Below are positions 1-64,000 of a stretch of 64,000 bases of DNA, piece by piece. Origin of the DNA: Branchiostoma lanceolatum (taxonomy: Eukaryota; Chordata; Leptocardii; Amphioxiformes; Branchiostomatidae); the NCBI RefSeq assembly GCF_035083965.1, contig NC_089738.1:15402734-15466733 (forward strand). The letters are read 5' to 3'. Within the stretch, counting starts at the first letter, position 1; every line of letters starts with the position of its first letter. The position numbers were made by a program, and so were the translations under genes. A model generated the notes under the pieces. It did no database searches. It saw nothing but the letters and a program-made list of their open reading frames with translations, and had not been told where the DNA came from.

Positions 1-3000
1 AACCTGGAACTGCAGCGGCAGCGGGACCTGTTGAATCGGGAGATCCAGCGGTTGATGGACGAGAATCGTCGGGTAAAGGAAGACCGAGACGGCATCAGAC
101 GGGAAAAGGACAAGTAAGACCAGCATATTGAAATTTCACAACAGCTAATGGCACTGCAAATACGACTAAGTCCTTATGCCTATGACGCGCGCGTGGTAAA
201 CATTTCTATGTTCATCACTGTTATTAGAAGAAGGGTGAAAGTAATACTGAAGGTTTTTTGGTTTGTGATTATATAACTTCATCCACTTAATCCAAAACAT
301 ACGACACATGGATTACCAAAGTTTCGGTCGTATTAATCGGCCTACATCAGCTGGATTCAACACACTTTTTTTGACGCGAACTGACCTTCCGGATGTATGA
401 CGTCAGGCTCATGAGTGTGTCAAAGGTGCCCCGAAGTCGATACCTTCCGCCGTCACGGTGCAGTTGTCGACTAATTCGCTCCTTGAAAATTTCTTGCCAG
501 GTTCTGTTCCAAGGAGTACGACGCAATAGAGAAGCTGCGGGAACTGAAGGACACGTACCAGCAGCTGAAGGAGACATATGACACGCTGCGCCGCAAACAG
601 AACAACGTCGAGTTCAAGGCCAGGAAAAACGGCAAGGTACGTCATGCATTTATGTGCACAAGTTATGGGTTTCCGCAGACAGAACAATGTCGAGTTCAAG
701 GCCAGGAAAAACGGCAAGGTACGTCATACATCTATGTGCACAAGTTATGGACTAGCAGTGGGTTGTACAAATGCACACAAGACAGGGTTTAACATACCAT
801 GTTTCAAGTAGGACAGAAATTATATTGTTAGCAGTTATAAAGTTCTTATTACTAGAAGATGCACGTTATTTGTTGGGCTCCTAGCGACTTTCCCTTGTAC
901 TTCAGTGGAACTTCCGGTTTTTATATCTTCTGTTCTGAACATGCAATTGTCTTGATTTTTGGGTAGCAGATAGTTTTTGGGGCCGGGAAGAGGTGGTATA
1001 AATTTGGGTTTATTTACTAGCAGCTTAAACGTTTGTGATATGTAATTGTAATGAAAAGAAGAAACTATGTTGTTAAACGCTTATTCTAGGTTAACAACGA
1101 ACTGCGGCGGAAGCTGGCGAAGCTGGAGGCCAAGTTCAAGGAGATGGTCCGTGACGCGACGGACCGAGGGGTGCAGACTGAGCACAGCGAGCAGGACGTG
1201 TTCGAGCAGATCAAACGGTCAGAGAGGAAGCTGCGGGACTCTTTGGTAAGGGCACAAAAATTAAGATGATTGTTGCTAGCGAGGCCAAAACAGTTCGGAG
1301 TCTCTAGCTATTCCAGTATTCGGCTCTGGCAAATTTTCGGGTGACTTCGGTATTCGTTCGTATTCTTTTGTAATCCTGTTTCAGCGGACCGAGTACACAT
1401 GTACAGTGTGTGTTTCATATGCAAGTTATTATTCAGCGGACTGAATACACCATGAGTCTGTGTATGATTCTCGGGAATCTTTTAGTGAACTGAGTACACG
1501 TCTAGTGTATGTTGCCACAACAGCGATTTCAACAAAAACTTACTAGCCTACCACCTGTGAATTAAGCTGACATCCGGGAATACCAGAATTCACGGCAGCT
1601 TTCATAACGATACGTAAGGATTCAATGATAGTTGAGGAAAGATTAAGGAAATCTTTGTTTGCCATTTCAAAGTTCGGAACCATCGTCTTTTTCTCCAGGA
1701 CAAGCAGAGCCGGATGGAGACTCAGATGAAGGAATCTGAAGCCGAGAAGGAGAAGTTTCGGCAGACAGGGAACGCCAAGCACCGCGAGCTGCTGAAGGCG
1801 GAGAGGAAAACCAAACGTCAGGACGACATCATCCGGGCACTTACACGGGAGAAGACGGAGATGGAGGAAAGGCTCAAAAGAATGGCGGCACAGGTAGTCA
1901 TCTTATTAACATTTTCATTTTTTTTAGAAAGATTCAATATCAAAATGTGATGTCATTTTTGTAGGGAAACCTAATCGCTGAATTTCTTTGTCACACTGAG
2001 ACTGAATCGTGAGATGACAAAAAGTTATTGTTGGAATTCACAACCAGCAGATTCAAACACTTCTCACATAAAAACAGGTAGCTATCCTGACAACATTTCC
2101 ATTTTTCAGAAACCCCCGATCTCTTCATTTAGTATTTCACATTTGTAAGACAAGTTTGTCGCTGAAGTTCTTTTCTATATTGAGATTGACAGTCCAGACG
2201 ACAGTTTCTTGAGGTTCACAGCCTGCAGATTCAAACATCCCTAACATTATGAAAATTGCGTCCGCCCCCGAGGCATTGCCAAAAAGCCTGCAGTTTTCTA
2301 GGTAATGATAGTAGCCAAGTTTCTAGAATCGTTTTTTAAGAGTGGTTCCATCAACAAAATGGTGTGGTTCTTATCCGTGGTAGGGCCGCATTCACTTGTA
2401 CATTATACACACTTGTACATATAGAATACAACACGGGGTATTCCGTATCACCCGAGGTACCAGCCCGACCGCGGGTCGGATCGCCCGACGGCCGCGGCGC
2501 GCTCGAAATGCGTTCGAAATATTCTATGGAAGCCTGTGTGATAACACTCCCGAACCCTATGTGATCCGGATAGTTATCACACGGTCCGGAACACCCGTAT
2601 CAGGCCCAGGCATGACATAAAAGGCCATATATAATGTACCACAAGCACAAGTGAATGCAGCCAATCCCAACCATCCACAGCAACGTCATCCAGACACCAG
2701 CGACCCCTGGCGAAAGAGCACGATGCGGCCGTGTTGAGTTGCCACGGCTTGTACAGTTCAATGCATAATGCTCACCGCACCACGTATATGTGTTCTGATT
2801 ATCCCTTCTCTATCGGCCACAGGTGGAGTATTACAGAAACGAGTGCAAAAAGCAGAAGGACAAATCTATCATGCGGCATGACAGCCATTCCAGGATGATC
2901 TTCACGGAGGCCAGTGGAATCAAGTAAGAACAGTTTGTCGCATTCTAAATCGTTGCGCTTCAGTGATTAAAAGCTATATCGTTGCTTATACCAAATTTGT

Positions 3001-4091
3001 TAGTGCAAATGTGTTGAATGAAAAATAGCATTATCTTCGATTGTTAGCCAATAAGCTGTAACAATGACACATTACAATGACACACTACAATAACACACTA
3101 CAATAACACACTACAATAACACACAAGATTTGTTGAACCTGCTGTTCGACAAATCTTGCTCGCCCGTGTCACGGACGAAAAGCTGTGGATGCTACTTGAA
3201 ACGTCTGACCGTTTCCAAAATCATATCCAGCTGCTTGAGCAACTGCTATTTGGCGAATCTTATTGCCTCAATGTAATAACACACTATTAATTTTTGTGAT
3301 ACAGGTTCCACCAGGAGACTAACCGATCCGTGCTGAAGCCCAGCAACTGGCACGCCTCGCACTCAGGCCCCCACAAATCTACGCACGGGCATGCGCACTC
3401 CGCTCCTGCTCATGGCCACACCGCTCCGAACTCTCCTCCGACCCAGCCTAGAGCTGACACCGGCGCGGAGCCAGGCAAGGGAAGCTCACCTGTGGACGTC
3501 ACAGACGACAAAACCAAGTCCCCGTCCGCGAAGAAGTCTGTACGATTCTCTGAACACAACGAAACATTCCACATAGACACGCCGCAGTCCTCTCCACAAG
3601 TTACACATAAACAATCAGGAGAAGCGGCAAGTGCTGTCACTAAACCTCCCGTATCTGCTGGACAACCCAAACTGAGCCACAGTAACTCATTTACTAAACC
3701 AGCAGTCACGAGTTCGAACCCGTACGGCAGACCAGCAACGGCTGCTCATCAGAGCGGTCATTCCTCTGTAAGTCCGCCAGGGGGCGCTAGTGCACTAAAC
3801 GGTATAGGCGCGGCAAAACCGGCGACACCTTCACCAGGAAATCCTTACGGAAAGTCAGCATCAGCCGGGTCCACCCCCAGGACAAACATGTTTAGCAAAC
3901 CGGCGTCAGCCAGTTCAGCAAGCACAATACCTGGAAAGGGGAATGGTCGACTTGCATCGAAAACGTCAACAGTGACCTCTAGCGGCTACGGACAGAACCG
4001 CCCGTCCACGGCTGCGACGAATGGTGGAACGCCCAAACCTTCCAGTGCTAAAAACATTTCTTCTATACAAAACAGGAAAGGCAATGGATGA
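1..4091 (+). CDS. Coiled-coil protein with Ser/Pro-rich tail, 3' six exons (5' end outside window)
   Basis: Six exons join in frame: <1-113, 501-636, 1090-1245, 1699-1893, 2823-2923 and 3305-4091 (TGA). Each is bounded by AG/GT and the phases agree (2,0,0,0,2). The first five exons encode almost uninterrupted charged heptad-like sequence rich in E, K, R, Q and L (for example KLREL, KLAKLEAKF, REKTEMEERLKR), so a long coiled coil is expected. The last exon is different: about 260 residues rich in S, P, A, T, G with many basic residues and a KKSVRFSEH segment resembling a PP1-docking (R/K-V-x-F) motif, which looks disordered. I do not recognise the family; a cytoskeletal or centrosomal scaffold would fit the architecture, but that is only inference. 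The N-terminal part lies upstream of the window. Introns of about 390-930 bp contain repeat fragments described separately. Confidence 0.8.
591..750 (+). repeat. Tandem duplication of an exon end with its splice donor
   Basis: Bases 591-668 (last 46 bases of the coding exon, its GTACGT donor and 32 intron bases) are repeated at 673-750, 82 bp further on, with only a few differences. The second copy keeps the coding-like segment and an intact donor. Confidence 0.8.
868..1000 (+). repeat. Dispersed repeat family R1, copy 1
   Basis: Contains the pattern 'gggctcctagcgact ... cttcagtggaactt ... catgcaattgtcttgatttttgggtagcagatag'. The same ordered pattern occurs at 7790-7900 on this strand and reversed near 54890-55070 and 63600-63765. 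No coding potential is seen. It behaves as an old dispersed element; its class is unknown. Confidence 0.5.
2924..3304 (+). repeat. Intron with short tandem repeat and a dispersed repeat insertion
   Basis: A 13-15-bp tandem repeat of the type acactacaataac runs over 3061-3124. It is followed by a hairpin (caagatttgt ... acaaatcttg, 3125-3157) and a stretch (3180-3275) that matches 62093-62170 elsewhere in the window ('ggatgct..tgaaac.tctgac.gtttc.aaat'). The tandem motif resumes near 3270, as if the dispersed repeat had landed inside it. Confidence 0.5.
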
Positions 4092-4820
4092 TAGAAACTG
4101 GACACTCAAGCTTTCAATGTATATTTAATTGTTAAATTTTCATGTGCAAGAAGACATACAGTATAGTACGATGTAGACTTTGTGACACTTCAGATTAGTA
4201 TCAACGTGCAAATCTTAACATGAAAATCTTCCATACCTTTATGTTTCAAAGTGTCCCTTAAGTATGCTTAGGTGAACATATTAAAGATGATTCTCTATAT
4301 CATAACAGTGTCAGTCTCATCCTTAACTTGTCTAGTTAATTTCATTTACAGCAAGTCGTTGGAAGCCTCTGATTAACCCACATGCTCCAAGCTTCCCAAA
4401 GTAACTGTATAACAGAAAATCTCCGATTCACATATCAAATCTACATCATTATGTCCCTAGGAGATTAAAATCCGACCATCACAATCCTACTATCTAAACT
4501 TACGAGAAAGGTATAGCGCAAAGACGACTTCAAAATTCGTGCCAACAAAATATCAACTTGTTAGCAAGCTTCTGTGTTGGACAATATATAACATACGACT
4601 AGTGCTACAACGTTACATCCCCTTGTCAATGATACGTCATATATGTTGGCCCAGTTCTTGTTTTTTCCAACAAACCAATTTATCGCTAAAGAGAAAATGA
4701 ACGACAGAACTTCATACTATACACGATATTCTGTTATATTGTATTTCTGATGTTACCACTATGTTCTCAACAGTGCACATTGCAGTCAATAATTGACGTC
4801 TGTGTTCTTACCACAACTTA
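4092..4820. other. 3' UTR of the coiled-coil gene, then intergenic; convergent gene pair
   Basis: No ORF of interest. An ATTAAA polyadenylation-type hexamer lies at 4280-4285, about 190 bp after the stop codon, and could end the coiled-coil transcript. The next gene runs the other way and its stop codon is at 4821-4823, so the two genes converge here. Confidence 0.5.
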
Positions 4821-6466
4821 CTACTGGTACTTCTTTGCGGGGGTCATGCCCTTGTCAAACTCGTCAGCTTCGATGTAACCGTTGCCATTTGAATCTACCG
4901 AAGTGAACCAATCAGCGGGCAGACTGCTGACGTCAATCTCCAGCGCCTCCAGCAAGACGGCGGCCTCTTCCACAGAGAGCCTCTGGTCACCATCGGCGTC
5001 GTACTCTTCAAACACGAGGGGAGGCAAGAACTCTTCTCCCAGAGTTCTTGATTAAAATAGACAAGATAACCTTCATACGCGGTCACTTTTACTTACTTCA
5101 TCATCATAGTTCTTACTTTTTAAAGGGTTGAAGCATACACAAAATTCAGCTTTCGGCTTTCACTATCATATCATATCGTATCATATCATATCATATCATA
5201 TCATATCATATCGTATCGTATCGTATCGTATCGTATCATATCATATCACATCATATCATATCATGCACTTTGTCAGTCATGTATTTTCCACTTAAACAAG
5301 TTTCAGACTTGATAAGTTTCTTTAATGTGTGGTATGGGCGGCCAGTTCTTACTTGTCATGTGTAATAGAAACGGATTACAACAATAATGATTGGTCTCTT
5401 AGAATAATTACAGGACAAACACTGAGACAATAAAATCTGCCCATTATTCTTTAAACACTTAGGCATCATCTTGATAGTTAAATATTGACGAAATATCGGA
5501 TTAGAACTAAAAATAAAGGACAAGGATACTACCTCTTCTTGCCCCTGCAGCCTCCATCACAGTTGCAGCAGAAGATGTTGCATTTTCCATGGCCACAGCA
5601 AGGGGTAGGCTGGGTAGAAGAAAATGTTTCACAATATTTTAACAATGAACATTTATAAAGTTGCAACATTTCTGAATAGGTATAAAATCAGAGGGGATGG
5701 TGTGGATGGTTTTGGATCTGTCGGTAATTACTCAGTATGATTCAAAATAACTAATTCGGAAGGAGAACCCCATGACGACTGCGTGTGCACTTGAACTTTG
5801 AAAAGGTAAGTACCATCACTTCTCTTTCTCTCTGTGTGTGTATGCGTAAAAACGACGAGTTTTGATCTATGTCAGATGCTTCGGCTTTTTTCTTTCGACA
5901 CCCTGCTTGTGACTATCACGTTTTCGAAACCTTATCAAACTTTGTCCTTTATCTACCTAAGCTATATTTGCAACAGATATGAACTCTGAAATGCTAACCA
6001 CTCACATTTGCATTACATCTAACACTGCCATGTACATGTACATAGCAGCATTTGAAGGATTGATGACTAGTGATTGACCTAGGGCATACCCGTTGATGAA
6101 TATTCACCATCATGAAATACTACTGTAACAGTTCTTACTACTGCTATAGACTTATCAGTGCCAATGTTACCATATCCTAGGTATCGTATCATGTGATAAG
6201 AGAACTCCAAGACAGAGAATTCGTCTCGAAAGCTCCCCAGAGCAATCTTTTTTATGTTGTGTATAATGCTTAGATGTTTGTCAAAAAATATCCTAGGTGA
6301 GTGCGGAACTTACCTCCGTCCCGTCCCCGCAGTACTTGGTACATCCCGTCTTGAAGAAAAGCCAGCGCACGGTGCAGACCTTCTTTGTATGGTCACAGCA
6401 CTCTGCATCTGATGGGTCCATGGCGAGGAGGAGAAGCCATAACAGTACTACCGGCCAGACATTCAT
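4821..6466 (-). CDS. Small secreted Cys-rich EF-hand protein, complete three-exon gene
   Basis: Exons on the minus strand: 6466-6314 (ATG), 5609-5533 and 5046-4821 (TAG). Phases fit (0, then 2) and all boundaries are AG/GT; the joined product is 151 aa. Exon 1 gives a hydrophobic signal peptide (MNVWPVVLLWLLLLA, cleavage probably near residue 22) followed by a Cys-rich segment. Exon 2 is very Cys-rich (CCGHGKC, CCNCDGGC, ending in basic GKK). Exon 3 holds two EF-hand loops, DADGDQRLSVEE and DSNGNGYIEADE, both with acidic or polar residues at the metal-ligand positions 1, 3, 5 and 12. The protein should therefore be secreted, disulfide-stabilised and calcium-binding. I do not recognise a named family. 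A TTTAAAAG box on the minus strand near 6653-6660 is a weak promoter candidate. Confidence 0.82.
5163..5265. repeat. (ATCAT/ATCGT)n pentanucleotide microsatellite
   Basis: About 100 bp of tandem 5-mers, mostly 'atcat' interrupted by an 'atcgt' block. It lies in the last intron of the EF-hand gene. Confidence 0.9.
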
Positions 6467-8633
6467 GGTGATCTAGACAGTACAGAAAAATTGTGTCGAC
6501 CTACATTCAGCAACGTGCGAAGGACAAAATGAAATCACATGAAAATCAAGGAGCTATAGAATAACGCTCTTAACGTTAGTACTTTCTTAAGAATCCATGA
6601 GTCGCAAGAGGGAAATGTCATCATACCGATTTTCTACGATATACTTCCCCTTTTAAAGACCAGACTTATCCAAGAGGACCTGATGTTTAACCTGAAACAA
6701 CACCAGTACTAAGTCTAAGTAGACTCCAGTCATTCTACGTAATTATCCTATTCTTTTAGTAGTAACTAACAGTGGACTACATACCCAATGCTCTCTGCCT
6801 CTCTGCTAGGCCTCTTGACTACTAACAGTGCTAACTGTTGCCCTCAGTTTAACCTCCTATCCGCATGTGCTTTGTATGTCAATACGATATATAAATGTGT
6901 TGAGGTGTGTCATATATACTACGTCCGAACTTAAAGTCGACATACATGGATGAATCATTTAAAAATGGCCAAAGTAAAAGAGCACAGATACAAATATGTA
7001 TCAGCAAGCAAAGACAGGGCAGGCGGATATTCTGTTGAAATCATCATCTAACTACCACGCTTGGAATTTCCTCTGAAAAGTATAAACCTTTTAGTGATGT
7101 TCAGTACATAGAGTGACTTCTAAAACTCCATAAACCGTACATCGCTTGAAATGAAAAAAAAGGCAGAAAACGGATGCTTACCTGTGTTTGTATATTGTAG
7201 TCACTATCACGAATGGGCACATCGGCCAACGACAGACTTCTCACATGCTTTGCATTTTAAAGAAGCTAGACCCCAAAACAGACCCCAAAAGTGCTTTGCA
7301 GTTAATAGCGAAAAGTCATATAGGTCATTGGGTGCCCAGTGAATGATGTACTTTGGTAGCGGATGTCGGTGACTACGGATGAATAACAATGGCGGACCAT
7401 TTTCACCATCAGGGCGTACTTAAATGTCGGTATTACTAAGTTGACAGTGAACGTTAAAGTCAAACTCCTAAACACGAATAACAAGTCCTATCAGCTGTTT
7501 ATAGCAAAGACTTATTCAATCCTACCCACTTCACCAAGAATCATCATATACATGTACAAATAACATTACGATGGCAGTCACCAATCTGTAACCAAATATT
7601 GTGGGGGTTTTTTGGCGACGCCTCAGGGGCGAGCCAAATTTTTACAAGATATTGTGTGCAGATTGCAAGAATTCTAGGAATTGTACAGGAATGTGAAAGT
7701 CCATGGGACGATAACTCAAGAATGCCTGGATGTATTGTCTTCATATTTTGTAGGTGGGTAGGTCTGTGTGAGACCTTGTAATGATTGGATTTTGGGCCCC
7801 CTAGCAACTTTCTATGGTACTGCAGGGGAACTTTCACTTTTCAAATCTCGTCTTCTTAACATGCTATAGTCATGATTTTTAAGTGGTGGATAGCTCTTTG
7901 TTAGGAAAATATGTCCTGTAGATTTGGACCCCCTAGCGGCTTTTTTGCAACTGCAGGAGCTGATTTTGACTCAAACTTTGAAAGAGAATAACGCAAGAAG
8001 GGGATCATGGATCATCATAATTTTTGGTTTGTAGATAGCTTAAGTGATGATTTACATAAGCATATGCCAATTATGCAAATCAATATCTGATTTGCATAAT
8101 TAATGAGGACAGTTAAATCAGCTGCATTCTATTATAGGACTCTCATACAAATGCCATATGTAACTGAGAAAGAGATGAATATCGATAGATATCAATTATG
8201 CAAATTGATACTTAATTTGGATAATTAATTACAAAATACTATAAATCCATAGTGGTAAATGATGGGGATTTTATTTCTGCACCATTTGGAAGTTAAGTAA
8301 ATGTGGCCACTATAAGACACAAATCTTGCATAGAGGGCCTCATTTACATAATTTATGAGGAAATGGTACGATATTTTTTTGTGAAAACAAGATTTTCATA
8401 CATTGGACAACTTGTGTTATTTTGGTGAGAAGGCCGGTGATCGACTGACATGATTTATGCCGAGATTATGCGAGGTCCTTATTTGCATGTGGGATAAAAA
8501 CGAAAACGTTAACAGAGACCACCGTCGCCATGGCAACATCTTTTTATGTTGCCAATCTTGTTCAAATTGATTGCTCCTTGGTTAGAGAAGGCTACAGGGG
8601 TAGTTTGAGGGACTTTCCATGAATGACCCCAGC
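6467..8633. other. Intergenic region with old repeats, no gene seen
   Basis: No exon with flanking splice sites and no ORF with recognisable protein content. Part of it (7780-7990) belongs to dispersed family R1; 8040-8360 is AT-rich with recurring 'catatgccaattatgcaaat / tttgcataattaatgag' motifs that look like decayed repeat sequence. Confidence 0.5.
7780..7990 (+). repeat. Dispersed repeat family R1, copy 2
   Basis: 'gattttgggccccctagcaactttctatggtactgcaggggaact' and the following 'aacatgctatagtcatgatttttaagtggtggatagct' correspond in order to 868-1000. A second, weaker repetition of the start follows at 7923 ('ggaccccctagcggctt'). Confidence 0.5.
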
Positions 8634-8634
8634 G

Positions 8635-8933
8635 TTCCCCGCCGAAGTGGTGTAATGTTACATAAAAAAGGCATTAGAAGGAACCCTATACAGGGTATTC
8701 AAGGCCGGAGGAGGTTTCAAAAGCACAGTGCTCAATATATAATCATACATAGAAAGGGGGAAATCCAAGTGAGCACATGTTGACGCGTTAACAAGAAAGA
8801 CGGAAATTAAAAATGACTGACCGCGCGCAGACTAGACTCAAGTAGCAGAAACGTTAAATGTTATGGGATAAGGATAGAAAAGACTTTTCCTGTCAGAATT
8901 CGTAAGAGAGTTCTTAACAGTAAAGGTGCTAAC
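8635..8933 (+). promoter_or_regulatory. Upstream block of the broken first exon (P1)
   Basis: Shares ordered motifs with the blocks before the other first exons: 'aagtggtgtaatgttacat', 'tacagggtattcaag', 'catgttgacg', and 'ttcctgtcagaattcgt' just before the ATG. Conservation of non-coding order between copies supports a duplicated promoter plus 5' UTR unit. Confidence 0.5.
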
Positions 8934-9085
8934 ATGCGGTTGGCAACATTTCTCCTTGTGTTCACTGTCGTGGTTTGCTTTGCCCAAGACTCGCGAGCCT
9001 CCAGGGAGGGGGTGCCGTCGTTGATCACCACCACCACCACCAGTGAACTGTGCTTGGGGAGTTTGGGGTTCCTGGCCTTATAGAA
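8934..9085 (+). pseudogene. Broken copy of the signal-peptide/TSP1 first exon (P1)
   Basis: ATG at 8934 opens MRLATFLLVFTVVVCFAQDSRA, a clear homologue of the signal peptides at 10110, 35840 and 40391. After a degenerate linker with a CACCAC run the reading frame is lost: the TSP1 start (NCAWGVWG.W) is present in a shifted frame and then stops, and no CSxPCG half or splice donor follows. It looks like a dead duplicate of the gene A first exon, which lies 1.2 kb downstream. Confidence 0.65.
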
Positions 9086-9814
9086 TACTGTACTTACAAC
9101 CTAGCCCTCTTCTTAGATACCTGCTTTGATGTGTAAACACTGCAAGAACGTTGCACTTTTGACCTGTGTTCTGAAATCTTCTCGACCACATGTATATGCC
9201 TATGATTAAGGTGGGGTGTGATTTTTACAGATTTTCCTGCATGCATCTCTCACCATTCACAATATTGGATTGTTATTTTCACCGCGATCCCCAGCTAAAA
9301 ACACAGTGATTAAGAGTCAAGTCAAGTCAAGTCAAGTTTATTGCACAACAATTGCATCAGGTACAATGTACGGCAAATAACATGGAATATTAACAACTAC
9401 GGATTATCTATACTAGTGCACTAACCTAACATCATTACTCGATACATAAGATAATGGCGTGATATATTTCACGTTATGGCACGGCTTCTCTTTTGCATAG
9501 CATTATATATGAATTGGCCTAGGTAGACAGATACAGAGTCAGGACATGACAGAAGTACATTAAATATTTCTCTACTTGTTCCAGGTAGTGTTATTTCCTT
9601 CTTACATGTAATCATCAGTCTTTTCCTTTCTTAAGATGAGACCTGCCGTATTACCGAAAATGTCTCTTTAGGGCTCGCAGACTCGTCGGGTGAGCTGTTT
9701 TTCTACTGTGGGAAGCCCCCTATTTGTTTAGAAAGGGTAAAGTAAGCAACTCCGACACTAAAGGTATGGTGGTGCAATAACAGGTCAACATGACCTCAAT
9801 GTTGACCTCGTCAG
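9086..9814. other. Spacer between first exons P1 and P2, with a reversed LINE 3' tail
   Basis: No coding exon seen. At 9315-9380 a (caagt)n run followed by 'ttattgcacaacaattgcatcaggtacaatgta' is the reverse complement of the LINE tails at 12325, 42430 and 53245, so a truncated minus-strand non-LTR insertion lies here. Confidence 0.55.
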
Positions 9815-10109
9815 CTCAAGTGGTTTAACGTTACATATCAACAAAAGCTCTAAACGAAAAAACAAAACAGGGTATTCAAGTATGGTGGGCTTTTAAAGAA
9901 GCAGTAGTGTTTTTTTTTCAGTAGAGAAATGTGCATTGAAGGTGCACTCGTACTTCACGGGGGAGTAAAGGCTTTGAAAAGGGAGGGAGGAAGTTGAAAA
10001 TACTTGACATACGCATAACAGGCCTGACTCAAAGTAGCCAGAGCCATTGAGGGATAGAAGAGACTTTTCTGCCAGGATTTGTGACGGATTTCGTAGTAGT
10101 AAAGGTACA
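9815..10109 (+). promoter_or_regulatory. Putative promoter and 5' UTR block of gene A (P2)
   Basis: Begins with 'gtcagctcaagtggtttaac', which is nearly identical to 40099 and similar to 8635, then 'cagggtattcaagtatgg', a TTTAAA box near 9892, and the pre-ATG segment 'gacttttctgccaggatttgtgacggatttcgtagtagt'. The order matches the blocks before exons P5 and P6. Confidence 0.45.
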
Positions 10110-10300
10110 ATGATGCAGTGGGTAAGACTTCTCCTTGTGGCCGCTATCGTGGCTTGCCTTGTGCAAGACTCGCAAGCATGGGGACGCCGCCGCCGTAGTG
10201 GGTCACCGCCAGCACCAGTGAACTGTGCCTGGGGAGTTTGGAGTTCCTGGTCGTCCTGCTCTGCACCCTGTGGGAACTCAGGCGTCAAGACAAGATCCAG
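10110..10300 (+). CDS. Gene A first exon (P2): signal peptide and first half of TSP1
   Basis: Encodes a hydrophobic leader ([17 protein letters not shown]), a short arginine-rich linker (GRRRRSG) and the TSP1 start with the Trp ladder [17 protein letters not shown]. The donor CAG/gttagt leaves phase 2, the same as every other first exon in the window. TSP1 Trp residues of this kind are C-mannosylated in known family members. Confidence 0.75.
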
Positions 10301-13300
10301 GTTAGTTTATGATACATAAATATGATGCATGGTGCGTGTCAGAATTAACCTGGAAATTCTGTAATATGAATTGGGATAACTACGACAGAAATAAGAGCCA
10401 GAGCGTAAAACGGGTCGTTTGGTCGATAAAGAGTAAGGTTTTAATCTACCTTTGGAAAATCATAAACAAAACAGAAAGAATTTTCCTAAACGTTTCATTT
10501 TCAATCGTATATTCAGGCAAAGTACAGTAATTTTGAATTCGAAAGTCTATTTCGCGAGATAAATCTAAAGCTGACAAAGTGATTTCCATACTCTAATGAT
10601 CCGCCGGTATACATAATACATGTATGTAATGTGTACATCTTTTAGCGAGGAAAAATGTGAAATCTTCTGGGGAGGGGGCGGTCATAGCATTGCACAGCAG
10701 ATACCACCGTGCACACCCTCAATTTGATTTCTGACTTTTGTTTTAAAGAATAATTTTTCCGGACCAAATTTGTTTTAAAAAGTCAAGTTTTCTGGTAGGG
10801 AGATCCGAAGAATGTGAATTATCAAATTGTTGGCATTGTGCGTTCGCCATGATGTATTTTGTGTAAGACCTTCTTCACATTTCGAACATACTTGCCAGCC
10901 TAAAGTTGTTTTCTCCCGACAGGTCTGTATCTCGACCTGCTGCTCACGGTGGGGCCGGGTGTAGCGGATCCAGCAGTCAGTCCCAGGCCTGTAACCGGTA
11001 CTGTGATAACGGCGGCACGCCGGCAGGGTCCCGCTGCTTCTGCCATGCTGGGTTCACGGGGACATGCTGCAGTTCAGGTGAGAAAAATCGGTGTCAGATT
11101 TGACACATCTGGTAAATTCTTGGCCATTATTGCAGCAACAAACGTTGTTGGCGTGCATGTACGTAGTCGTGTTTGTTTTACCACATGTTCCAGATAACGT
11201 GCAAATATTTCCATGTCTTTCATTTGGAGGTTTATGAGCAATGAATGAATGAAAGACCTTTATGGTAAATTCATGCGTCGAAGGGCTAGGTATAGTTCGT
11301 CTATCGTGTGACTTAATAAACATATACTAGAGAGGCAACATTTGCGGGCAAATACAACATATTTCACCCATCATCGCCTTCCCCATGCAAAATGTGATCA
11401 ATCACACACATAATGTACCATTCCATAGACACATCAACCAAAAAATGGATTACCAGTCCAAAATTCAATTTTTGAAAATGCAAGATGCAAGGATGGCCTT
11501 TTTTGATAATCAAAATGCACATTTGTGGCTTCGCTACCATGATATTTAAACCAAATGACCAGAAATTTGGTATGGAAATGCCTCTGATAGATACTCACAG
11601 GTCTTTCTTTGCAATTCAGAATAATCAAGTCCCTAGCTTTCTATTCGAGAGAAAACTGGTGATGGCTGGTTAGATAGCACACGCCGTGACGGGATGTAGA
11701 TCAGACCGGTTCTCTCCACACACACACATACACATTCACTCACAATCTTACCATTTTTGTACTTAAGAGCAAAAATGCAAACATAACACTTTGAATCTTG
11801 AGAGTTTTACTTAAGCACAAAATTGAAACTTAACACTTGTCTTCTCCCATTCTCTTATTATTTCCTCTATGTAGATACGAATACTGCGAGTTGAATCATT
11901 TCCATGTCAAACCTTTACCCACAAAATTATATTACATGAAGATTACATTGCAGAAAATCTACATTCATGTCAAAATATACATGTTTTCGGAACTGGCTGC
12001 AATCTATTAGTAGTATATCCTTTTCTGGCTGGCAGGGTCTGCCTGCTTCTTCCACAGGCAGTTTCTCATGGATACCGAACAGTCAATGCAAAATATTTCA
12101 GAAACATATTCAAGGAGCGCCTTTAAGGCGATTTTCTGTCAAGCGGCAAACAATAAGAATCTTTAAGAAACTTGAAACATATTCAAAAAATGAAAGCAGA
12201 CTTTCATATGGAGAATCAGTATACAATGTAAGTAGCCAGCTGATACTATCTACCATTAACAACATTGTATAGCCTGGAACCTTGCTGCAGTTTGTACTAG
12301 ATTAGAACAAGTAGCCAGCAGTATTTTGCCTTACATTGTACCTGTTACAATTGTTGTGCAATAAACTTTAACTTGACTTGGACCATGATCTGCTTCTCTT
12401 CTCTGGTGGGGTCTGGAGGATAAAAACAGAAGAGTGAGATTTAGCATTTCAATACAGAGCTGAAACACTGATAAAAAAAAACTATAGACAGATATGGAAT
12501 CTGTTCATGTGTCCAAATAAACATGCATGATTCCAGAATTACTTACAATCTCGTGTGGATGGCTGGGGCCAGATTTGTCTACTTCCTCCAAATGTGGTTT
12601 ATCGCGGACCAGGTTCTGCTTCTCTACAGGAGGTCCCATCTAGAGAACACAAACAGGAGCGCAAGATTTAGCATCACAATGCAGAGTAGAAACATTCATC
12701 AACAATATATTTTGACCATACTTATAGTATGGGCAAAATATAATTAAGAAATTACATTCATTTGCAAACTGTACATATTGTCTGTTGTCAGAAGAAAACA
12801 TTACTTAACATTTAGTTGTGTTGGAGCAAGGAGGTTTTATAAAACCTCCTTGGTTGGAGATAATCTTCTCTTCGATGTCCATGCCAGACCTGTCTCTACA
12901 TCTACATGTACGTGTAGTGACAGAAGACAACAGGCCCTACCTGTTGTGTGCCACGAGCATAATCTTTCAACTGCCCCTTATCATCTGAAAAGAAACAGAG
13001 ACACTTCATTCATTCTTGTATACATTACTGGACATCTCTCAAAATGCTTTTCAATGGGAAAATGATACGAAATATGACAATGACAGAAATATGAAAACAC
13101 TTACACATATTGTAAGGAAAATAAAGCCAAATGATCTGAGATTTGTTATAACACTCTAAAAACACAATCAATGCAAATGACAAATTGGCAGTAACAATAA
13201 AGTATTGACACGAATGGTTCTTAATCTACAAGGCTTCCAATCATGGAACATCCACCAAGCTCCCCCTTAAGCAGGTCTTCCCAATGTTCCCATCCCCCAC

Positions 13301-16300
13301 TGAATGTGCCTGGTGGGAAGGTGGGAAGCTGGCACAAATATGCCATTCACAGGCTTCCACTTACCAGGCTCCCCCTTGCCAGGTCATTTTGGCAAGAGCC
13401 AGAGCGGGACCCTTAGTCGTTCCCCATCCCCCTTGCCACCACCAAATGTGCCGGGTGGCAAGGGCCGGGACGCTGGCACAAATATATCATTCACTGGCTC
13501 CCAGTTATGGAGCACTCACTAGGCTCCCCCTTGCCAGGTCATTTTGGCAAGAGCCAGAGCGGGACCCTTAGTCGTTCCCCATCCCCCTTGCCACCACTAA
13601 ATGTGCCGGGTGGCAAGGGCCGGGACGCTGGCACAAATATGTCATTCACAGGCTTCCAGTCATGGAGCATCCATCTAATCTCCAAGCAGATCTACACGGT
13701 GCCAAAAATCGTATATGCTAGCCAGAGAAGCTACAGTCAGCCAGACGGTGCGGACTGGAGCTTCTCTGGCTAGCATATATGATTTTTGGCACCGTGTAGA
13801 TCTGCTTGGAGATTACATCCACCAGATCCCCTGTTGCCAGGCTATTTTGGCCAGAGCCAGACCAGGACCCTTTGTCCTTCCCCATTCCCTTTGCCACCAC
13901 CAAATGTGCTTAGGGGCAAAGGTCGGACGCCGGCGCAAATATATCATTCACAGGCTCCCTGTCATGGAACACTCACTGGGCTCACCCTTGTCATCCAGAT
14001 TGAGAAGGCTGGAGCTGGTACAATACAAGTACTCTCTTATTCCTTTGACTCTGATTACTAATTTATATGATCACAACACAACGTACAGTACACAGCATCA
14101 TGGTAGCTGTAGAATGTCTGTATCACACCATGATTGACAACAGTTTCAAGTGGTGAAATGTACACATGGTCAATGAGAGTTCCTTTTACAGTTGTAGCAG
14201 CCTCTATCAACTGTTTGAAGCCATTTTTCATCAAGAATGATAGGATTGATTTGTTTTCACTTGAAATCAAATTCTCATTGAAGTCACCAACAATCACTGT
14301 GTTATTTCTTTCTACTGCAGACAAGTGCTCCAACAGTTTTCCAAACCGGATATGAATAGTTTTTTTGGGACTTTTGGTGGTCTATAAACTGCTACAATGA
14401 GATGTTTCATGGGCATGCAGTCAGCAGAAACTTGAACCACCTCACATTCTAGGCCGATGTCATTTGGGATGGGAATTTCAGAACACCTGTATATGTCACG
14501 GACATATACTGCCACGCCTCCACGAGGGGAATCAATTGTCCTATTAGAACCTTCCTCACAAACATACTTACTTGACCTGTCTTTGCGAAACATGTTAAAA
14601 CTCTCCAACTGCACCTGAGAGGACTGCACATTTTCTGACAGCCATGTTTCAGTCAGGCATATGATATCAGCTGTAACCAAACAAGTTGACTTCAGACTTT
14701 TTAAGTGACTTACAAGTCCTTCAGTATTGTGATGGACAATGTTCAACCTCAACACCTCATTTACAGCTCTGTCCCAAACATTTGTAAATGGGTTGGATAG
14801 ATATTAGAAGTGCATCATCTTATTGACTTCCTTCTGCACAGCCTCATCACAGTAGATGGACTCTTGCTTATAGTCTGTGATGTGAAGACCGCCTATGGAA
14901 CATACCCTACTCAATGCAACATACGCCATACCTGATGCAAACATTTTTTTCATCGAGACAACCACTTCAGGAACAGTCATGCCCTGTACTTTGTGTACTG
15001 TACAGGCCCAAGCTAGCTTGAGAGGAATTTGGTAACGTTTGGCTTTACTCAACCTCTTCAAGTTGTCCTCAATCTGATGTATAGGCACTGAATTTTCAGG
15101 TAGACTGCTTGGAACTGCACTTTTTTGTCTTTCAAGCGCGCCTGCATTCGGATGATCAAACTGCACAAAGACAGTCCCAACTTCATTTGCATCATTCTGA
15201 CCACCTGTTACACCAGTCACTGTTCCAAACGCACCATTCACAAGACCATCCTCAACATTGACATTTCTACAAAGCATGACCCTAGCACCAACCCCAACTT
15301 TGACCACATCAAGGAGGTCCTGTTTTTCTCCTTTTACATGAGGTCGTCCTGACATTGAACCTGTGGTGAGATCTTTCACAAAATCAGAGGCTTCAAAGCA
15401 TCTTATATCTGAACACCTGAGATTCAACATCTTGTCATTATGGTCTGCGGCAGCATCATTTCTGGAAAAGATGTGAAGTATCATCCGATGCGAAGTCTAC
15501 AGCTAAAACCCTTGATGCTAAAAGTTTGTCATCTTCATCTGAAAGTTTGTCTTCTTTTCTCTTCACCCTCATTCTATTCAAAAGCTTTGCAAAGGAAGCG
15601 TCATCCTTCTGCCTCATGATTTCCTCAAGTTCAATAACTTCAAAGATTCGACTCCACAAGTCACCAATTTCTTTTTCCTTGTAGAGACTTCCTCCACTGA
15701 CTGGAGGTATCTGATACATGTCACCCACTGCCAAGATGCTTACATTTCCAAAGTCTGCATTTGGCCTTCCTTGTGTCAGCTGACGCAACCTACCATGGAT
15801 AAAGGACAGTAGCTTTTTGTCGACCATTGATACTTCATCTACAATCACAATTTTCAGGCTTTCAAACTGTGCACGCAAAGTGTTAAGGGTACTTTCAGCA
15901 AGGGGTTGATACTTGCTGGTCATAACATTCAGATGGAACGCATGGTGGACAGTGCTTCCACCAATATTGAATGCGGCAGTTCCGGTGGGTGCTGTAAGAA
16001 GGACAGAGACATTATCAGGGTTTTCTTGTGTCTGTTGTAGTAACCTGGTAGCCTCATAATATATGCATTTGATAAGATGGCTCTTTCCAGTCCCCGCACC
16101 ACCCGTTACAAAAATATGAAAGGGATCTGGTCGTTTTCCCTGTGCAATGTCCATACACCACTTACGTACAAAATAGAAGACCTTCTGTTGTATTGGGTTG
16201 AGTGACTGCATCATGGGGATCGCATCTTTCGAGGAGACTTTCGCCTGGCAGCCTTCTAGGGTAAAGCTTCTTTCTTTGGATTTGTCAGTTGTTGCTAGGT

Positions 16301-19300
16301 CAGGGATGTCGTCCTCTGTGCCTTCATTACCCTCATTCGCTTCATTTTCTTCTCTCATATTTTGACACTCAAGTCTTTCTTGCTCCAGTTCGGGGAAGAT
16401 CTGGGCCCATACATCTTCTACATAAGTACCGTTTTCTACATCTTTGCGTGCCTGCTCAATTTCTTCAACATTTTGCTCAAATTTGCGCCTATTCCCATTC
16501 ACAATGACATTGACCCTATCCTCCGAGACTGACAAGGGAGCAAACCCATCAGAGTAGAATTCTTCATACTTTGCAAATGGTGGTGGTTTCAACTGCGTGT
16601 CAATGTAGTGTGGCAAGTACAACTTGAGCAATGTCAAGTAGAATCGCTCTGGCTCTTTCATTCTACTAAATTTGGCATAACGGATGATTGCAGGCTTAGA
16701 TCTTGTACGTTTTTGTACAACCCCCAAATTATCCCTTAGCACATGCTTTGCTACTCCTCTAGAAGATTGCTCGACATTACTTTGTTTGCCTGAACGAGAA
16801 ACGACACGATACTCAGAGACAAACTCTGCAGCACACATTGATCGGAAGGGTTCTTCTGGTGGTCTTGCCTTGTATCGATCCATAATGCTTGGCATCCAGA
16901 TGCTTGCTTCATCACAGTTTCCCTCATTCTGAAGCTTTTGAATTTCCGCCAAAGGTTTTGACAAGCGAGTAGCTTGCTCATCTGTTGGTATGAAAGTGAC
17001 TGCTCTGGAACAATCCTTCAACTTAAGGCTACAGACTCGATACACTGCCTCCTGGGCACTCACTTCCCTATGGTGAAGGTAGGCACTGCCAACTTTTCTC
17101 ATTTCTCTCAGTACATCCTCATTGCCTTCCCTTGCCTCTTTCTGGGCCTGTTTGAGTAGCTTTCCCATTTCTCTTTCTGCTTTGCTGATATATGATACAA
17201 TGTACCTGACACAACTGTATGCGTCGAGAACAAACTGGATGTCCATGTTACCATTCCAAGCCCGGAGTAGATGCGGATTGTAATTGTTCACCCATATGTC
17301 CTTTGGCTCACGTCTGAGCACTACCTGCTTCCTGGTTGCCATCAAGTTGAAAGCGTCACATAACTGTGCTGTGGTGAGATTTGCCTCCTTCAAGATGTCA
17401 TCAGTGGAGCACTTTTCTGGCTCTGTGGTCTTGTCCAACACGTCCCAGAACTTTTTGAGGACGACCTCAGCTTCCTTCTTTCTTCCTTTGAAAGCTGCCA
17501 TTTCTTGATCGGTTAGATCCTGCAGTTTCACGGGGTCGCACATAAATGTCTGCTTCACTGGAGGTTTTGGAAATGCGAACCTACAGACCTTGCCACCTTT
17601 CTTGCAAGATGATGTGTGACCTTTTCGGTGCATTTGAACCTGACTAACTATGTCAAACAACTCTTTATCTGTCTCTGAGTCCGGTAGCTGACTGCACACA
17701 TACCTGTCCACAAAGGAGCAGACCTCCTCGTCAGAATTTACGTTGAATTTTGGCGCATCTTTCACCCAAAACAAACAGTGGATATGTGGACTTCCGCGCT
17801 GTTGAAACTCTGTCCGCGTAAAGGTGTCTACGACTTCTCCAATTGGTTGCGATGGAGATTCAATGAGATGTTTAAAAAGCAGCTTGACTCTACAATCAAA
17901 CATGCGAGCAGCAGTGACAGGATTACTTCTCAAAATGTTGCAACGCTCTTCCCACGACAACTCACTTACTGGTACGGTACCATGGTCTTGTCGAATCGCC
18001 TCTAAGACTTCTGGCCAGCGCAAATCTGCGGCAGAAAATGTTGCGAACCAGGTTGGAATTCCGAGCTGTCTTATCATCGCGAACAGCTCATTTAGCGCCC
18101 TGTCCCAAAACTGCGGGGTGCCCCTGACTGGCTGCAGGAAGCGATAGCCTTGATCTGACTTAAGAATGTCACGTAAATCCTCTTTGTTTGACAACATGCT
18201 AGAAGATATTCTACGGCCATCACTTGTTGTAGATGAACCTTTTCGCATAGATATGGAAATATTTGATTGTATGAAGTGCAGCTCTGTTACAAATTGTGCA
18301 TAGAATATGTAGCTAGCGTCTCTCGCAAACCGTGTATCTGCACCCATAAGGCGTGCCTTGAAGTACTTACTAGGTGTAATACGCACATCACGATTATCAT
18401 TAAAAGAAAACTTCCCAGTGGGAAATTGAACAGGGAACGACATTGCCTCTCCTCCAACCTCCTGGAATACAAAAATTGGCTTGTTTCCCTCTCCTGGAGC
18501 CACAGACAGGACGCATTCATCGTAGTGGTCAAGAAATTCCTGCCCTATGTCTACTGGTTGAAGGCAAGTGTCATGGGGCAGACCCCGCAAGCGGCTGTCA
18601 AGCTCTTCTTCCTCGTTCAGACCTGCTTCTTCCATTGCTTCATCCACATTCACCTGTTGAAGAATGTTGTCCATTTCATCATCTTCCATAGCATCTCCAG
18701 GTGGTCCTTCCATGCCATCCCCTTCAACACTGACAGACGCGAGGTGGTCTGGGGTGATACAAACTTCTGAGTCGTCCTCCTCTCCATGTTCAGCATCAGA
18801 TGGTTCAAGAAGCCCTTGTTCTTCGTTCCAAGACAAAGCCCAGTCTGCGTCAATAGATGTACCAGTGTAATGTTCATGATTCTCCACGAGATACCTAAGA
18901 GCAACATCGACCCTTTTTGGACTGATTTGTCTATACATGTGATGGCCACTATACTGTAGCTTCTTCTTAAGTTTTACTTTGATTAACAGAGCTTCAGTAG
19001 GCATTCTGGGAAGGATTGCATGTGTTTGACTTACATCTGCTGGGACGCACACTACATTGCCGACAACACCTTTCTGGCCCCCTTTTGGGAGAGCGGCAAT
19101 TTTCATAAATGGTATTCGCTTAGCTACGAGTTGTGACTCAAGAATGTTGAGACTTTTCAGCTCAGCGGGTATTTCTGGGAGTTTCATTTTATTACTTTGG
19201 GCCTGGTATGGAACTGCTTTCTTTGTCTTCAAATGCTGGTCACAACAGTGACATATCCACTCTTTCCCCCTGGATGAATTTGCTGTGTGACACACATGTG

Positions 19301-22300
19301 GGCTGCAGTCTACATTGCATTGATGTACATACGTACCTGTAAGACAGTGGTGAACAGCCTGAACATACTTTGATTTGTTACAGATTACAACTTGTTCATG
19401 AAACAAAAGCCTATGACATACTGTACAAACAAATTCTGGTCCCTTTTTGCATTCCACTCGAAACTTTTCAATTGCCTTCTCTACATCTGGTAAATTCTCG
19501 TTTCTGTTTCTGTTAATCTGCACATTTGTTTTTTTCAAATCTCTATGATTTTGATCTGTTTGATACCTATTCGTTTCATAGTCTCGCTTATCCTGGGCAT
19601 GGTCTTCATCTGTATGATACCTATTCGTTTCATAGTCTCGCTTATCCTGGGCATGGTCTTCATCTGTATGATACCTATTCATTTCATAGTCTCGCTTATC
19701 CTGGGCATGGTCTTCATCTGTATGATACCTATTCATTTCATAGTCTCGCTTATCCTGGGCATGGTCTTGATCTGTATGATACCTATTCGTTTCATAGTCT
19801 CGCTTATCCTGGGCATGGTCTTCATCTGTATGATACCTATTCGTTTCATAGTCTCGCTTATCCTGGGCATGGTCTTCATCTGTATGATACCTATTCATTT
19901 CATAGCCTCGCTTATCCTGGGCATGGTCTTCATCTGTATGATACCTATTCATTTCATAGTCTCGCTTATCCTGGGCATGGTCTTGATCTGTATGATACCT
20001 ATTCGTTTCATAGTCTCGCTTATGCTGGGCATGGTCTTCATCAGTGTGGTACCGCCCCTTCTTTCTATCCCGCTGGACCTGGGCGTGCTGTTCATCTGTG
20101 CTATATCGTGTCTTCTTTCTATCCCGCTGGGCCTGGGCATACTTCTCATCCTGCTGGTATCGTTTCCTTTCTCGGTCCCGTCTGGCCTTTTTCTGGTCCT
20201 CATCAGCGTTGTTATTCAGTGTTGACTTTCTCTTGCTGCTGGCAACTTGTGAGGCCGCTGCAGCCTCTTCTCTGTGGCGCCGTGACATACTCCTTGTCTG
20301 TCTTCTGCTGAAACTTTTCTGTGCCACAAATATGGTAGCTTATCGCCCTATAAAAACAATTCCCGTCCCCATCCATTTTAATGGGATTGATCGGTGGTTT
20401 GGAATCCAAAGGGACATCCATTTGTTCAATATTGAGATATCCTTCAACAGGAAGGTTAAACTGACCTGCAAGTTGCAATTGATCATTTTCTGTGAAGGGC
20501 TTGAACCTGAAATCTCCAACCTTCGACTCCCCAGTTACCTCTAATTCCTGCTCCTCCCCCTCCTCCCCTCTTACCTCTAATTCCTGCCTACCAGCTGGGT
20601 CCTCCAATCTTACCTCTAATGGCTGCTCATCAACTGGCTCCTCACCTCTTACCTCCAATACCTGCTCGTTGGCCAGATCCTCTCCTCTTACCTCCAATTC
20701 CTGCTCGTTGGCCAGATCCTCGCCTCTTACCTCCAATACCTGCTCAACAGCCGGTTTCTGTCCTCTTATGTGTAACTCATGCTTGTCGACCCGATCCTTA
20801 ATTTGCTGCTTTGCCTTCCACTCATTCAACCTCTTCATTGGTTTCTTACTCTTGCGTCTTGGCATTTCTGCTAAAAAAATGAAAGTACCAGAATGTACAT
20901 TCTGAAAGATTGCATACACATGGTAAAAGTTTAGAACCTCTCCGAAAATTCTAGTTTCCAACTAAGCTCCTTGCATACTAAACATCACAAAGTACATGTA
21001 TCCACAATAATGACATTCCCTATGTCCTTGAAAATGTAGTGGCTTGTGTGGCAGTTTGCCAAAGTAGCCCCCCTCCCCCAAAAATCTGAGGAACACAGGA
21101 AGACGTCACCATGAAAACAAAATAAATCTCCAGTTTATAACCATCATGAAACCGAAATGATACAGAAACCTCTATCTTAAGCTAGTCGTTTGTAACGGAA
21201 GACCGATTTCATAGCTACTAAAGTCTTGCAAAATGTCTGCTATAACTACGATAGTCAAGTCAAGTCAAGTCAAGGCCTTTATTATACTTCGAATGCTTGT
21301 TCGGCCATAATATGGCCGCTTTTCGACAAGGTCGAAGTGAAACGGAGGGGCAGGAGTCACGGTACAAAAATAAACTTAACGTAAACTTAACGTAACCGAT
21401 ATCCAGTCCATATTTGCACTCAAGGGCTAATTATGTATGATCCAATAGGTATTTGTATACGTAAACAACAGAGTGCCGAGCACATAATTTCTTACCTGAT
21501 AAAATTGTCCGCTATCTCTACGAAGTAAATGTTACTGAACCGTTGGTTCTTGAGTTAGTTTATAGAGGAGAGCGTAGTTGGCCGAAGACTCTACTCTTAG
21601 TCTACTCTACTCCACCGTACAAAGTCCGACAAACAAAAATATGAGTGGTTCCATGGAAATTTCCAATTTTGCTTAGTTTGAACACAGCAAAACGTAACAT
21701 ACGAAATGTGACCACGAAAATAAATACATTTTATTTATCTATTTATAAAATGAAAGGTAACCATTATTTACTAAAAATGTATTAAAAAAATCCAGGGTAA
21801 GGCCCAAAAGTGTCTTTGGTCGTTTCTAACGGAAATTGGGGATTTATTCCAAAAACGATGGTGTAGCACTTGCCTGCGGTCACTTGTCACGTGAATGGAA
21901 AATTCCGTCGTCTGCAGCGGGCGAACGTGCAGGTTATGAAAACAACAAAATGTAATACGCACATATCATATAAAAACGTGACTACAAATTTATCAATATA
22001 TTCATCAATTAAATGTCAAGTAACTATTACTTACTAGAAATGTAAATATTTTCTGGGTGGCGGTTGTTTTTAAGGGAGAACGGTAATTTTATTCCGAAAA
22101 CACTACGACGCTGGTCTAGCACTTGCCTGCGGTCCCATGAATGGAAAATTACAGAGCGGGCATTTTCAAATGTGTTTACTAAACGAAAGCGACACAAAAT
22201 ATTTAGCGTTATCAATTACCACAAACATCTCTATACGTAAGATAACAATGTAGGGAAGGAATTCGGGATATTAAAGCACTTCTTACCTGGTAACGTTAGT

Positions 22301-25300
22301 ACTTTCTGCTATATGACGATAGAAAAATGTTGGTCGTGACGCAGAGTGTCGTCTGCTAGCGTACTAGTGATGGAAAATTCCGCAGAAGCTTTCCAACCGA
22401 CATGCAGCGGGGGGATGTGTATGCAAGTTCGACAGCAAAAGGTGTTGAACCCGGCGTTATATCCTTTTTATCTACATTTTATGATATTATAAGTACTTTG
22501 ACATATTTGTTTAGGCATACATTCCTATATACCTTGTTCTTACCCTATATCAATAATGATACATTCAACTTACTCCCCCACAATATCAAAATGGACGCGT
22601 CCGCATGCCGCGCGCCTATTAGTATTGAAAGTGACAGAAGTGGCAAATATTGTCAAAAAAGCCCAAAATAAATCGTTTTGAAGATATGTATGCCAAAAAT
22701 GGGAATGTAGTCCTTGAAATATTTGTTCAAGCCACATATACAGAAAATTTCAGGTCATTCGGTTGAAATACCAGGGCGCAGGAGGCCAAGATATGCTAAA
22801 AATAGCCTAAAAACCTCAATAAAATCACTTTCAAGGTCAATATCAAAAAAAGGAAAAGAACGCACATTGGTTTTTGCCTACATTACCCCTGTACCAAATT
22901 TCAGGTCATTTGGTCAAAAAATGACAGAGATGAATCGATTTGAAAATTTGACAGGAGGAGAAGAAGAAGAAGAAGAAGAAGAAGAAGAAGAAACATGAGA
23001 GAAAACAATATATTCCACCATACTAGGTATGGTGAAATATAAATAGATATATACAGGAAGCTATAGACAACAATACACAAGTCAAACATACACATATCAA
23101 ATGAATCTGTCCAGATATGCAGCTTTTGCTGTTTCAGTATGAAGCTAGTGTGTTACGCCATGATTGGCATGAAGTGGTTTAGCGGGTATGCGATGCAAAC
23201 AGACAAAAGCCTTGTACTAAGCTAATTGATATACTCTGTATGCTTACCATTCTAGACGTGAACGAGTGCTCCAGCGGTAACGGAGGATGTGCCCACACGT
23301 GTGTGAACACGCACGGAAGTTATCACTGTACCTGCCGGGCTGGGTATATACTCTACGAGACACACAACTGCTTAGGTAAGGAATGCAAATTGACAGTTAC
23401 AAGGAATTTACAAGGATCTTATCTGTAACATGTAATTTTGTTGTTTTATCTCGCAAATGTCTAAATTATATAAAGTTACAACATTAACAGTTGAAATGTC
23501 CTAGAAGGGATGTATAGCAGAGTTATTTTGAGTTGCCGATGGTGTTGATGATGTGAGACGTCAGCAAAGTAATAGACTCTCAGTACTATTCGTTTGCATG
23601 TACACACGAGTCTACTATCACTGTAGTTTAACTATTCTGTAAGAGTAATGCCATTGGATGAGTTCACTTACAAAGCCATGGATTCATGAATCTGCAGAAA
23701 ATAGTAATTTATTAACTTGCGACGTTACAGATGTGGATGAATGTTCAGTCAACAACGGCGGCTGCCAACAGAACTGCGTGAACACACCGGGAGGATTCAT
23801 CTGTACTTGTCGACCCGGATATAGCCTGTCTGGACCCACCAACTGTGTAGGTAAGAAAGTCTGAGGTCGATCTGGGTCCACCATTCACTAATCCATTGAG
23901 CCAATCATTTATTCTTATAGATAAAATAACAAGGTACAAAGTATGGCATCTATAACTACAGAAGTTCTAGAAGGCTAATCTACCTGATACAAGAGTGTGT
24001 AGTATAGGATCATGAGCTTTTACAATCATTGGAAGAATTTCTAACGTCTATGTATAGCAGCAATTGTCATTTTCAACTTTCACTGCAGGAAGGATACTAT
24101 GGTACTATTAGCGACAGTGCAGCAAAATTGCAATAGATGATTCTCTGTTAGCCTCTCTTTACTATAAACTTTCAAGTTTCCGAAAATGAAGAACAGATTT
24201 CCAGACTTATCTTGAGTATTACAATCTGCAGATATCGACGAATGTTCCACGAACAACGGAAGATGTCAGCATACTTGTGACAACACTATCGGCAGTTTCC
24301 AGTGCTCCTGTCGATCCGGGTACCAGCTGGCAGGAACCACGGACTGTGTTGGTAAGATCGCTTGCTTTTGTGGGTAGTTAGCGTCGACACCATACATGTA
24401 CAGGTATGCTGTTCAACGACCGTAAGACATTCAAGCAAAATCATCTATAAATTTGTAAAGGAAAAGACACTGTGCTTTAATTTGATGATCAATTGGAAAA
24501 TAAAGGCAACATGTACTATTAATGATTCTCTTCAAGTCTGAAACAATAATGGTCTGGACATACTTCTAAAACGTGTTCAAGGTATATTTATGATATGCTA
24601 TTCAACGTATGGTATCATATGCAGATTTGCTTCTGCCCTTGTACAAAGATATTCAATAGCTATGATAAAAATAGCCAGATTGTACATATGTGCACACGAA
24701 ATGTTTGATTTGATATCTCATTTGATGTAGACATTGACGAATGTTCTACCAACAATGGCGGCTGTGACCACGACTGCACCAACACGGACGGCAGTTACTA
24801 CTGCAGCTGTAGGACAGGGTACCACCTAGATGGGTCTCACACCTGCCGTGGTACGTAATCTACCTATTTGGACAACGCATTAAAGTATCTATGATAGAAA
24901 GGACTCAAGAGAAAGCCATAGGCCAAACATCTCCCCATATCAGTGTGAATAAACCAATTGTTGGTTGGCTTTGTAAAATCATAGTGTATATTTATCTGGT
25001 GTGAATCTGTGTTGATTGTACAAGAGCAAAACATATCACAGTTTGATTAAAGAATATATACACAACAGTGGTGCTCGATCTCAATCTACCCTTAACTCTC
25101 CCGTTGTTTAGATACAGACGAATGCGCAAGTGACAATGGCGGTTGCCAGCACACTTGTACGAACACTGATGGAGGATTCGAATGCTCCTGTAACTCCGGA
25201 TATCAGCTGACGGAATTTAAGTACTGCACAGGTAACAGATTATAAAGATATGTCATAAGTCAAAATTGAATTGTCAACTAATAGATCTATGATCATACTT

Positions 25301-28300
25301 ATGAATTGTTATCAGTTGCCACCATTTTGAAAATGTTCTCAGGTTTGTATGAAAACGAGGCTTCATTGTGAGTTTGAATGCAAGGACTTATGTCGTAGAC
25401 ACATTTCGTAAATTTCCTTTTTGCTGTGTGTTTCTCCAATGAAGACACCACAGTTACAGGAACATTCGTTCTTACACTCTTTGTCTATAAATATGTAATA
25501 GGTTGAGTATTTTTGAATTTCAGACGTTAACGAGTGTTCCGACAACAATGGCGGCTGTGACCAAAACTGTGTGAATACCGTGGGGAGTTATCACTGTGCC
25601 TGTCGGCCGGCCTATCAGCTCTCAGGCTTCGGAGAGATGACCTGCGTAGGTGAGTTGACAAGTTTCATATGCTGATCGTTTCTTTTTTATTAATAGACTG
25701 TCTGTGATTTTAGAAAGAGGGGTAATCGTGATATGTACTAGATTCTGATTATAGGAATCAACGAATAAGAGGAAAATGACGTATAGACGAGAGCTCTAAT
25801 GATTTCTCTAATGTCAAAAATTTCTAATGAACAACACTAGTACTGGTTCTGTAAAGGAACCCACCGCTTCGATGACATATTCGTTCTTATGCAGATAGAA
25901 CACATGAGCTGAGCAGTGGATCAAAGGTTGCTGAATGCTTATCCCCCCCCCCCCCTTATCTCGAAGAAAGTTTATGCCTAACATATATCTCTGTGTTGAT
26001 ATGTTAATAATGGCTGGTGGTGGAAAATTACATATTTTGATTTTGCATTTATTTTGCAGAAAGAGAAAACAGTGGGTGTGTGAATGGTACATGGACCTCA
26101 CAAACCACCTGTACCTGCGACCCTGGTTATACTGGATCCAGCTGCGATACGGGTATGTGCATGTACTGATGAGAGCGTATGGCAGTGATTCATCTTATGT
26201 AGAACTATCAATGTCTTAAAATAGCGGGTACTTGTAATCCTAAGACATCCATGCAATGGTCAAGAAAGGAAGTGACATGAAAATTATCACATTCTTGAAT
26301 GAGGTTATATGTTTCATGATGATGGTATGAATGGAAATGATAACTTTCTACAACTAACAAAGGAATCCTGGATAATGACAGGAATTTGCTTTAAAAGTCG
26401 GTTTTTCATTACGCAGAGATGAGGCCTTGGAGTTTTGCACGTTGCCCAAGTCCACGCTTCGAGATAACGTTACCAGAGGACCGGAGCTATGTCGAAGTTG
26501 ACTTCAGGGACATCTTGGCCGTTGATGCTGAATTGAACGAGACGAAGCCGATGGTGGATGCAGCATCTAATATCACATACCCAATTACAAAGTACAAAGT
26601 CACTTCCAACAAAACGCCATCGACAGAGGGATATTACCTTTTTGCCCCAGTGACGTTTGTGGCATGGAAAGACACGTGCGCATTTAGTGTGATTGTCAAA
26701 GGTACGGTCATCATGATAGTATTGATCATCTTTATCGGATTGAATTTCATTAATATTGCATCTGTTTGTCACACCATGTGCTGTTCACAAAACTGAGTTA
26801 TGTACGTTGTTACAACATTAATTGATATGGAGATTATAATTTCTTAACTAAAGATTGAATACTATAAGTATCTATCTATTCTCTTTTGGGTTTTATTTTG
26901 CAATGTAGCAAACCTTGTGGTAAAATGTACATATATACTACATTTGACACAGGAAACATCTTTACTTACTTGGACATAATCCTATTCATTTTTTCCAATG
27001 CTTCATCTCCAGACATTACAGCACCACAGCTATTGAGCTGTCCATCCTCTTACCATCATCTCATAGGAGAGAATTGTCGCAATGTGAACGTCTATCACTA
27101 CTACAACAGAGGTACAATGAAATCGTGGTTTCGGGACAACATTGGGATCAGAACTGTCCATTGTGCGCAACCTACAATCAACATTATTGCGCCTGGCGAA
27201 ACAGCGTCTGTCACTTGCCAAGCAAAGGACATGGTTGGCAACCCTTCAGCACACTGTGACATCACATTCTACTGCCAGAAGCAAGGTAATAGCACATTTT
27301 CAAAAACTTTTTACTATCATATGTTCGACATTCACTTTCCAGAATCGAAGTTACAGTCCCTTTAAGGTTTTGTATGAATCGAGCAATGTCTGAGCCGTTT
27401 AAGGGAACTCTGTTCTAACCTTTGCTATATTTGTTCGAGGCAACTTCTATAGCTTATCTGTCTAATTCTACATGTCTCTAGAACTATAGCTATGCACGAG
27501 AAACGTAGCAGTTTTTAAACGTAACATCAATTGAACCATTTTATCTTATTTTCTACGTCATCATGCAGTTTGTCCTCCGCTGAGGCCACCGGAGTTTGGA
27601 GCATTCGTCTGTCACGAAGATCAGCAGGAGCGAAGATGTGCTCTTTTTTGTACGGAAGGGAAATTTCGTACAAAGCGCCTTCAAGACATCTTCAAATGTG
27701 ACCTGAACAGCCCTTCCCCTATGTGGACTGGTGCAGATGTGGATCGTGTCAGCTGTAGTGGTAAGTTATGAATGATTGACATAGTTAACGTATTTCACAT
27801 GTGCAAACAGTATTACATACTTTCTAGAAATCTTCCTTTATATTGCGAAGAAGGACATTTCATGAACGCATTTTGATATAATTCGATTTTGATATATATA
27901 ATTTGCAGGAAAGGGAAGATATAAGCACGACTTGACTGTCAACATGCCCTGTGCTCCCGACGACGAGGCGTTCTACAGGGATGTGCAGCAAAAGTTATCG
28001 GACACAAAGAGCTGGCATATTTTATGTTACAACATGTCTGACGTCGACTGTGACATTACAGTGTCCTGTGCAAATGGCTACGGGCAAGGTAAAATAAACC
28101 TTAATATTTTGACATCTCAGGCCTTCAAGACTTATAATAAACATTATAATAGATGTGCAGATCATAATTATAAATATGTAAAACAAAGCAATTAAAGTAG
28201 AGTTCTTGGAGACATTTTAATTCAGTCGTAACAAAACTTGATCACCATCTATTTGTCAAGTGCAGACAATGTATGGTTGTCTTGTTTGTTCCCTTTTTGT

Positions 28301-30557
28301 AATGACACACATAACGTTCTTGCTTTCATTGAAAACATAAACATAAAAATTGGTGCCAATCATTTATTTACGTAACATAATTCAAAGGAAAGTAACTTTT
28401 ATTTGTTTGAATTTTTCGCAATTTCAGTGGCTACTACAACTCCAGCGATGACAACAGAGACGACTACATACTCCACAGCCGATCATACCACCAGTTCCAG
28501 TACAACTCAGGAGCCGGCCAGCACCACTAACCCACTAACACCATTAACCTACACCAATGTTACTTTAGCTTCAGCTACATCTTCAAATACTATCAATATT
28601 TTGTCCCCCAAAACAGACCCAAGCTCACCAAAAGCCCCAATAACCCAATCAGTTTCCAAATCTCCTAACATCTCAGCTTCTGTAGCTTCAACCAAACCTT
28701 CAAATGCTGTCAATTCTTCATCCTCCCAAACAGTCTCGTGCTCAACAAAAGCTCCAGTAACCCAATCAGCTTCCAAACATCCCACCATCTCAGACAATTT
28801 TTCCGATATATCAGCCAACACATCTCCAACGATCGCTCTGGCAGCTGTTTCAATTGCTCCCCATCAAAACGCCAAACCCACCGGTACACCGGCGTTACGT
28901 TATGGTGCCACTTCATCTTCTCCAAACACAAGCCGGAGGACTAGAACTTGGCCACCTTCTTTGTCAGCTACAGCCAAAGCTTCAAATACTATCACTTCTT
29001 CCTCCTCCCAAATAATCTCTATCTCATCCAATGTTCCAGTAATCCAATCATCTCTCACCATCACAGCTACTGAAGATCCATTTAAATCTTCAAATACTAT
29101 CACTTCTTCCACCGTCTCAAAAAGTTCCTCCAGTACTACAGCCAACACAGCATCTCCAACGATCACTCTAACTACTTTTGCTTCCGTTGCTCCCCATCAA
29201 AACGCCAAACCCACCGGTACACCGGCATTACGTTATGATGCCACTTCATCCTCTCCAAACACAAGCCGGAGGACTAGAGCGTGGCCACCTTCTTTTTTAT
29301 CAGCTTCAAATACTATCCCTACTACCTTCTCCCAAACAATCTCAATCTCACCCAAAATTCAAGTAACCCAATCACCTCTCACTATTGCAGCTCCTGAAGC
29401 TTCTGATAATGTCACTTCTTCCTCTCTCCAAACAATCTCCAGCTTAACAAAAGCTCCAACAGCCCAATCAGCTCCCAAATCTCCCACCATCTCCGGTACT
29501 ACAGCCAACACAGCATCTCCAACGAGCACTCTGACTAAGGCTTCTGCTTCCGTTGCTCCCCATCAAAACGCCAAACCCACCGGTACACCGGCGTTACGTT
29601 ATGGTGCCACTTCATCTTCTCCAAACACAAGCCGGAGGACTAGAACTTGGCCACCTTCTTTGTCAGCTACAGCCAAAGCTTCAAATACTATCACTTCTTC
29701 CTCCTCCCAAATAATCTCTATCTCATCCAATGTTCCAGTAACCCAATCATCTCTCACCATCACAGCTACTGAAGATCCATTTAAATCTTCAAATACTATC
29801 ACTTCTTCCACCGTCTCAGACAGTTCCTCCAGTACTACAGCCAACACAGCATCTCCAACGAACACCCTGACTACTTCTGCTTCAATTGCTCCCCACCAAA
29901 ACGCCAAACCCACCGGTGCACCGGCGTTTCGTTATCATACCACTTCATCCTCCCTAAATACCAGATGGAGGCCTGGAGGAAAGGGCCATCACGAGTTTCA
30001 GTTTCCCCCGGTCCCTGTTGATGCTATTGCACCTACAGTTGTGTTGGCTGTGACTGCTCTGGCAGTTATTGTCATCATCTGGTAAGTCTGGATTTGACAT
30101 GCGGATGACTTTTTAGACTTACTTTAACTCCATCCGTGAAGTTTTTTTTTGTGTGGGTCTGTCTGAGTTTATGTTTGTATGTGTTTCCGAACTATGGCTA
30201 GCATACTGGTAGCGTAATAGTTGGTATTTTGTGAAGATCGTGATCAGATCTCGACATGATGATTAAAGTCCATTTTAGGTCTCTTACTTAGAGCAGAACT
30301 TCTGTTCTTTTTTTATTTTTAGATCTGGACAAACCATGGTCTTGATATGGTCTATGAAATAGCTTTTTGAAAACTTGGGGCCTATTTTTACTTTATCTCT
30401 TTCTTTAAGAGTATGAATGATTGAAAGTGCCATTCTAGCATATCATATTTGGTCGGACGTTGAACTGATCAGACATGTTTGACCTTTTCCATGCAGCAGA
30501 AAAAAGTCAAAGAAGATTGAATCGGGAGACTGGGAATCTGGAGGAGCGCAGAGGTAA
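10110..30557 (+). CDS. Gene A: TSP1-EGF-HYR-sushi-mucin type I membrane protein, 15 exons
   Basis: Exons: 10110-10300, 10923-11077, 23256-23375, 23731-23850, 24232-24351, 24731-24850, 25112-25231, 25524-25649, 26060-26152, 26417-26701, 27013-27285, 27569-27760, 27909-28088, 28428-30081, 30497-30557. All boundaries are AG/GT and the phases chain without a break (2, then 1 throughout, then 2), giving 1269 aa. Order of domains: signal peptide ending SQA; TSP1 split over exons 1-2 (WSSWSSC, CNRYC); a short EGF; six calcium-binding EGFs (D-x-D/N-E-C start); a short EGF ([10 protein letters not shown]); two HYR-like domains; a sushi-like Cys module and a further Cys module; a 550-residue Ser/Thr stalk; a TM helix ([15 protein letters not shown]) and a basic 20-residue tail. 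The start was chosen as the first ATG of the ATGATG pair before the signal peptide. Likely an extracellular adhesion or barrier receptor. The terminal TAA could instead be read through if the 'GAGgtaaat' at 30553 is used as a donor. Confidence 0.78.
10923..11077 (+). CDS. Gene A exon 2: second half of TSP1 plus a compact EGF
   Basis: Enters in phase 2 and leaves in phase 1. It encodes [18 protein letters not shown] (the end of a TSP1 repeat) and then an EGF-like unit [21 protein letters not shown]. It is the direct counterpart of 42197-42351 in gene B (same length, 155 nt, same phases). Confidence 0.75.
12325..12381 (+). repeat. Truncated non-LTR retrotransposon 3' tail (family T1)
   Basis: 'tgccttacattgtacctgttacaattgttgtgcaataaa' followed by an 'acttgactt' run. 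Related tails occur at 42430-42490, 53245-53310 and reversed at 9315-9380, each ending in a different short tandem repeat, as expected for 5'-truncated CR1/L2-type insertions. Confidence 0.6.
12827..12852. repeat. 26-bp perfect palindrome, possible Helentron terminus
   Basis: caaggaggttttat followed directly by its exact reverse complement. It lies about 1.2 kb beyond the endonuclease end of the minus-strand Helentron, on the side where that element's 3' end is expected. Rolling-circle elements carry a terminal hairpin, so it may mark the boundary; this is inference. Confidence 0.4.
13235..14000. repeat. Minisatellite with about 155-bp unit, about 4.5 copies
   Basis: The unit contains 'aggctcccccttgccagg', 'ttttggcaagagccagagcgggaccc', 'ttgccaccac.aaatgtg' and 'ctggcacaaatat.tcattcacaggct'. 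Units begin near 13235 (diverged), 13344, 13500, 13650 and 13830; the 'gggacccttagtcg' marker recurs at 13406 and 13561. The open frames through it are a by-product of the repeat and not genes. Confidence 0.75.
13676..13815. mobile_element. Foldback (MITE-like) element inserted in the minisatellite
   Basis: 57-bp arms 13676-13732 and 13759-13815 are near-perfect inverted repeats around a 26-bp loop. The flanks catccatc (13668-13675) and catccacc (13816-13823) match at 7 of 8 bases and could be an 8-bp target duplication. The element interrupts one unit of the 155-bp minisatellite. It has no coding capacity. Confidence 0.65.
14058..14755 (-). pseudogene. Helentron C-terminal endonuclease, frameshifted
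   Basis: The first part (14755-14312) carries [25 protein letters not shown] and VYRPP; the second (14333-14058) carries VGDFNEN, DHVYISP and YSYHDAVY. These are the ordered motifs of the endonuclease of non-LTR elements, with the catalytic E, D-x-N and final S/Y-x-H-D region present. The two parts are in different frames, so at least one indel lies near 14330. The first part is in frame with the helicase end, separated from it by a single TAA at 14804-14806, so the domain was once the C terminus of the Rep/helicase polyprotein. RT motifs are absent, which argues against a stand-alone LINE. Confidence 0.7.
14804..15484 (-). pseudogene. Helentron helicase C-terminal part (frameshifted from main ORF)
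   Basis: Contains [34 protein letters not shown] and [16 protein letters not shown], the last motifs of a superfamily 1B PIF1-type helicase. The main ORF runs into a stop at 15456, while this frame continues the expected [13 protein letters not shown] sequence; the pair imply a single-base indel at about 15465-15475. Confidence 0.75.
15456..20327 (-). CDS. Helentron Rep/helicase, main ORF (transposon protein, 3' frameshift)
   Basis: 1623 codons. The N-terminal ~280 residues are basic and hold a run of about ten 18-residue repeats ([18 protein letters not shown] type). A Cys-rich zinc-binding-like segment follows ([10 protein letters not shown] ... CHCCDQH). The Helitron Rep region has the HUH motif [14 protein letters not shown] near residue 846 and the tyrosine motif [14 protein letters not shown] near residue 1042, so both tyrosines of a Y2 relaxase are visible. 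The helicase starts with Walker [13 protein letters not shown] near residue 1412 and DEVSMVDKK near 1492. Rolling-circle transposition is the known role of such proteins. The nominal start is a GTG overlapping the upstream OTU frame; the first in-frame ATG is 14 codons in. The C terminus is lost to a frameshift at about 15470. Confidence 0.85.
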   Translation of the reverse strand: MAQKSFSRRQTRSMSRRHREEAAAASQVASSKRKSTLNNNADEDQKKARRDRERKRYQQDEKYAQAQRDRKKTRYSTDEQHAQVQRDRKKGRYHTDEDHAQHKRDYETNRYHTDQDHAQDKRDYEMNRYHTDEDHAQDKRGYEMNRYHTDEDHAQDKRDYETNRYHTDEDHAQDKRDYETNRYHTDQDHAQDKRDYEMNRYHTDEDHAQDKRDYEMNRYHTDEDHAQDKRDYETNRYHTDEDHAQDKRDYETNRYQTDQNHRDLKKTNVQINRNRNENLPDVEKAIEKFRVECKKGPEFVCTVCHRLLFHEQVVICNKSKYVQAVHHCLTGTYVHQCNVDCSPHVCHTANSSRGKEWICHCCDQHLKTKKAVPYQAQSNKMKLPEIPAELKSLNILESQLVAKRIPFMKIAALPKGGQKGVVGNVVCVPADVSQTHAILPRMPTEALLIKVKLKKKLQYSGHHMYRQISPKRVDVALRYLVENHEHYTGTSIDADWALSWNEEQGLLEPSDAEHGEEDDSEVCITPDHLASVSVEGDGMEGPPGDAMEDDEMDNILQQVNVDEAMEEAGLNEEEELDSRLRGLPHDTCLQPVDIGQEFLDHYDECVLSVAPGEGNKPIFVFQEVGGEAMSFPVQFPTGKFSFNDNRDVRITPSKYFKARLMGADTRFARDASYIFYAQFVTELHFIQSNISISMRKGSSTTSDGRRISSSMLSNKEDLRDILKSDQGYRFLQPVRGTPQFWDRALNELFAMIRQLGIPTWFATFSAADLRWPEVLEAIRQDHGTVPVSELSWEERCNILRSNPVTAARMFDCRVKLLFKHLIESPSQPIGEVVDTFTRTEFQQRGSPHIHCLFWVKDAPKFNVNSDEEVCSFVDRYVCSQLPDSETDKELFDIVSQVQMHRKGHTSSCKKGGKVCRFAFPKPPVKQTFMCDPVKLQDLTDQEMAAFKGRKKEAEVVLKKFWDVLDKTTEPEKCSTDDILKEANLTTAQLCDAFNLMATRKQVVLRREPKDIWVNNYNPHLLRAWNGNMDIQFVLDAYSCVRYIVSYISKAEREMGKLLKQAQKEAREGNEDVLREMRKVGSAYLHHREVSAQEAVYRVCSLKLKDCSRAVTFIPTDEQATRLSKPLAEIQKLQNEGNCDEASIWMPSIMDRYKARPPEEPFRSMCAAEFVSEYRVVSRSGKQSNVEQSSRGVAKHVLRDNLGVVQKRTRSKPAIIRYAKFSRMKEPERFYLTLLKLYLPHYIDTQLKPPPFAKYEEFYSDGFAPLSVSEDRVNVIVNGNRRKFEQNVEEIEQARKDVENGTYVEDVWAQIFPELEQERLECQNMREENEANEGNEGTEDDIPDLATTDKSKERSFTLEGCQAKVSSKDAIPMMQSLNPIQQKVFYFVRKWCMDIAQGKRPDPFHIFVTGGAGTGKSHLIKCIYYEATRLLQQTQENPDNVSVLLTAPTGTAAFNIGGSTVHHAFHLNVMTSKYQPLAESTLNTLRAQFESLKIVIVDEVSMVDKKLLSFIHGRLRQLTQGRPNADFGNVSILAVGDMYQIPPVSGGSLYKEKEIGDLWSRIFEVIELEEIMRQKDDASFAKLLNRMRVKRKEDKLSDEDDKLLASRVLAVDFASDDTSHLFQK
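19556..20045 (-). repeat. 54-bp in-frame tandem repeats in the Helentron Rep gene
   Basis: About nine nearly identical 54-bp units, each encoding 18 residues of the type [18 protein letters not shown]. Units differ by single substitutions (E/Q, T/M, R/G). Diverged units continue towards 20160 ([17 protein letters not shown]). Because the unit length is a multiple of three, long open frames also appear on the plus strand; these are artefacts. Confidence 0.9.
20212..20865 (-). pseudogene. Truncated OTU cysteine protease fragment of the Helentron
   Basis: From the ATG at 20865 the frame encodes a basic start ([16 protein letters not shown]), then five or six repeats around LEVRGED.A.EQ, then [21 protein letters not shown]. 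The last segment carries the OTU catalytic signature DGNC-(F/L)-x-R-A-(I/L)-S with Asp and Cys in place. The domain then ends in frame after about 30 more residues with no His-containing second half, and the Rep frame takes over. OTU domains are a known accessory of Helentrons. Only the N-terminal catalytic part is left, so a working protease is not expected from this copy. Confidence 0.65.
21254..21360 (-). repeat. Truncated LINE 3' tail (family T2), reversed
   Basis: Reading on the minus strand: 'gaccttgtcgaaaagcggccatattatggccg ... aataaaggc' followed by a (ttgac)n run. A 3' UTR-like end with AATAAA and a terminal simple repeat is typical of CR1/L2-type insertions. Confidence 0.5.
21640..22215. 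repeat. Imperfect tandem duplication, period about 260 bp
   Basis: 21770-21900 ('ctaaaaatgtatt ... ttattccaaaaacgatgg ... gcacttgcctgcggtc') is repeated at 22034-22150 ('ctagaaatgtaaat ... ttattccgaaaacactacg ... gcacttgcctgcggtc'). A third, weaker piece appears near 22370 ('gatggaaaattccgcag'). Confidence 0.55.
22700..22996 (+). repeat. Dispersed repeat with (GAA)n 3' end
   Basis: Two related motifs 'aatttcaggtcattcggttgaaat' and 'aatttcaggtcatttggtcaaaaaatgacagagatgaatcg' precede a 3' (gaa)n run at 22958-22996. The layout, a body followed by a simple-repeat tail, suggests the 3' end of a non-LTR element. Confidence 0.5.
23256..26152 (+). CDS. Gene A EGF block: six cbEGF exons and one short EGF
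   Basis: Seven phase 1-1 exons. Five of 120 nt and one of 126 nt each encode one complete calcium-binding EGF, starting D-(V/I/T)-(N/D)-E-C and ending with the sixth Cys, and carrying the Asn-hydroxylation pattern CxNTxGSYxCxC. The seventh (93 nt) encodes a short EGF with [10 protein letters not shown]. Each exon has a close counterpart in gene B in the same order (42894-45823), e.g. [20 protein letters not shown] in exon 6 of both. Symmetrical phase lets units be added or lost without frameshift. Confidence 0.8.
26417..28088 (+). CDS. Gene A HYR-like and sushi-like exons
   Basis: Exon 26417-26701 ([13 protein letters not shown] ... ACT-type end [10 protein letters not shown]) and exon 27013-27285 (start [11 protein letters not shown], end [13 protein letters not shown]) fit the HYR fold: CP start, D-x-x-GN and C-x-(F/I)-x-V strands. 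Exon 27569-27760 ([14 protein letters not shown] ... CTEGKF) resembles a sushi/CCP module in Cys spacing. Exon 27909-28088 adds another four-Cys segment ([18 protein letters not shown]). HYR-sushi combinations are common in extracellular adhesion proteins. All exons keep phase 1. Several N-x-T/S sequons are present. Confidence 0.65.
28428..30081 (+). CDS. Gene A mucin stalk and transmembrane exon
   Basis: A single 1654-nt exon. About 515 residues are dominated by Ser, Thr, Pro and Ala with almost no Cys, as in O-glycosylated mucin stalks. Four copies of a unit start at about 28858, 29190, 29556 and 29887 ([16 protein letters not shown]), each followed by [11 protein letters not shown](T/A)WPPS except the last. 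Copies 1 and 3 and their downstream flanks (to about 29150 and 29850) are nearly identical at the DNA level. The exon ends with a helix of about 20 hydrophobic residues ([18 protein letters not shown]). A tail RKKSKK then comes from the last exon, a stop-transfer signal. Confidence 0.8.
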
Positions 30558-31088
30558 ATGGCTCACACCATGTAGATTTATATCTTGGGTTATCAAACCG
30601 TGCCCAATATGTGCTTCTGCTTCCTACATGTAAAATCCTGGTCCGGGGTTTCAAGCAAACAAGTGGCATGGGAACAACGTCGTCACAAGCATGGTCAATG
30701 CAAGCGAGTGTTGGAGATGGGATGATATCGATGAATCGAATTTAATGTGTATGTCAACTAGTCTCCGAATTCCTGTTTTTGAAATAGATGCATTTATCAT
30801 TGAATTTGTGTTCATGCAAATATCAACAACGTCGTATCTAATGGAATTATTTAAAGAAGTTTAAGTCCTTCCCAAACTACACGATGGCTGCGGCGGCGCC
30901 CGTTTCTGTGTCAATAGCTCTTGGGCCAAACAGCTTTGCAAGGAGAGATGATACTTCAGCGAGTGGCTAGTTTACTGATAGCACTGTGTGTTCAACCTCC
31001 ATGGAACACGGGCTACAGACTGTACTATTATATGCTTTGCATTCGATGTGATGATCTATGAGATAATATTTTCAATTCCCCCCCTCAG
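30558..31088. other. Region after gene A, with dispersed repeat R2 (copy 1)
   Basis: No exon seen. 30883-31030 ('ggcggcgcccgtttctgtgtcaatagctcttgggccaaaca') matches 44725-44830 and 61655-61760. The flanks also resemble the intron before gene B exon 44935 ('caacaacgt ... aagtttaag'), so this is part of a duplicated gene segment. Confidence 0.5.
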
Positions 31089-31300
31089 ACACAGAGGAAT
31101 GCTCCAATGGTAATGGTGGCTGCCAACACAAGTGTACAAACACAGACGGTGGGTTCGAATGTTCCTGCAACACCGGGTATCAGCTCTCGGGATCACGGAA
31201 CTGTTTACCTGTATTTGTAGTTACAACTAAGAATGTGAACCTGTGCTTCTCGCATGCTTTCCATGCCAACTTGGACATGGACCCAACATTTCGTTGGAGT
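31089..31300 (+). pseudogene. Orphan calcium-binding EGF exon without splice donor
   Basis: After an AG acceptor at 31087-31088 the frame gives D-T-E-E-C, then [21 protein letters not shown]. It is nearly the same as gene B exon 44935-45054. The end differs: where gene B has 'aactgcataggtaag', this copy reads 'aactgtttacctgta' with no consensus donor, and the frame runs to a TAA at about 31302. Its upstream repeat context also matches the intron before gene B exon 44935. It is probably a remnant of a further partial gene copy. Confidence 0.65.
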
Positions 31301-31302
31301 TA

Positions 31303-33067
31303 ACAGCGACACGTCATGTTATATGTTATAGCCCGACCATTGAACGATGTCCTTTGGTAGCTGAAGTCAGTGACTGTGAGTGAATAGCATTGCTGAAGCA
31401 GACGCCCATATTTCTCTTAGAATTGGGTAAGTTGACAGTAAATGTTCAGGCAGATCTCCTGAAAAAAAATCTGCTGTTCGTAGCGAAGGATTTCTCATCC
31501 TACGACCCATCCACTTTACCACATAGGTAAGGCTAGTTTTTAGATAAGGTCCAAAACTTTTAGAATACATTACAAAATAGGTATTGAAAGATGCAAAACG
31601 AACTGCAGCAATGTGAATATGGTCTGACCAAGGCAAGTGCAAAAGAAATGTGGCTATGCACATGGGATAAGCATTATTGTTAAATTGTACAGAGGGGGAG
31701 TAAATAAATAAAGGAAGAGGAAGCTGTTCAAGGCGCCTAAAACTCTATCTATGCTGACGTGTTGTAGTTGATTTTCTTGGCAAACTTTCAAGTGGAGAAG
31801 TCGAGATTCAGAGCACGTAGGAGCCCCCCCCCCACCCATGATGATATTCCTGTACTAGACGACGTTAAAACTGAGTACCGATTCTTATTCATATTCTGAG
31901 ATGAAACTAATAACCTTGTATGCAATTGTATCCTAGTCGAGCCTGCGAGCTTCCCATGAATAAACAAAGGTTCAAACAACAACAACAAAAACTTCAAAGC
32001 ATCATAGTATCAACTTTAATTCATGACCAGCGACGAGAGCAAATAAACTAAGTTTGCCGCATGTATTGGACAGAAAGACAACAACACAGCCCCTATTGCC
32101 ATAATAACCTCCTGTCCATGTTAGGGCCCAACCCTAGCTAGATAGGCTTACCTTTACCTTACAAATTTGTTACTATAGGTATATATTACTTGCATATTAT
32201 ACATATCATGCTATTTGACAATTTGGTGATTTCTCCTGTTAATGATGTGCCAGCATAATCCTTAGAAAGTATATTGAACAGCTTCTCAGCGCAGCGCTCT
32301 CAACCCTTTGCTCCTTTTCTTCAGCGCACTGTGTTATTGTTCCACGCACATAATATTCAGTATGTGCGTCGTCACGTTCAACTATATTTTACCCTTCATT
32401 TCACAGGATGAGATAAGAAAACCGAACAATGTATTCGACACAGCTAAGCTTTAAGTAAGCCCTGTTTGATAACAGGTACGCAGTTTCCGATTGCCATTAA
32501 TGTTACATATCACTATGCTGCGTGTATTCTCGGCCGCACACAACTGTTACAGTCTCTCTAACATCTTAAGACTGCCTTGGCGTCCATATATCTAGTTGAA
32601 AGCATTGAATTGAAGTATGAGATATTAGATGTATTCTTAATGGATTAGAACGAAGGAAAGGCTTCCTCCTGACTTTAAGTACAAATTATGATATACCATG
32701 AGCATGACAGTAAACAATGAATAGCCAAACACCGTGTATCTGTCCAATTTTCTTTTTCAAAAACTACAAAGACAGTTTGAGGCATTTTCCACCACCAGGA
32801 TGAGTCTAATCTTTAAAAAATTGACGTTTCCTTGTTGTTCCCAAATCCTAGTCCCAAAACGTTTGAACCGTACGGTACAGGGTCATCAAGCATTATCGGC
32901 TGTGGTTTTTACATTCCTAACAGGTGAGGTGCTATTGTCGTCGTTTCCTTGTGACTTAAGTGGCTTAAAGGGAACAGTTTATTCAAAAATCGTATTTTTC
33001 CATTACGTCTTGCACCAATGGTAATTGAGGAAACAGAACATGTGACTGGACTTTCCCAGAAAGTTAA
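31303..33067. other. Intergenic region between genes A and B, no gene seen
   Basis: No exon or RNA gene recognised. 31840-31985 ends in 'tgaataaacaaaggttcaaacaacaacaac', which looks like a LINE 3' end with a (caa)n tail. The rest is AT-rich and unremarkable. Confidence 0.45.
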
Positions 33068-33074
33068 TATATAA
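33068..33074 (+). promoter_or_regulatory. TATA box candidate for first exon P3
   Basis: TATATAA located 131-137 bp before the ATG at 33205. No experimental support; position is compatible with a 5' UTR of about 100 bp. Confidence 0.35.
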
Positions 33075-33204
33075 GTAACGGAAGCATCACTTCCACAGTG
33101 GGTGTTCGCCAGTCCAGTGGTAGAGGTAAAATTTTTGTACTAAGCCGGAGAAAACCCTTAAGGGATAAAAAGGTTGGTGAAGTTTTCACTTTATATCACA
33201 CAGA

Positions 33205-33743
33205 ATGCAGTGGGTGCGCGGTCTCTTATTGATCACTTTAGTGATCTGCTGCCTGGGACAGTACACCAAAGCGGCTCGGCAAAGCGTGGAACGCGAGACC
33301 ACGCCGGCTCGTCGAGCTAGCGCATCCCCAGCGGAAAAGAGCCGATATCCAAGGCCGTGTTGTCCGCCCCAACTGCCAGAGTTTTCATATTCATCACCGA
33401 CACGGCTTTCCCAACCACCGCTGCCGCCGAAAAGACTACCGCGGGCGACCAAATCATGGTTGTGGGGAAGTCGCCGCCGTCGCCGTCGCAAACCAGCGGC
33501 GCCTCCTCCGCCACCCCCACCGCCACCGCGACCACCACCCCGACCAGTGGCACCACCTCCGCCACCCCCGCCACCGCCGCCCCCACCCCCGCCACCGCCA
33601 CCCCCAAGAGCACCCTCCTCAACCGGCAGCAGCAGAAGGCGGCGTCGTCGCTCGCCGCCGAGGCACTGTGCGTGGGGAAACTGGAACACTTGGAGCTCCT
33701 GTTCGGCTACATGCGGGACCTCTGGGGCCCGGACAAGGACAAG
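33205..33743 (+). CDS. First exon P3: signal peptide, polyproline linker, half TSP1
   Basis: 179 codons. The leader MQWVRGLLLITLVICCLG is followed by a long basic and proline-rich linker with runs of 8 to 15 prolines (33504-33612) and Arg clusters (RRRRRKP, SRRRRRR). It then has the TSP1 start HCAWGNWNTWSSCSATCG. The donor AAG/gtcagc leaves phase 2, so the exon can join 42197 in frame. It is three times as long as its sister exons because of the linker, and its upstream sequence differs from theirs. It could be a diverged alternative first exon of gene B or the remnant of a separate gene. Confidence 0.65.
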
Positions 33744-33982
33744 GTCAGCTAGTTTGTTCTTGTTAGTTTATAGCTGTTTTCTGGTGTGCAATAACACTCC
33801 AAGCAGAGATAATGCTCCGGCTGGTTTTTGACGTCTTTTTAAGCGTTGTTGTCAGCTTTTTTTTGTCAGTCAGCCAGGGACAAAATGAAAAGTCGACAAA
33901 GTAAAACAAAAGCCGTCACAAACCAACCGGAAGCTAATCTCTGCTTGAAAAGTAGTATGGTATGCATTGTGCAGTTGTTCAT

Positions 33983-34198
33983 GGGGTCATGTTAGCCTCC
34001 GTTGCAGGCTCTGAAGCGACTTTTTCGGGGGCTAAATAATACACTTTCTGCGGCCACCCCGTAACTATCAGCCATCCTGTAACTATCAGCCGCTGATAGT
34101 TACAGGATGGCTGATAGTTACGGGGTGACGGCAAAAAGTGTATTATTTAGCCCCCCAAAAAGCCGCTTCAGAGCCTGCAACGGAGGCTGGGGTCATGT
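33983..34198. mobile_element. Foldback element with 10-bp target site duplication
   Basis: 33994-34188 is a single near-perfect inverted repeat (arms of about 97 bp) with almost no loop. Flanking copies of ggggtcatgt at 33983-33992 and 34189-34198 form a 10-bp direct repeat. Long TIRs with a 9-11-bp target duplication are the pattern of Mutator-type non-autonomous elements. The insertion is at the 5' edge of a tRNA-like repeat. Confidence 0.75.
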
Positions 34199-34320
34199 GG
34201 CGTAACGGCAGGGTCCAGAACCAAGCGGTCCTGGGTTCGAATCCCCTAACGCCACCGATGTTGTGCCCTTGGGAACTTTACACAACTTTCCTCACTCCAG
34301 GTGTAGAAATAGGTATATTG
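34199..34320 (+). repeat. tRNA-derived SINE fragment
   Basis: Begins with a tRNA-like segment: B-box-like 'ggttcgaatcc' at 34233-34243 and pairing ends gtggcgt ... acgccac. It continues into 'tgttgtgcccttgggaactttacacaactttcctcactccaggtgta', a tail recalled from widespread marine-invertebrate SINEs. The D arm is poor and the T stem imperfect, so a functional tRNA gene is unlikely. Confidence 0.6.
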
Positions 34321-35039
34321 TTCTCTGTATGTGGCACTGTTAAAATAAGTTTGAGTGCAGTGCAAAGTCCTTGTCTGTCCAAAGGCGAAGTAAAAAGAAA
34401 AGTTGTTCTTAGCGCCTGACAGTTCTTCTATGTGCGGACGGACAGAAATGAACCTCTTGAAGACAAATTGGTCGCACGTATTTTTGCACAAACAACAACA
34501 TGGGCACTATGATGCTGGGTTTAAGTAAAAACGTCATCTTTGCAGTAACGTTTAAGTGAAAACGTCATCTTCGCAGTAACACAAGTCTTATAAATCTTAC
34601 GCAGAAGTAGGCAAGTGATTTGTCAGTTATAGCTATATGTAGTACTTTGCTCTTTCAATAAGTTTCTGTAAATACACTAATGCATGAACTGGACAATAGC
34701 CAACTTCCTCCCAATGAACTAAAAACAAGCTGTCGGCAGATTGGATCTTTGTCAAAACATTGCGTGTTCTCGTGAGGTGTGTTACACTACTAATGATGAA
34801 TTGCTAGATTAGGTGTCCATGTACGACACACTGTTTACGTTGCTTTTCTTACGAGATCAAGTTGCACCGAGGCGTGCGCACTTTGCTGTACTTTCTTCAA
34901 TGCCATTGGCCAACGCCAATACAATAGGTTGGTACTGGCTACCATAGATGTGATGCCCCAAGAGTCTGAACAAATGCATGGTCTCATTGTTCTTCGCCTT
35001 TGTGCAAATGCGAACTCTAGTGTACTCGGGGTTAAAATC

Positions 35040-35220
35040 ACAGTACTTTGTACCAGGCAAGGGGTTCCAGGTAATCTGCGCGGGGGCATATAAATGCTGA
35101 CGCCTTGACAAGGAAGCGAGAAACAGAAAATGTCTGACTGAACGCAGGCTTGCTCCAAAGTGCTATAAAATTCGTTTGAGGAAAAAGGGACTTTCCTGTC
35201 ATAGATTCCCCATTGGTGGA
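35040..35220 (+). promoter_or_regulatory. Upstream block of first exon P4 with TATA box
   Basis: Holds TATAAA at 35089-35094, 'gacgccttgacaaggaa', 'gactgaacgcaggcttg' and 'gactttcctgtcat', which recur in the blocks before P5 and P6 in the same order. The TATA box is 132 bp before the ATG. Confidence 0.5.
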
Positions 35221-35408
35221 ATGATGTGGGGAAGATTTCTTCTCGTGTTCGCGCTACTTTTTCACCTTGTGCACGACTCACAAGCTTGGTTCAGCAGCGG
35301 TCGCCGCCGCCGCGCACCGCCACGACCAGTCCACTGCGCGTGGGTTTGGGGCGGCTGGTCCTCCTGCTCTGCACAGTGTGGGAACTCCGGTGTCATGACA
35401 AGATCAAG
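35221..35408 (+). CDS. First exon P4: signal peptide and first half of TSP1
   Basis: Starts with an ATGATG pair; leader MMWGRFLLVFALLFHLVHDSQA, linker with GRRRRAPP, then CAWVWGGWSSCSAQCGNSG. Donor AAG/gttaga leaves phase 2. No second TSP1 exon follows before 42197, so it either splices over more than 6.7 kb to gene B exon 2 or is orphaned. The signal cleavage site SQA is shared with P2, P6 and P7. Confidence 0.65.
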
Positions 35409-35579
35409 GTTAGATACACTGTGCTATAACAATGGGATATACCTTTACATGATATAGATTTGATGGCGATGACAAGAAAAAAAACGGCAATAAAAACAAC
35501 GTTTGGACCAAACAAAGGTTGTTTGTGCAGGGAAGTATGTTGTTTGAGTCTAGTTTTCACCAAAATGGTAACAACAAAA

Positions 35580-35839
35580 GCGCCTGAAGGTATACCTTAT
35601 ACAGGGTATTCAAGTACGGCGGGCTTAAAAACAATGGTGCTTTTTACAGAGAGGGGATTTCCAGGTAAAGTCCACGGGGGAGAATGTGTTGACGTCCCGA
35701 CAAGGAAATGAAAAATGCTTGACTGAATGCAGGCTTGAACCATAGTAGCAGATCCGTTGAGGGATAAAGTCGTTTAACTAAAGAGAGGACCTTCTTGTCA
35801 GAATTAGTGACAGATTTCTTGATAGTCTTAGTTACAAAG
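35580..35839 (+). promoter_or_regulatory. Upstream block of first exon P5
   Basis: 'atacagggtattcaagtacggcgggctt', 'gtgctttttacagagaggggatttccaggtaa', 'gttgacgtcccgacaaggaa' and 'cttgtcagaattagtgacagatttctt' line up with 40140-40380 before P6. The coding part and this block evidently duplicated together. Confidence 0.55.
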
Positions 35840-36033
35840 ATGCGGTGGGGAAGAGTTCTCATTGTGTTCGCTGTCGTGGTTGGCCTTGCCGATTCGCAAG
35901 CCAGCTTTCAGATTATGAACATGGGTTTTATCATTGGGTCGTCACAACCAGTGAACTGTGCCTGGGGAGTTTGGGGAAGCTGGTCCTCCTGCTCTACACA
36001 GTGTGGGAACTCCGGTGTCATGACAAGATCAAG
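35840..36033 (+). CDS. First exon P5: signal peptide and half TSP1, retroelement at its donor
   Basis: Leader MRWGRVLIVFAVVVGLADSQA, a non-basic linker (SFQIMNMGF), then CAWGVWGSWSSCSTQCGNSG, ending AGATCAAG/gtcaga in phase 2. In sister exons the bases after the donor are gttagat; here a LINE begins, and the expected intron sequence (gttagac ... ctataacaatgg) resumes at 39308. A GT is still present at the junction, but the rest of the donor is supplied by the LINE. Confidence 0.65.
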
Positions 36034-36047
36034 GTCAGAAGAATCAG

Positions 36048-37439
36048 AAGGGCATATTCTGTGACTTATGCGACAAGTGGTTTCATATATATTGCACGGG
36101 TATGGATACCCATGAATACTACACCCTAGCGAACTCAGATCAGTATTGGTATTGTAACCCCTGTTTGCTTCCTTGCTTTAGTGATTCATTTTTTGATTCT
36201 TCTAGCACTGAAAATAGTACTACTAGTAGCGTCTCTGATATTGTGAATGACGAAGAAATCTTGGAAAGTACTACTAAGATACCACCATCAAAGGGCCTAA
36301 CCATTGTACACCTCAATATCTGTAGTTTGTATAGCAAGTTGGACCAATTGCATGTATTTATGTCTTCCAACAATGTTGATGTTATGACGGTTAGTGAAAC
36401 CCACCTGGACAGTACGATCCTGGACTCAGAGCTACACATAGAGGGCTATCACCTGTACAGAAATGACAGAAACAGACACGGGGGTGGGGTAGCCATATAT
36501 GTGTCAGAGGCGTACAGCCATACAGAAGTACCTGAGCTAAAACAGCCTGGCCTGGAGGCAGTTTTCTGCACAGTAAACATACCTTTCACTAAACCCATCA
36601 CCATTGCTTCTGTGTACAGACCACCATCAAGCCCTGTAGAGTTTTTCTCCCTGTTGAGGGATGCTCTTGAGAAATGGAGTCTGACCATGTCAGACTCCGA
36701 ACTGTTTCTACTGGGCGACTTCAATGTTGACATTAACTCACACAGTAGTCCAGGTGCTAAGTCTCTAAAATACCTAAGCCGTGAGTTCCAACTACAGCAG
36801 GTGATAAATACACCAACTCGAGTAAACGAACATTCGAGTAGTCTGATTGACCATATCTACTGTAGTGACATACACCGAGTTAATGACTATGGTGTAGTTC
36901 ATTGTACGCTTTCTGATCACTACGCAGTGTATTGTATTAGAAAGGGTAAACGTCCAAACTCAGCCCCTAAGTATGTAACCTCACGCAAGTTTACAAAGTT
37001 CCAAGAAGAGGACTTTCTCACTGACCTCAGGGCTCTTGATTGGAGCTTGGTTTACCAGACTACCTGTGTAGAAGAAGCATGGTCAATATTTAAGTCCTAC
37101 TTTATTACCATTAGTGACATTCATGCTCCCTATATCTCCAAGCGCTCTAAAGCTATGCAGCCCCCATGGCTCTCAGCAGACATAAAGAAAATGATGTTTG
37201 AAAGGGACAATATGAAAGCTAGGGCTCGAATGACTGGGGACAGCACAGACTGGGAGGGTTACAGGGCCACACGGAACAAAGTAAACAGACGAGTTAAGCA
37301 GGCAAAGGCCAACTACTGCCAACACAAGCTGGAAAACTGCTCGTCAGAACCAAACCAAATATCCTACCCAGAAAGAGCTCTGTTATCACAAAGACTCTCA
37401 ACTGGGCAGGACAACATCTCTCAGATCCACTCAGCATAG
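36048..37439 (+). pseudogene. LINE ORF part 1: PHD-like motif and endonuclease
   Basis: The reading frame enters at about 36048 without a start codon; an ATG is at 36102. The endonuclease catalytic motifs are all visible (N-I-C-S, S-E-T, D-F-N-V-D, S-D-H). Such enzymes nick the target DNA for target-primed reverse transcription. After about 37340 the true frame shifts, and this frame ends at a stop at 37437. Confidence 0.75.
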
Positions 37440-38674
37440 CAAACTGTTTTAACAACTTCTTTGTTACAGTTGGCAGGAAACTTGCAGAGAGGTTCAAACA
37501 ACAGACACTGACCCTACAGTGCCCCACAGTATACAGACAGATCTCATCCACCTTTCAATTCAAACAGGTTAATGATCACTCTGTGTATAATAAACTCAGT
37601 ACATTGAGCAACAACAAGGCAACAGGTCTTGATCGTATTCATTCAAGACTGTTGAAAGCTGCAGCTCCATGTATCTGTAAACCTGTCGCTCACATATTTA
37701 ACATGTCCCTCTCCTCAGGTCACATTCCAAAAGAATGGAAAAGGGCCAGGGTTACACCTATACACAAAGGGGGGGATCAAGATGACCCAAACAACTACAG
37801 ACCCATTTCAGTGCTACCAGTAATTATGAAAGCATTTGAAAAGGAAGTACATGGGCAGTTCTTAGAATATCTGCATAAACACCAGATTCTTGCTACCCAA
37901 CAGTCAGGTTTTAGACCTGGACATTCTACAGCCACAACCCTTCTTGATGCCACAGACTACATGTTACACAACATATCTAATGGTAAACTTGTGGGAGCAG
38001 TCTTCTTAGATCTTAAAAAGGCATTCGACACTGTGGATCAGGATGTCTTACTACAGAAGCTGTCTTGGGTAGGTGTACAGGGGGTTGAGCTTCACTGGTT
38101 CACTGATTACTTAGCTGGAAGGGAACAAACTGTTAGTCTCAATGGATGTGAATCCGACTTCCTACCAGTTACATTAGGGGTACCCCAGGGCTCTATTCTG
38201 GGCCCCCTACTGTTCATTCTGTACATAAACGACTTACCTTCATCAGTCTCTACTGTATGTAAAGTATGTCTGTATGCAGATGATACTGCTATTTTCTGTT
38301 CCAGCAAGGACGCTAGAGTCATAGAGAACACCTTAAACTCCGAGCTAGCAAACCTTGCCACATGGCTACATTCAAATCGTCTAACACTGAATGTCGCTAA
38401 GACTAAGTGGATTCTATTCGGTAGTAGTGGGAAGCTAAGAGCAGTACCTCCACTTAGAATCCAGATTGATCAGGAAACAGTCGAACAAGTGTACCAATTC
38501 AAATACCTAGGTGTTCTCCTTGACTGCAATATCTCATGGAACGAACACATTGATATGGTATGTTCCAAAGTATCTCAGAGAAGGTTTGCTAAGACGCTTA
38601 AGATCATGTCTCACTGTCAACATTGCAAATATGTTATACAGAAGTATGATTCTACCACTACTGGAGTATTGTGA
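37380..38674 (+). pseudogene. LINE ORF part 2: reverse transcriptase
   Basis: The frame that reads SDPLSIANCFNNFFVTVG upstream of 37583 continues into a full RT domain with the catalytic YADD box near 38275. A one-base shift at about 38580 cuts it off: this frame ends at 38674, while the continuation GLLRRLRSCL lies in another frame. Confidence 0.8.
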
Positions 38675-39089
38675 CATTGTCTGGGAAAATTGTAACATCA
38701 CCAAGCAGCGACAACTTCAGGTCCTTCAAAATCGAGCTGCCAGGGTCATCCTACAAATGAAGCGACGATCCAGTGTCCAAGACCTACACAGCAGACTCAA
38801 CTGGAAGTATCTGACGCAGCGGAGAAAGGAACACATTTGTGTGATGGTCTTTAAATGTATTAACGGGCTTGTCCCAACATACCTGGATACCACCTTTGTA
38901 CACAACCACCTGTTACACAGCCACAACACCAGACAAGCCTCTTTGCTCCATAAACCCAATTACACAAACACAGCCGGCCACAGAGGAGCAACATATTACA
39001 ATACACTTTCGGCGGACATTAGACATGCACCAACTCTACGGCAGTTTAAAGCTGCCCTAGGACACACTCCTCCGCACATTGACCTCTGA
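38580..39089 (+). pseudogene. LINE ORF part 3: C-terminal RT-associated region
   Basis: Encodes LLRRLRSCLTVNIANMLYRS, PLLEYCDIVW, QNRAARVI and GATYYNTLSADIR, the conserved tail of CR1/L2-type ORF2 proteins. It is out of frame with the RT by one base. Confidence 0.8.
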
Positions 39090-39307
39090 CCTCCACCGTT
39101 GACGTTTTTGGTTGATCTCGACAACTGCTCTCTGTAATGACGCTTCGGTTTATTTGTATATATTGTTTGTTGTCCTCTGGTTGTCTCACTGAATGTAACA
39201 CGATTCGTTTTTGTTATTTATTTAGTGGGCCCCCTTGGAAATCAACTTCAAATAAGTTGAATGGGGCTACCCACTTGTCTGAAGATGAATAAATAAATAA
39301 ATAAATA

Positions 39308-40084
39308 AAGGTTAGACATATTTATCCTATAACAATGGAAATACTCTTACATGATGTAAGTTTGACGGTAACGACAAGACAGTAACAACAACAACAACAA
39401 CCAGAAACAACGTTTCGACCAAATAAAAGTTGTTTGTGTAGGGAACTAAATTTTGTGTAGGGAACCAAAACTTTGTTTACGCTTCAACTTAAGACTATGA
39501 ATTATGTATGTATGTATGTATGTGTAGGGAACTATTCTATTTAAATCTAGTTTATGCTAAAAAAAGGTGAGTAGATGTGATTCAGAACGTTGGGGCTTGC
39601 GTCAAACAGATTGAATCTGTCCATTATCTTTTAAAAGGTAAATATGCTAAACAGCTAGATTTCTGGTGGATACAATGCACAAAGATAGGGGTATCTACAT
39701 AACTAAAATGTACATTATTAGTCAATCAAAATTTTTATGACAACCACTGTTTCGATATCAATACTAGCTACGTTATTGAAATGTGATCAATACGATATTG
39801 CTGGAATGACTATGCACTTTTAGCTTGTGTTCAGATCTGAGATTTTGTTGACAACTCAGTTCTGATGAGCTGGGGGTGTAAACATGCCTGACTGAGTGTA
39901 TGATTTCTCGTAATTGTTCGCGATAGTTTATCATGAAAATCTACCCTGTTACACCGTGGGCGCATCTAGCGAGCTATTTCCCTCTTTGTGAAGGTCCCTT
40001 ACAATTTGCGCTGACAGAAAAGGCACCTGGTGCGCAACTCCCTGACAGCAAAGGTGGTGCGGTAACAGGTAAACATGAGCTCAA
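39308..40084. other. Resumed intron of first exon P5, then spacer
   Basis: 39308 onward ('gttagaca ... ctataacaatgg ... gatgtaagtttgacggtaacgacaag') aligns with the intron start of P4 (35409: 'gttagatac ... ctataacaatgg ... gatatagatttgatggcgatgacaag'). A short (tatg)n run is at 39506-39524. No exon seen. Confidence 0.6.
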
Positions 40085-40390
40085 TATGCCCCCGTCAGCT
40101 CAAGTGGTGTAACGTTACATATCAACAATAGTGCTTGACTGTATCTATACAGAGCATTCAAGTACGACAGGCTTGAAAACAATAGTGCTTTTTATAGCGA
40201 GGGGATTTCCAGGTACCGGTAAAGTGTGCAGGGGGGGGGGGACATGTTGACGTCCCGACAAGGAAGTAAAAATGATTGACTGAACGCGTACGCAGGCTTG
40301 AACCCTAGTAGCCCAGTGCGTTCGTGGTAGAAAGGACGTTCTTGTCAGAATTCGCGACAGATTTCTCGACAGTAATAGTTTGTTACAAAG
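40085..40390 (+). promoter_or_regulatory. Upstream block of first exon P6
   Basis: 'gtcagctcaagtggtgtaac' (as before P2), 'cagagcattcaagtacgacagg', 'gtgctttttatagcgagggg', 'gttgacgtcccgacaaggaag' and 'cttgtcagaattcgcgacag' occur in the order seen before P5. It also holds a run of ten G at about 40230-40240. Confidence 0.55.
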
Positions 40391-40563
40391 ATGCGATGGG
40401 GAAGATTTCTCCTTGTGGTCGCCATAGTGGTTTGCCTCTCCCAAGATTCGCAAGCCTGGCGTCGCCGCCGCACACCACCACCAGTCCACTGCGCGTGGGT
40501 TTGGGGCGGCTGGTCCTCCTGCTCTGCACAGTGTGGGAACTCAGGTGTCATGACAAGATCCAG
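40391..40563 (+). CDS. First exon P6: signal peptide and first half of TSP1
   Basis: Leader MRWGRFLLVVAIVVCLSQDSQA, linker WRRRRTPPP, then CAWVWGGWSSCSAQCGNSG. Donor CAG/gttaga, phase 2. From VHCAWVWGG on it matches P4 residue for residue. It lies 1.6 kb before the second exon at 42197, with P7 between them. Confidence 0.7.
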
Positions 40564-41424
40564 GTTAGATACACTACTGCGAAACAGAATTAACAGGGGA
40601 ATTTTGCAATGTGCATTGGATAATGACAATAAGAAAAATCGACTTTCAACCCGAAACGGCAATATTGCCATCAAAATGTTATGAAAATTCCAAAAAAGAG
40701 TGCTTAGAACTTTAAGCATTCTTTTGGAAATTTGTGACTTTCGTCATGCCTTACTGTTTGCATTCGAAAGATCTTTTATACTTTTTAATGATAAGTTGGC
40801 AGAAACCGTATCTCTATGTTATTAACTACCAGTCAAAGTTCCTCTTAACAAGATATAATGCAAACCTAAAACAACAGCTTATCGACGGAAAACAACGACA
40901 ACAAAGCAGAGTAGTTAACTAAGTCTAGTAACCGTTGCAAAACATACAAAACCACGAGCTTGTTATGACGGGGACAACGTGTGTCAACTTTCTTTCTGTC
41001 TTAAGTTTGGTGTTAAAACGCATTTAGCGTTCATGAGCACAGAAATTGAATAATGACTGTGGTGAACCTAAGGCTATTACGTGGTTAGATCCAATCACGA
41101 TCGCGAAGAGTTGCTTTAAAGTGTTCTGTATCAATCACCCCTTCTTCTACATGTAACATGGTAAGCGTAGGCTTAGAACTGTCTAATCTGAAAGGCTAAC
41201 TCTACGATCAGTGGAACGATGTGTTTCTACGCTTTAACAGCGTTATACTAGCCTGGTTGCCATCCTTTTAGCTTTATCCCGCTCTCTTGGTTGCTTCCTT
41301 GTCAGCCTTTTATATTTGCTCCACTCTTTAGGTATAAGTTGTTTTTTTGTACAGAGAGCCAAAAAGGCTGGTAACCAGACTAGTGTTGTACATGTACACC
41401 TGAGTGGCGACTCATGTGGTTTTG
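40564..41424. other. Intron/spacer after P6, containing a MITE-like element
   Basis: No exon seen. 41247-41384 has inverted ends: ctagcctggttgccatcctttt against aaaaaggctggtaaccagacta (imperfect, about 22 bp), enclosing about 95 bp. It is probably a short foldback or MITE. Confidence 0.45.
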
Positions 41425-41606
41425 TTGTACATAAAAGCTGGTGGTGTCACGTTACATACGTCACAAAAGGTTTCATTACGTAGCGACACAGTGGGGAACC
41501 CCGGCCCATATACCTGGTCATTAGTAAGGCCGGGGAATTCCAGGTGGACCTTTATTTGTCCATGACGAAGCTTGTTTACCCAATAGCAAAAGAAGACGAT
41601 ACTAAG
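41425..41606 (+). promoter_or_regulatory. Upstream block of first exon P7
   Basis: Only parts of the shared block remain recognisable: 'ggtggtgtcacgttacatac' near 41440 compares with 'agtggtgtaacgttacatat' before P6. No clear TATA box was found. Confidence 0.35.
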
Positions 41607-41788
41607 ATGTTGATCAGAAGATTTATCATTGAGTTTGCTGTCCTGGTTTTCCTTGCTAAAGATTCTCAAGCGTTCTTTAGCGTGAACATTCAACTGGTAC
41701 GATGGCCGGTCCACTGCGCTTGGGACTGGGGGTCTTGGTCCCCGTGTTCTACTCCTTGTGGGAACCCCGGTGTCATGACAAGATTCAG
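41607..41788 (+). CDS. First exon P7: signal peptide and first half of TSP1
   Basis: Leader [22 protein letters not shown]; the linker lacks the Arg run of the sisters and reads [12 protein letters not shown]; then [19 protein letters not shown]. Donor CAG/gttaga, phase 2. It is the first exon nearest to exon 2. The ATG at 41607 was chosen because it opens the conserved leader; an upstream in-frame ATG at 41562 would add 15 residues. Confidence 0.7.
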
Positions 41789-44700
41789 GTTAGATGCACT
41801 GTATCCGGGATCACAGGAGAGCCTGTATTAATTTGATGATAGTTATTTGAATGGCGACGACAAATTAAAAGGCTTTAGACCAGCAGCGGAATATTGTGTC
41901 TAGCTGTTGGTAATCTGCTTGAATCGAATTGTCTCCGAAATATTTCGTAGGTAGTGGTGGCTTCCGGTCAGTTTGAAACGATTTTTCATGCATTTCATGC
42001 AAAGCAAAGATCTTTCCTGTTTTACAAATGGGTTAATGTGCGCCACCACTTTTGGTTATGATGTCTTTGATCGGACATCTTCTTTGATTAGAAATGTGCG
42101 TTCTCTATAAAAACATTTTGGCTATATGACACCTACTTCACACGTGCAGGTGGCATAGGACATACGTTACCAACCTGATGCCGTTTTCACATGCAGGACT
42201 ATAACCCAGCATGCTGCTTACGGTGGGTCTGGGTGTAGCGGGCCCAGTAGCGAGACTCAGCCCTGTAACCGGTTCTGTCACAACGGCGGCACGCTGGCCG
42301 GGTCAGGCTGCTCCTGTCATCCTGGATACAGCGGGACATGCTGTGGTACAGGTACGTCCGGAGTCAATATATAGATATCAAATTACTTCTTTAGAATTGT
42401 TATATAGACCAGAAATAGTTCAATTGTCGTGTGTCTGCAAGTTGCCATACATTGTACCTGTTGCAATTGTCGCGCGATAAAGTTATTATTCAATAAAAGT
42501 CCAAATAAGGAAAGTGGCTAAGAGGCCCCAAAAGACGTATCCATGCACATTCTAGATATCTTCCATCCATAGTTATGCTGGCAAGAGTACGTCGACGCAG
42601 AGACAAATACATACACATAACAAAAAAGATACCTTCTTCACGGAGGTAATATATAGGCGTCTAGGTGTGTCAATCTTGATGCCACTTAAAATGGTAAGAG
42701 ATAGTTTAGGTTTGGGCCCATAGCAGCTTTTTTAAACAGTAAGGGCCTTCTCTGTTGGAGACTTTGGTTCTCTTGTGAGTACCTTATCATCAAGCTCATT
42801 CCACTGTTCAGAACTTGTAATGATGTCAGTTGTGTTTGCTATTTAGTCTAGCCAGTTCTAGATATACGTAACGTCTCAATTTTATAACTTCAGACGTAAA
42901 CGAGTGCTCCAGTGCTAACGGAGGATGTGACCACGACTGTGTGAACACGCAGGGAAGTTACCACTGTACCTGCCGGGCTGGGTATCTTCTCTCCGGGACA
43001 CACAACTGCATAGGTGAGGGCTGAATTGGGAATGTATGATTGCATTCAGTACCTGTATGCAAAATGACGCTGTGTAGCGTGTTTCTTTAATGTATAACTA
43101 GTATACTTCATTTTGTTCTCCGACGAGCCTGTCTGTCAAACGCATGCCATCTTCTAGACATTTCCTTAGTTGCTTAATATACAAATGGAATACATAACGT
43201 CACAATTTTAAAGAAAATACATACATGTGCATGTTGTTACATGTGTGCGTTCATCAGGACAAAGAAGATGATGAGGCATAATTACTACTACACTTTAGCA
43301 TTTGCAGTAAGGACAAGAAAAAAATCTGGTGTAACAATTCCAGTCTTAGACGAGAGGTAATACAGAAAATTTAACATGAAATCTTTTCTTTTGCTTAGAT
43401 TTGAACGAGTGTTCACACGACAATGGCGGCTGCCAGCATACCTGCGAGAACACACCGGGAGGTCACCGCTGTACTTGTCGGCCTGGATACCTTCTGTCTG
43501 GATCAACCAACTGTGCAGGTAAAACCTGAATGGTGACAACAAAGAGGTGGTGAAAGTTATATATCCATTTAGCCACTCACCTTCAAGAGCACAGAAAACA
43601 ATCTTAACGGTCAATTTGAAATCAATGTCTTTCTTATATTGGATTATATATTGGTTTTAAAATACTAACCTGACCCATCACAGGTTAATAAATAGTTACA
43701 TGTAATCATTTTGACAAGGTAAGGATTAGCCGAAGAGACAAAATTCCGAGAGCTAAGGGAGCTCGTAACATGCAAAACGCGGTGAACATGAAAAAAGGCT
43801 GATGGCAACTGATGTACATTTCAACAACTGCAGATACAGAACACAGTTGATGATGAGGATGATGAAAATTTATCTGACGTGATTCACTTCCCGTGCACCA
43901 CAGACATCAACGAATGTTCCACTGACAACGGCGGATGTGAGCACACCTGCGCCAACACTATTGGCAGTTTCCAGTGTTCCTGTCGGTCCGGGTACCAGCT
44001 TTCAGGAACCACGGACTGTGTTGGTAAGATCACGTTATCATTCTTTTTATGACTAAGATGGGAGTCTTGAGTACATGGTCATGATATTGAATAAAGATCT
44101 GCTTGATAGGATCATAAACAAAACATAACACAATATGGTTAAATATGAACATGCCATGTGTAAATCTCTGAATGTAACGTTGTATCTTGATTTAGATGAC
44201 TTTGACTGTTTTTGCCAGCAGTGTTTGGAAATTCAAAGGGAAATCGTTTGCCGAAGAAACATCATGAATCCTATCCATTACATATATTTGAACTGAAAAA
44301 GATCCAGAATATCCGACTCTCTGATCTTTCCCGATATATTACATCGTATATATACACCTGATAGTAACTTTGCATTGATATTTTCGGTCAACGTTCTAAT
44401 AGATGTCAACGAATGTTCAATTAACAATGGCGGCTGTGACCACGACTGTACCAACACGGACGGGAGTTACTACTGCAGCTGTAGGACTGGATACCAGCTT
44501 GATGGGTCTCACACGTGTCTTGGTAGATAGCTTTGATTTTAACAAATTTATTGCAATGATGAACTAAGAAATTAAAATGAAACCTTCTTTTGAAAGGGAT
44601 GCATTTTTCAATGATGGTGTGTTAATTTCTTTGTGGTCAGACATGTGAATGTCAACAACGTACCTTGTAGATTAAGTTTAAGAAGTTAAAGCCTATTCCA

Positions 44701-47700
44701 CATCATATGGTGGATATAATGGTGCCCGTCTCTGTTTCACTAGCCCTTGGGCCACACAACTGTGCAAGGACAGATGGTATTGACTGTCTACAGCAGGGCT
44801 AGTCAACAGGTGTTGAATTTCTTAAAGTACCAACTTTGTAATCGTACTGAAGTCACATGATTTGTAGTCACGACACTCCAATCGGTGTGCTATAATAACT
44901 TACGAGATAAAACTGTTTCCCTTTTTCCCATCAGATATAGACGAATGCTCCAGTGGTAATGGCGGCTGCCAACACACGTGTACAAACACAGACGGAGGGT
45001 TCGAATGTTCCTGCAACACCGGGTATCAGCTCTCTGGATCTCGGAACTGCATAGGTAAGGCGCATTGAAAACGTCTCACATTGTCCATTCCTATAGATCC
45101 TGTCATTTTGACGTCTAAATATAAAACTAGTGTTAACAGGTCTACCATCTTCAGACGACATTGACCAACATAGGCCAGTTTCACGATATCGCTGCCATTT
45201 TAAAAAATGGGCTTACATGTTTGTACGAAACCAAGGTTTCTTTGTGTGTTTGAAAGCAAGGACTTATTTCATAGACACATCAAACTTTGCTTCTTGTTGT
45301 TTGTTTTTCCAATGGAACATTGACCATTGCGTTGATTTAGACACGTCAGTCACAGTTATGTTCTATTTTATGCTCTTTGTATACGTTGTTTTGAATTTCA
45401 GACGTTGACGAGTGTTCCGACAACAATGGAGGCTGTGACCAGAACTGTGTGAACACCGTGGGGAGTTATCACTGTGCCTGTCGCCCGGCCTATCAGCTCT
45501 CAGGCTTCGGAGGGATGACCTGTATCGGTGAGCCGAGAATTCGAAGTTAAATGTGTTGATCGTCTTTTTGTTGAATGGAAACCAATATGTGCTATTAGAT
45601 CTAAAGGACCTGATATGAATTGACGACTTTGAGGAAAATGACCTGGTGATGAAAACTGTATATACACTGAACATATAAATCTGCGAACATACATTTTCTT
45701 TCGCGTTAACGTTATGCATTTACTTTGCAGAAAGAGAAAACAGTGGGTGTGTGAATGGTACATGGACCTCGCAAACCACCTGTACCTGCGACCCTGGTTA
45801 TACTGGATCCAGCTGCAATACGGGTATGTACTTTAGTATACCAATGTGGCATATAATGTACAGCTATTGCTCTCCTGAAGAAGACGGTGGTGATACACTT
45901 TAACGGAATGACGAGCTCAAGAGTCTTCTGTTTTTTCTTCTTCCTTCTAGATTTCATAATCTTTGTAACACAAACTCTCATTGTCTAAGCTAGTGCTCTA
46001 TGGGATTTTGCCCATCAGGTTACCAGATTCGGTATTCAGTGATGGTTTTGTATATCATTATTTCAGCTATCTGCAGCAGCGGCTGTGTTCATGGAACTTG
46101 CACGGCACCGGAACAATGCAGCTGCTACACTGGGTACGCCGGAACCAGCTGTGACACGGGTAAGGCTATTTGTGTGCTATTTACGTGCTAAATTGTTATG
46201 TGGAATGTAGATGTAGACGACGAAGCGTTTGACAAAGTATTACATATCAAATATTCCATTGATATTTCAGTATCTGCTCTGGTGCAACTGATCATATTTA
46301 CACTGTCTAGAGCATCGTTAAGAATAAGGTATCTTGCAAAGCAGTGACCCCTCTAGGATTTTTAACAAACTATACCTTTTGTTAATTCAGATATCGATGA
46401 GTGTTTGACAAATAACGCAGGCTGCCAGCACACCTGTGTGAACACGGCCGGTAGCTACTACTGCACCTGTCGGATCGGATACCTGCTCCCACAAGGACAC
46501 AATTGTGAAGGTAAACATATGCATTGATGAAGCGTTGGTCTGTATGATTAGCTCCAAATTGCAATGTGATCTTATTGTAACATCATTGTAGGCACTGGTG
46601 TTGCTATCTCTGCTTAACTGGAGCCAGTCAGTTAAACCCAGAAGCGCTTTCTACTGTCAATAGAATCTGACCTGGAAATTGCTCACCTTTCAACAGCCTT
46701 TTGCAGACACAGTGTTGCTGATTAGTACATCTGACGGGGTATGCTCACAACATAACATCTGTTTTCATATTGGCATTTCAGACATAAATGAGTGTTTGAT
46801 TGGAAACGGTGGCTGCCAACACAACTGTATCAACACAGAGGGGAGTTACAGCTGTACCTGCAGAACTGGGTATCAACAAGCCGAACAAAGCTGCTACGGT
46901 AAGCATGTGGCGATCATGCCTTCATCAGCATCTTAAAAGTATTTTCTTTTATCATCATACAATAGTTGATGAAATTTTGTTGACATTATCAATTATACAA
47001 CAGCCTACAAAAAGTAATTACTAATACAATGATGTTGACTTGGCAATGTTTGTTTTTTCAGACATCGATGAATGTTCTTCCAATAACGGCGGATGTCAGC
47101 AAGTATGTGAGAACACAGAGGGCAGTTTCTCCTGTTCCTGTAGGACCGGGTATCAGTTGGTGGGCACGAGTGACTGTACAGGTAACGGTACAATACAATA
47201 AGTCCTTAGAAGGTATGACAAATGAGTACGATAGTAATATTTCTTTCAGAAATGACTATTTCGCGGACAATTCTTTCAGGACGACATCCTTTGCTACAGG
47301 TAGAGAAGTATGGAATATTAGGAAGCAAAATGATAGGATAAGATGGATAAGATCTAGATGTTTCATGATCTGGTAAGATGATCAAAACTCTAGATGCATA
47401 TTGCAAAATATCCAGTTTATGAAGAGTAGATTAGTATTTCTTAAAGGTACTCGTCACACAAGTGCTTAAAGGTAAAGCATTGGGAGGTGCATTCTGAAAA
47501 AAATGAATAAGTAAATGAATTTGGAACGATTTTTGTCAGGTGCTAGTGCAAGCGTTCTCTCAGAGGATACACCCATTTTTAAAGTAAATAATGATTAAAC
47601 AGTTACTTTGTAGAGCAATATATCTCTATGGTTTAAGTTTCATGTAATGAGTATAACATGTGCATGCACGTAAGATGGTGATCAGACGGCGGTTATATAC

Positions 47701-50700
47701 CTCCTTTGTAGACATTGATGAATGCAGCAGTGACAATGGCGGCTGTGAGCACAACTGCGTAAACAGCGTTGGGAGTTACAGATGTACCTGTCGTCATGGT
47801 TATCAACTGTCTGGGACAACAAACTGCGTCGGTAAGAAACACACACAAAAGGAATTAACCTTCCATTATTATTACGTAAATGCAAATATATAGATCTGGC
47901 TCTTTTAGGTTCGACCAGTCAGTATACTGGCTGTAGCGTCACGTGCAAATATACTAGAGCGCATCATTACTGATCTACTGTTTTGTTACTTTTCAGATGT
48001 GAACGGATGTCTATCACTCCCGGACTGTCACTTCTGCACTAACACGGTGGGATCCTTCACTTGTTCGTGCAGGCGTGGCCACCATCTTGTGAATGGGAAC
48101 GACTGTAGAGGTATGTGGCCTTTGTATGGGTTTATGCTGACTCATTTTATAATTATTTCAAAGCACTTTTCCAAAATTGTCTCTTTACGTTGCCGTTGGC
48201 GGGTGTCATATGTTGCTTCGACCCGTAGGGACAATGGGTTGATGGAGCCAATCTCTCTCCTTCCGCTGCCTTTTATCTCCATAACCAAGTACCAGGTACC
48301 CAGTGGTGTACACCATTCAACGTCATACAAAATAGCGTATCAATATCTATGTGCCATATAGATGATGATCTGTACCCGTATGGAGGAAGTGGTGGGAAAA
48401 TCCATCAAGGGAAACACTGTGTGCGGGAGGAGCTACCGATAGAAGGATTGAGATTCTACAGTCGACGTCATCACTACATATACGTAAGACAATACCTCTA
48501 ATTCGTATCTGCTAAGTGAAAAGTGGTAAGATATGCTGTACTGTTGTTGCTACTATTCTTTTGAAGTTGATATCTTTACCCGTCTTCAGTTTGGTCTGAA
48601 GTAAAGGATCTTACAGCATTTCAGCTTCAGGAGAGTAAAGAGTCCGGTCATATTCGTCGAACGACAGGCTGACGTCAGAGAATGGAGTCAATGCATCGTA
48701 AAACATTTAACTGTATGGTTATGAAAAGGTTGTGGAAGATCTTTGGGCTTGCCAATGGCCGTTTTCGCTGAAAATCATACGACAAAAAAAGTCCTACGAC
48801 AAATATTACCATGCCTGAAGTAAATCGGCAGCAACCTACCCTGTCAAAGACTGTTCATTCCATTAGTTCCCTGTTTACCTTGACAGATATGCGACAACGG
48901 AATCGTGTCATTCGACTGGATCCCGCGTCCGCGGTTTCCCACAAAGCTGACAGAGGCCCACTGGAGCAGGAAGGCGGTGATAGCACCTTATCTGGCCCAG
49001 TCACATCCCTACATCATACCACATCTGCCAGAACAACGGAAGACGAAGATCTACTACCAGTTCCATAAAGTTGGAGACGGTGATGCAGTCTCAGCTGAGG
49101 TTCTTCGTCGGGCACGAGACCATGGAAGGTTTACGCCAGGATTCTATGCACCAGGTAAGTGGCCTTCTAGATTACAAAAAGAAAAAAAAAGATACCAGCC
49201 ACGCACGGTCAGAAGGAAACGTGATTGGCTGGTAAGTTCCCTTCTAAGAACAGGAGGGGGAGTACTAGTATCTGATTGGTTGACGGCTGGCCGCCGGTAA
49301 CGCAGGACGCCAAGACCGTTGCTTGATACCTGTGTTATCGTTACATCGATACATGTGTTATTGTTGTTGACATTGTCTTTTATCTACAACACACAATGCC
49401 GTCGTTTTCAACCTGTTTCTAACTGCATTCTTTGTTGATTTTTTTTCAGGCTACGAGCCAGTGTGGGTTCTTGTTGTGACGTGGACCAACATGTCCCCAG
49501 ACTGCAGTGTGTACCCAGGAGGACGATGTCCCGTCAATCATGCTACCCTACCGGTAAGTGCGCGTTGTTACGAGAGCATGTGTGCTTCCCATTTATTTCA
49601 AATTTACTTCATGCAAATACCATGCAAATATAACGTTTATACATTTCATTGCAAATGCAATCATAACATCAATTGATATTCCAACTTTTTACAGATCAAC
49701 GACTTTCAGCTGGTCATTTCCACTGATGGGACATACTCATTTGGGCACAACATCTATCCTACGATGAAGCTCGAATGGACCAGTGCGGGTGAGATCCAAA
49801 TAAACTATTTTGTTATATTTCTTATCTCAGCAATATCATTTCCTGGTTCTTTCTTTGTAGCCATTTTTCATGACATTTGATAAAACGATACATTATACTT
49901 TTCAGGTGAACTGAACGGAAATCCGAACCCTGCAGCCCATGCAGTCGGTGGCTTCAGCTCCGGCGAAGGCACTGCCGTAGACCTACGGTATTCTGGTAAA
50001 GCTAACATGAAACGGTGGAGATTCCATGCAGGTAATGACACGTTTGCGATAGCCAAATCCTATTCTGTTTTATCCTCGCGTCAATGGGTGCCTCCATATT
50101 GAGTCGAGACGTCATGGTTCGGCCATATGGAAACCTTCCAGCTTACCAATCTATACCAATCACAGAATCACAAGTCGTGCCGTCATAACAACGGCGTTCT
50201 CATGCGGGGCTCCCCATCAGTATTCACGATTTTTGAGCTTTTTTTGTCATCATTCTATCGAAATGTTAGAAGATCATATCAGCGGGCAATTGTGGTAAAC
50301 ATTCAATGGTACTAGACTTCGGACTGATAGCGCCTAATGTCTGATGTAGTACATTGACGAATATGCCCAGTGTGGCTGTAAACAGAGTTTGGAGCGATTT
50401 TGTATGTCAATTTTAGTTGCAGTAATAGCCGTGACCTAAAAATTAATTCGCTGTCCACCTAAAGGTCCCTGGAGCTACGCACTCCAACAGATGGGAGATT
50501 TCACAGTTCCACAGCAGTCGGCACTGCAGTGTGCGCAGTGGATCAAAGAACAGGACATTCCTGACCCGACTCGACTCTCAGGCTACTACCGTATCCCAGG
50601 TCCCCGGTCCTGTCCTTGTAATGCTGAGCAAGCCTTCTTCGACAGCACGTAAGTATCTCCAAGCAATACTGCTTAGTAGTGTCCCACCGGTAGAGATCAT

Positions 50701-53700
50701 GGTCTAGCCAGCCGCTAGGGAGATTTCAAGGCACGTTGAAGGAACTCACTAAAACCGGGTAAAGATTTGCACTGCGCCATTGGTCAGAGGAGTGTGTAGA
50801 CGAGGGGTGGTGATCACTGTTTTGAAATTTACAGATACAGCTTTTCTGTCCGTCGGACCGAGTCATGTGCCATAAGCCGCAGACGCGCCGTGGTGTACTA
50901 CGGGGGGCGCAGGCACGAGTTCCGCCGAACCTGCTGCTACACCGCCTCCTGGTTCTGGATAGAGAGGTGGTGGTGGTGGCGTTGGCGAAGGAGGGTCGCT
51001 GGAGGAAGTCTCATGCGGGGACACGATGGTGGTCACCTCATAATTGTACGTACAAGCATTCTGATGATTGTTCATGTATTGTTACTATCGCTACTTAGTC
51101 TTTGGAAAGTAGAGTTAGGCACTAATATATTTATCTCTCATACCACAATCGACATTTTCTTTTTCCTCTTCGGGTGCTGCTTAACCAATGCTTTGCTACC
51201 GGTGATTATCAGAACGTCACATTAAAAACAAACACAACAGACATATGGCGTTGATAATGCAAATGGGAAGACGTAGCAGAACCTTTGTGCATAGAGGTGT
51301 ATGAAAAAGCACTTTGTGGATATCAGAGCAAATGTTATGTTCTATTTTACGACAGGATGATCTTGGGACCGACAACAGCGCCCGTCAGAAATGCTGTGTG
51401 GAATCCGCGGGCGCTAGAATGGGATGGTACTGCCGAAAGTTCGGGCAACTCCGTCCGTTTTCCGTTCCAGATAACTCGAGGAGTCCCTGTTCCAGCTATC
51501 CTATTCACATAGGTAAATTATCTATCTTTTATAGTCTATGAAAATATAGATACTTGAACTTGAAAGTTAATCTGTGTTGGTAGAGGTCATCCTGAAATTT
51601 TGGGTTAGTCTACTTTTTGTGTTGGCAATTACAGTTAAACTTTGATTCAGAATAGATATTTGAAGTTTGCTAGGTTTGAACATGTCACGTCATTCTCCTT
51701 TTCTGTGTAATACAAGGTTGGACGGTGGTGCGAAGCGATCCACACATCATGACGCTGGACGGGAGGCAGTACACATTCAACGGACTTGGGGAATACGTCC
51801 TGGGAGACTTCGGAAGGGGAGAATACCAAATACAAGGACGGACGTCATTCGTGAAAGGTAGGAACATCTTGATTTCTAGCCATTACCTCATGACACATTG
51901 ATACTGCTAGGACTTCCGATAACAGGTACAGGTTTGAAATGAAGCTCCTGGCACTTTTGACCAATTGCTGACTTCACATGCTCGGTAGATTACGTCTTTG
52001 TTAGGTCACGTGTTCGTTAGGTCACGATTAGTCGTTCGTACTTGAAGAATGCTATATCATCGACATCTATTGTATTTTGAACATATTGTAGCTACCGACA
52101 ATGCTGTTAGCCAATAAAGATGAAATTTCAGACTAATAATTTGAAATGATTTCTCCTCACCGATATAGGAAGTAAACTTGCCACAGTGTTCACCGGTATC
52201 GTGACCGCCGAGCGCAACCGCGTACCGATTCAGATCAACCTGGTGGGAACGTCAGGTTTGCAGCTTCACATCAACGGAAGTGACGTCAACATGGCGGCCT
52301 TCAACGACAGCGAGTTCGAACTGGAAGTGGATGACAGCGCTGTAGTCAGCAGTCCTGAAGAAAACACGCTTCTCGTCGTCTTCTTCAACGGGATTACGGC
52401 AAAAATCAACGCAGCAAAGGTACTGTAACTACGACAGCTGCTTATCTTGCCATTGATTGTTTAGAATTAGCTTCACTTCAACTGTTTATATAGGCTTATA
52501 TCCTTCGCGTACGTAATGAACAACAACTTTAATGATGTTACTACATATCAAGAAAATGTATCAAAGTATCGCCATAGGCATGTGCATGCTTTTATCAGTA
52601 CGTACTCCATTTGACATTTATTGATTGTGACCTTGGATCGAATAATATTTTGATACTTTGAGTAACTGATAACAATTTTGTTTTAACACATCGGATTTTA
52701 TTTGTTCCTCTGATCATCGTCCACGAGATATCTACCACACTAAATCTAACATGTCTTGTTAACATGTTCTAAACATACTGGACCCTCTTAGAAATACATT
52801 TTTACAAGATTAGATGAAATAAATTGATGAGAAATAAAGTAGTGTAAATACAAACATACGACTGAGCCCTTGTATTCCTCCATAGGCGATGTTGTTCGTG
52901 GAGTTCTCAGCGCCGCCTGAGTACATGAACAGAACGCAAGGTCTGCTGGGAAGATGGGACGGTGACAAGACAAATGACTTCGAGGCCTTTGATGGAACGA
53001 CGCTTTCTGCCAACTCTTCGGAGAGACAGCTTTATGAGATTTTCGGACAGTCATGTAGGTGTTAAATACGATGTGATAATGTTACAAGCAAATAAAGCAG
53101 TTAAGTTAAAATCATTTCCACATCGATGATGTACAAAGCGGCGCCCATTTCTGTTTCTCATAGATCACACTAGATATAGTATTATAGTAAGTAGTATATT
53201 CTTATACATGTATAGAACTAGATTGTTACCTATGTTGTCTGTAATTTGCCATACATTGTCACTGATGCAATTGTTGTGCAATAAATCATTCATTCATTCA
53301 TTCATATAGCACTAGAGCAGCGGGCAAACGCTCAGCAGCAGGGGGCTAGCCCACTGGTAGTGTTGTATGTTCAACTACTATAGTCTTTACGTCAGCTGGG
53401 TGTTAAGCAGAGAATTAAAGCAGCATATTTAAACCCTATGTATGGTCATCGGGTATAAATGAATCTACCTTGCAGTTCAGAAATCTTATGACTGATTTTA
53501 TTCATGTATCATTAATTATCCATAGGGCAAGTGACAGGAGAAGAAGGACCCAAAAAGTCGCTTTTCTACTACGCTCCCGGAGAAGGTCCTGGAAACTTCA
53601 CCCAGGCGTCATACGAGCCCGCCTTCACGGACGAGATCGTGTTTGCCAGTGCTGAACTGGAGCAGCAGGTCCTTCATTTTGTTTATTTCATTTATGCTAT

Positions 53701-56700
53701 AATCGTAGTTACCTGTGTGGCCAACATATATAAGCTTTTGGCACGGTGGCCAAATTTATGCTTAGAAACTCCCATGTCCAGCCGAATTCGAACGCTGTTC
53801 CACGATGTTCGAAATGACGTAATTCGATCCGAATGCTTGTTCGATTTGGGGTCACCTACAGTCCAAGGTAACTCGACACTTTGTCGAACGCGCGTAGCAA
53901 CGGGAGAAAGAATACCCCAGCGACGGACCACCGTGCGGCCACTCTTGCACATTTGTATTATGATTTTATCACTGTTGTCACTTGTATCTTTGATATGTGC
54001 TAAATGAATAATCACTGAATCAATCAAGGCCCGGGCTGTGTGCGGAGAGGACAAGACGTGTCTGTTCGACATCAGCCATACCGGCGACGTGCAGGTCGGG
54101 GAGGTGTCGCTGGCGGCGCTGCAGACTTTCGAAGACGAGGTATCGGGGAGAGGTAAGGGTGATCTGATGTCAAAACGTATATTGTTATCTGTAGTGGATT
54201 CATTAGTAATTTCTAACACAATTTTCGAAAATGAAAGCCAAATTTAAAACTAAACATCACCAGTCAAGGAATGAGCAAGTTACCGCTGCTATGACGTCGC
54301 TGTATGCAAAATTTACAGTTGGTAAACAATGGATCAAAATCTACAGAAAGTTTGTAGCGTCCCCCGTCTCTGTCAAGGGTATATGTCTTTCCGATGGACA
54401 ACCTCTATTGAATGACAGAAATACAGCATCTTTTGTTGGTCAGTTCTGCTTGTCGACCACGTAGATGATGAGCCGTCTTTCAACGTGTCACTCTCAAAGC
54501 TTTACAATCCTATGATATCTCCCAATGCAGAAAGTTTTCCACCGCTGATATCCGGGCCCGGCGCTGTGTACCTGTCAGCTGGAGAGACGATAGAGATAGA
54601 GCTGAACGCCACGGACCCGCAGGATCTCCCGGTCACGTTTGAGATGGGACCTGACGTTCCACCAGAGGTCGTCCTGGTTACCAATGGCAACTACGCAAAG
54701 GTGACGTGGAACGTCACGGACAACACGATGTTTAATCTTCAGGTGATTATTCATTTAATGACAATTTTGCGACATCTTCCTTATGCTTCTGCAGCTGATT
54801 TCTTTTTAAACATTTCGTCTGAAAGCAACGTTATAGTTAAGCAGAATAAACTTATCCTCTTCCAAAGTTTCTGACTAAAACCTCCTGCAATTCCGAAACA
54901 AACTGCAAGGGAATCCAACCTTACACCATTCCTTCCCGGCCCAAAAGCTATCCAGCACAAACCGAATCATTACTATATGTAGCATGTCCAGAAAAGTAGA
55001 TACAAAAACAGATGTTTCGCTGCAGTACCAGGGCAAGTAGCTAAGAGGCCTAAAATGACGAGCACCTTCAGTATCACAGCACCTACCCCACTACACTGTG
55101 ACAAGCCAAATATCGCAACAATCTAAACGCAGCAACTGCAAGGAAAGAAAAAGACATGTTCAAATACACACAGTCAGTGAAAAGAGGTAATGATTGTGTG
55201 ACTATGCACTAACAGGTGACGGCGATAAATTCCCGGAACAGCTCTACCGAGTACCGGCCTGTCCTGTACCTGTGCTCCTGTAGGAATGGCGGCCGCTGCA
55301 ACGCCAGCAACGATCTGGAACCGTCGCTTGTGGGGTATGATGAAAGGTGAGACAATTTTGCCTTTATTTATTGGGAGAGCAATCAAAGCAAGTATCCAAG
55401 CCTGCAACTGTCTGTGTTTTATCAAGGACCTTGGTTTTATGTAAACAGACATAATCATTTGAAGAATCAGCTTGGTGATTGATACTTACCTATGACACCT
55501 AGAAGTGGCACATTGGGTCGGTGTGACAGGGGCTGGTGCGCCGGAGATCTCCACGTTTCTTGACCTTTCTTGGGGGCCGAGATCACTGATTGAGAGACGA
55601 AATCGAACAGACACCGGCCGTTTCCCGCCAGTATGAGTAATGGTTCCGCAGTTCCACTGATGTCCTTGAAGTCAGGGACAACACGCTGCCTAATTATTCA
55701 AACCCAGGCAGTAGAGAACAGAATATAGCCTTACCCAGTCATGATGTATCAGTAAAATTGTCTTTTCTGACAGGTTTGTCATCCAGAAATGTGTGTGCGA
55801 GGAGGGGTACACAGGGGAGCAGTGCGAAAGTGACATTGACGCATGCGCGGAGAACTTTGACCCATGTTTCCCAGGAGTCCCCTGTACGGATCTCCCGCCA
55901 CCTGCCGGCATGGAGGACGGCTTCACGTGCGGAGACTGCCCTCCGGGGTACGAAGGCAACGGAACGACTTGCCAAGGTAAGAAGTATCTGTATCTATATA
56001 GCCGATACGACCGCCCTTCGATACGATAGCCTTTAATTTAGAAACCAAGCCGACGTCTTACAGCATGGTCGTGGTGACTATTGGAGAGTGTCTTTCACTT
56101 GGCATTATAGTTTTTACCCAAGACCAAGTTCAACTTTAGAGGTTGAAGAAACCCTCTTGTGTGACCACGGCTAAGTTAAGTATGTTGGCCAGCTGTTCTT
56201 CGTACGGTCTGTGATTGAATGGGCTTGTCTACATCTTCGGCTCTACTAGCTCCAAAAAAAAACTTTCGTATAAAAGTTCGTGCTAGATTATATGATAAGT
56301 ACACAATGCAGCTAACGTGAAATTCAAATGTATTACAATGATTACTCTACCTACTACAAACTGAACTAATGTCTAACAATTGTGAACTTTCTTCCCAGAC
56401 ATTGATGAGTGTGAGTTGGAAGAGGCAACGTTGTGCCAACAGATGTGTGTAAACTACGTGGGTAACTTTACCTGCGACTGCCACGAAGGGTATAAGCTAG
56501 CCGAAGACGGACGCTCGTGTGCAGGTAAAACAAATCATTTCAATAGTTTATCTGTAATTGAGTTTTGATTACCTTAATCGCTATTAACTTATTTATTCTG
56601 AAGTCTTGATTTCTGTTGCCTGGAATCTATACTATCTAGCTCAAAATAGGCCTCTCCTTTGATCGCTTCCCTGCCAGCCCACTTTTGAAGTGTGCCAGAC

Positions 56701-59700
56701 TATTTGCTAGGCTAGGAAGGCGATCAGAGAAGCCGTAACCGAAGATAGAATAGGATAAGCTTAAGATGGATATCAGGCTTACTTTGTGATCCTCTCTCGC
56801 CAGACCTGGATGAGTGTGCGCTGCCCAACAACTGTAGTCAGCGGTGTGAAAACACGAACGGGTCGTACACGTGTGGATGTTTTGCGGGGTTCAGTTCCGA
56901 CCAAGACGGCCAATGTCAACGTAAGTTTAGAATGTATTGATACATTTCCTATCAGATTTAGATGGTGGTTGGTAGCTGATACCGGCCCCCGCCCCGGTAC
57001 AATGAAGACTGGGAAAGTCGGTACCAGACGAATAAGATGTTTAACGATGTACACATGTACAGTGCAGCAGACAGAACCATGCATCATAACCATGTTATCT
57101 TACCGTACACATATTGGAAACTTATTGACCAGAACATTTCATATTCATTTGTAGCGGACAAGAACTGCACAGACGAGAACAACCCTGGGTGTGACCTGGC
57201 CACCAGCTGGTGTACTGTGAACGAGACTGGGCATGCGCAGTGCGTCTGCTTCAATGGTTTTGAGCTGGCTGGGAACGAAACGACGTGTCAAGGTGAGCAT
57301 AGGCACATTGCTCCTCCGTCTCCATTCTTACAGCAGGTCACAAAACTTGTTCCGTTTTATTCTTGTATATGAACGCCTCCATAGTCTGTGACGTCATGGT
57401 TGGGACATCTCGGAAAAGCCGTCAGCTGACCCATCTTGACCAATCGTTGTGACTTGGCCGAACGAAACACAAGTCCCATTGAAATTCATAACGTCACCTA
57501 CCTCAATACGTCACCTACGACACATTGGCTCTCGTCTGGTGCTGAATCCATGACAACGAAGTTCGAAATATCTGTTTTATTTTCTTGCCTCCTTGGTGCA
57601 AAGAAAAGTAACAGCATATTTCTAACTACATGTACAAGAAAAAGTGTTGACATGACATATTTTGTCGTTAACAGATATAGATGAATGCGCGGCCGGAGCA
57701 CATCACTGTGACCAAGAGTGTACGAACACCCCTGGTGCGTACACCTGCCACTGTGTCGACGGATACAGAATGGCTGACAACCCGCTACTGGGCTGCGAAG
57801 GTAAAGCCAACTTGACCGCTGCTCTCTTGGATTGCACATATAAACCGCAAACAACTGTCTTTCATACGTGCTGCATTAGTGTCCTCCATATGTCGCATTG
57901 CTGTCAATTCTTCTGTTTCAGACAATGGTCACTAGAAGTACTTTTTTTCTCGCTAGCAAATGATTCTACTTATTCGTATTGTACCTACAATTTTGTATGA
58001 AATATAACAAATCAAAAGTTAGACAGTATTACAGGTCACAGGTCACAGGTCAAAGGAGCTCGGAAGTCGATACCCACCACCGGCCCGGATCATCGTTGTT
58101 GTTTTCTAGTATTTGTAAATACAACCTGGTGATATTGCATGCGCAACAGCAAGACAAGGAAGAGAAGTGAACTAAATGCTTTTTGTATCCCTAGATGTGG
58201 ACGAGTGCTCAGAGTGGCTCCATGATTGCGAAGGGAATGAAGTTTGCGTGAACGAGCCTGGGGGATATTCCTGCGCCTGCCCACTCGGAACCAACAGGCA
58301 CCAAGGAATCTGCCTACCAGGTACGTCACATGATTTTACATGCAAATCTGTGCATTTCGTCCAGACACCTACAATTTTGCCACTTTTAGAAAACTTAAGA
58401 CAAGCATGTACACGCTTGCGCAACAGAACATGCCGATAACAAAAGCTTTCCCTCTCCCGCAGTTACTTATATATGTAGTACTTTTCATATGATGAAGAAC
58501 GACACAATTTTTCCTCTCCACGTCAACAGACATTGATGACTGTGGGTCCGCCCCATGTGTCCACGGCTCCTGTACGGACGGCCCTACCAACTACACATGC
58601 GCGTGCAGTGCAGGCTGGGAAGGTCACAACTGCGACACCAAAATGTCTGCCGACGACAACTCGGTTGTGATGGAAGTAGACATTGATGTAGCAGAGGTAA
58701 TTGATTGATACGTTTTTGACACTTCATGAGACACAACAAGATTAAAAAGTTAATAATATTGAACACATAAGCTTTAATCTTGTAAAAAAATGAGAAAAAA
58801 AATCAATAACGTTGAACATCTTTGCAGTTCAAATGTTTTGCTATCTTTTGCAGTTCACAACCGAAAGAGCATCACTGCTGAAGGAGACTGTGGCGTCCGG
58901 ACTGACAAACTTCTGTATGAAACATGTGCGGGAGTATCGTGCGTGTGAGGGACCCCTTCCATCTGGGTGGCTCCGTATCCGCAGGTCAGTTATAGCTGAT
59001 GAAACAAGATATTTGATAGAGCTAGAGTCACTGAACGTAAGGAAATTCGCACAGCTCAAAGTTCATTCCTTGATTCATTCAATCAAAGTACCTCTTTCCA
59101 CTAGGTGACGGTATCAACCTATGAGTGCTACTGTCACATTTACAAACCGGTGCCCCGCCAGGTAGTTATTGTTTTTTTTTGCACTTTCGGGCAGGGCACT
59201 GGACACTCACAGCGACTGGCAAGCTATTTTGGGGCTGTAGCAGGCCCCAGGTTGATTAATATTTGCAGTTCAGGTCTGTAGGCTAATCATGAAAGCAGGG
59301 ACAGGCCCCCCCCCCCCCTTCGGGTCTCGGGATGATTGTTCTTATAATCTTACTCATGATATGATTTGCACCTGTTGTCAACCCCATTGCTACAGAGTAA
59401 ACGCAGTGCAGGGTGATAACTAATGATGATTTTTTCTTCGCGCTAGGGAGACGACTGCAGCTGCGTTTGGTCCAACAGACATCCACGTCCAAGTGGTCGT
59501 CCCTCACGTTCCAACCAATGACCACACGGCGGTGAGAACCTACGCCAGCTACCCCGGTCCCGATGAGCTCGTCCTCCACTCTGACGTCCTCCAAGCCGTC
59601 ATCACCCACATCAAGATGGAGATAGAGATGTTGCTAGGCAACAGTCACGTGGTGTCCATCAGCATCTTCCAGGCTGATGACTATGGGACCATGCCACCCA

Positions 59701-60337
59701 TGCAACAGAAGGATCATCGTTCTACCGTCGCCCCCGAAGTGTACGAAGACGACACATTCAGCTTCGAACTGCTCGCTGCCTTGTCAGTGGCTGCCTGTGT
59801 TGTTGTCATCGCTGCGGTGGTCTCCATCATCTGCAAAAAGTAAGCCGATGATGTTGCTATTACATACATACACTGTATAGTTAGAAAATGTAACCTATTA
59901 GGCTCTAACATAAACTTTCGATTAAGGATACGGATTACCCAGTACTAAGCTATCCGAGTGCAAGCGTGAAAAAAAACCAGTAACACATGAACACTCAACC
60001 TGTGTCTGTTCTCCAAATGATTGAAGAAATCACGATGATGGAACGCATGCTTTTGACAACGTCAAAGAAAGTAACTAATGCTGTCGCATATTCTATTGTT
60101 GAGTTATAGGGTGTACAGAATTGAAAATCATATCTGTTAGAGTCTTGAAAAATACACTGATATACTCAATCCCTTAGATACTTTGTGTTCAGTTGAATAC
60201 TCACGGTTCTTTCATCTCTTCACAGGGCCAAGTCAAAGAGAAAGAAGGTTGATCCCAGCATTCCTAACGCGTGGACGGAACCGACAATGTTACAACTGGG
60301 TCCGGTGAAGAAACAGTCAACCAAGATTATCACCTGA
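41607..60337 (+). CDS. Gene B: MUC4-like TSP1-EGF-NIDO-AMOP-VWD-EGF membrane protein
   Basis: With first exon P7 (41607-41788), these exons follow: 42197-42351, 42894-43013, 43399-43518, 43904-44023, 44403-44522, 44935-45054, 45402-45527, 45731-45823, 46067-46159, 46391-46510, 46782-46898, 47062-47181, 47712-47831, 47997-48110, 48362-48483, 48887-49154, 49450-49553, 49695-49788, 49906-50031, 50465-50648, 50835-51045, 51356-51512, 51717-51857, 52169-52419, 52886-53054, 53526-53668, 54029-54152, 54531-54742, 55216-55346, 55774-55976, 56399-56524, 56804-56920, 57155-57292, 57675-57800, 58195-58320, 58530-58696, 58854-58984, 59447-59839, 60226-60337. All phases agree and the product is 1971 aa. 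NIDO-AMOP-VWD plus membrane-proximal EGFs is the core of vertebrate MUC4; the added TSP1 and cbEGF part is not found there. Expected role: apical, glycosylated, calcium-dependent barrier or adhesion protein. Confidence 0.75.
42197..42351 (+). CDS. Gene B exon 2, the shared acceptor exon: end of TSP1 and compact EGF
   Basis: Accepts phase 2 and leaves phase 1. Encodes [18 protein letters not shown], then [21 protein letters not shown]. It is the only such exon between 33744 and the EGF block, so all five upstream first exons would have to use it. It is the paralogue of 10923-11077. Confidence 0.75.
42430..42490 (+). repeat. LINE 3' tail (family T1), copy in gene B intron
   Basis: 'gttgccatacattgtacctgttgcaattgtcgcgcgataaa', the same tail as 12325 and 53245. 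Confidence 0.55.
42894..48110 (+). CDS. Gene B EGF block: cbEGFs and two short EGFs (13 exons)
   Basis: Thirteen phase 1-1 exons. The first seven match gene A exons 3-9 in order. 46067-46159 is a short EGF ([24 protein letters not shown]). 46391, 46782, 47062 and 47712 are further cbEGFs starting D-I-(D/N)-E-C. 47997-48110 is a divergent EGF (NGCLSLPDC) without the calcium-binding acidic residue before the first Cys. The regular 120-nt size and symmetrical phase suggest growth by exon duplication. Confidence 0.8.
44710..44830 (+). repeat. Dispersed repeat R2, copy 2
   Basis: 'ggtgcccgtctctgtttcactagcccttgggccacacaactgtgcaagg ... agcagggctagtcaac'. Related copies at 30883, 53138 (interrupted) and 61655. 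Confidence 0.5.
48362..50031 (+). CDS. Gene B NIDO domain (five exons)
   Basis: Starts with DDDLYPYG, continues through [16 protein letters not shown] (the V-x-x-NG-x-(I/V)-SF hallmark), then [52 protein letters not shown] and [10 protein letters not shown]. This is the NIDO pattern of nidogen, tectorin, mesh and MUC4. Total 714 nt in five exons with changing phases (0, 1, 0, 1, 1), unlike the EGF region, which marks a different origin for this half of the gene. Confidence 0.75.
50465..51512 (+). CDS. Gene B AMOP domain (three exons) with a Trp/Arg-rich insert
   Basis: Typical AMOP residues are present: [45 protein letters not shown] and [10 protein letters not shown]. Between CCYT and the next exon is an unusual stretch [19 protein letters not shown] domains occur beside NIDO and VWD in MUC4, SUSD2, mesh and ISM proteins and act in adhesion. 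The acceptor at 50461-50464 (AAAG) is unusually poor in pyrimidines but is needed for the frame. Confidence 0.75.
51717..54152 (+). CDS. Gene B von Willebrand type D domain (five exons)
   Basis: Exon 51717 starts [28 protein letters not shown], the classical VWD opening. 52169 and 52886 continue with beta-rich sequence and [14 protein letters not shown], matching the VWD GLxGxxxxxxxxDF motif. 53526 and 54029 form the C-terminal extension seen in MUC4 and SUSD2 ([23 protein letters not shown] type). The donor after 53668 is GTCCTT, a weak but GT-containing site. The MUC4 GDPH cleavage motif is SDPH here. Confidence 0.78.
53138..53400 (+). repeat. Dispersed repeat R2, copy 3, split by a LINE tail
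   Basis: The left part 'ggcgcccatttctgtttctcatag' and the right part 'agcagggggctagcccactggtag' of R2 are separated by about 155 bp ending in the T1 LINE tail (53245-53310, with (cattc)n). The LINE fragment was inserted into an older R2 copy. It lies in a gene B intron. Confidence 0.55.
54531..55976 (+). CDS. Gene B linker domain and EGF-like exons after VWD
   Basis: 54531-54742 encodes an all-beta, Ig- or cadherin-like segment ([30 protein letters not shown]) comparable to the E-set-like part of MUC4/mesh. An alternative acceptor at 54460-54462 would extend it in frame by 23 residues. 55216-55346 and 55774-55976 carry [21 protein letters not shown] and [15 protein letters not shown]-like units. 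Confidence 0.65.
54890..55075 (-). repeat. Dispersed repeat R1, copy 3 (reversed)
   Basis: 'caaactgcaagggaatccaa ... ccttcccggcccaaaagctatccagc ... agcatgtccagaa' is the reverse complement of the R1 pattern seen at 868 and 7780. It lies in the intron before exon 55216. Confidence 0.4.
56399..58696 (+). CDS. Gene B membrane-proximal EGF block (six exons)
   Basis: 56399, 56804, 57155, 57675, 58195 and 58530 each encode one EGF, five with a calcium-binding or related start (DIDEC, DLDEC, DIDEC, DVDEC, DIDDC). 57155 ([10 protein letters not shown]) is non-calcium type. The last exon adds an acidic segment ([14 protein letters not shown]) leading into the juxtamembrane region and switches to phase 0. 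Confidence 0.75.
56630..56745. repeat. Small imperfect foldback in a gene B intron
   Basis: 'ggcctctcctttgatcgcttccc' (56650) and 'ggaaggcgatcagagaagcc' (56715) are inverted copies about 45 bp apart. MITE-like. Confidence 0.4.
58854..60337 (+). CDS. Gene B juxtamembrane region, transmembrane helix and cytoplasmic tail
   Basis: 58854-58984 ([18 protein letters not shown]) and 59447-59839 form a mixed alpha/beta juxtamembrane segment that could be SEA-like, though no certain match is seen. The helix [21 protein letters not shown] ends in CKK. The last exon 60226-60337 gives a 36-residue basic tail ending KKQSTKIIT. If the donor after 59839 is not used, translation stops at once with TAA. A longer form of the first exon (to 59036) and a small exon 59105-59161 offer an alternative end. 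Confidence 0.7.
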
Positions 60338-60930
60338 GGAGGCTATGTATTTACTGCTTGTTAAAGATGGAATTGTGGTAGCTCTGATGCTGTTTATATG
60401 AATTTATTTTGATGTGACCAAAGAAAAGATTTACCATGATGATAAAGCTAATTTCTGTGGAATTTGGAATTGCAAGTGCCTGTGTGTTAACTGTGATAGT
60501 GTGTATGAAGAGGGTCTTTAAACTGGATTTCAGCCAAAGAATCAGCCACTTCTTTGGCATCACTTCATGCACGTGAAGTGGTGTGCTGGCGTGCTGTGTT
60601 GTGGATCAAATGTAGCAGATAGTTTGTGGCGCCCCCGTCTCTCCAGGGATGGTTTTAGGGCTGTGATGTATGACATTTTCATAAAATTAATAATGATATT
60701 GTTTGCAGTGTATTAAGCCTTGTTCTGATGCTTTGTGTCATATGCATTTGTATGTATAAAGACAACTGCACAATCTTGCCTATTTTTTTGGAAAATAAGA
60801 ATTTCCAGTGCATGTTTGTTATCTGTAATGATGCGTTGAGAAATATGTATGGTATTCGTTATGTTTTCTAGATGTCAGTTGTGTGTACAACTTTAAAATA
60901 AATATATTTTTCCAAATATACCTATTCTTG
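60338..60930 (+). other. 3' UTR of gene B
   Basis: No ORF. AATAAA at 60897-60902, about 560 bp after the stop codon, is a good polyadenylation signal. Confidence 0.6.
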
Positions 60931-61811
60931 CTATGCACCTCCATAATGGACAAATTTGACACAATAAGTGAAACAATGACATGTTACACAATCATGTAAA
61001 AATGTATTTTGTAATCCATCACACTTTATGTTATACATGTAGACTTACATTGTAAAACACCTTGAAACACATCTTTATCTACATCTATGTACATTGGTCG
61101 TGTTATTTCATATATTAAAAGTTCTAAAAAATCCATCCAGTCTGATTATATTTAACTATTGCACAAATAATATCCCGATTACATAATTCCAAAACACACT
61201 AAAATGGCTAAAAACAAGAAAAACGAAGGCATTAGGTGCTGCTGTCTTAAATAGCCAGTCTGCAGTGGTCTTTAAGCATCCTTAATGATAGAGTGCAGTT
61301 GGTTGTATCATATTTTGAGATAAATCCTCAAACATGTAATCCTTTACATTTGCCTGAAATCCTGTGGTACTAACTTTAGCCACTCCCGAACATAATGTTA
61401 AAAAGCTGGATTATTTCAGGCTAGCTTTGTACGTATATGGCAAGAGGACAATGAAAACAACTTTGACAATTTCATCATACTAGTACCTTATCACCCATCC
61501 CATTGCCTCCCGGGAGATGCTGACCACTATGGGTAACTTGTTTTACTTTATGGCAATCATTATCATCCTCATGGCAACTCGAATGCGACATGTGCATATT
61601 GTTTCCAGTGCGGTCTATAAATAATAAAAAATCCTCCCACACCATTATTGATGTATAGGGCGGTGCCCATCTCCGTTTCATAGCCCTGGGCCACACTGTG
61701 GTGCAATCACTGTAGCAGGGGGCTCGTCCACTGGCAGTGAAGTGTGTTTAACTTCCATACTGTTTTAGAAGTATGTACCATTTTTATAAAGTCTTTGGTA
61801 TGCGCCTCTTG

Positions 61812-61922
61812 TCCAGAGGTGTCCTACCTGGGGCTTGAACCCCAGTCCTTTTGGTCCAAGTAATTTGAATCAGATGTGGTAAGAGACAAAGGCGCAGACC
61901 ACTACACCACAGGGACATACGT
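61812..61922 (-). repeat. tRNA-like (Pol III promoter-bearing) sequence, probably a SINE head
   Basis: On the minus strand it reads 'gtccctgtggtgtagtggtctgcgcc' (A-box-like) and, after an unusually long middle part, 'ctggggttcaagccccag' (T arm with B box ggttcaagccc), then 'gtaggac'. The T stem is perfect, but the acceptor stem pairs only in part and the distance between boxes is too long for a plain tRNA. A decayed tRNA or a SINE head is more likely. Confidence 0.4.
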
Positions 61923-62035
61923 CGTGTTTTTACTCCCCTCCTGCATTACCCATAGTGCCTTGCACATCCCAGCTGGCAATGGGAACCGTGAAAAGGTCTC
62001 TTGAAATAACAAATGGAAGACAAAAAAAGGACATG

Positions 62036-62161
62036 TGCCAAAAATAGTTACTCAAGCAAGTAGATAAAATTGTGAAATTACAGCGGAAGACAGTGGATGC
62101 TGTCTGAAACATTTGACTGTTTCAAAATTCTATCTAGTTGCTTGAGTAACTATTTTTGGCT
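62036..62161. repeat. Inverted-repeat dispersed element
   Basis: 'gccaaaaatagttactcaagcaagtagat' (62036) is mirrored by 'atctagttgcttgagtaactatttttggc' (62132). The inner part 'gtggatgctgtctgaaacatttgactgtttc' matches 3188-3225 in the coiled-coil gene intron. Confidence 0.6.
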
Positions 62162-63236
62162 AAGATCTTACTACTAGTACCTGGATGTCTAACCTTCATC
62201 GACAAAAAAAGTACATGATTTCAGTATATAGGCACTTGTGAGAGAATCAGAAATCATCAATGATGAAGCAGCTCTATCCCATACGAGCAGTAACATCACT
62301 GAATCATGTATTCAATATAACAGAAAATGCTACTGTGCTGGCTGGTGAAAAATATATGTACACAAAACTGAATTTTGTTCTTATTATGGATGGGTAGATT
62401 TATATTTCCTTATCTTGCTGAGGTAAAGGAAAATGCAGAAAGACAGTCTAAAATTGTGAAAGTTCATGGCACATTTCAGTATCTTTCACCCTCATAACCA
62501 ACAATGTAGTCAGTACCAATACTCACTGTCCAGCCTTCATATTTTACATATATATACATTTGATATGATACATTGATCCCATGATTTATTACTAGATACA
62601 ATATGTTTGATGTTTGTTATCTATTAACAGCTTTCAGACTGTTTGTTGCACAACTCTATCGTACCGGAAGAATTTTTGTTATTCATGAGGTAGAAAGTCA
62701 AACATCAATAAAATGATGCAGATTCAAAACCAAAATTGCCAAAGTCATAGTATTCAAATACCAATTCTAACTAAAAGAAAGTGAAAGGCAAACACTTCTG
62801 CATACAAGTTTGGTGTTACAAGTCCACTGACTGCGCAAAAACAAGAGATTGTACAATGTTTGAGGTTTTGCAGTGTAAATGGCTATGTATGCATAGAATA
62901 AAATCTAAAACATTCAGAAAATATCTAAGATGGAAAACAGGAGTAAATTCAATATACAATTTGTAGTACCTCCCATTTGAAATGCTTCCGTGGTAAAATT
63001 TGTAGAGACCATTGACACAGGTTTCATATCAAGTACATATCAATTGGCAGTATGGCTATTGTAGAACAGTGTAAATGCCTTGCAAAAGTGGTGTGTAATG
63101 CTGGATTGGTGCAGCTTTGATGCTGCATTGATGCTGGATTGGTACTGCATTGATGCTACAAAACTTTGAGCATTAGGGCAGCATTACAGACCACATTTGC
63201 AAGGAAAGGTACACTTTCTAGGGATTGCACTGTCAG

Positions 63237-63876
63237 CTATACAGTAGTCTCTCTTTCAACATACAGTCCATTCTGTGCTTCCACATTGAAGTAGCCATTC
63301 TCTTTAAGATATTTCTCCGTATCTTCAAATCCCCTTGTATAGTACTCCTCCATGACTTCTTGTTTAGGTGGCTTGAGTGCATGAATGCCACGCCGTGTGT
63401 TGGCGGGGTTCACCCTTAAGGACTGGTTTGCGATGTTTAAGTGCCAGTTGCGTCCAGGGTTGTCCTGTGGAGAGATATCGTGGTTGCCTGAAAAAGGGGA
63501 CACGGTGATGGTCGGGCCTCCAAACTGTGGTCTTGGGAGATTGTCGGTCCAGCCTCCATCTAGCCATTTCTAAATAAGGAATGGGGTATGTGGTGAGTGA
63601 GAGTATCTCCAAATTTTCTGACAAAAATGCCCCTACACTTAAAAAACAAACTGCTAGGGGACACAAACTTACACCACTTCTTTCCAACCCCAAAAGCAAT
63701 CCACTGCCCAAAAATGAAGACCACAGCATTTCCAGAACAGAAGATATAAAAAGCTATTAAGAGGCCCACAAGTCATACTCATCTTTGTAATCACAATTGT
63801 ACATTCTCACCTCTCCTCTGAAAACAGGATAATCTCTTCCACAGTAGTAGGGAATAAAACAGCTTCCTAGCAGGAT
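63237..63876 (-). CDS. Patatin-like phospholipase (PNPLA2/3/5-like), last two exons
   Basis: Exons 63876-63811 and 63569-63237 (TAG) join in phase 0. The first encodes ILLGSCFIPYYCGRDYPVFRG, close to the SCFIPxYxGxxPPxFRG region of PNPLA2-type lipases. The second starts KWLDGGWTDNLP, which contains the DGG motif with the catalytic Asp of the Ser-Asp dyad, followed by TITVSPFSGNHDISPQD, again typical of the family. The Ser (GxSxG) and oxyanion parts must lie beyond the window end. The last residues (ENGYFNVEAQNGLYVERETTV) end soon after the patatin domain. That is far shorter than human PNPLA2, unless further exons are spliced before the TAG. Family function: triacylglycerol or phospholipid hydrolysis at lipid droplets. 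Confidence 0.8.
63600..63765 (-). repeat. Dispersed repeat R1, copy 4 (reversed), in lipase intron
   Basis: On the minus strand: 'tttttatatcttctgttctggaaatgctgtggtcttcatttttgggcagtggattgcttttggggttgg', matching 890-1000 in order. Confidence 0.5.
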
Positions 63877-64000
63877 CTGCAACAACACAAACCTTTGTTT
63901 AGAAAAAACATGTCAGAGTCTAAGAACCTAAGACCTTCTTATGCTAGTACCTAGTATTACAATTTCTCGAATGAAATTGGTTTTTGCTTTAAAGCCAGTG

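Follow-up and report, generated by a model that had tools for sequence, protein, structure and literature searches.

Can a single lancelet gene draw on several interchangeable first exons that all feed one constant coding region? This question is raised by a locus of Branchiostoma lanceolatum that we analyzed within a window of 64,000 nucleotides (the whole stretch of DNA under study; all positions refer to it, and all features lie on the forward strand). The first-pass annotation proposed that the gene in question, here gene B, possesses five first exons, each encoding a signal peptide and the first half of a TSP1 repeat and ending in phase 2 at a GT donor. All five, denoted P3 to P7, are present at the claimed places. 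Each opens with a start codon and a leader that resembles a signal peptide, and continues through a linker into the first TSP1 half, with a frame that is open from the ATG to the GT donor and ends in phase 2 in five of five cases. P3 (33205–33743, 539 nt) is the longest, with a 131-aa Pro/Arg-rich linker and the donor AAG/GTCAGC. P4 (35221–35408, 188 nt, AAG/GTTAGA) and P6 (40391–40563, 173 nt, CAG/GTTAGA) carry RRRR linkers, the linker of P5 (35840–36033, 194 nt, AAG/GTCAGA) is neutral, and that of P7 (41607–41788, 182 nt, CAG/GTTAGA) is non-basic. Every one of these lengths leaves a remainder of 2 on division by 3, as do the lengths of all six intact first exons in the window (P2 to P7, 173–539 nt), the donors of which score inside the range of the 38 other donors of the gene.

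A tblastn search of the 64-kb window with the exons' own peptides (E≤0.05) recovered P3 to P7 together with two more first exons in the neighboring, paralogous gene A. One of these, P2 (10110–10300; matches at 10110/10113), is an intact homolog with an exon 2 of its own at 10923. The other, P1 (8934–9083), is decayed: the frame is lost in the linker, and neither the donor nor the latter part of the TSP1 half remains. Cross-matches between different intact first exons have E values of ~1e-7 to 1e-29, and the only remaining matches, at 3953 and 49277, are at 0.01–0.03, so that chance resemblance is excluded. A broken EGF exon lies near the array, at 31088–31204.

The constant part of gene B begins with exon 2 (42197–42351), which enters in phase 2, encodes the second TSP1 half and an EGF, and leaves in phase 1. 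It is followed by thirteen EGF-type exons in phase 1-1 (exons 3–15, 42894–48110) and by exons 16–40 (48362–60338), which encode a NIDO domain, more EGFs along with other extracellular stretches, an apparent transmembrane segment (~59759–59839, judged by eye), a cytoplasmic tail and the stop; AMOP/VWD-like character was also recognized by eye in this region. As proposed, 42197 is the only phase-2 acceptor with a second TSP1 half that follows P3 to P7. Comparison of the window with itself (E≤1e-8, over 60 bp) detected no copy of exon 2 between 33.7 and 42.1 kb, and the sole relative in the window belongs to gene A (10886–11079, 76%). The tandem array of five intact, related first exons and one acceptor exon in gene B is real in the DNA.

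Nearby gene fragments, such as the broken EGF exon, could suggest that the first exons are themselves fragments of separate gene copies, or else uncollapsed assembly alleles, but no copy of exon 2 or of an EGF lies between them, and most of the copies, and P3 and P7 in particular, differ far beyond what is expected of alleles, with P4 and P6 near-identical only in the TSP1 half; we consider this explanation highly improbable. Joined to exon 2 and the 38 further exons, each of P3 to P7 yields one open frame of 40 exons and 1,968–2,090 residues, and all five predicted proteins end in the apparent transmembrane segment and tail. When the TSP1 halves of P3, P5, P6 and P7 were joined to exon 2, and that of P2 to the exon 2 of gene A, the resulting domains scored 42–47 bits, versus the Pfam TSP_1 cut-off of 21.6 (P4 was left out of this chimera test, its TSP1 half being identical in protein sequence to that of P6). 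The first halves alone score 18–24 bits, two of four barely over the cut-off, and exon 2 alone has no TSP1 match in Pfam; thus, it takes both halves together for TSP1 to stand clearly above the cut-off.

Protein database searches covered the best 120 of 5,087 matches (7,956 candidates scored) plus 12 and 31. Among the matches listed, the only end-to-end relatives of the gene B protein are a 'SCUBE1' of B. lanceolatum (P0001, 1,973 aa), which is 95% identical to it end to end, and an 'isoform X2' of B. floridae x B. belcheri (P0002). P0001 begins with a P6-like exon, P6 being the closest of the six, and enters exon 2 at the predicted junction; P0002 starts with a basic-type exon that scores best with P2, then with P6, and enters exon 2 at the same place. 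In two paralogs (P0148 and P0159), the N terminus likewise comprises a leader, a W with an RRRR run, and a TSP1. A P3-, P5- or P7-like start is found in none of the seven database proteins whose starts were read, in a database where clustering at 90% could hide isoforms.

The SCUBE family is defined by a CUB domain, and its members are secreted. Pfam identifies only EGF-type families and NIDO in a 1,163-residue N-terminal model of the gene B protein, and CUB is absent from the results for both this model and P0001, so the SCUBE1 name looks automatic. The gene B product thus differs from SCUBE proteins in the absence of CUB (by Pfam) and in its transmembrane end (by eye). It resembles mucin-like NIDO proteins in the combination of NIDO with EGFs, and is distinguished from the lancelet 'SCUBE1', 'mucin-like' and 'FBN2' proteins, and presumably from MUC4, by the single TSP1 at its tip. 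A SCUBE1-named gene of B. belcheri, 141980F, appears among the top up-regulated genes in poly(I:C) RNA-seq, with a log2 ratio of 12.05 (excerpt of PMC5752451); as a candidate relative of gene B, it is a lead only.

The basic-type starts of the two end-to-end relatives, nearest to P6 in P0001 and to P2 or P6 in P0002, could indicate that only one first exon, the P6-like one, is in use, and that tandem duplication produced the remaining intact copies, which would be heading for decay, like P1. P1 shows that decay does occur, in gene A, and a LINE-type retroelement with PHD, endonuclease and reverse transcriptase domains (36039–39311, approximate ends) sits directly behind P5. This element is inserted ~6 nt past the P5 donor, within the intron, and is not part of the gene; sequence resembling the P4 intron resumes beyond it (35403–35537 matches 39305–39448). 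However, P3, P5 and P7 have diverged from P6 and yet have kept the frame, the donor and the TSP1 residues, and between P7 and P2, ~68% of the silent sites but 14% of the protein-changing sites are changed. On balance, the use of a single first exon appears unlikely.

This pattern extends across the array. In the TSP1 half, pN/pS is 0–0.48 in all 15 pairs of the six exons; 12 of these pairs reach p<0.05 in a one-sided Fisher test, and every exon from P3 to P7 has a partner with which p falls below 0.01. Judging from these counts, in which amino-acid sites are changed less often than silent ones, the TSP1 halves are under purifying constraint. Because they are conserved, the other first exons do not appear to be just relics, although pairwise constraint is compatible with recent loss of function in a single exon. 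In an alignment of the exons other than P3, nucleotide identity is 26–64% in the linker, 62–84% in the leader and 71–98% in the TSP1 half. Variation is greatest in the linkers, as had been noted in the first pass; the suggestion that they are selected for diversity is not supported, the linker counts being too small and the alignment too poor to support positive selection. The TSP1 halves of P4 and P6 are 98% identical, as opposed to 68% for their leaders, and this locally restricted near-identity may reflect gene conversion, a process that also shapes protocadherins (excerpt of PMC1885805).

Related upstream blocks had been described for P4 to P7, P2 and P1. Such a relationship is apparent for P1, P2, P5 and P6 (by BLAST; 52–81% in alignment) and probable for P4, the upstream region of which is 50–64% identical to the others in alignment and has no BLAST match upstream of the exon. 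The upstream region of P7 does not belong here, being at about the level of unrelated sequence (36–41%) save for one common 13-base motif, and that of P3 shows no relation to the other blocks by BLAST. NF-kB-type sites lie close ahead of P1, P4, P5, P6 and P7: GGGACTTTCC at 35187–35196, 34 nt ahead of the P4 ATG; GGGGATTTCC at 35653–35662, 187 nt ahead of the P5 ATG; its homolog GGGGATTTCC at 40201–40210, 190 nt ahead of the P6 ATG; and two sites at 41493–41502 and 41532–41541, 114 and 75 nt ahead of the P7 ATG. P3 has no exact site within 350 nt. The motif, picked after one site had been seen, has 15 matches versus 4.4 expected on both strands of the 64-kb window, and six of the 13 distinct places fall in the 350 nt that precede one of the seven first exons, a clustering matched by 0 of 2,000 column-shuffled motifs and 0 of 20,000 random interval sets. 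TATA-like boxes, found ahead of P1, P3 and P4 only (3/7 regions versus a random mean of 1.6, P=0.2), are not enriched above chance.

Sequences resembling splice acceptors in the same regions bear on whether P3 to P7 could be mutually exclusive internal exons behind a common non-coding leader exon, such that splicing rather than the promoter makes the selection. Weak acceptor-like sites (scores 4.2–5.9) are located within 40 nt of the ATG of P1, P3, P4 and P5, but such scores are matched by 5–11% of the AGs in the window, compared to a score of 11.2 (0.4%) for the exon 2 acceptor, and there are no sites scoring at least 7 within 150 nt of the ATG at any of the seven first exons. Farther out, 150–300 nt upstream, sites scoring at least 9 occur somewhat above chance (4/7 regions versus a random mean of 1.6, P=0.051); these strong sites (9.2–12.0), at -185, -281, -238 and -252 of P2, P3, P6 and P7, respectively, would fit 5' leader exons, but strong sites are absent from the 300 nt ahead of P1, P4 and P5. 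The NF-kB-type sites close ahead of five of the exons also speak against a common leader exon, which we regard as quite improbable.

Thus, we consider it probable, from the features of the DNA, that each of P3 to P7 is transcribed from its own upstream promoter and that splicing connects the 5' exon of each transcript to constant exon 2 (42197), with the variable exons in between skipped. The products would be a family of type I membrane proteins of ~2,000 residues. These would have the EGF/NIDO/EGF ectodomain, transmembrane segment and tail in common, and would be told apart by the N-terminal linker and by the Trp/Cys half of one TSP1 domain. P3, P4 and P6 would provide an RRRR-type basic tip, and P5 and P7 a neutral one. 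The likely role would be the choice of tip by cell type or stimulus on an epithelial receptor, with polyanion- or glycosaminoglycan-binding, or protease-trimmed, tips as candidates versus neutral ones; as to how the array is controlled, NF-kB-type regulation is a lead. We infer the separate promoters and the use of multiple exons, as well as the ligand, the tissue and the purpose.

The classification of gene B as a multiple-variable-first-exon gene, with the layout of UGT1A and protocadherins that the first-pass annotation had invoked, is supported by the five intact, frame-keeping exons, the absence of nearby acceptor-like sites scoring at least 7, the single constant part, which encodes a complete membrane-type protein, and the P6-like start of a database protein. 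In clustered protocadherins (Pcdh alpha and gamma), almost all of the ectodomain comes from the variable exon and the tail from the constant part, and CTCF sites are located at the variable promoters. The gene B product is also a cell-surface protein, but nearly its whole ectodomain is constant, the variable exon contains a TSP1 half instead of a cadherin ectodomain, and there is no CTCF-core match near the array (consensus scan only, at most one mismatch; the window contains four matches, all of them outside 3.8–54.6 kb). In protocadherins, the 5' exon of one promoter is spliced to the shared constant exons, and the intervening exons are skipped (excerpt of PMC3338513). The Ugt1 cluster combines tandem variable first exons, coding for the signal peptide and the N-terminal part, with one constant set that includes the transmembrane part (excerpt of PMC1885805). 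Gene B shares this arrangement of variable exons ahead of a constant, transmembrane-bearing set and, as P1 suggests, the birth and death of variable exons. Unlike UGT1A, it encodes an unrelated protein, with glucuronosyltransferase domains absent from the Pfam results for the 1,163-residue model; its variable exon ends inside one small domain, so that every isoform would have to complete one TSP1 with the constant half; and its constant part comprises 39 exons rather than 4. Among the publications listed on amphioxus alternative first exons, SCUBE and AMOP/NIDO, the titles and abstract beginnings contain no description of the gene B array, and an excerpt of a study of amphioxus domain shuffling (PMC2575513) mentions neither TSP1 nor first exons.

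Ugt1, Gcnt2 and Ugt2a have a variable-first-exon layout that has been described as vertebrate-specific (excerpt of PMC1885805). If a lancelet cell-surface gene has a comparable array, it would represent the same route to variety in an invertebrate chordate and in an unrelated gene. It is a doubtful extension that NF-kB-responsive alternative promoters choose the tip of a lancelet epithelial or immune receptor, with infection switching between basic and neutral TSP1 tips on a common stalk. If true, such switching would amount to non-rearranging variation of a recognition end in an invertebrate chordate, with a domain split at the boundary between the variable and constant parts. With its five first exons, single acceptor, single split domain and possible NF-kB control, gene B is a small system that lends itself to direct testing.

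Gene B has the layout and DNA features of a multiple-variable-first-exon gene. Five first exons, P3 (33205-33743), P4 (35221-35408), P5 (35840-36033), P6 (40391-40563) and P7 (41607-41788), encode a leader, a linker and the first half of a TSP1 domain, without a stop codon between ATG and donor in any of them. As the first-pass annotation claimed, they share a common phase, the length being 2 mod 3 in all five. In a matrix derived from 38 other donors of the gene, the donors of these exons and of P2 (10110-10300), the intact first exon of the neighbouring gene A, score 5.6-8.1, inside the true-donor range (1.5-12.9). Judged by eye, each leader closes with a DSQA-type site, which in P3 reads YTKA. 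A tblastn search with five peptides recovered P3-P7, P2 and the decayed gene A first exon P1 (8934-9083), along with two other matches at E 0.01-0.03 only.

The claim of a single acceptor exon is borne out as well. Exon 2 (42197-42351), encoding the second TSP1 half and an EGF domain, has a strong acceptor (score 11.2, equalled or exceeded by 0.4% of the AGs in the window), which is itself among the 39 acceptors making up the scoring matrix. In a BLAST self-comparison of the window, no copy of exon 2 was found between the first exons, and its sole relative is exon 2 of gene A (10886-11079, 76%). Joined to exon 2, the P3, P5, P6 and P7 halves (the P4 half equals that of P6 in protein sequence) reach 42-47 bits against a Pfam TSP_1 cut-off of 21.6; unjoined, the first halves reach 18-24 bits and exon 2 has no TSP_1 match. 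TSP_1 is absent from the Pfam results for the 1,163-residue model of gene B at E<=0.1 and for the B. lanceolatum database protein 'SCUBE1' (P0001) at E<=1; the isolated module is a fairer test than a whole-protein scan.

Any of P3-P7 joined to 39 constant exons yields one uninterrupted reading frame, 1,968-2,090 residues long and ending at 60338, with splice sites of our choosing for which P0001 was partly the guide. The P6 form is identical to P0001 at 1,871 of 1,968 residues (95%), and among the 120 matches listed P0002 ('isoform X2', B. floridae x B. belcheri) follows as the second relative aligning end to end, at 86%. Most later exons are closer to P0001 than are exon 2 and the first of the EGF exons (both 88%), but several exons near the C terminus are equally diverged (84-89%). 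Pfam identified EGF types and NIDO in a scan that covered the N-terminal 1,163-residue model; by eye, we take further stretches to be AMOP- and VWD-like, and a segment near 59759-59839 is presumably transmembrane. P0001 and P0002 are database gene models. P0001 starts with a P6-like sequence (52/62 aligned columns; P4, 50/63; P2, 44/63) and, at the predicted junction, passes into exon 2. P0002 makes the same join from a basic-type variant of its own, whose score is highest with P2 (220.5), followed by P6 (210.0). No P3-, P5- or P7-like start was found among P0001, P0002 and the database proteins P0033, P0127, P0148, P0149 and P0159, a set in which 90% clustering may hide isoforms differing only at the tip. 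Three of them, the lancelet proteins P0148, P0149 and P0159, begin with a similar leader, W with an RRRR run and TSP1 ahead of quite different bodies, and may belong to a larger family that shares this tip.

The array grew by duplication of blocks comprising promoter side and exon. Related upstream blocks, originally proposed for P7 too, are present in P1, P2, P5, P6 and probably P4 (50-81%) but not in P7 (36-41% with all others). Upstream identity is 81% for P5 and P6, 61-64% for P4 and 59-63% for P2 with P5/P6, 59% for P1 with P5/P6, 52% for P1 with P2, and 50% for P4 with P1/P2. Because P4 and P6 are alike in the TSP1 half (98%; 35318-35414 and 40481-40575) and not in the leader (68%), the sequences suggest local gene conversion between first exons, with exchange of the 3' exon part. 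In the TSP1 half, pN/pS is 0-0.48 in all 15 pairs of the six intact exons, with one-sided Fisher p<0.05 in 12 (the others are P2-P5, 0.118; P4-P5, 0.082; P4-P6, 0.053), although pairs share branches and the tests are thus non-independent. Leader values are mixed, 0.8-1.2 in 3 of 10 pairs with P3 left out (P2-P5, P2-P7, P5-P7), and substitutions in the linkers, earlier viewed as if selected for diversity, are too few for any statement on selection. Net linker charge is +4 in P2, +25 in P3, +5 in P4, +4 in P6, 0 in P5 and +1 in P7; a basic run is also present in P0001, P0002, P0148, P0149 and P0159, so that P5 and P7, with their neutral linkers, are the departures.

Gene A (8934-30085), paralogous to gene B and in tandem with it, has one live first exon (P2), one dead one (P1, frame and donor lost), an exon 2 of its own and, at 23.2-26.2 kb, EGF exons; there, six stretches match gene B at 73-97% in the self-comparison. 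Two further features may be part of gene A: near 26.9 kb, a stretch with weak HYR similarity (E 0.0077, short of the cut-off), whose frame as a whole matches no family at E 0.001, and, at 28376-30085, a frame of Ser/Thr-rich repeats. Between its exon 2 and EGF exons lies a minus-strand Helitron-type transposon frame (15456-20339; Helitron_like_N and PIF1 helicase) with an internal 54-bp tandem repeat. A lone EGF exon between the two genes (31088-31204), 92% like the gene B exon at 44935 and with its donor destroyed, is a relic. The intron behind P3 holds an inverted repeat (33994-34188, arms ~94% identical), possibly a small mobile element, and a LINE lies ~6 nt behind the intact P5 donor.

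The NF-kB-type consensus GGGRNWYYCC has 15 matches on both strands (4.4 expected; 15 reached in 0/100 shuffles). Six of 13 distinct places fall in the 350 nt upstream of one of the seven first exons (0.5 expected), namely P1, P4, P5, P6 and P7 (twice), a number reached by 0/2,000 column-shuffled motifs and 0/20,000 random interval sets; with the homologous P5/P6 sites counted once, binomial p is 5e-5. P3 has a one-mismatch site only, at 33047; for P2 there is a site at -400. Because the search began after one copy had been noticed, we regard this clustering as a strong lead on control, not proof. TATA-like boxes are not enriched ahead of the first exons (3/7 regions, P=0.2). Strong acceptor-like sites lie 150-300 nt upstream in 4/7 first-exon regions (P=0.051) and within 150 nt in 0/7, so some first exons could possibly be preceded by short 5' leader exons. 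A published study (PMC5752451) places a B. belcheri gene named SCUBE1, a candidate relative of gene B, among the genes most up-regulated after poly(I:C).

As to the proposal of a receptor family made by promoter choice, the layout is real; that several first exons are used, from separate promoters, we infer. Gene B stands out for its occurrence in a lancelet, for its split TSP1 domain, for the contrast between basic and neutral tips, and for the clustering of kB-type sites.
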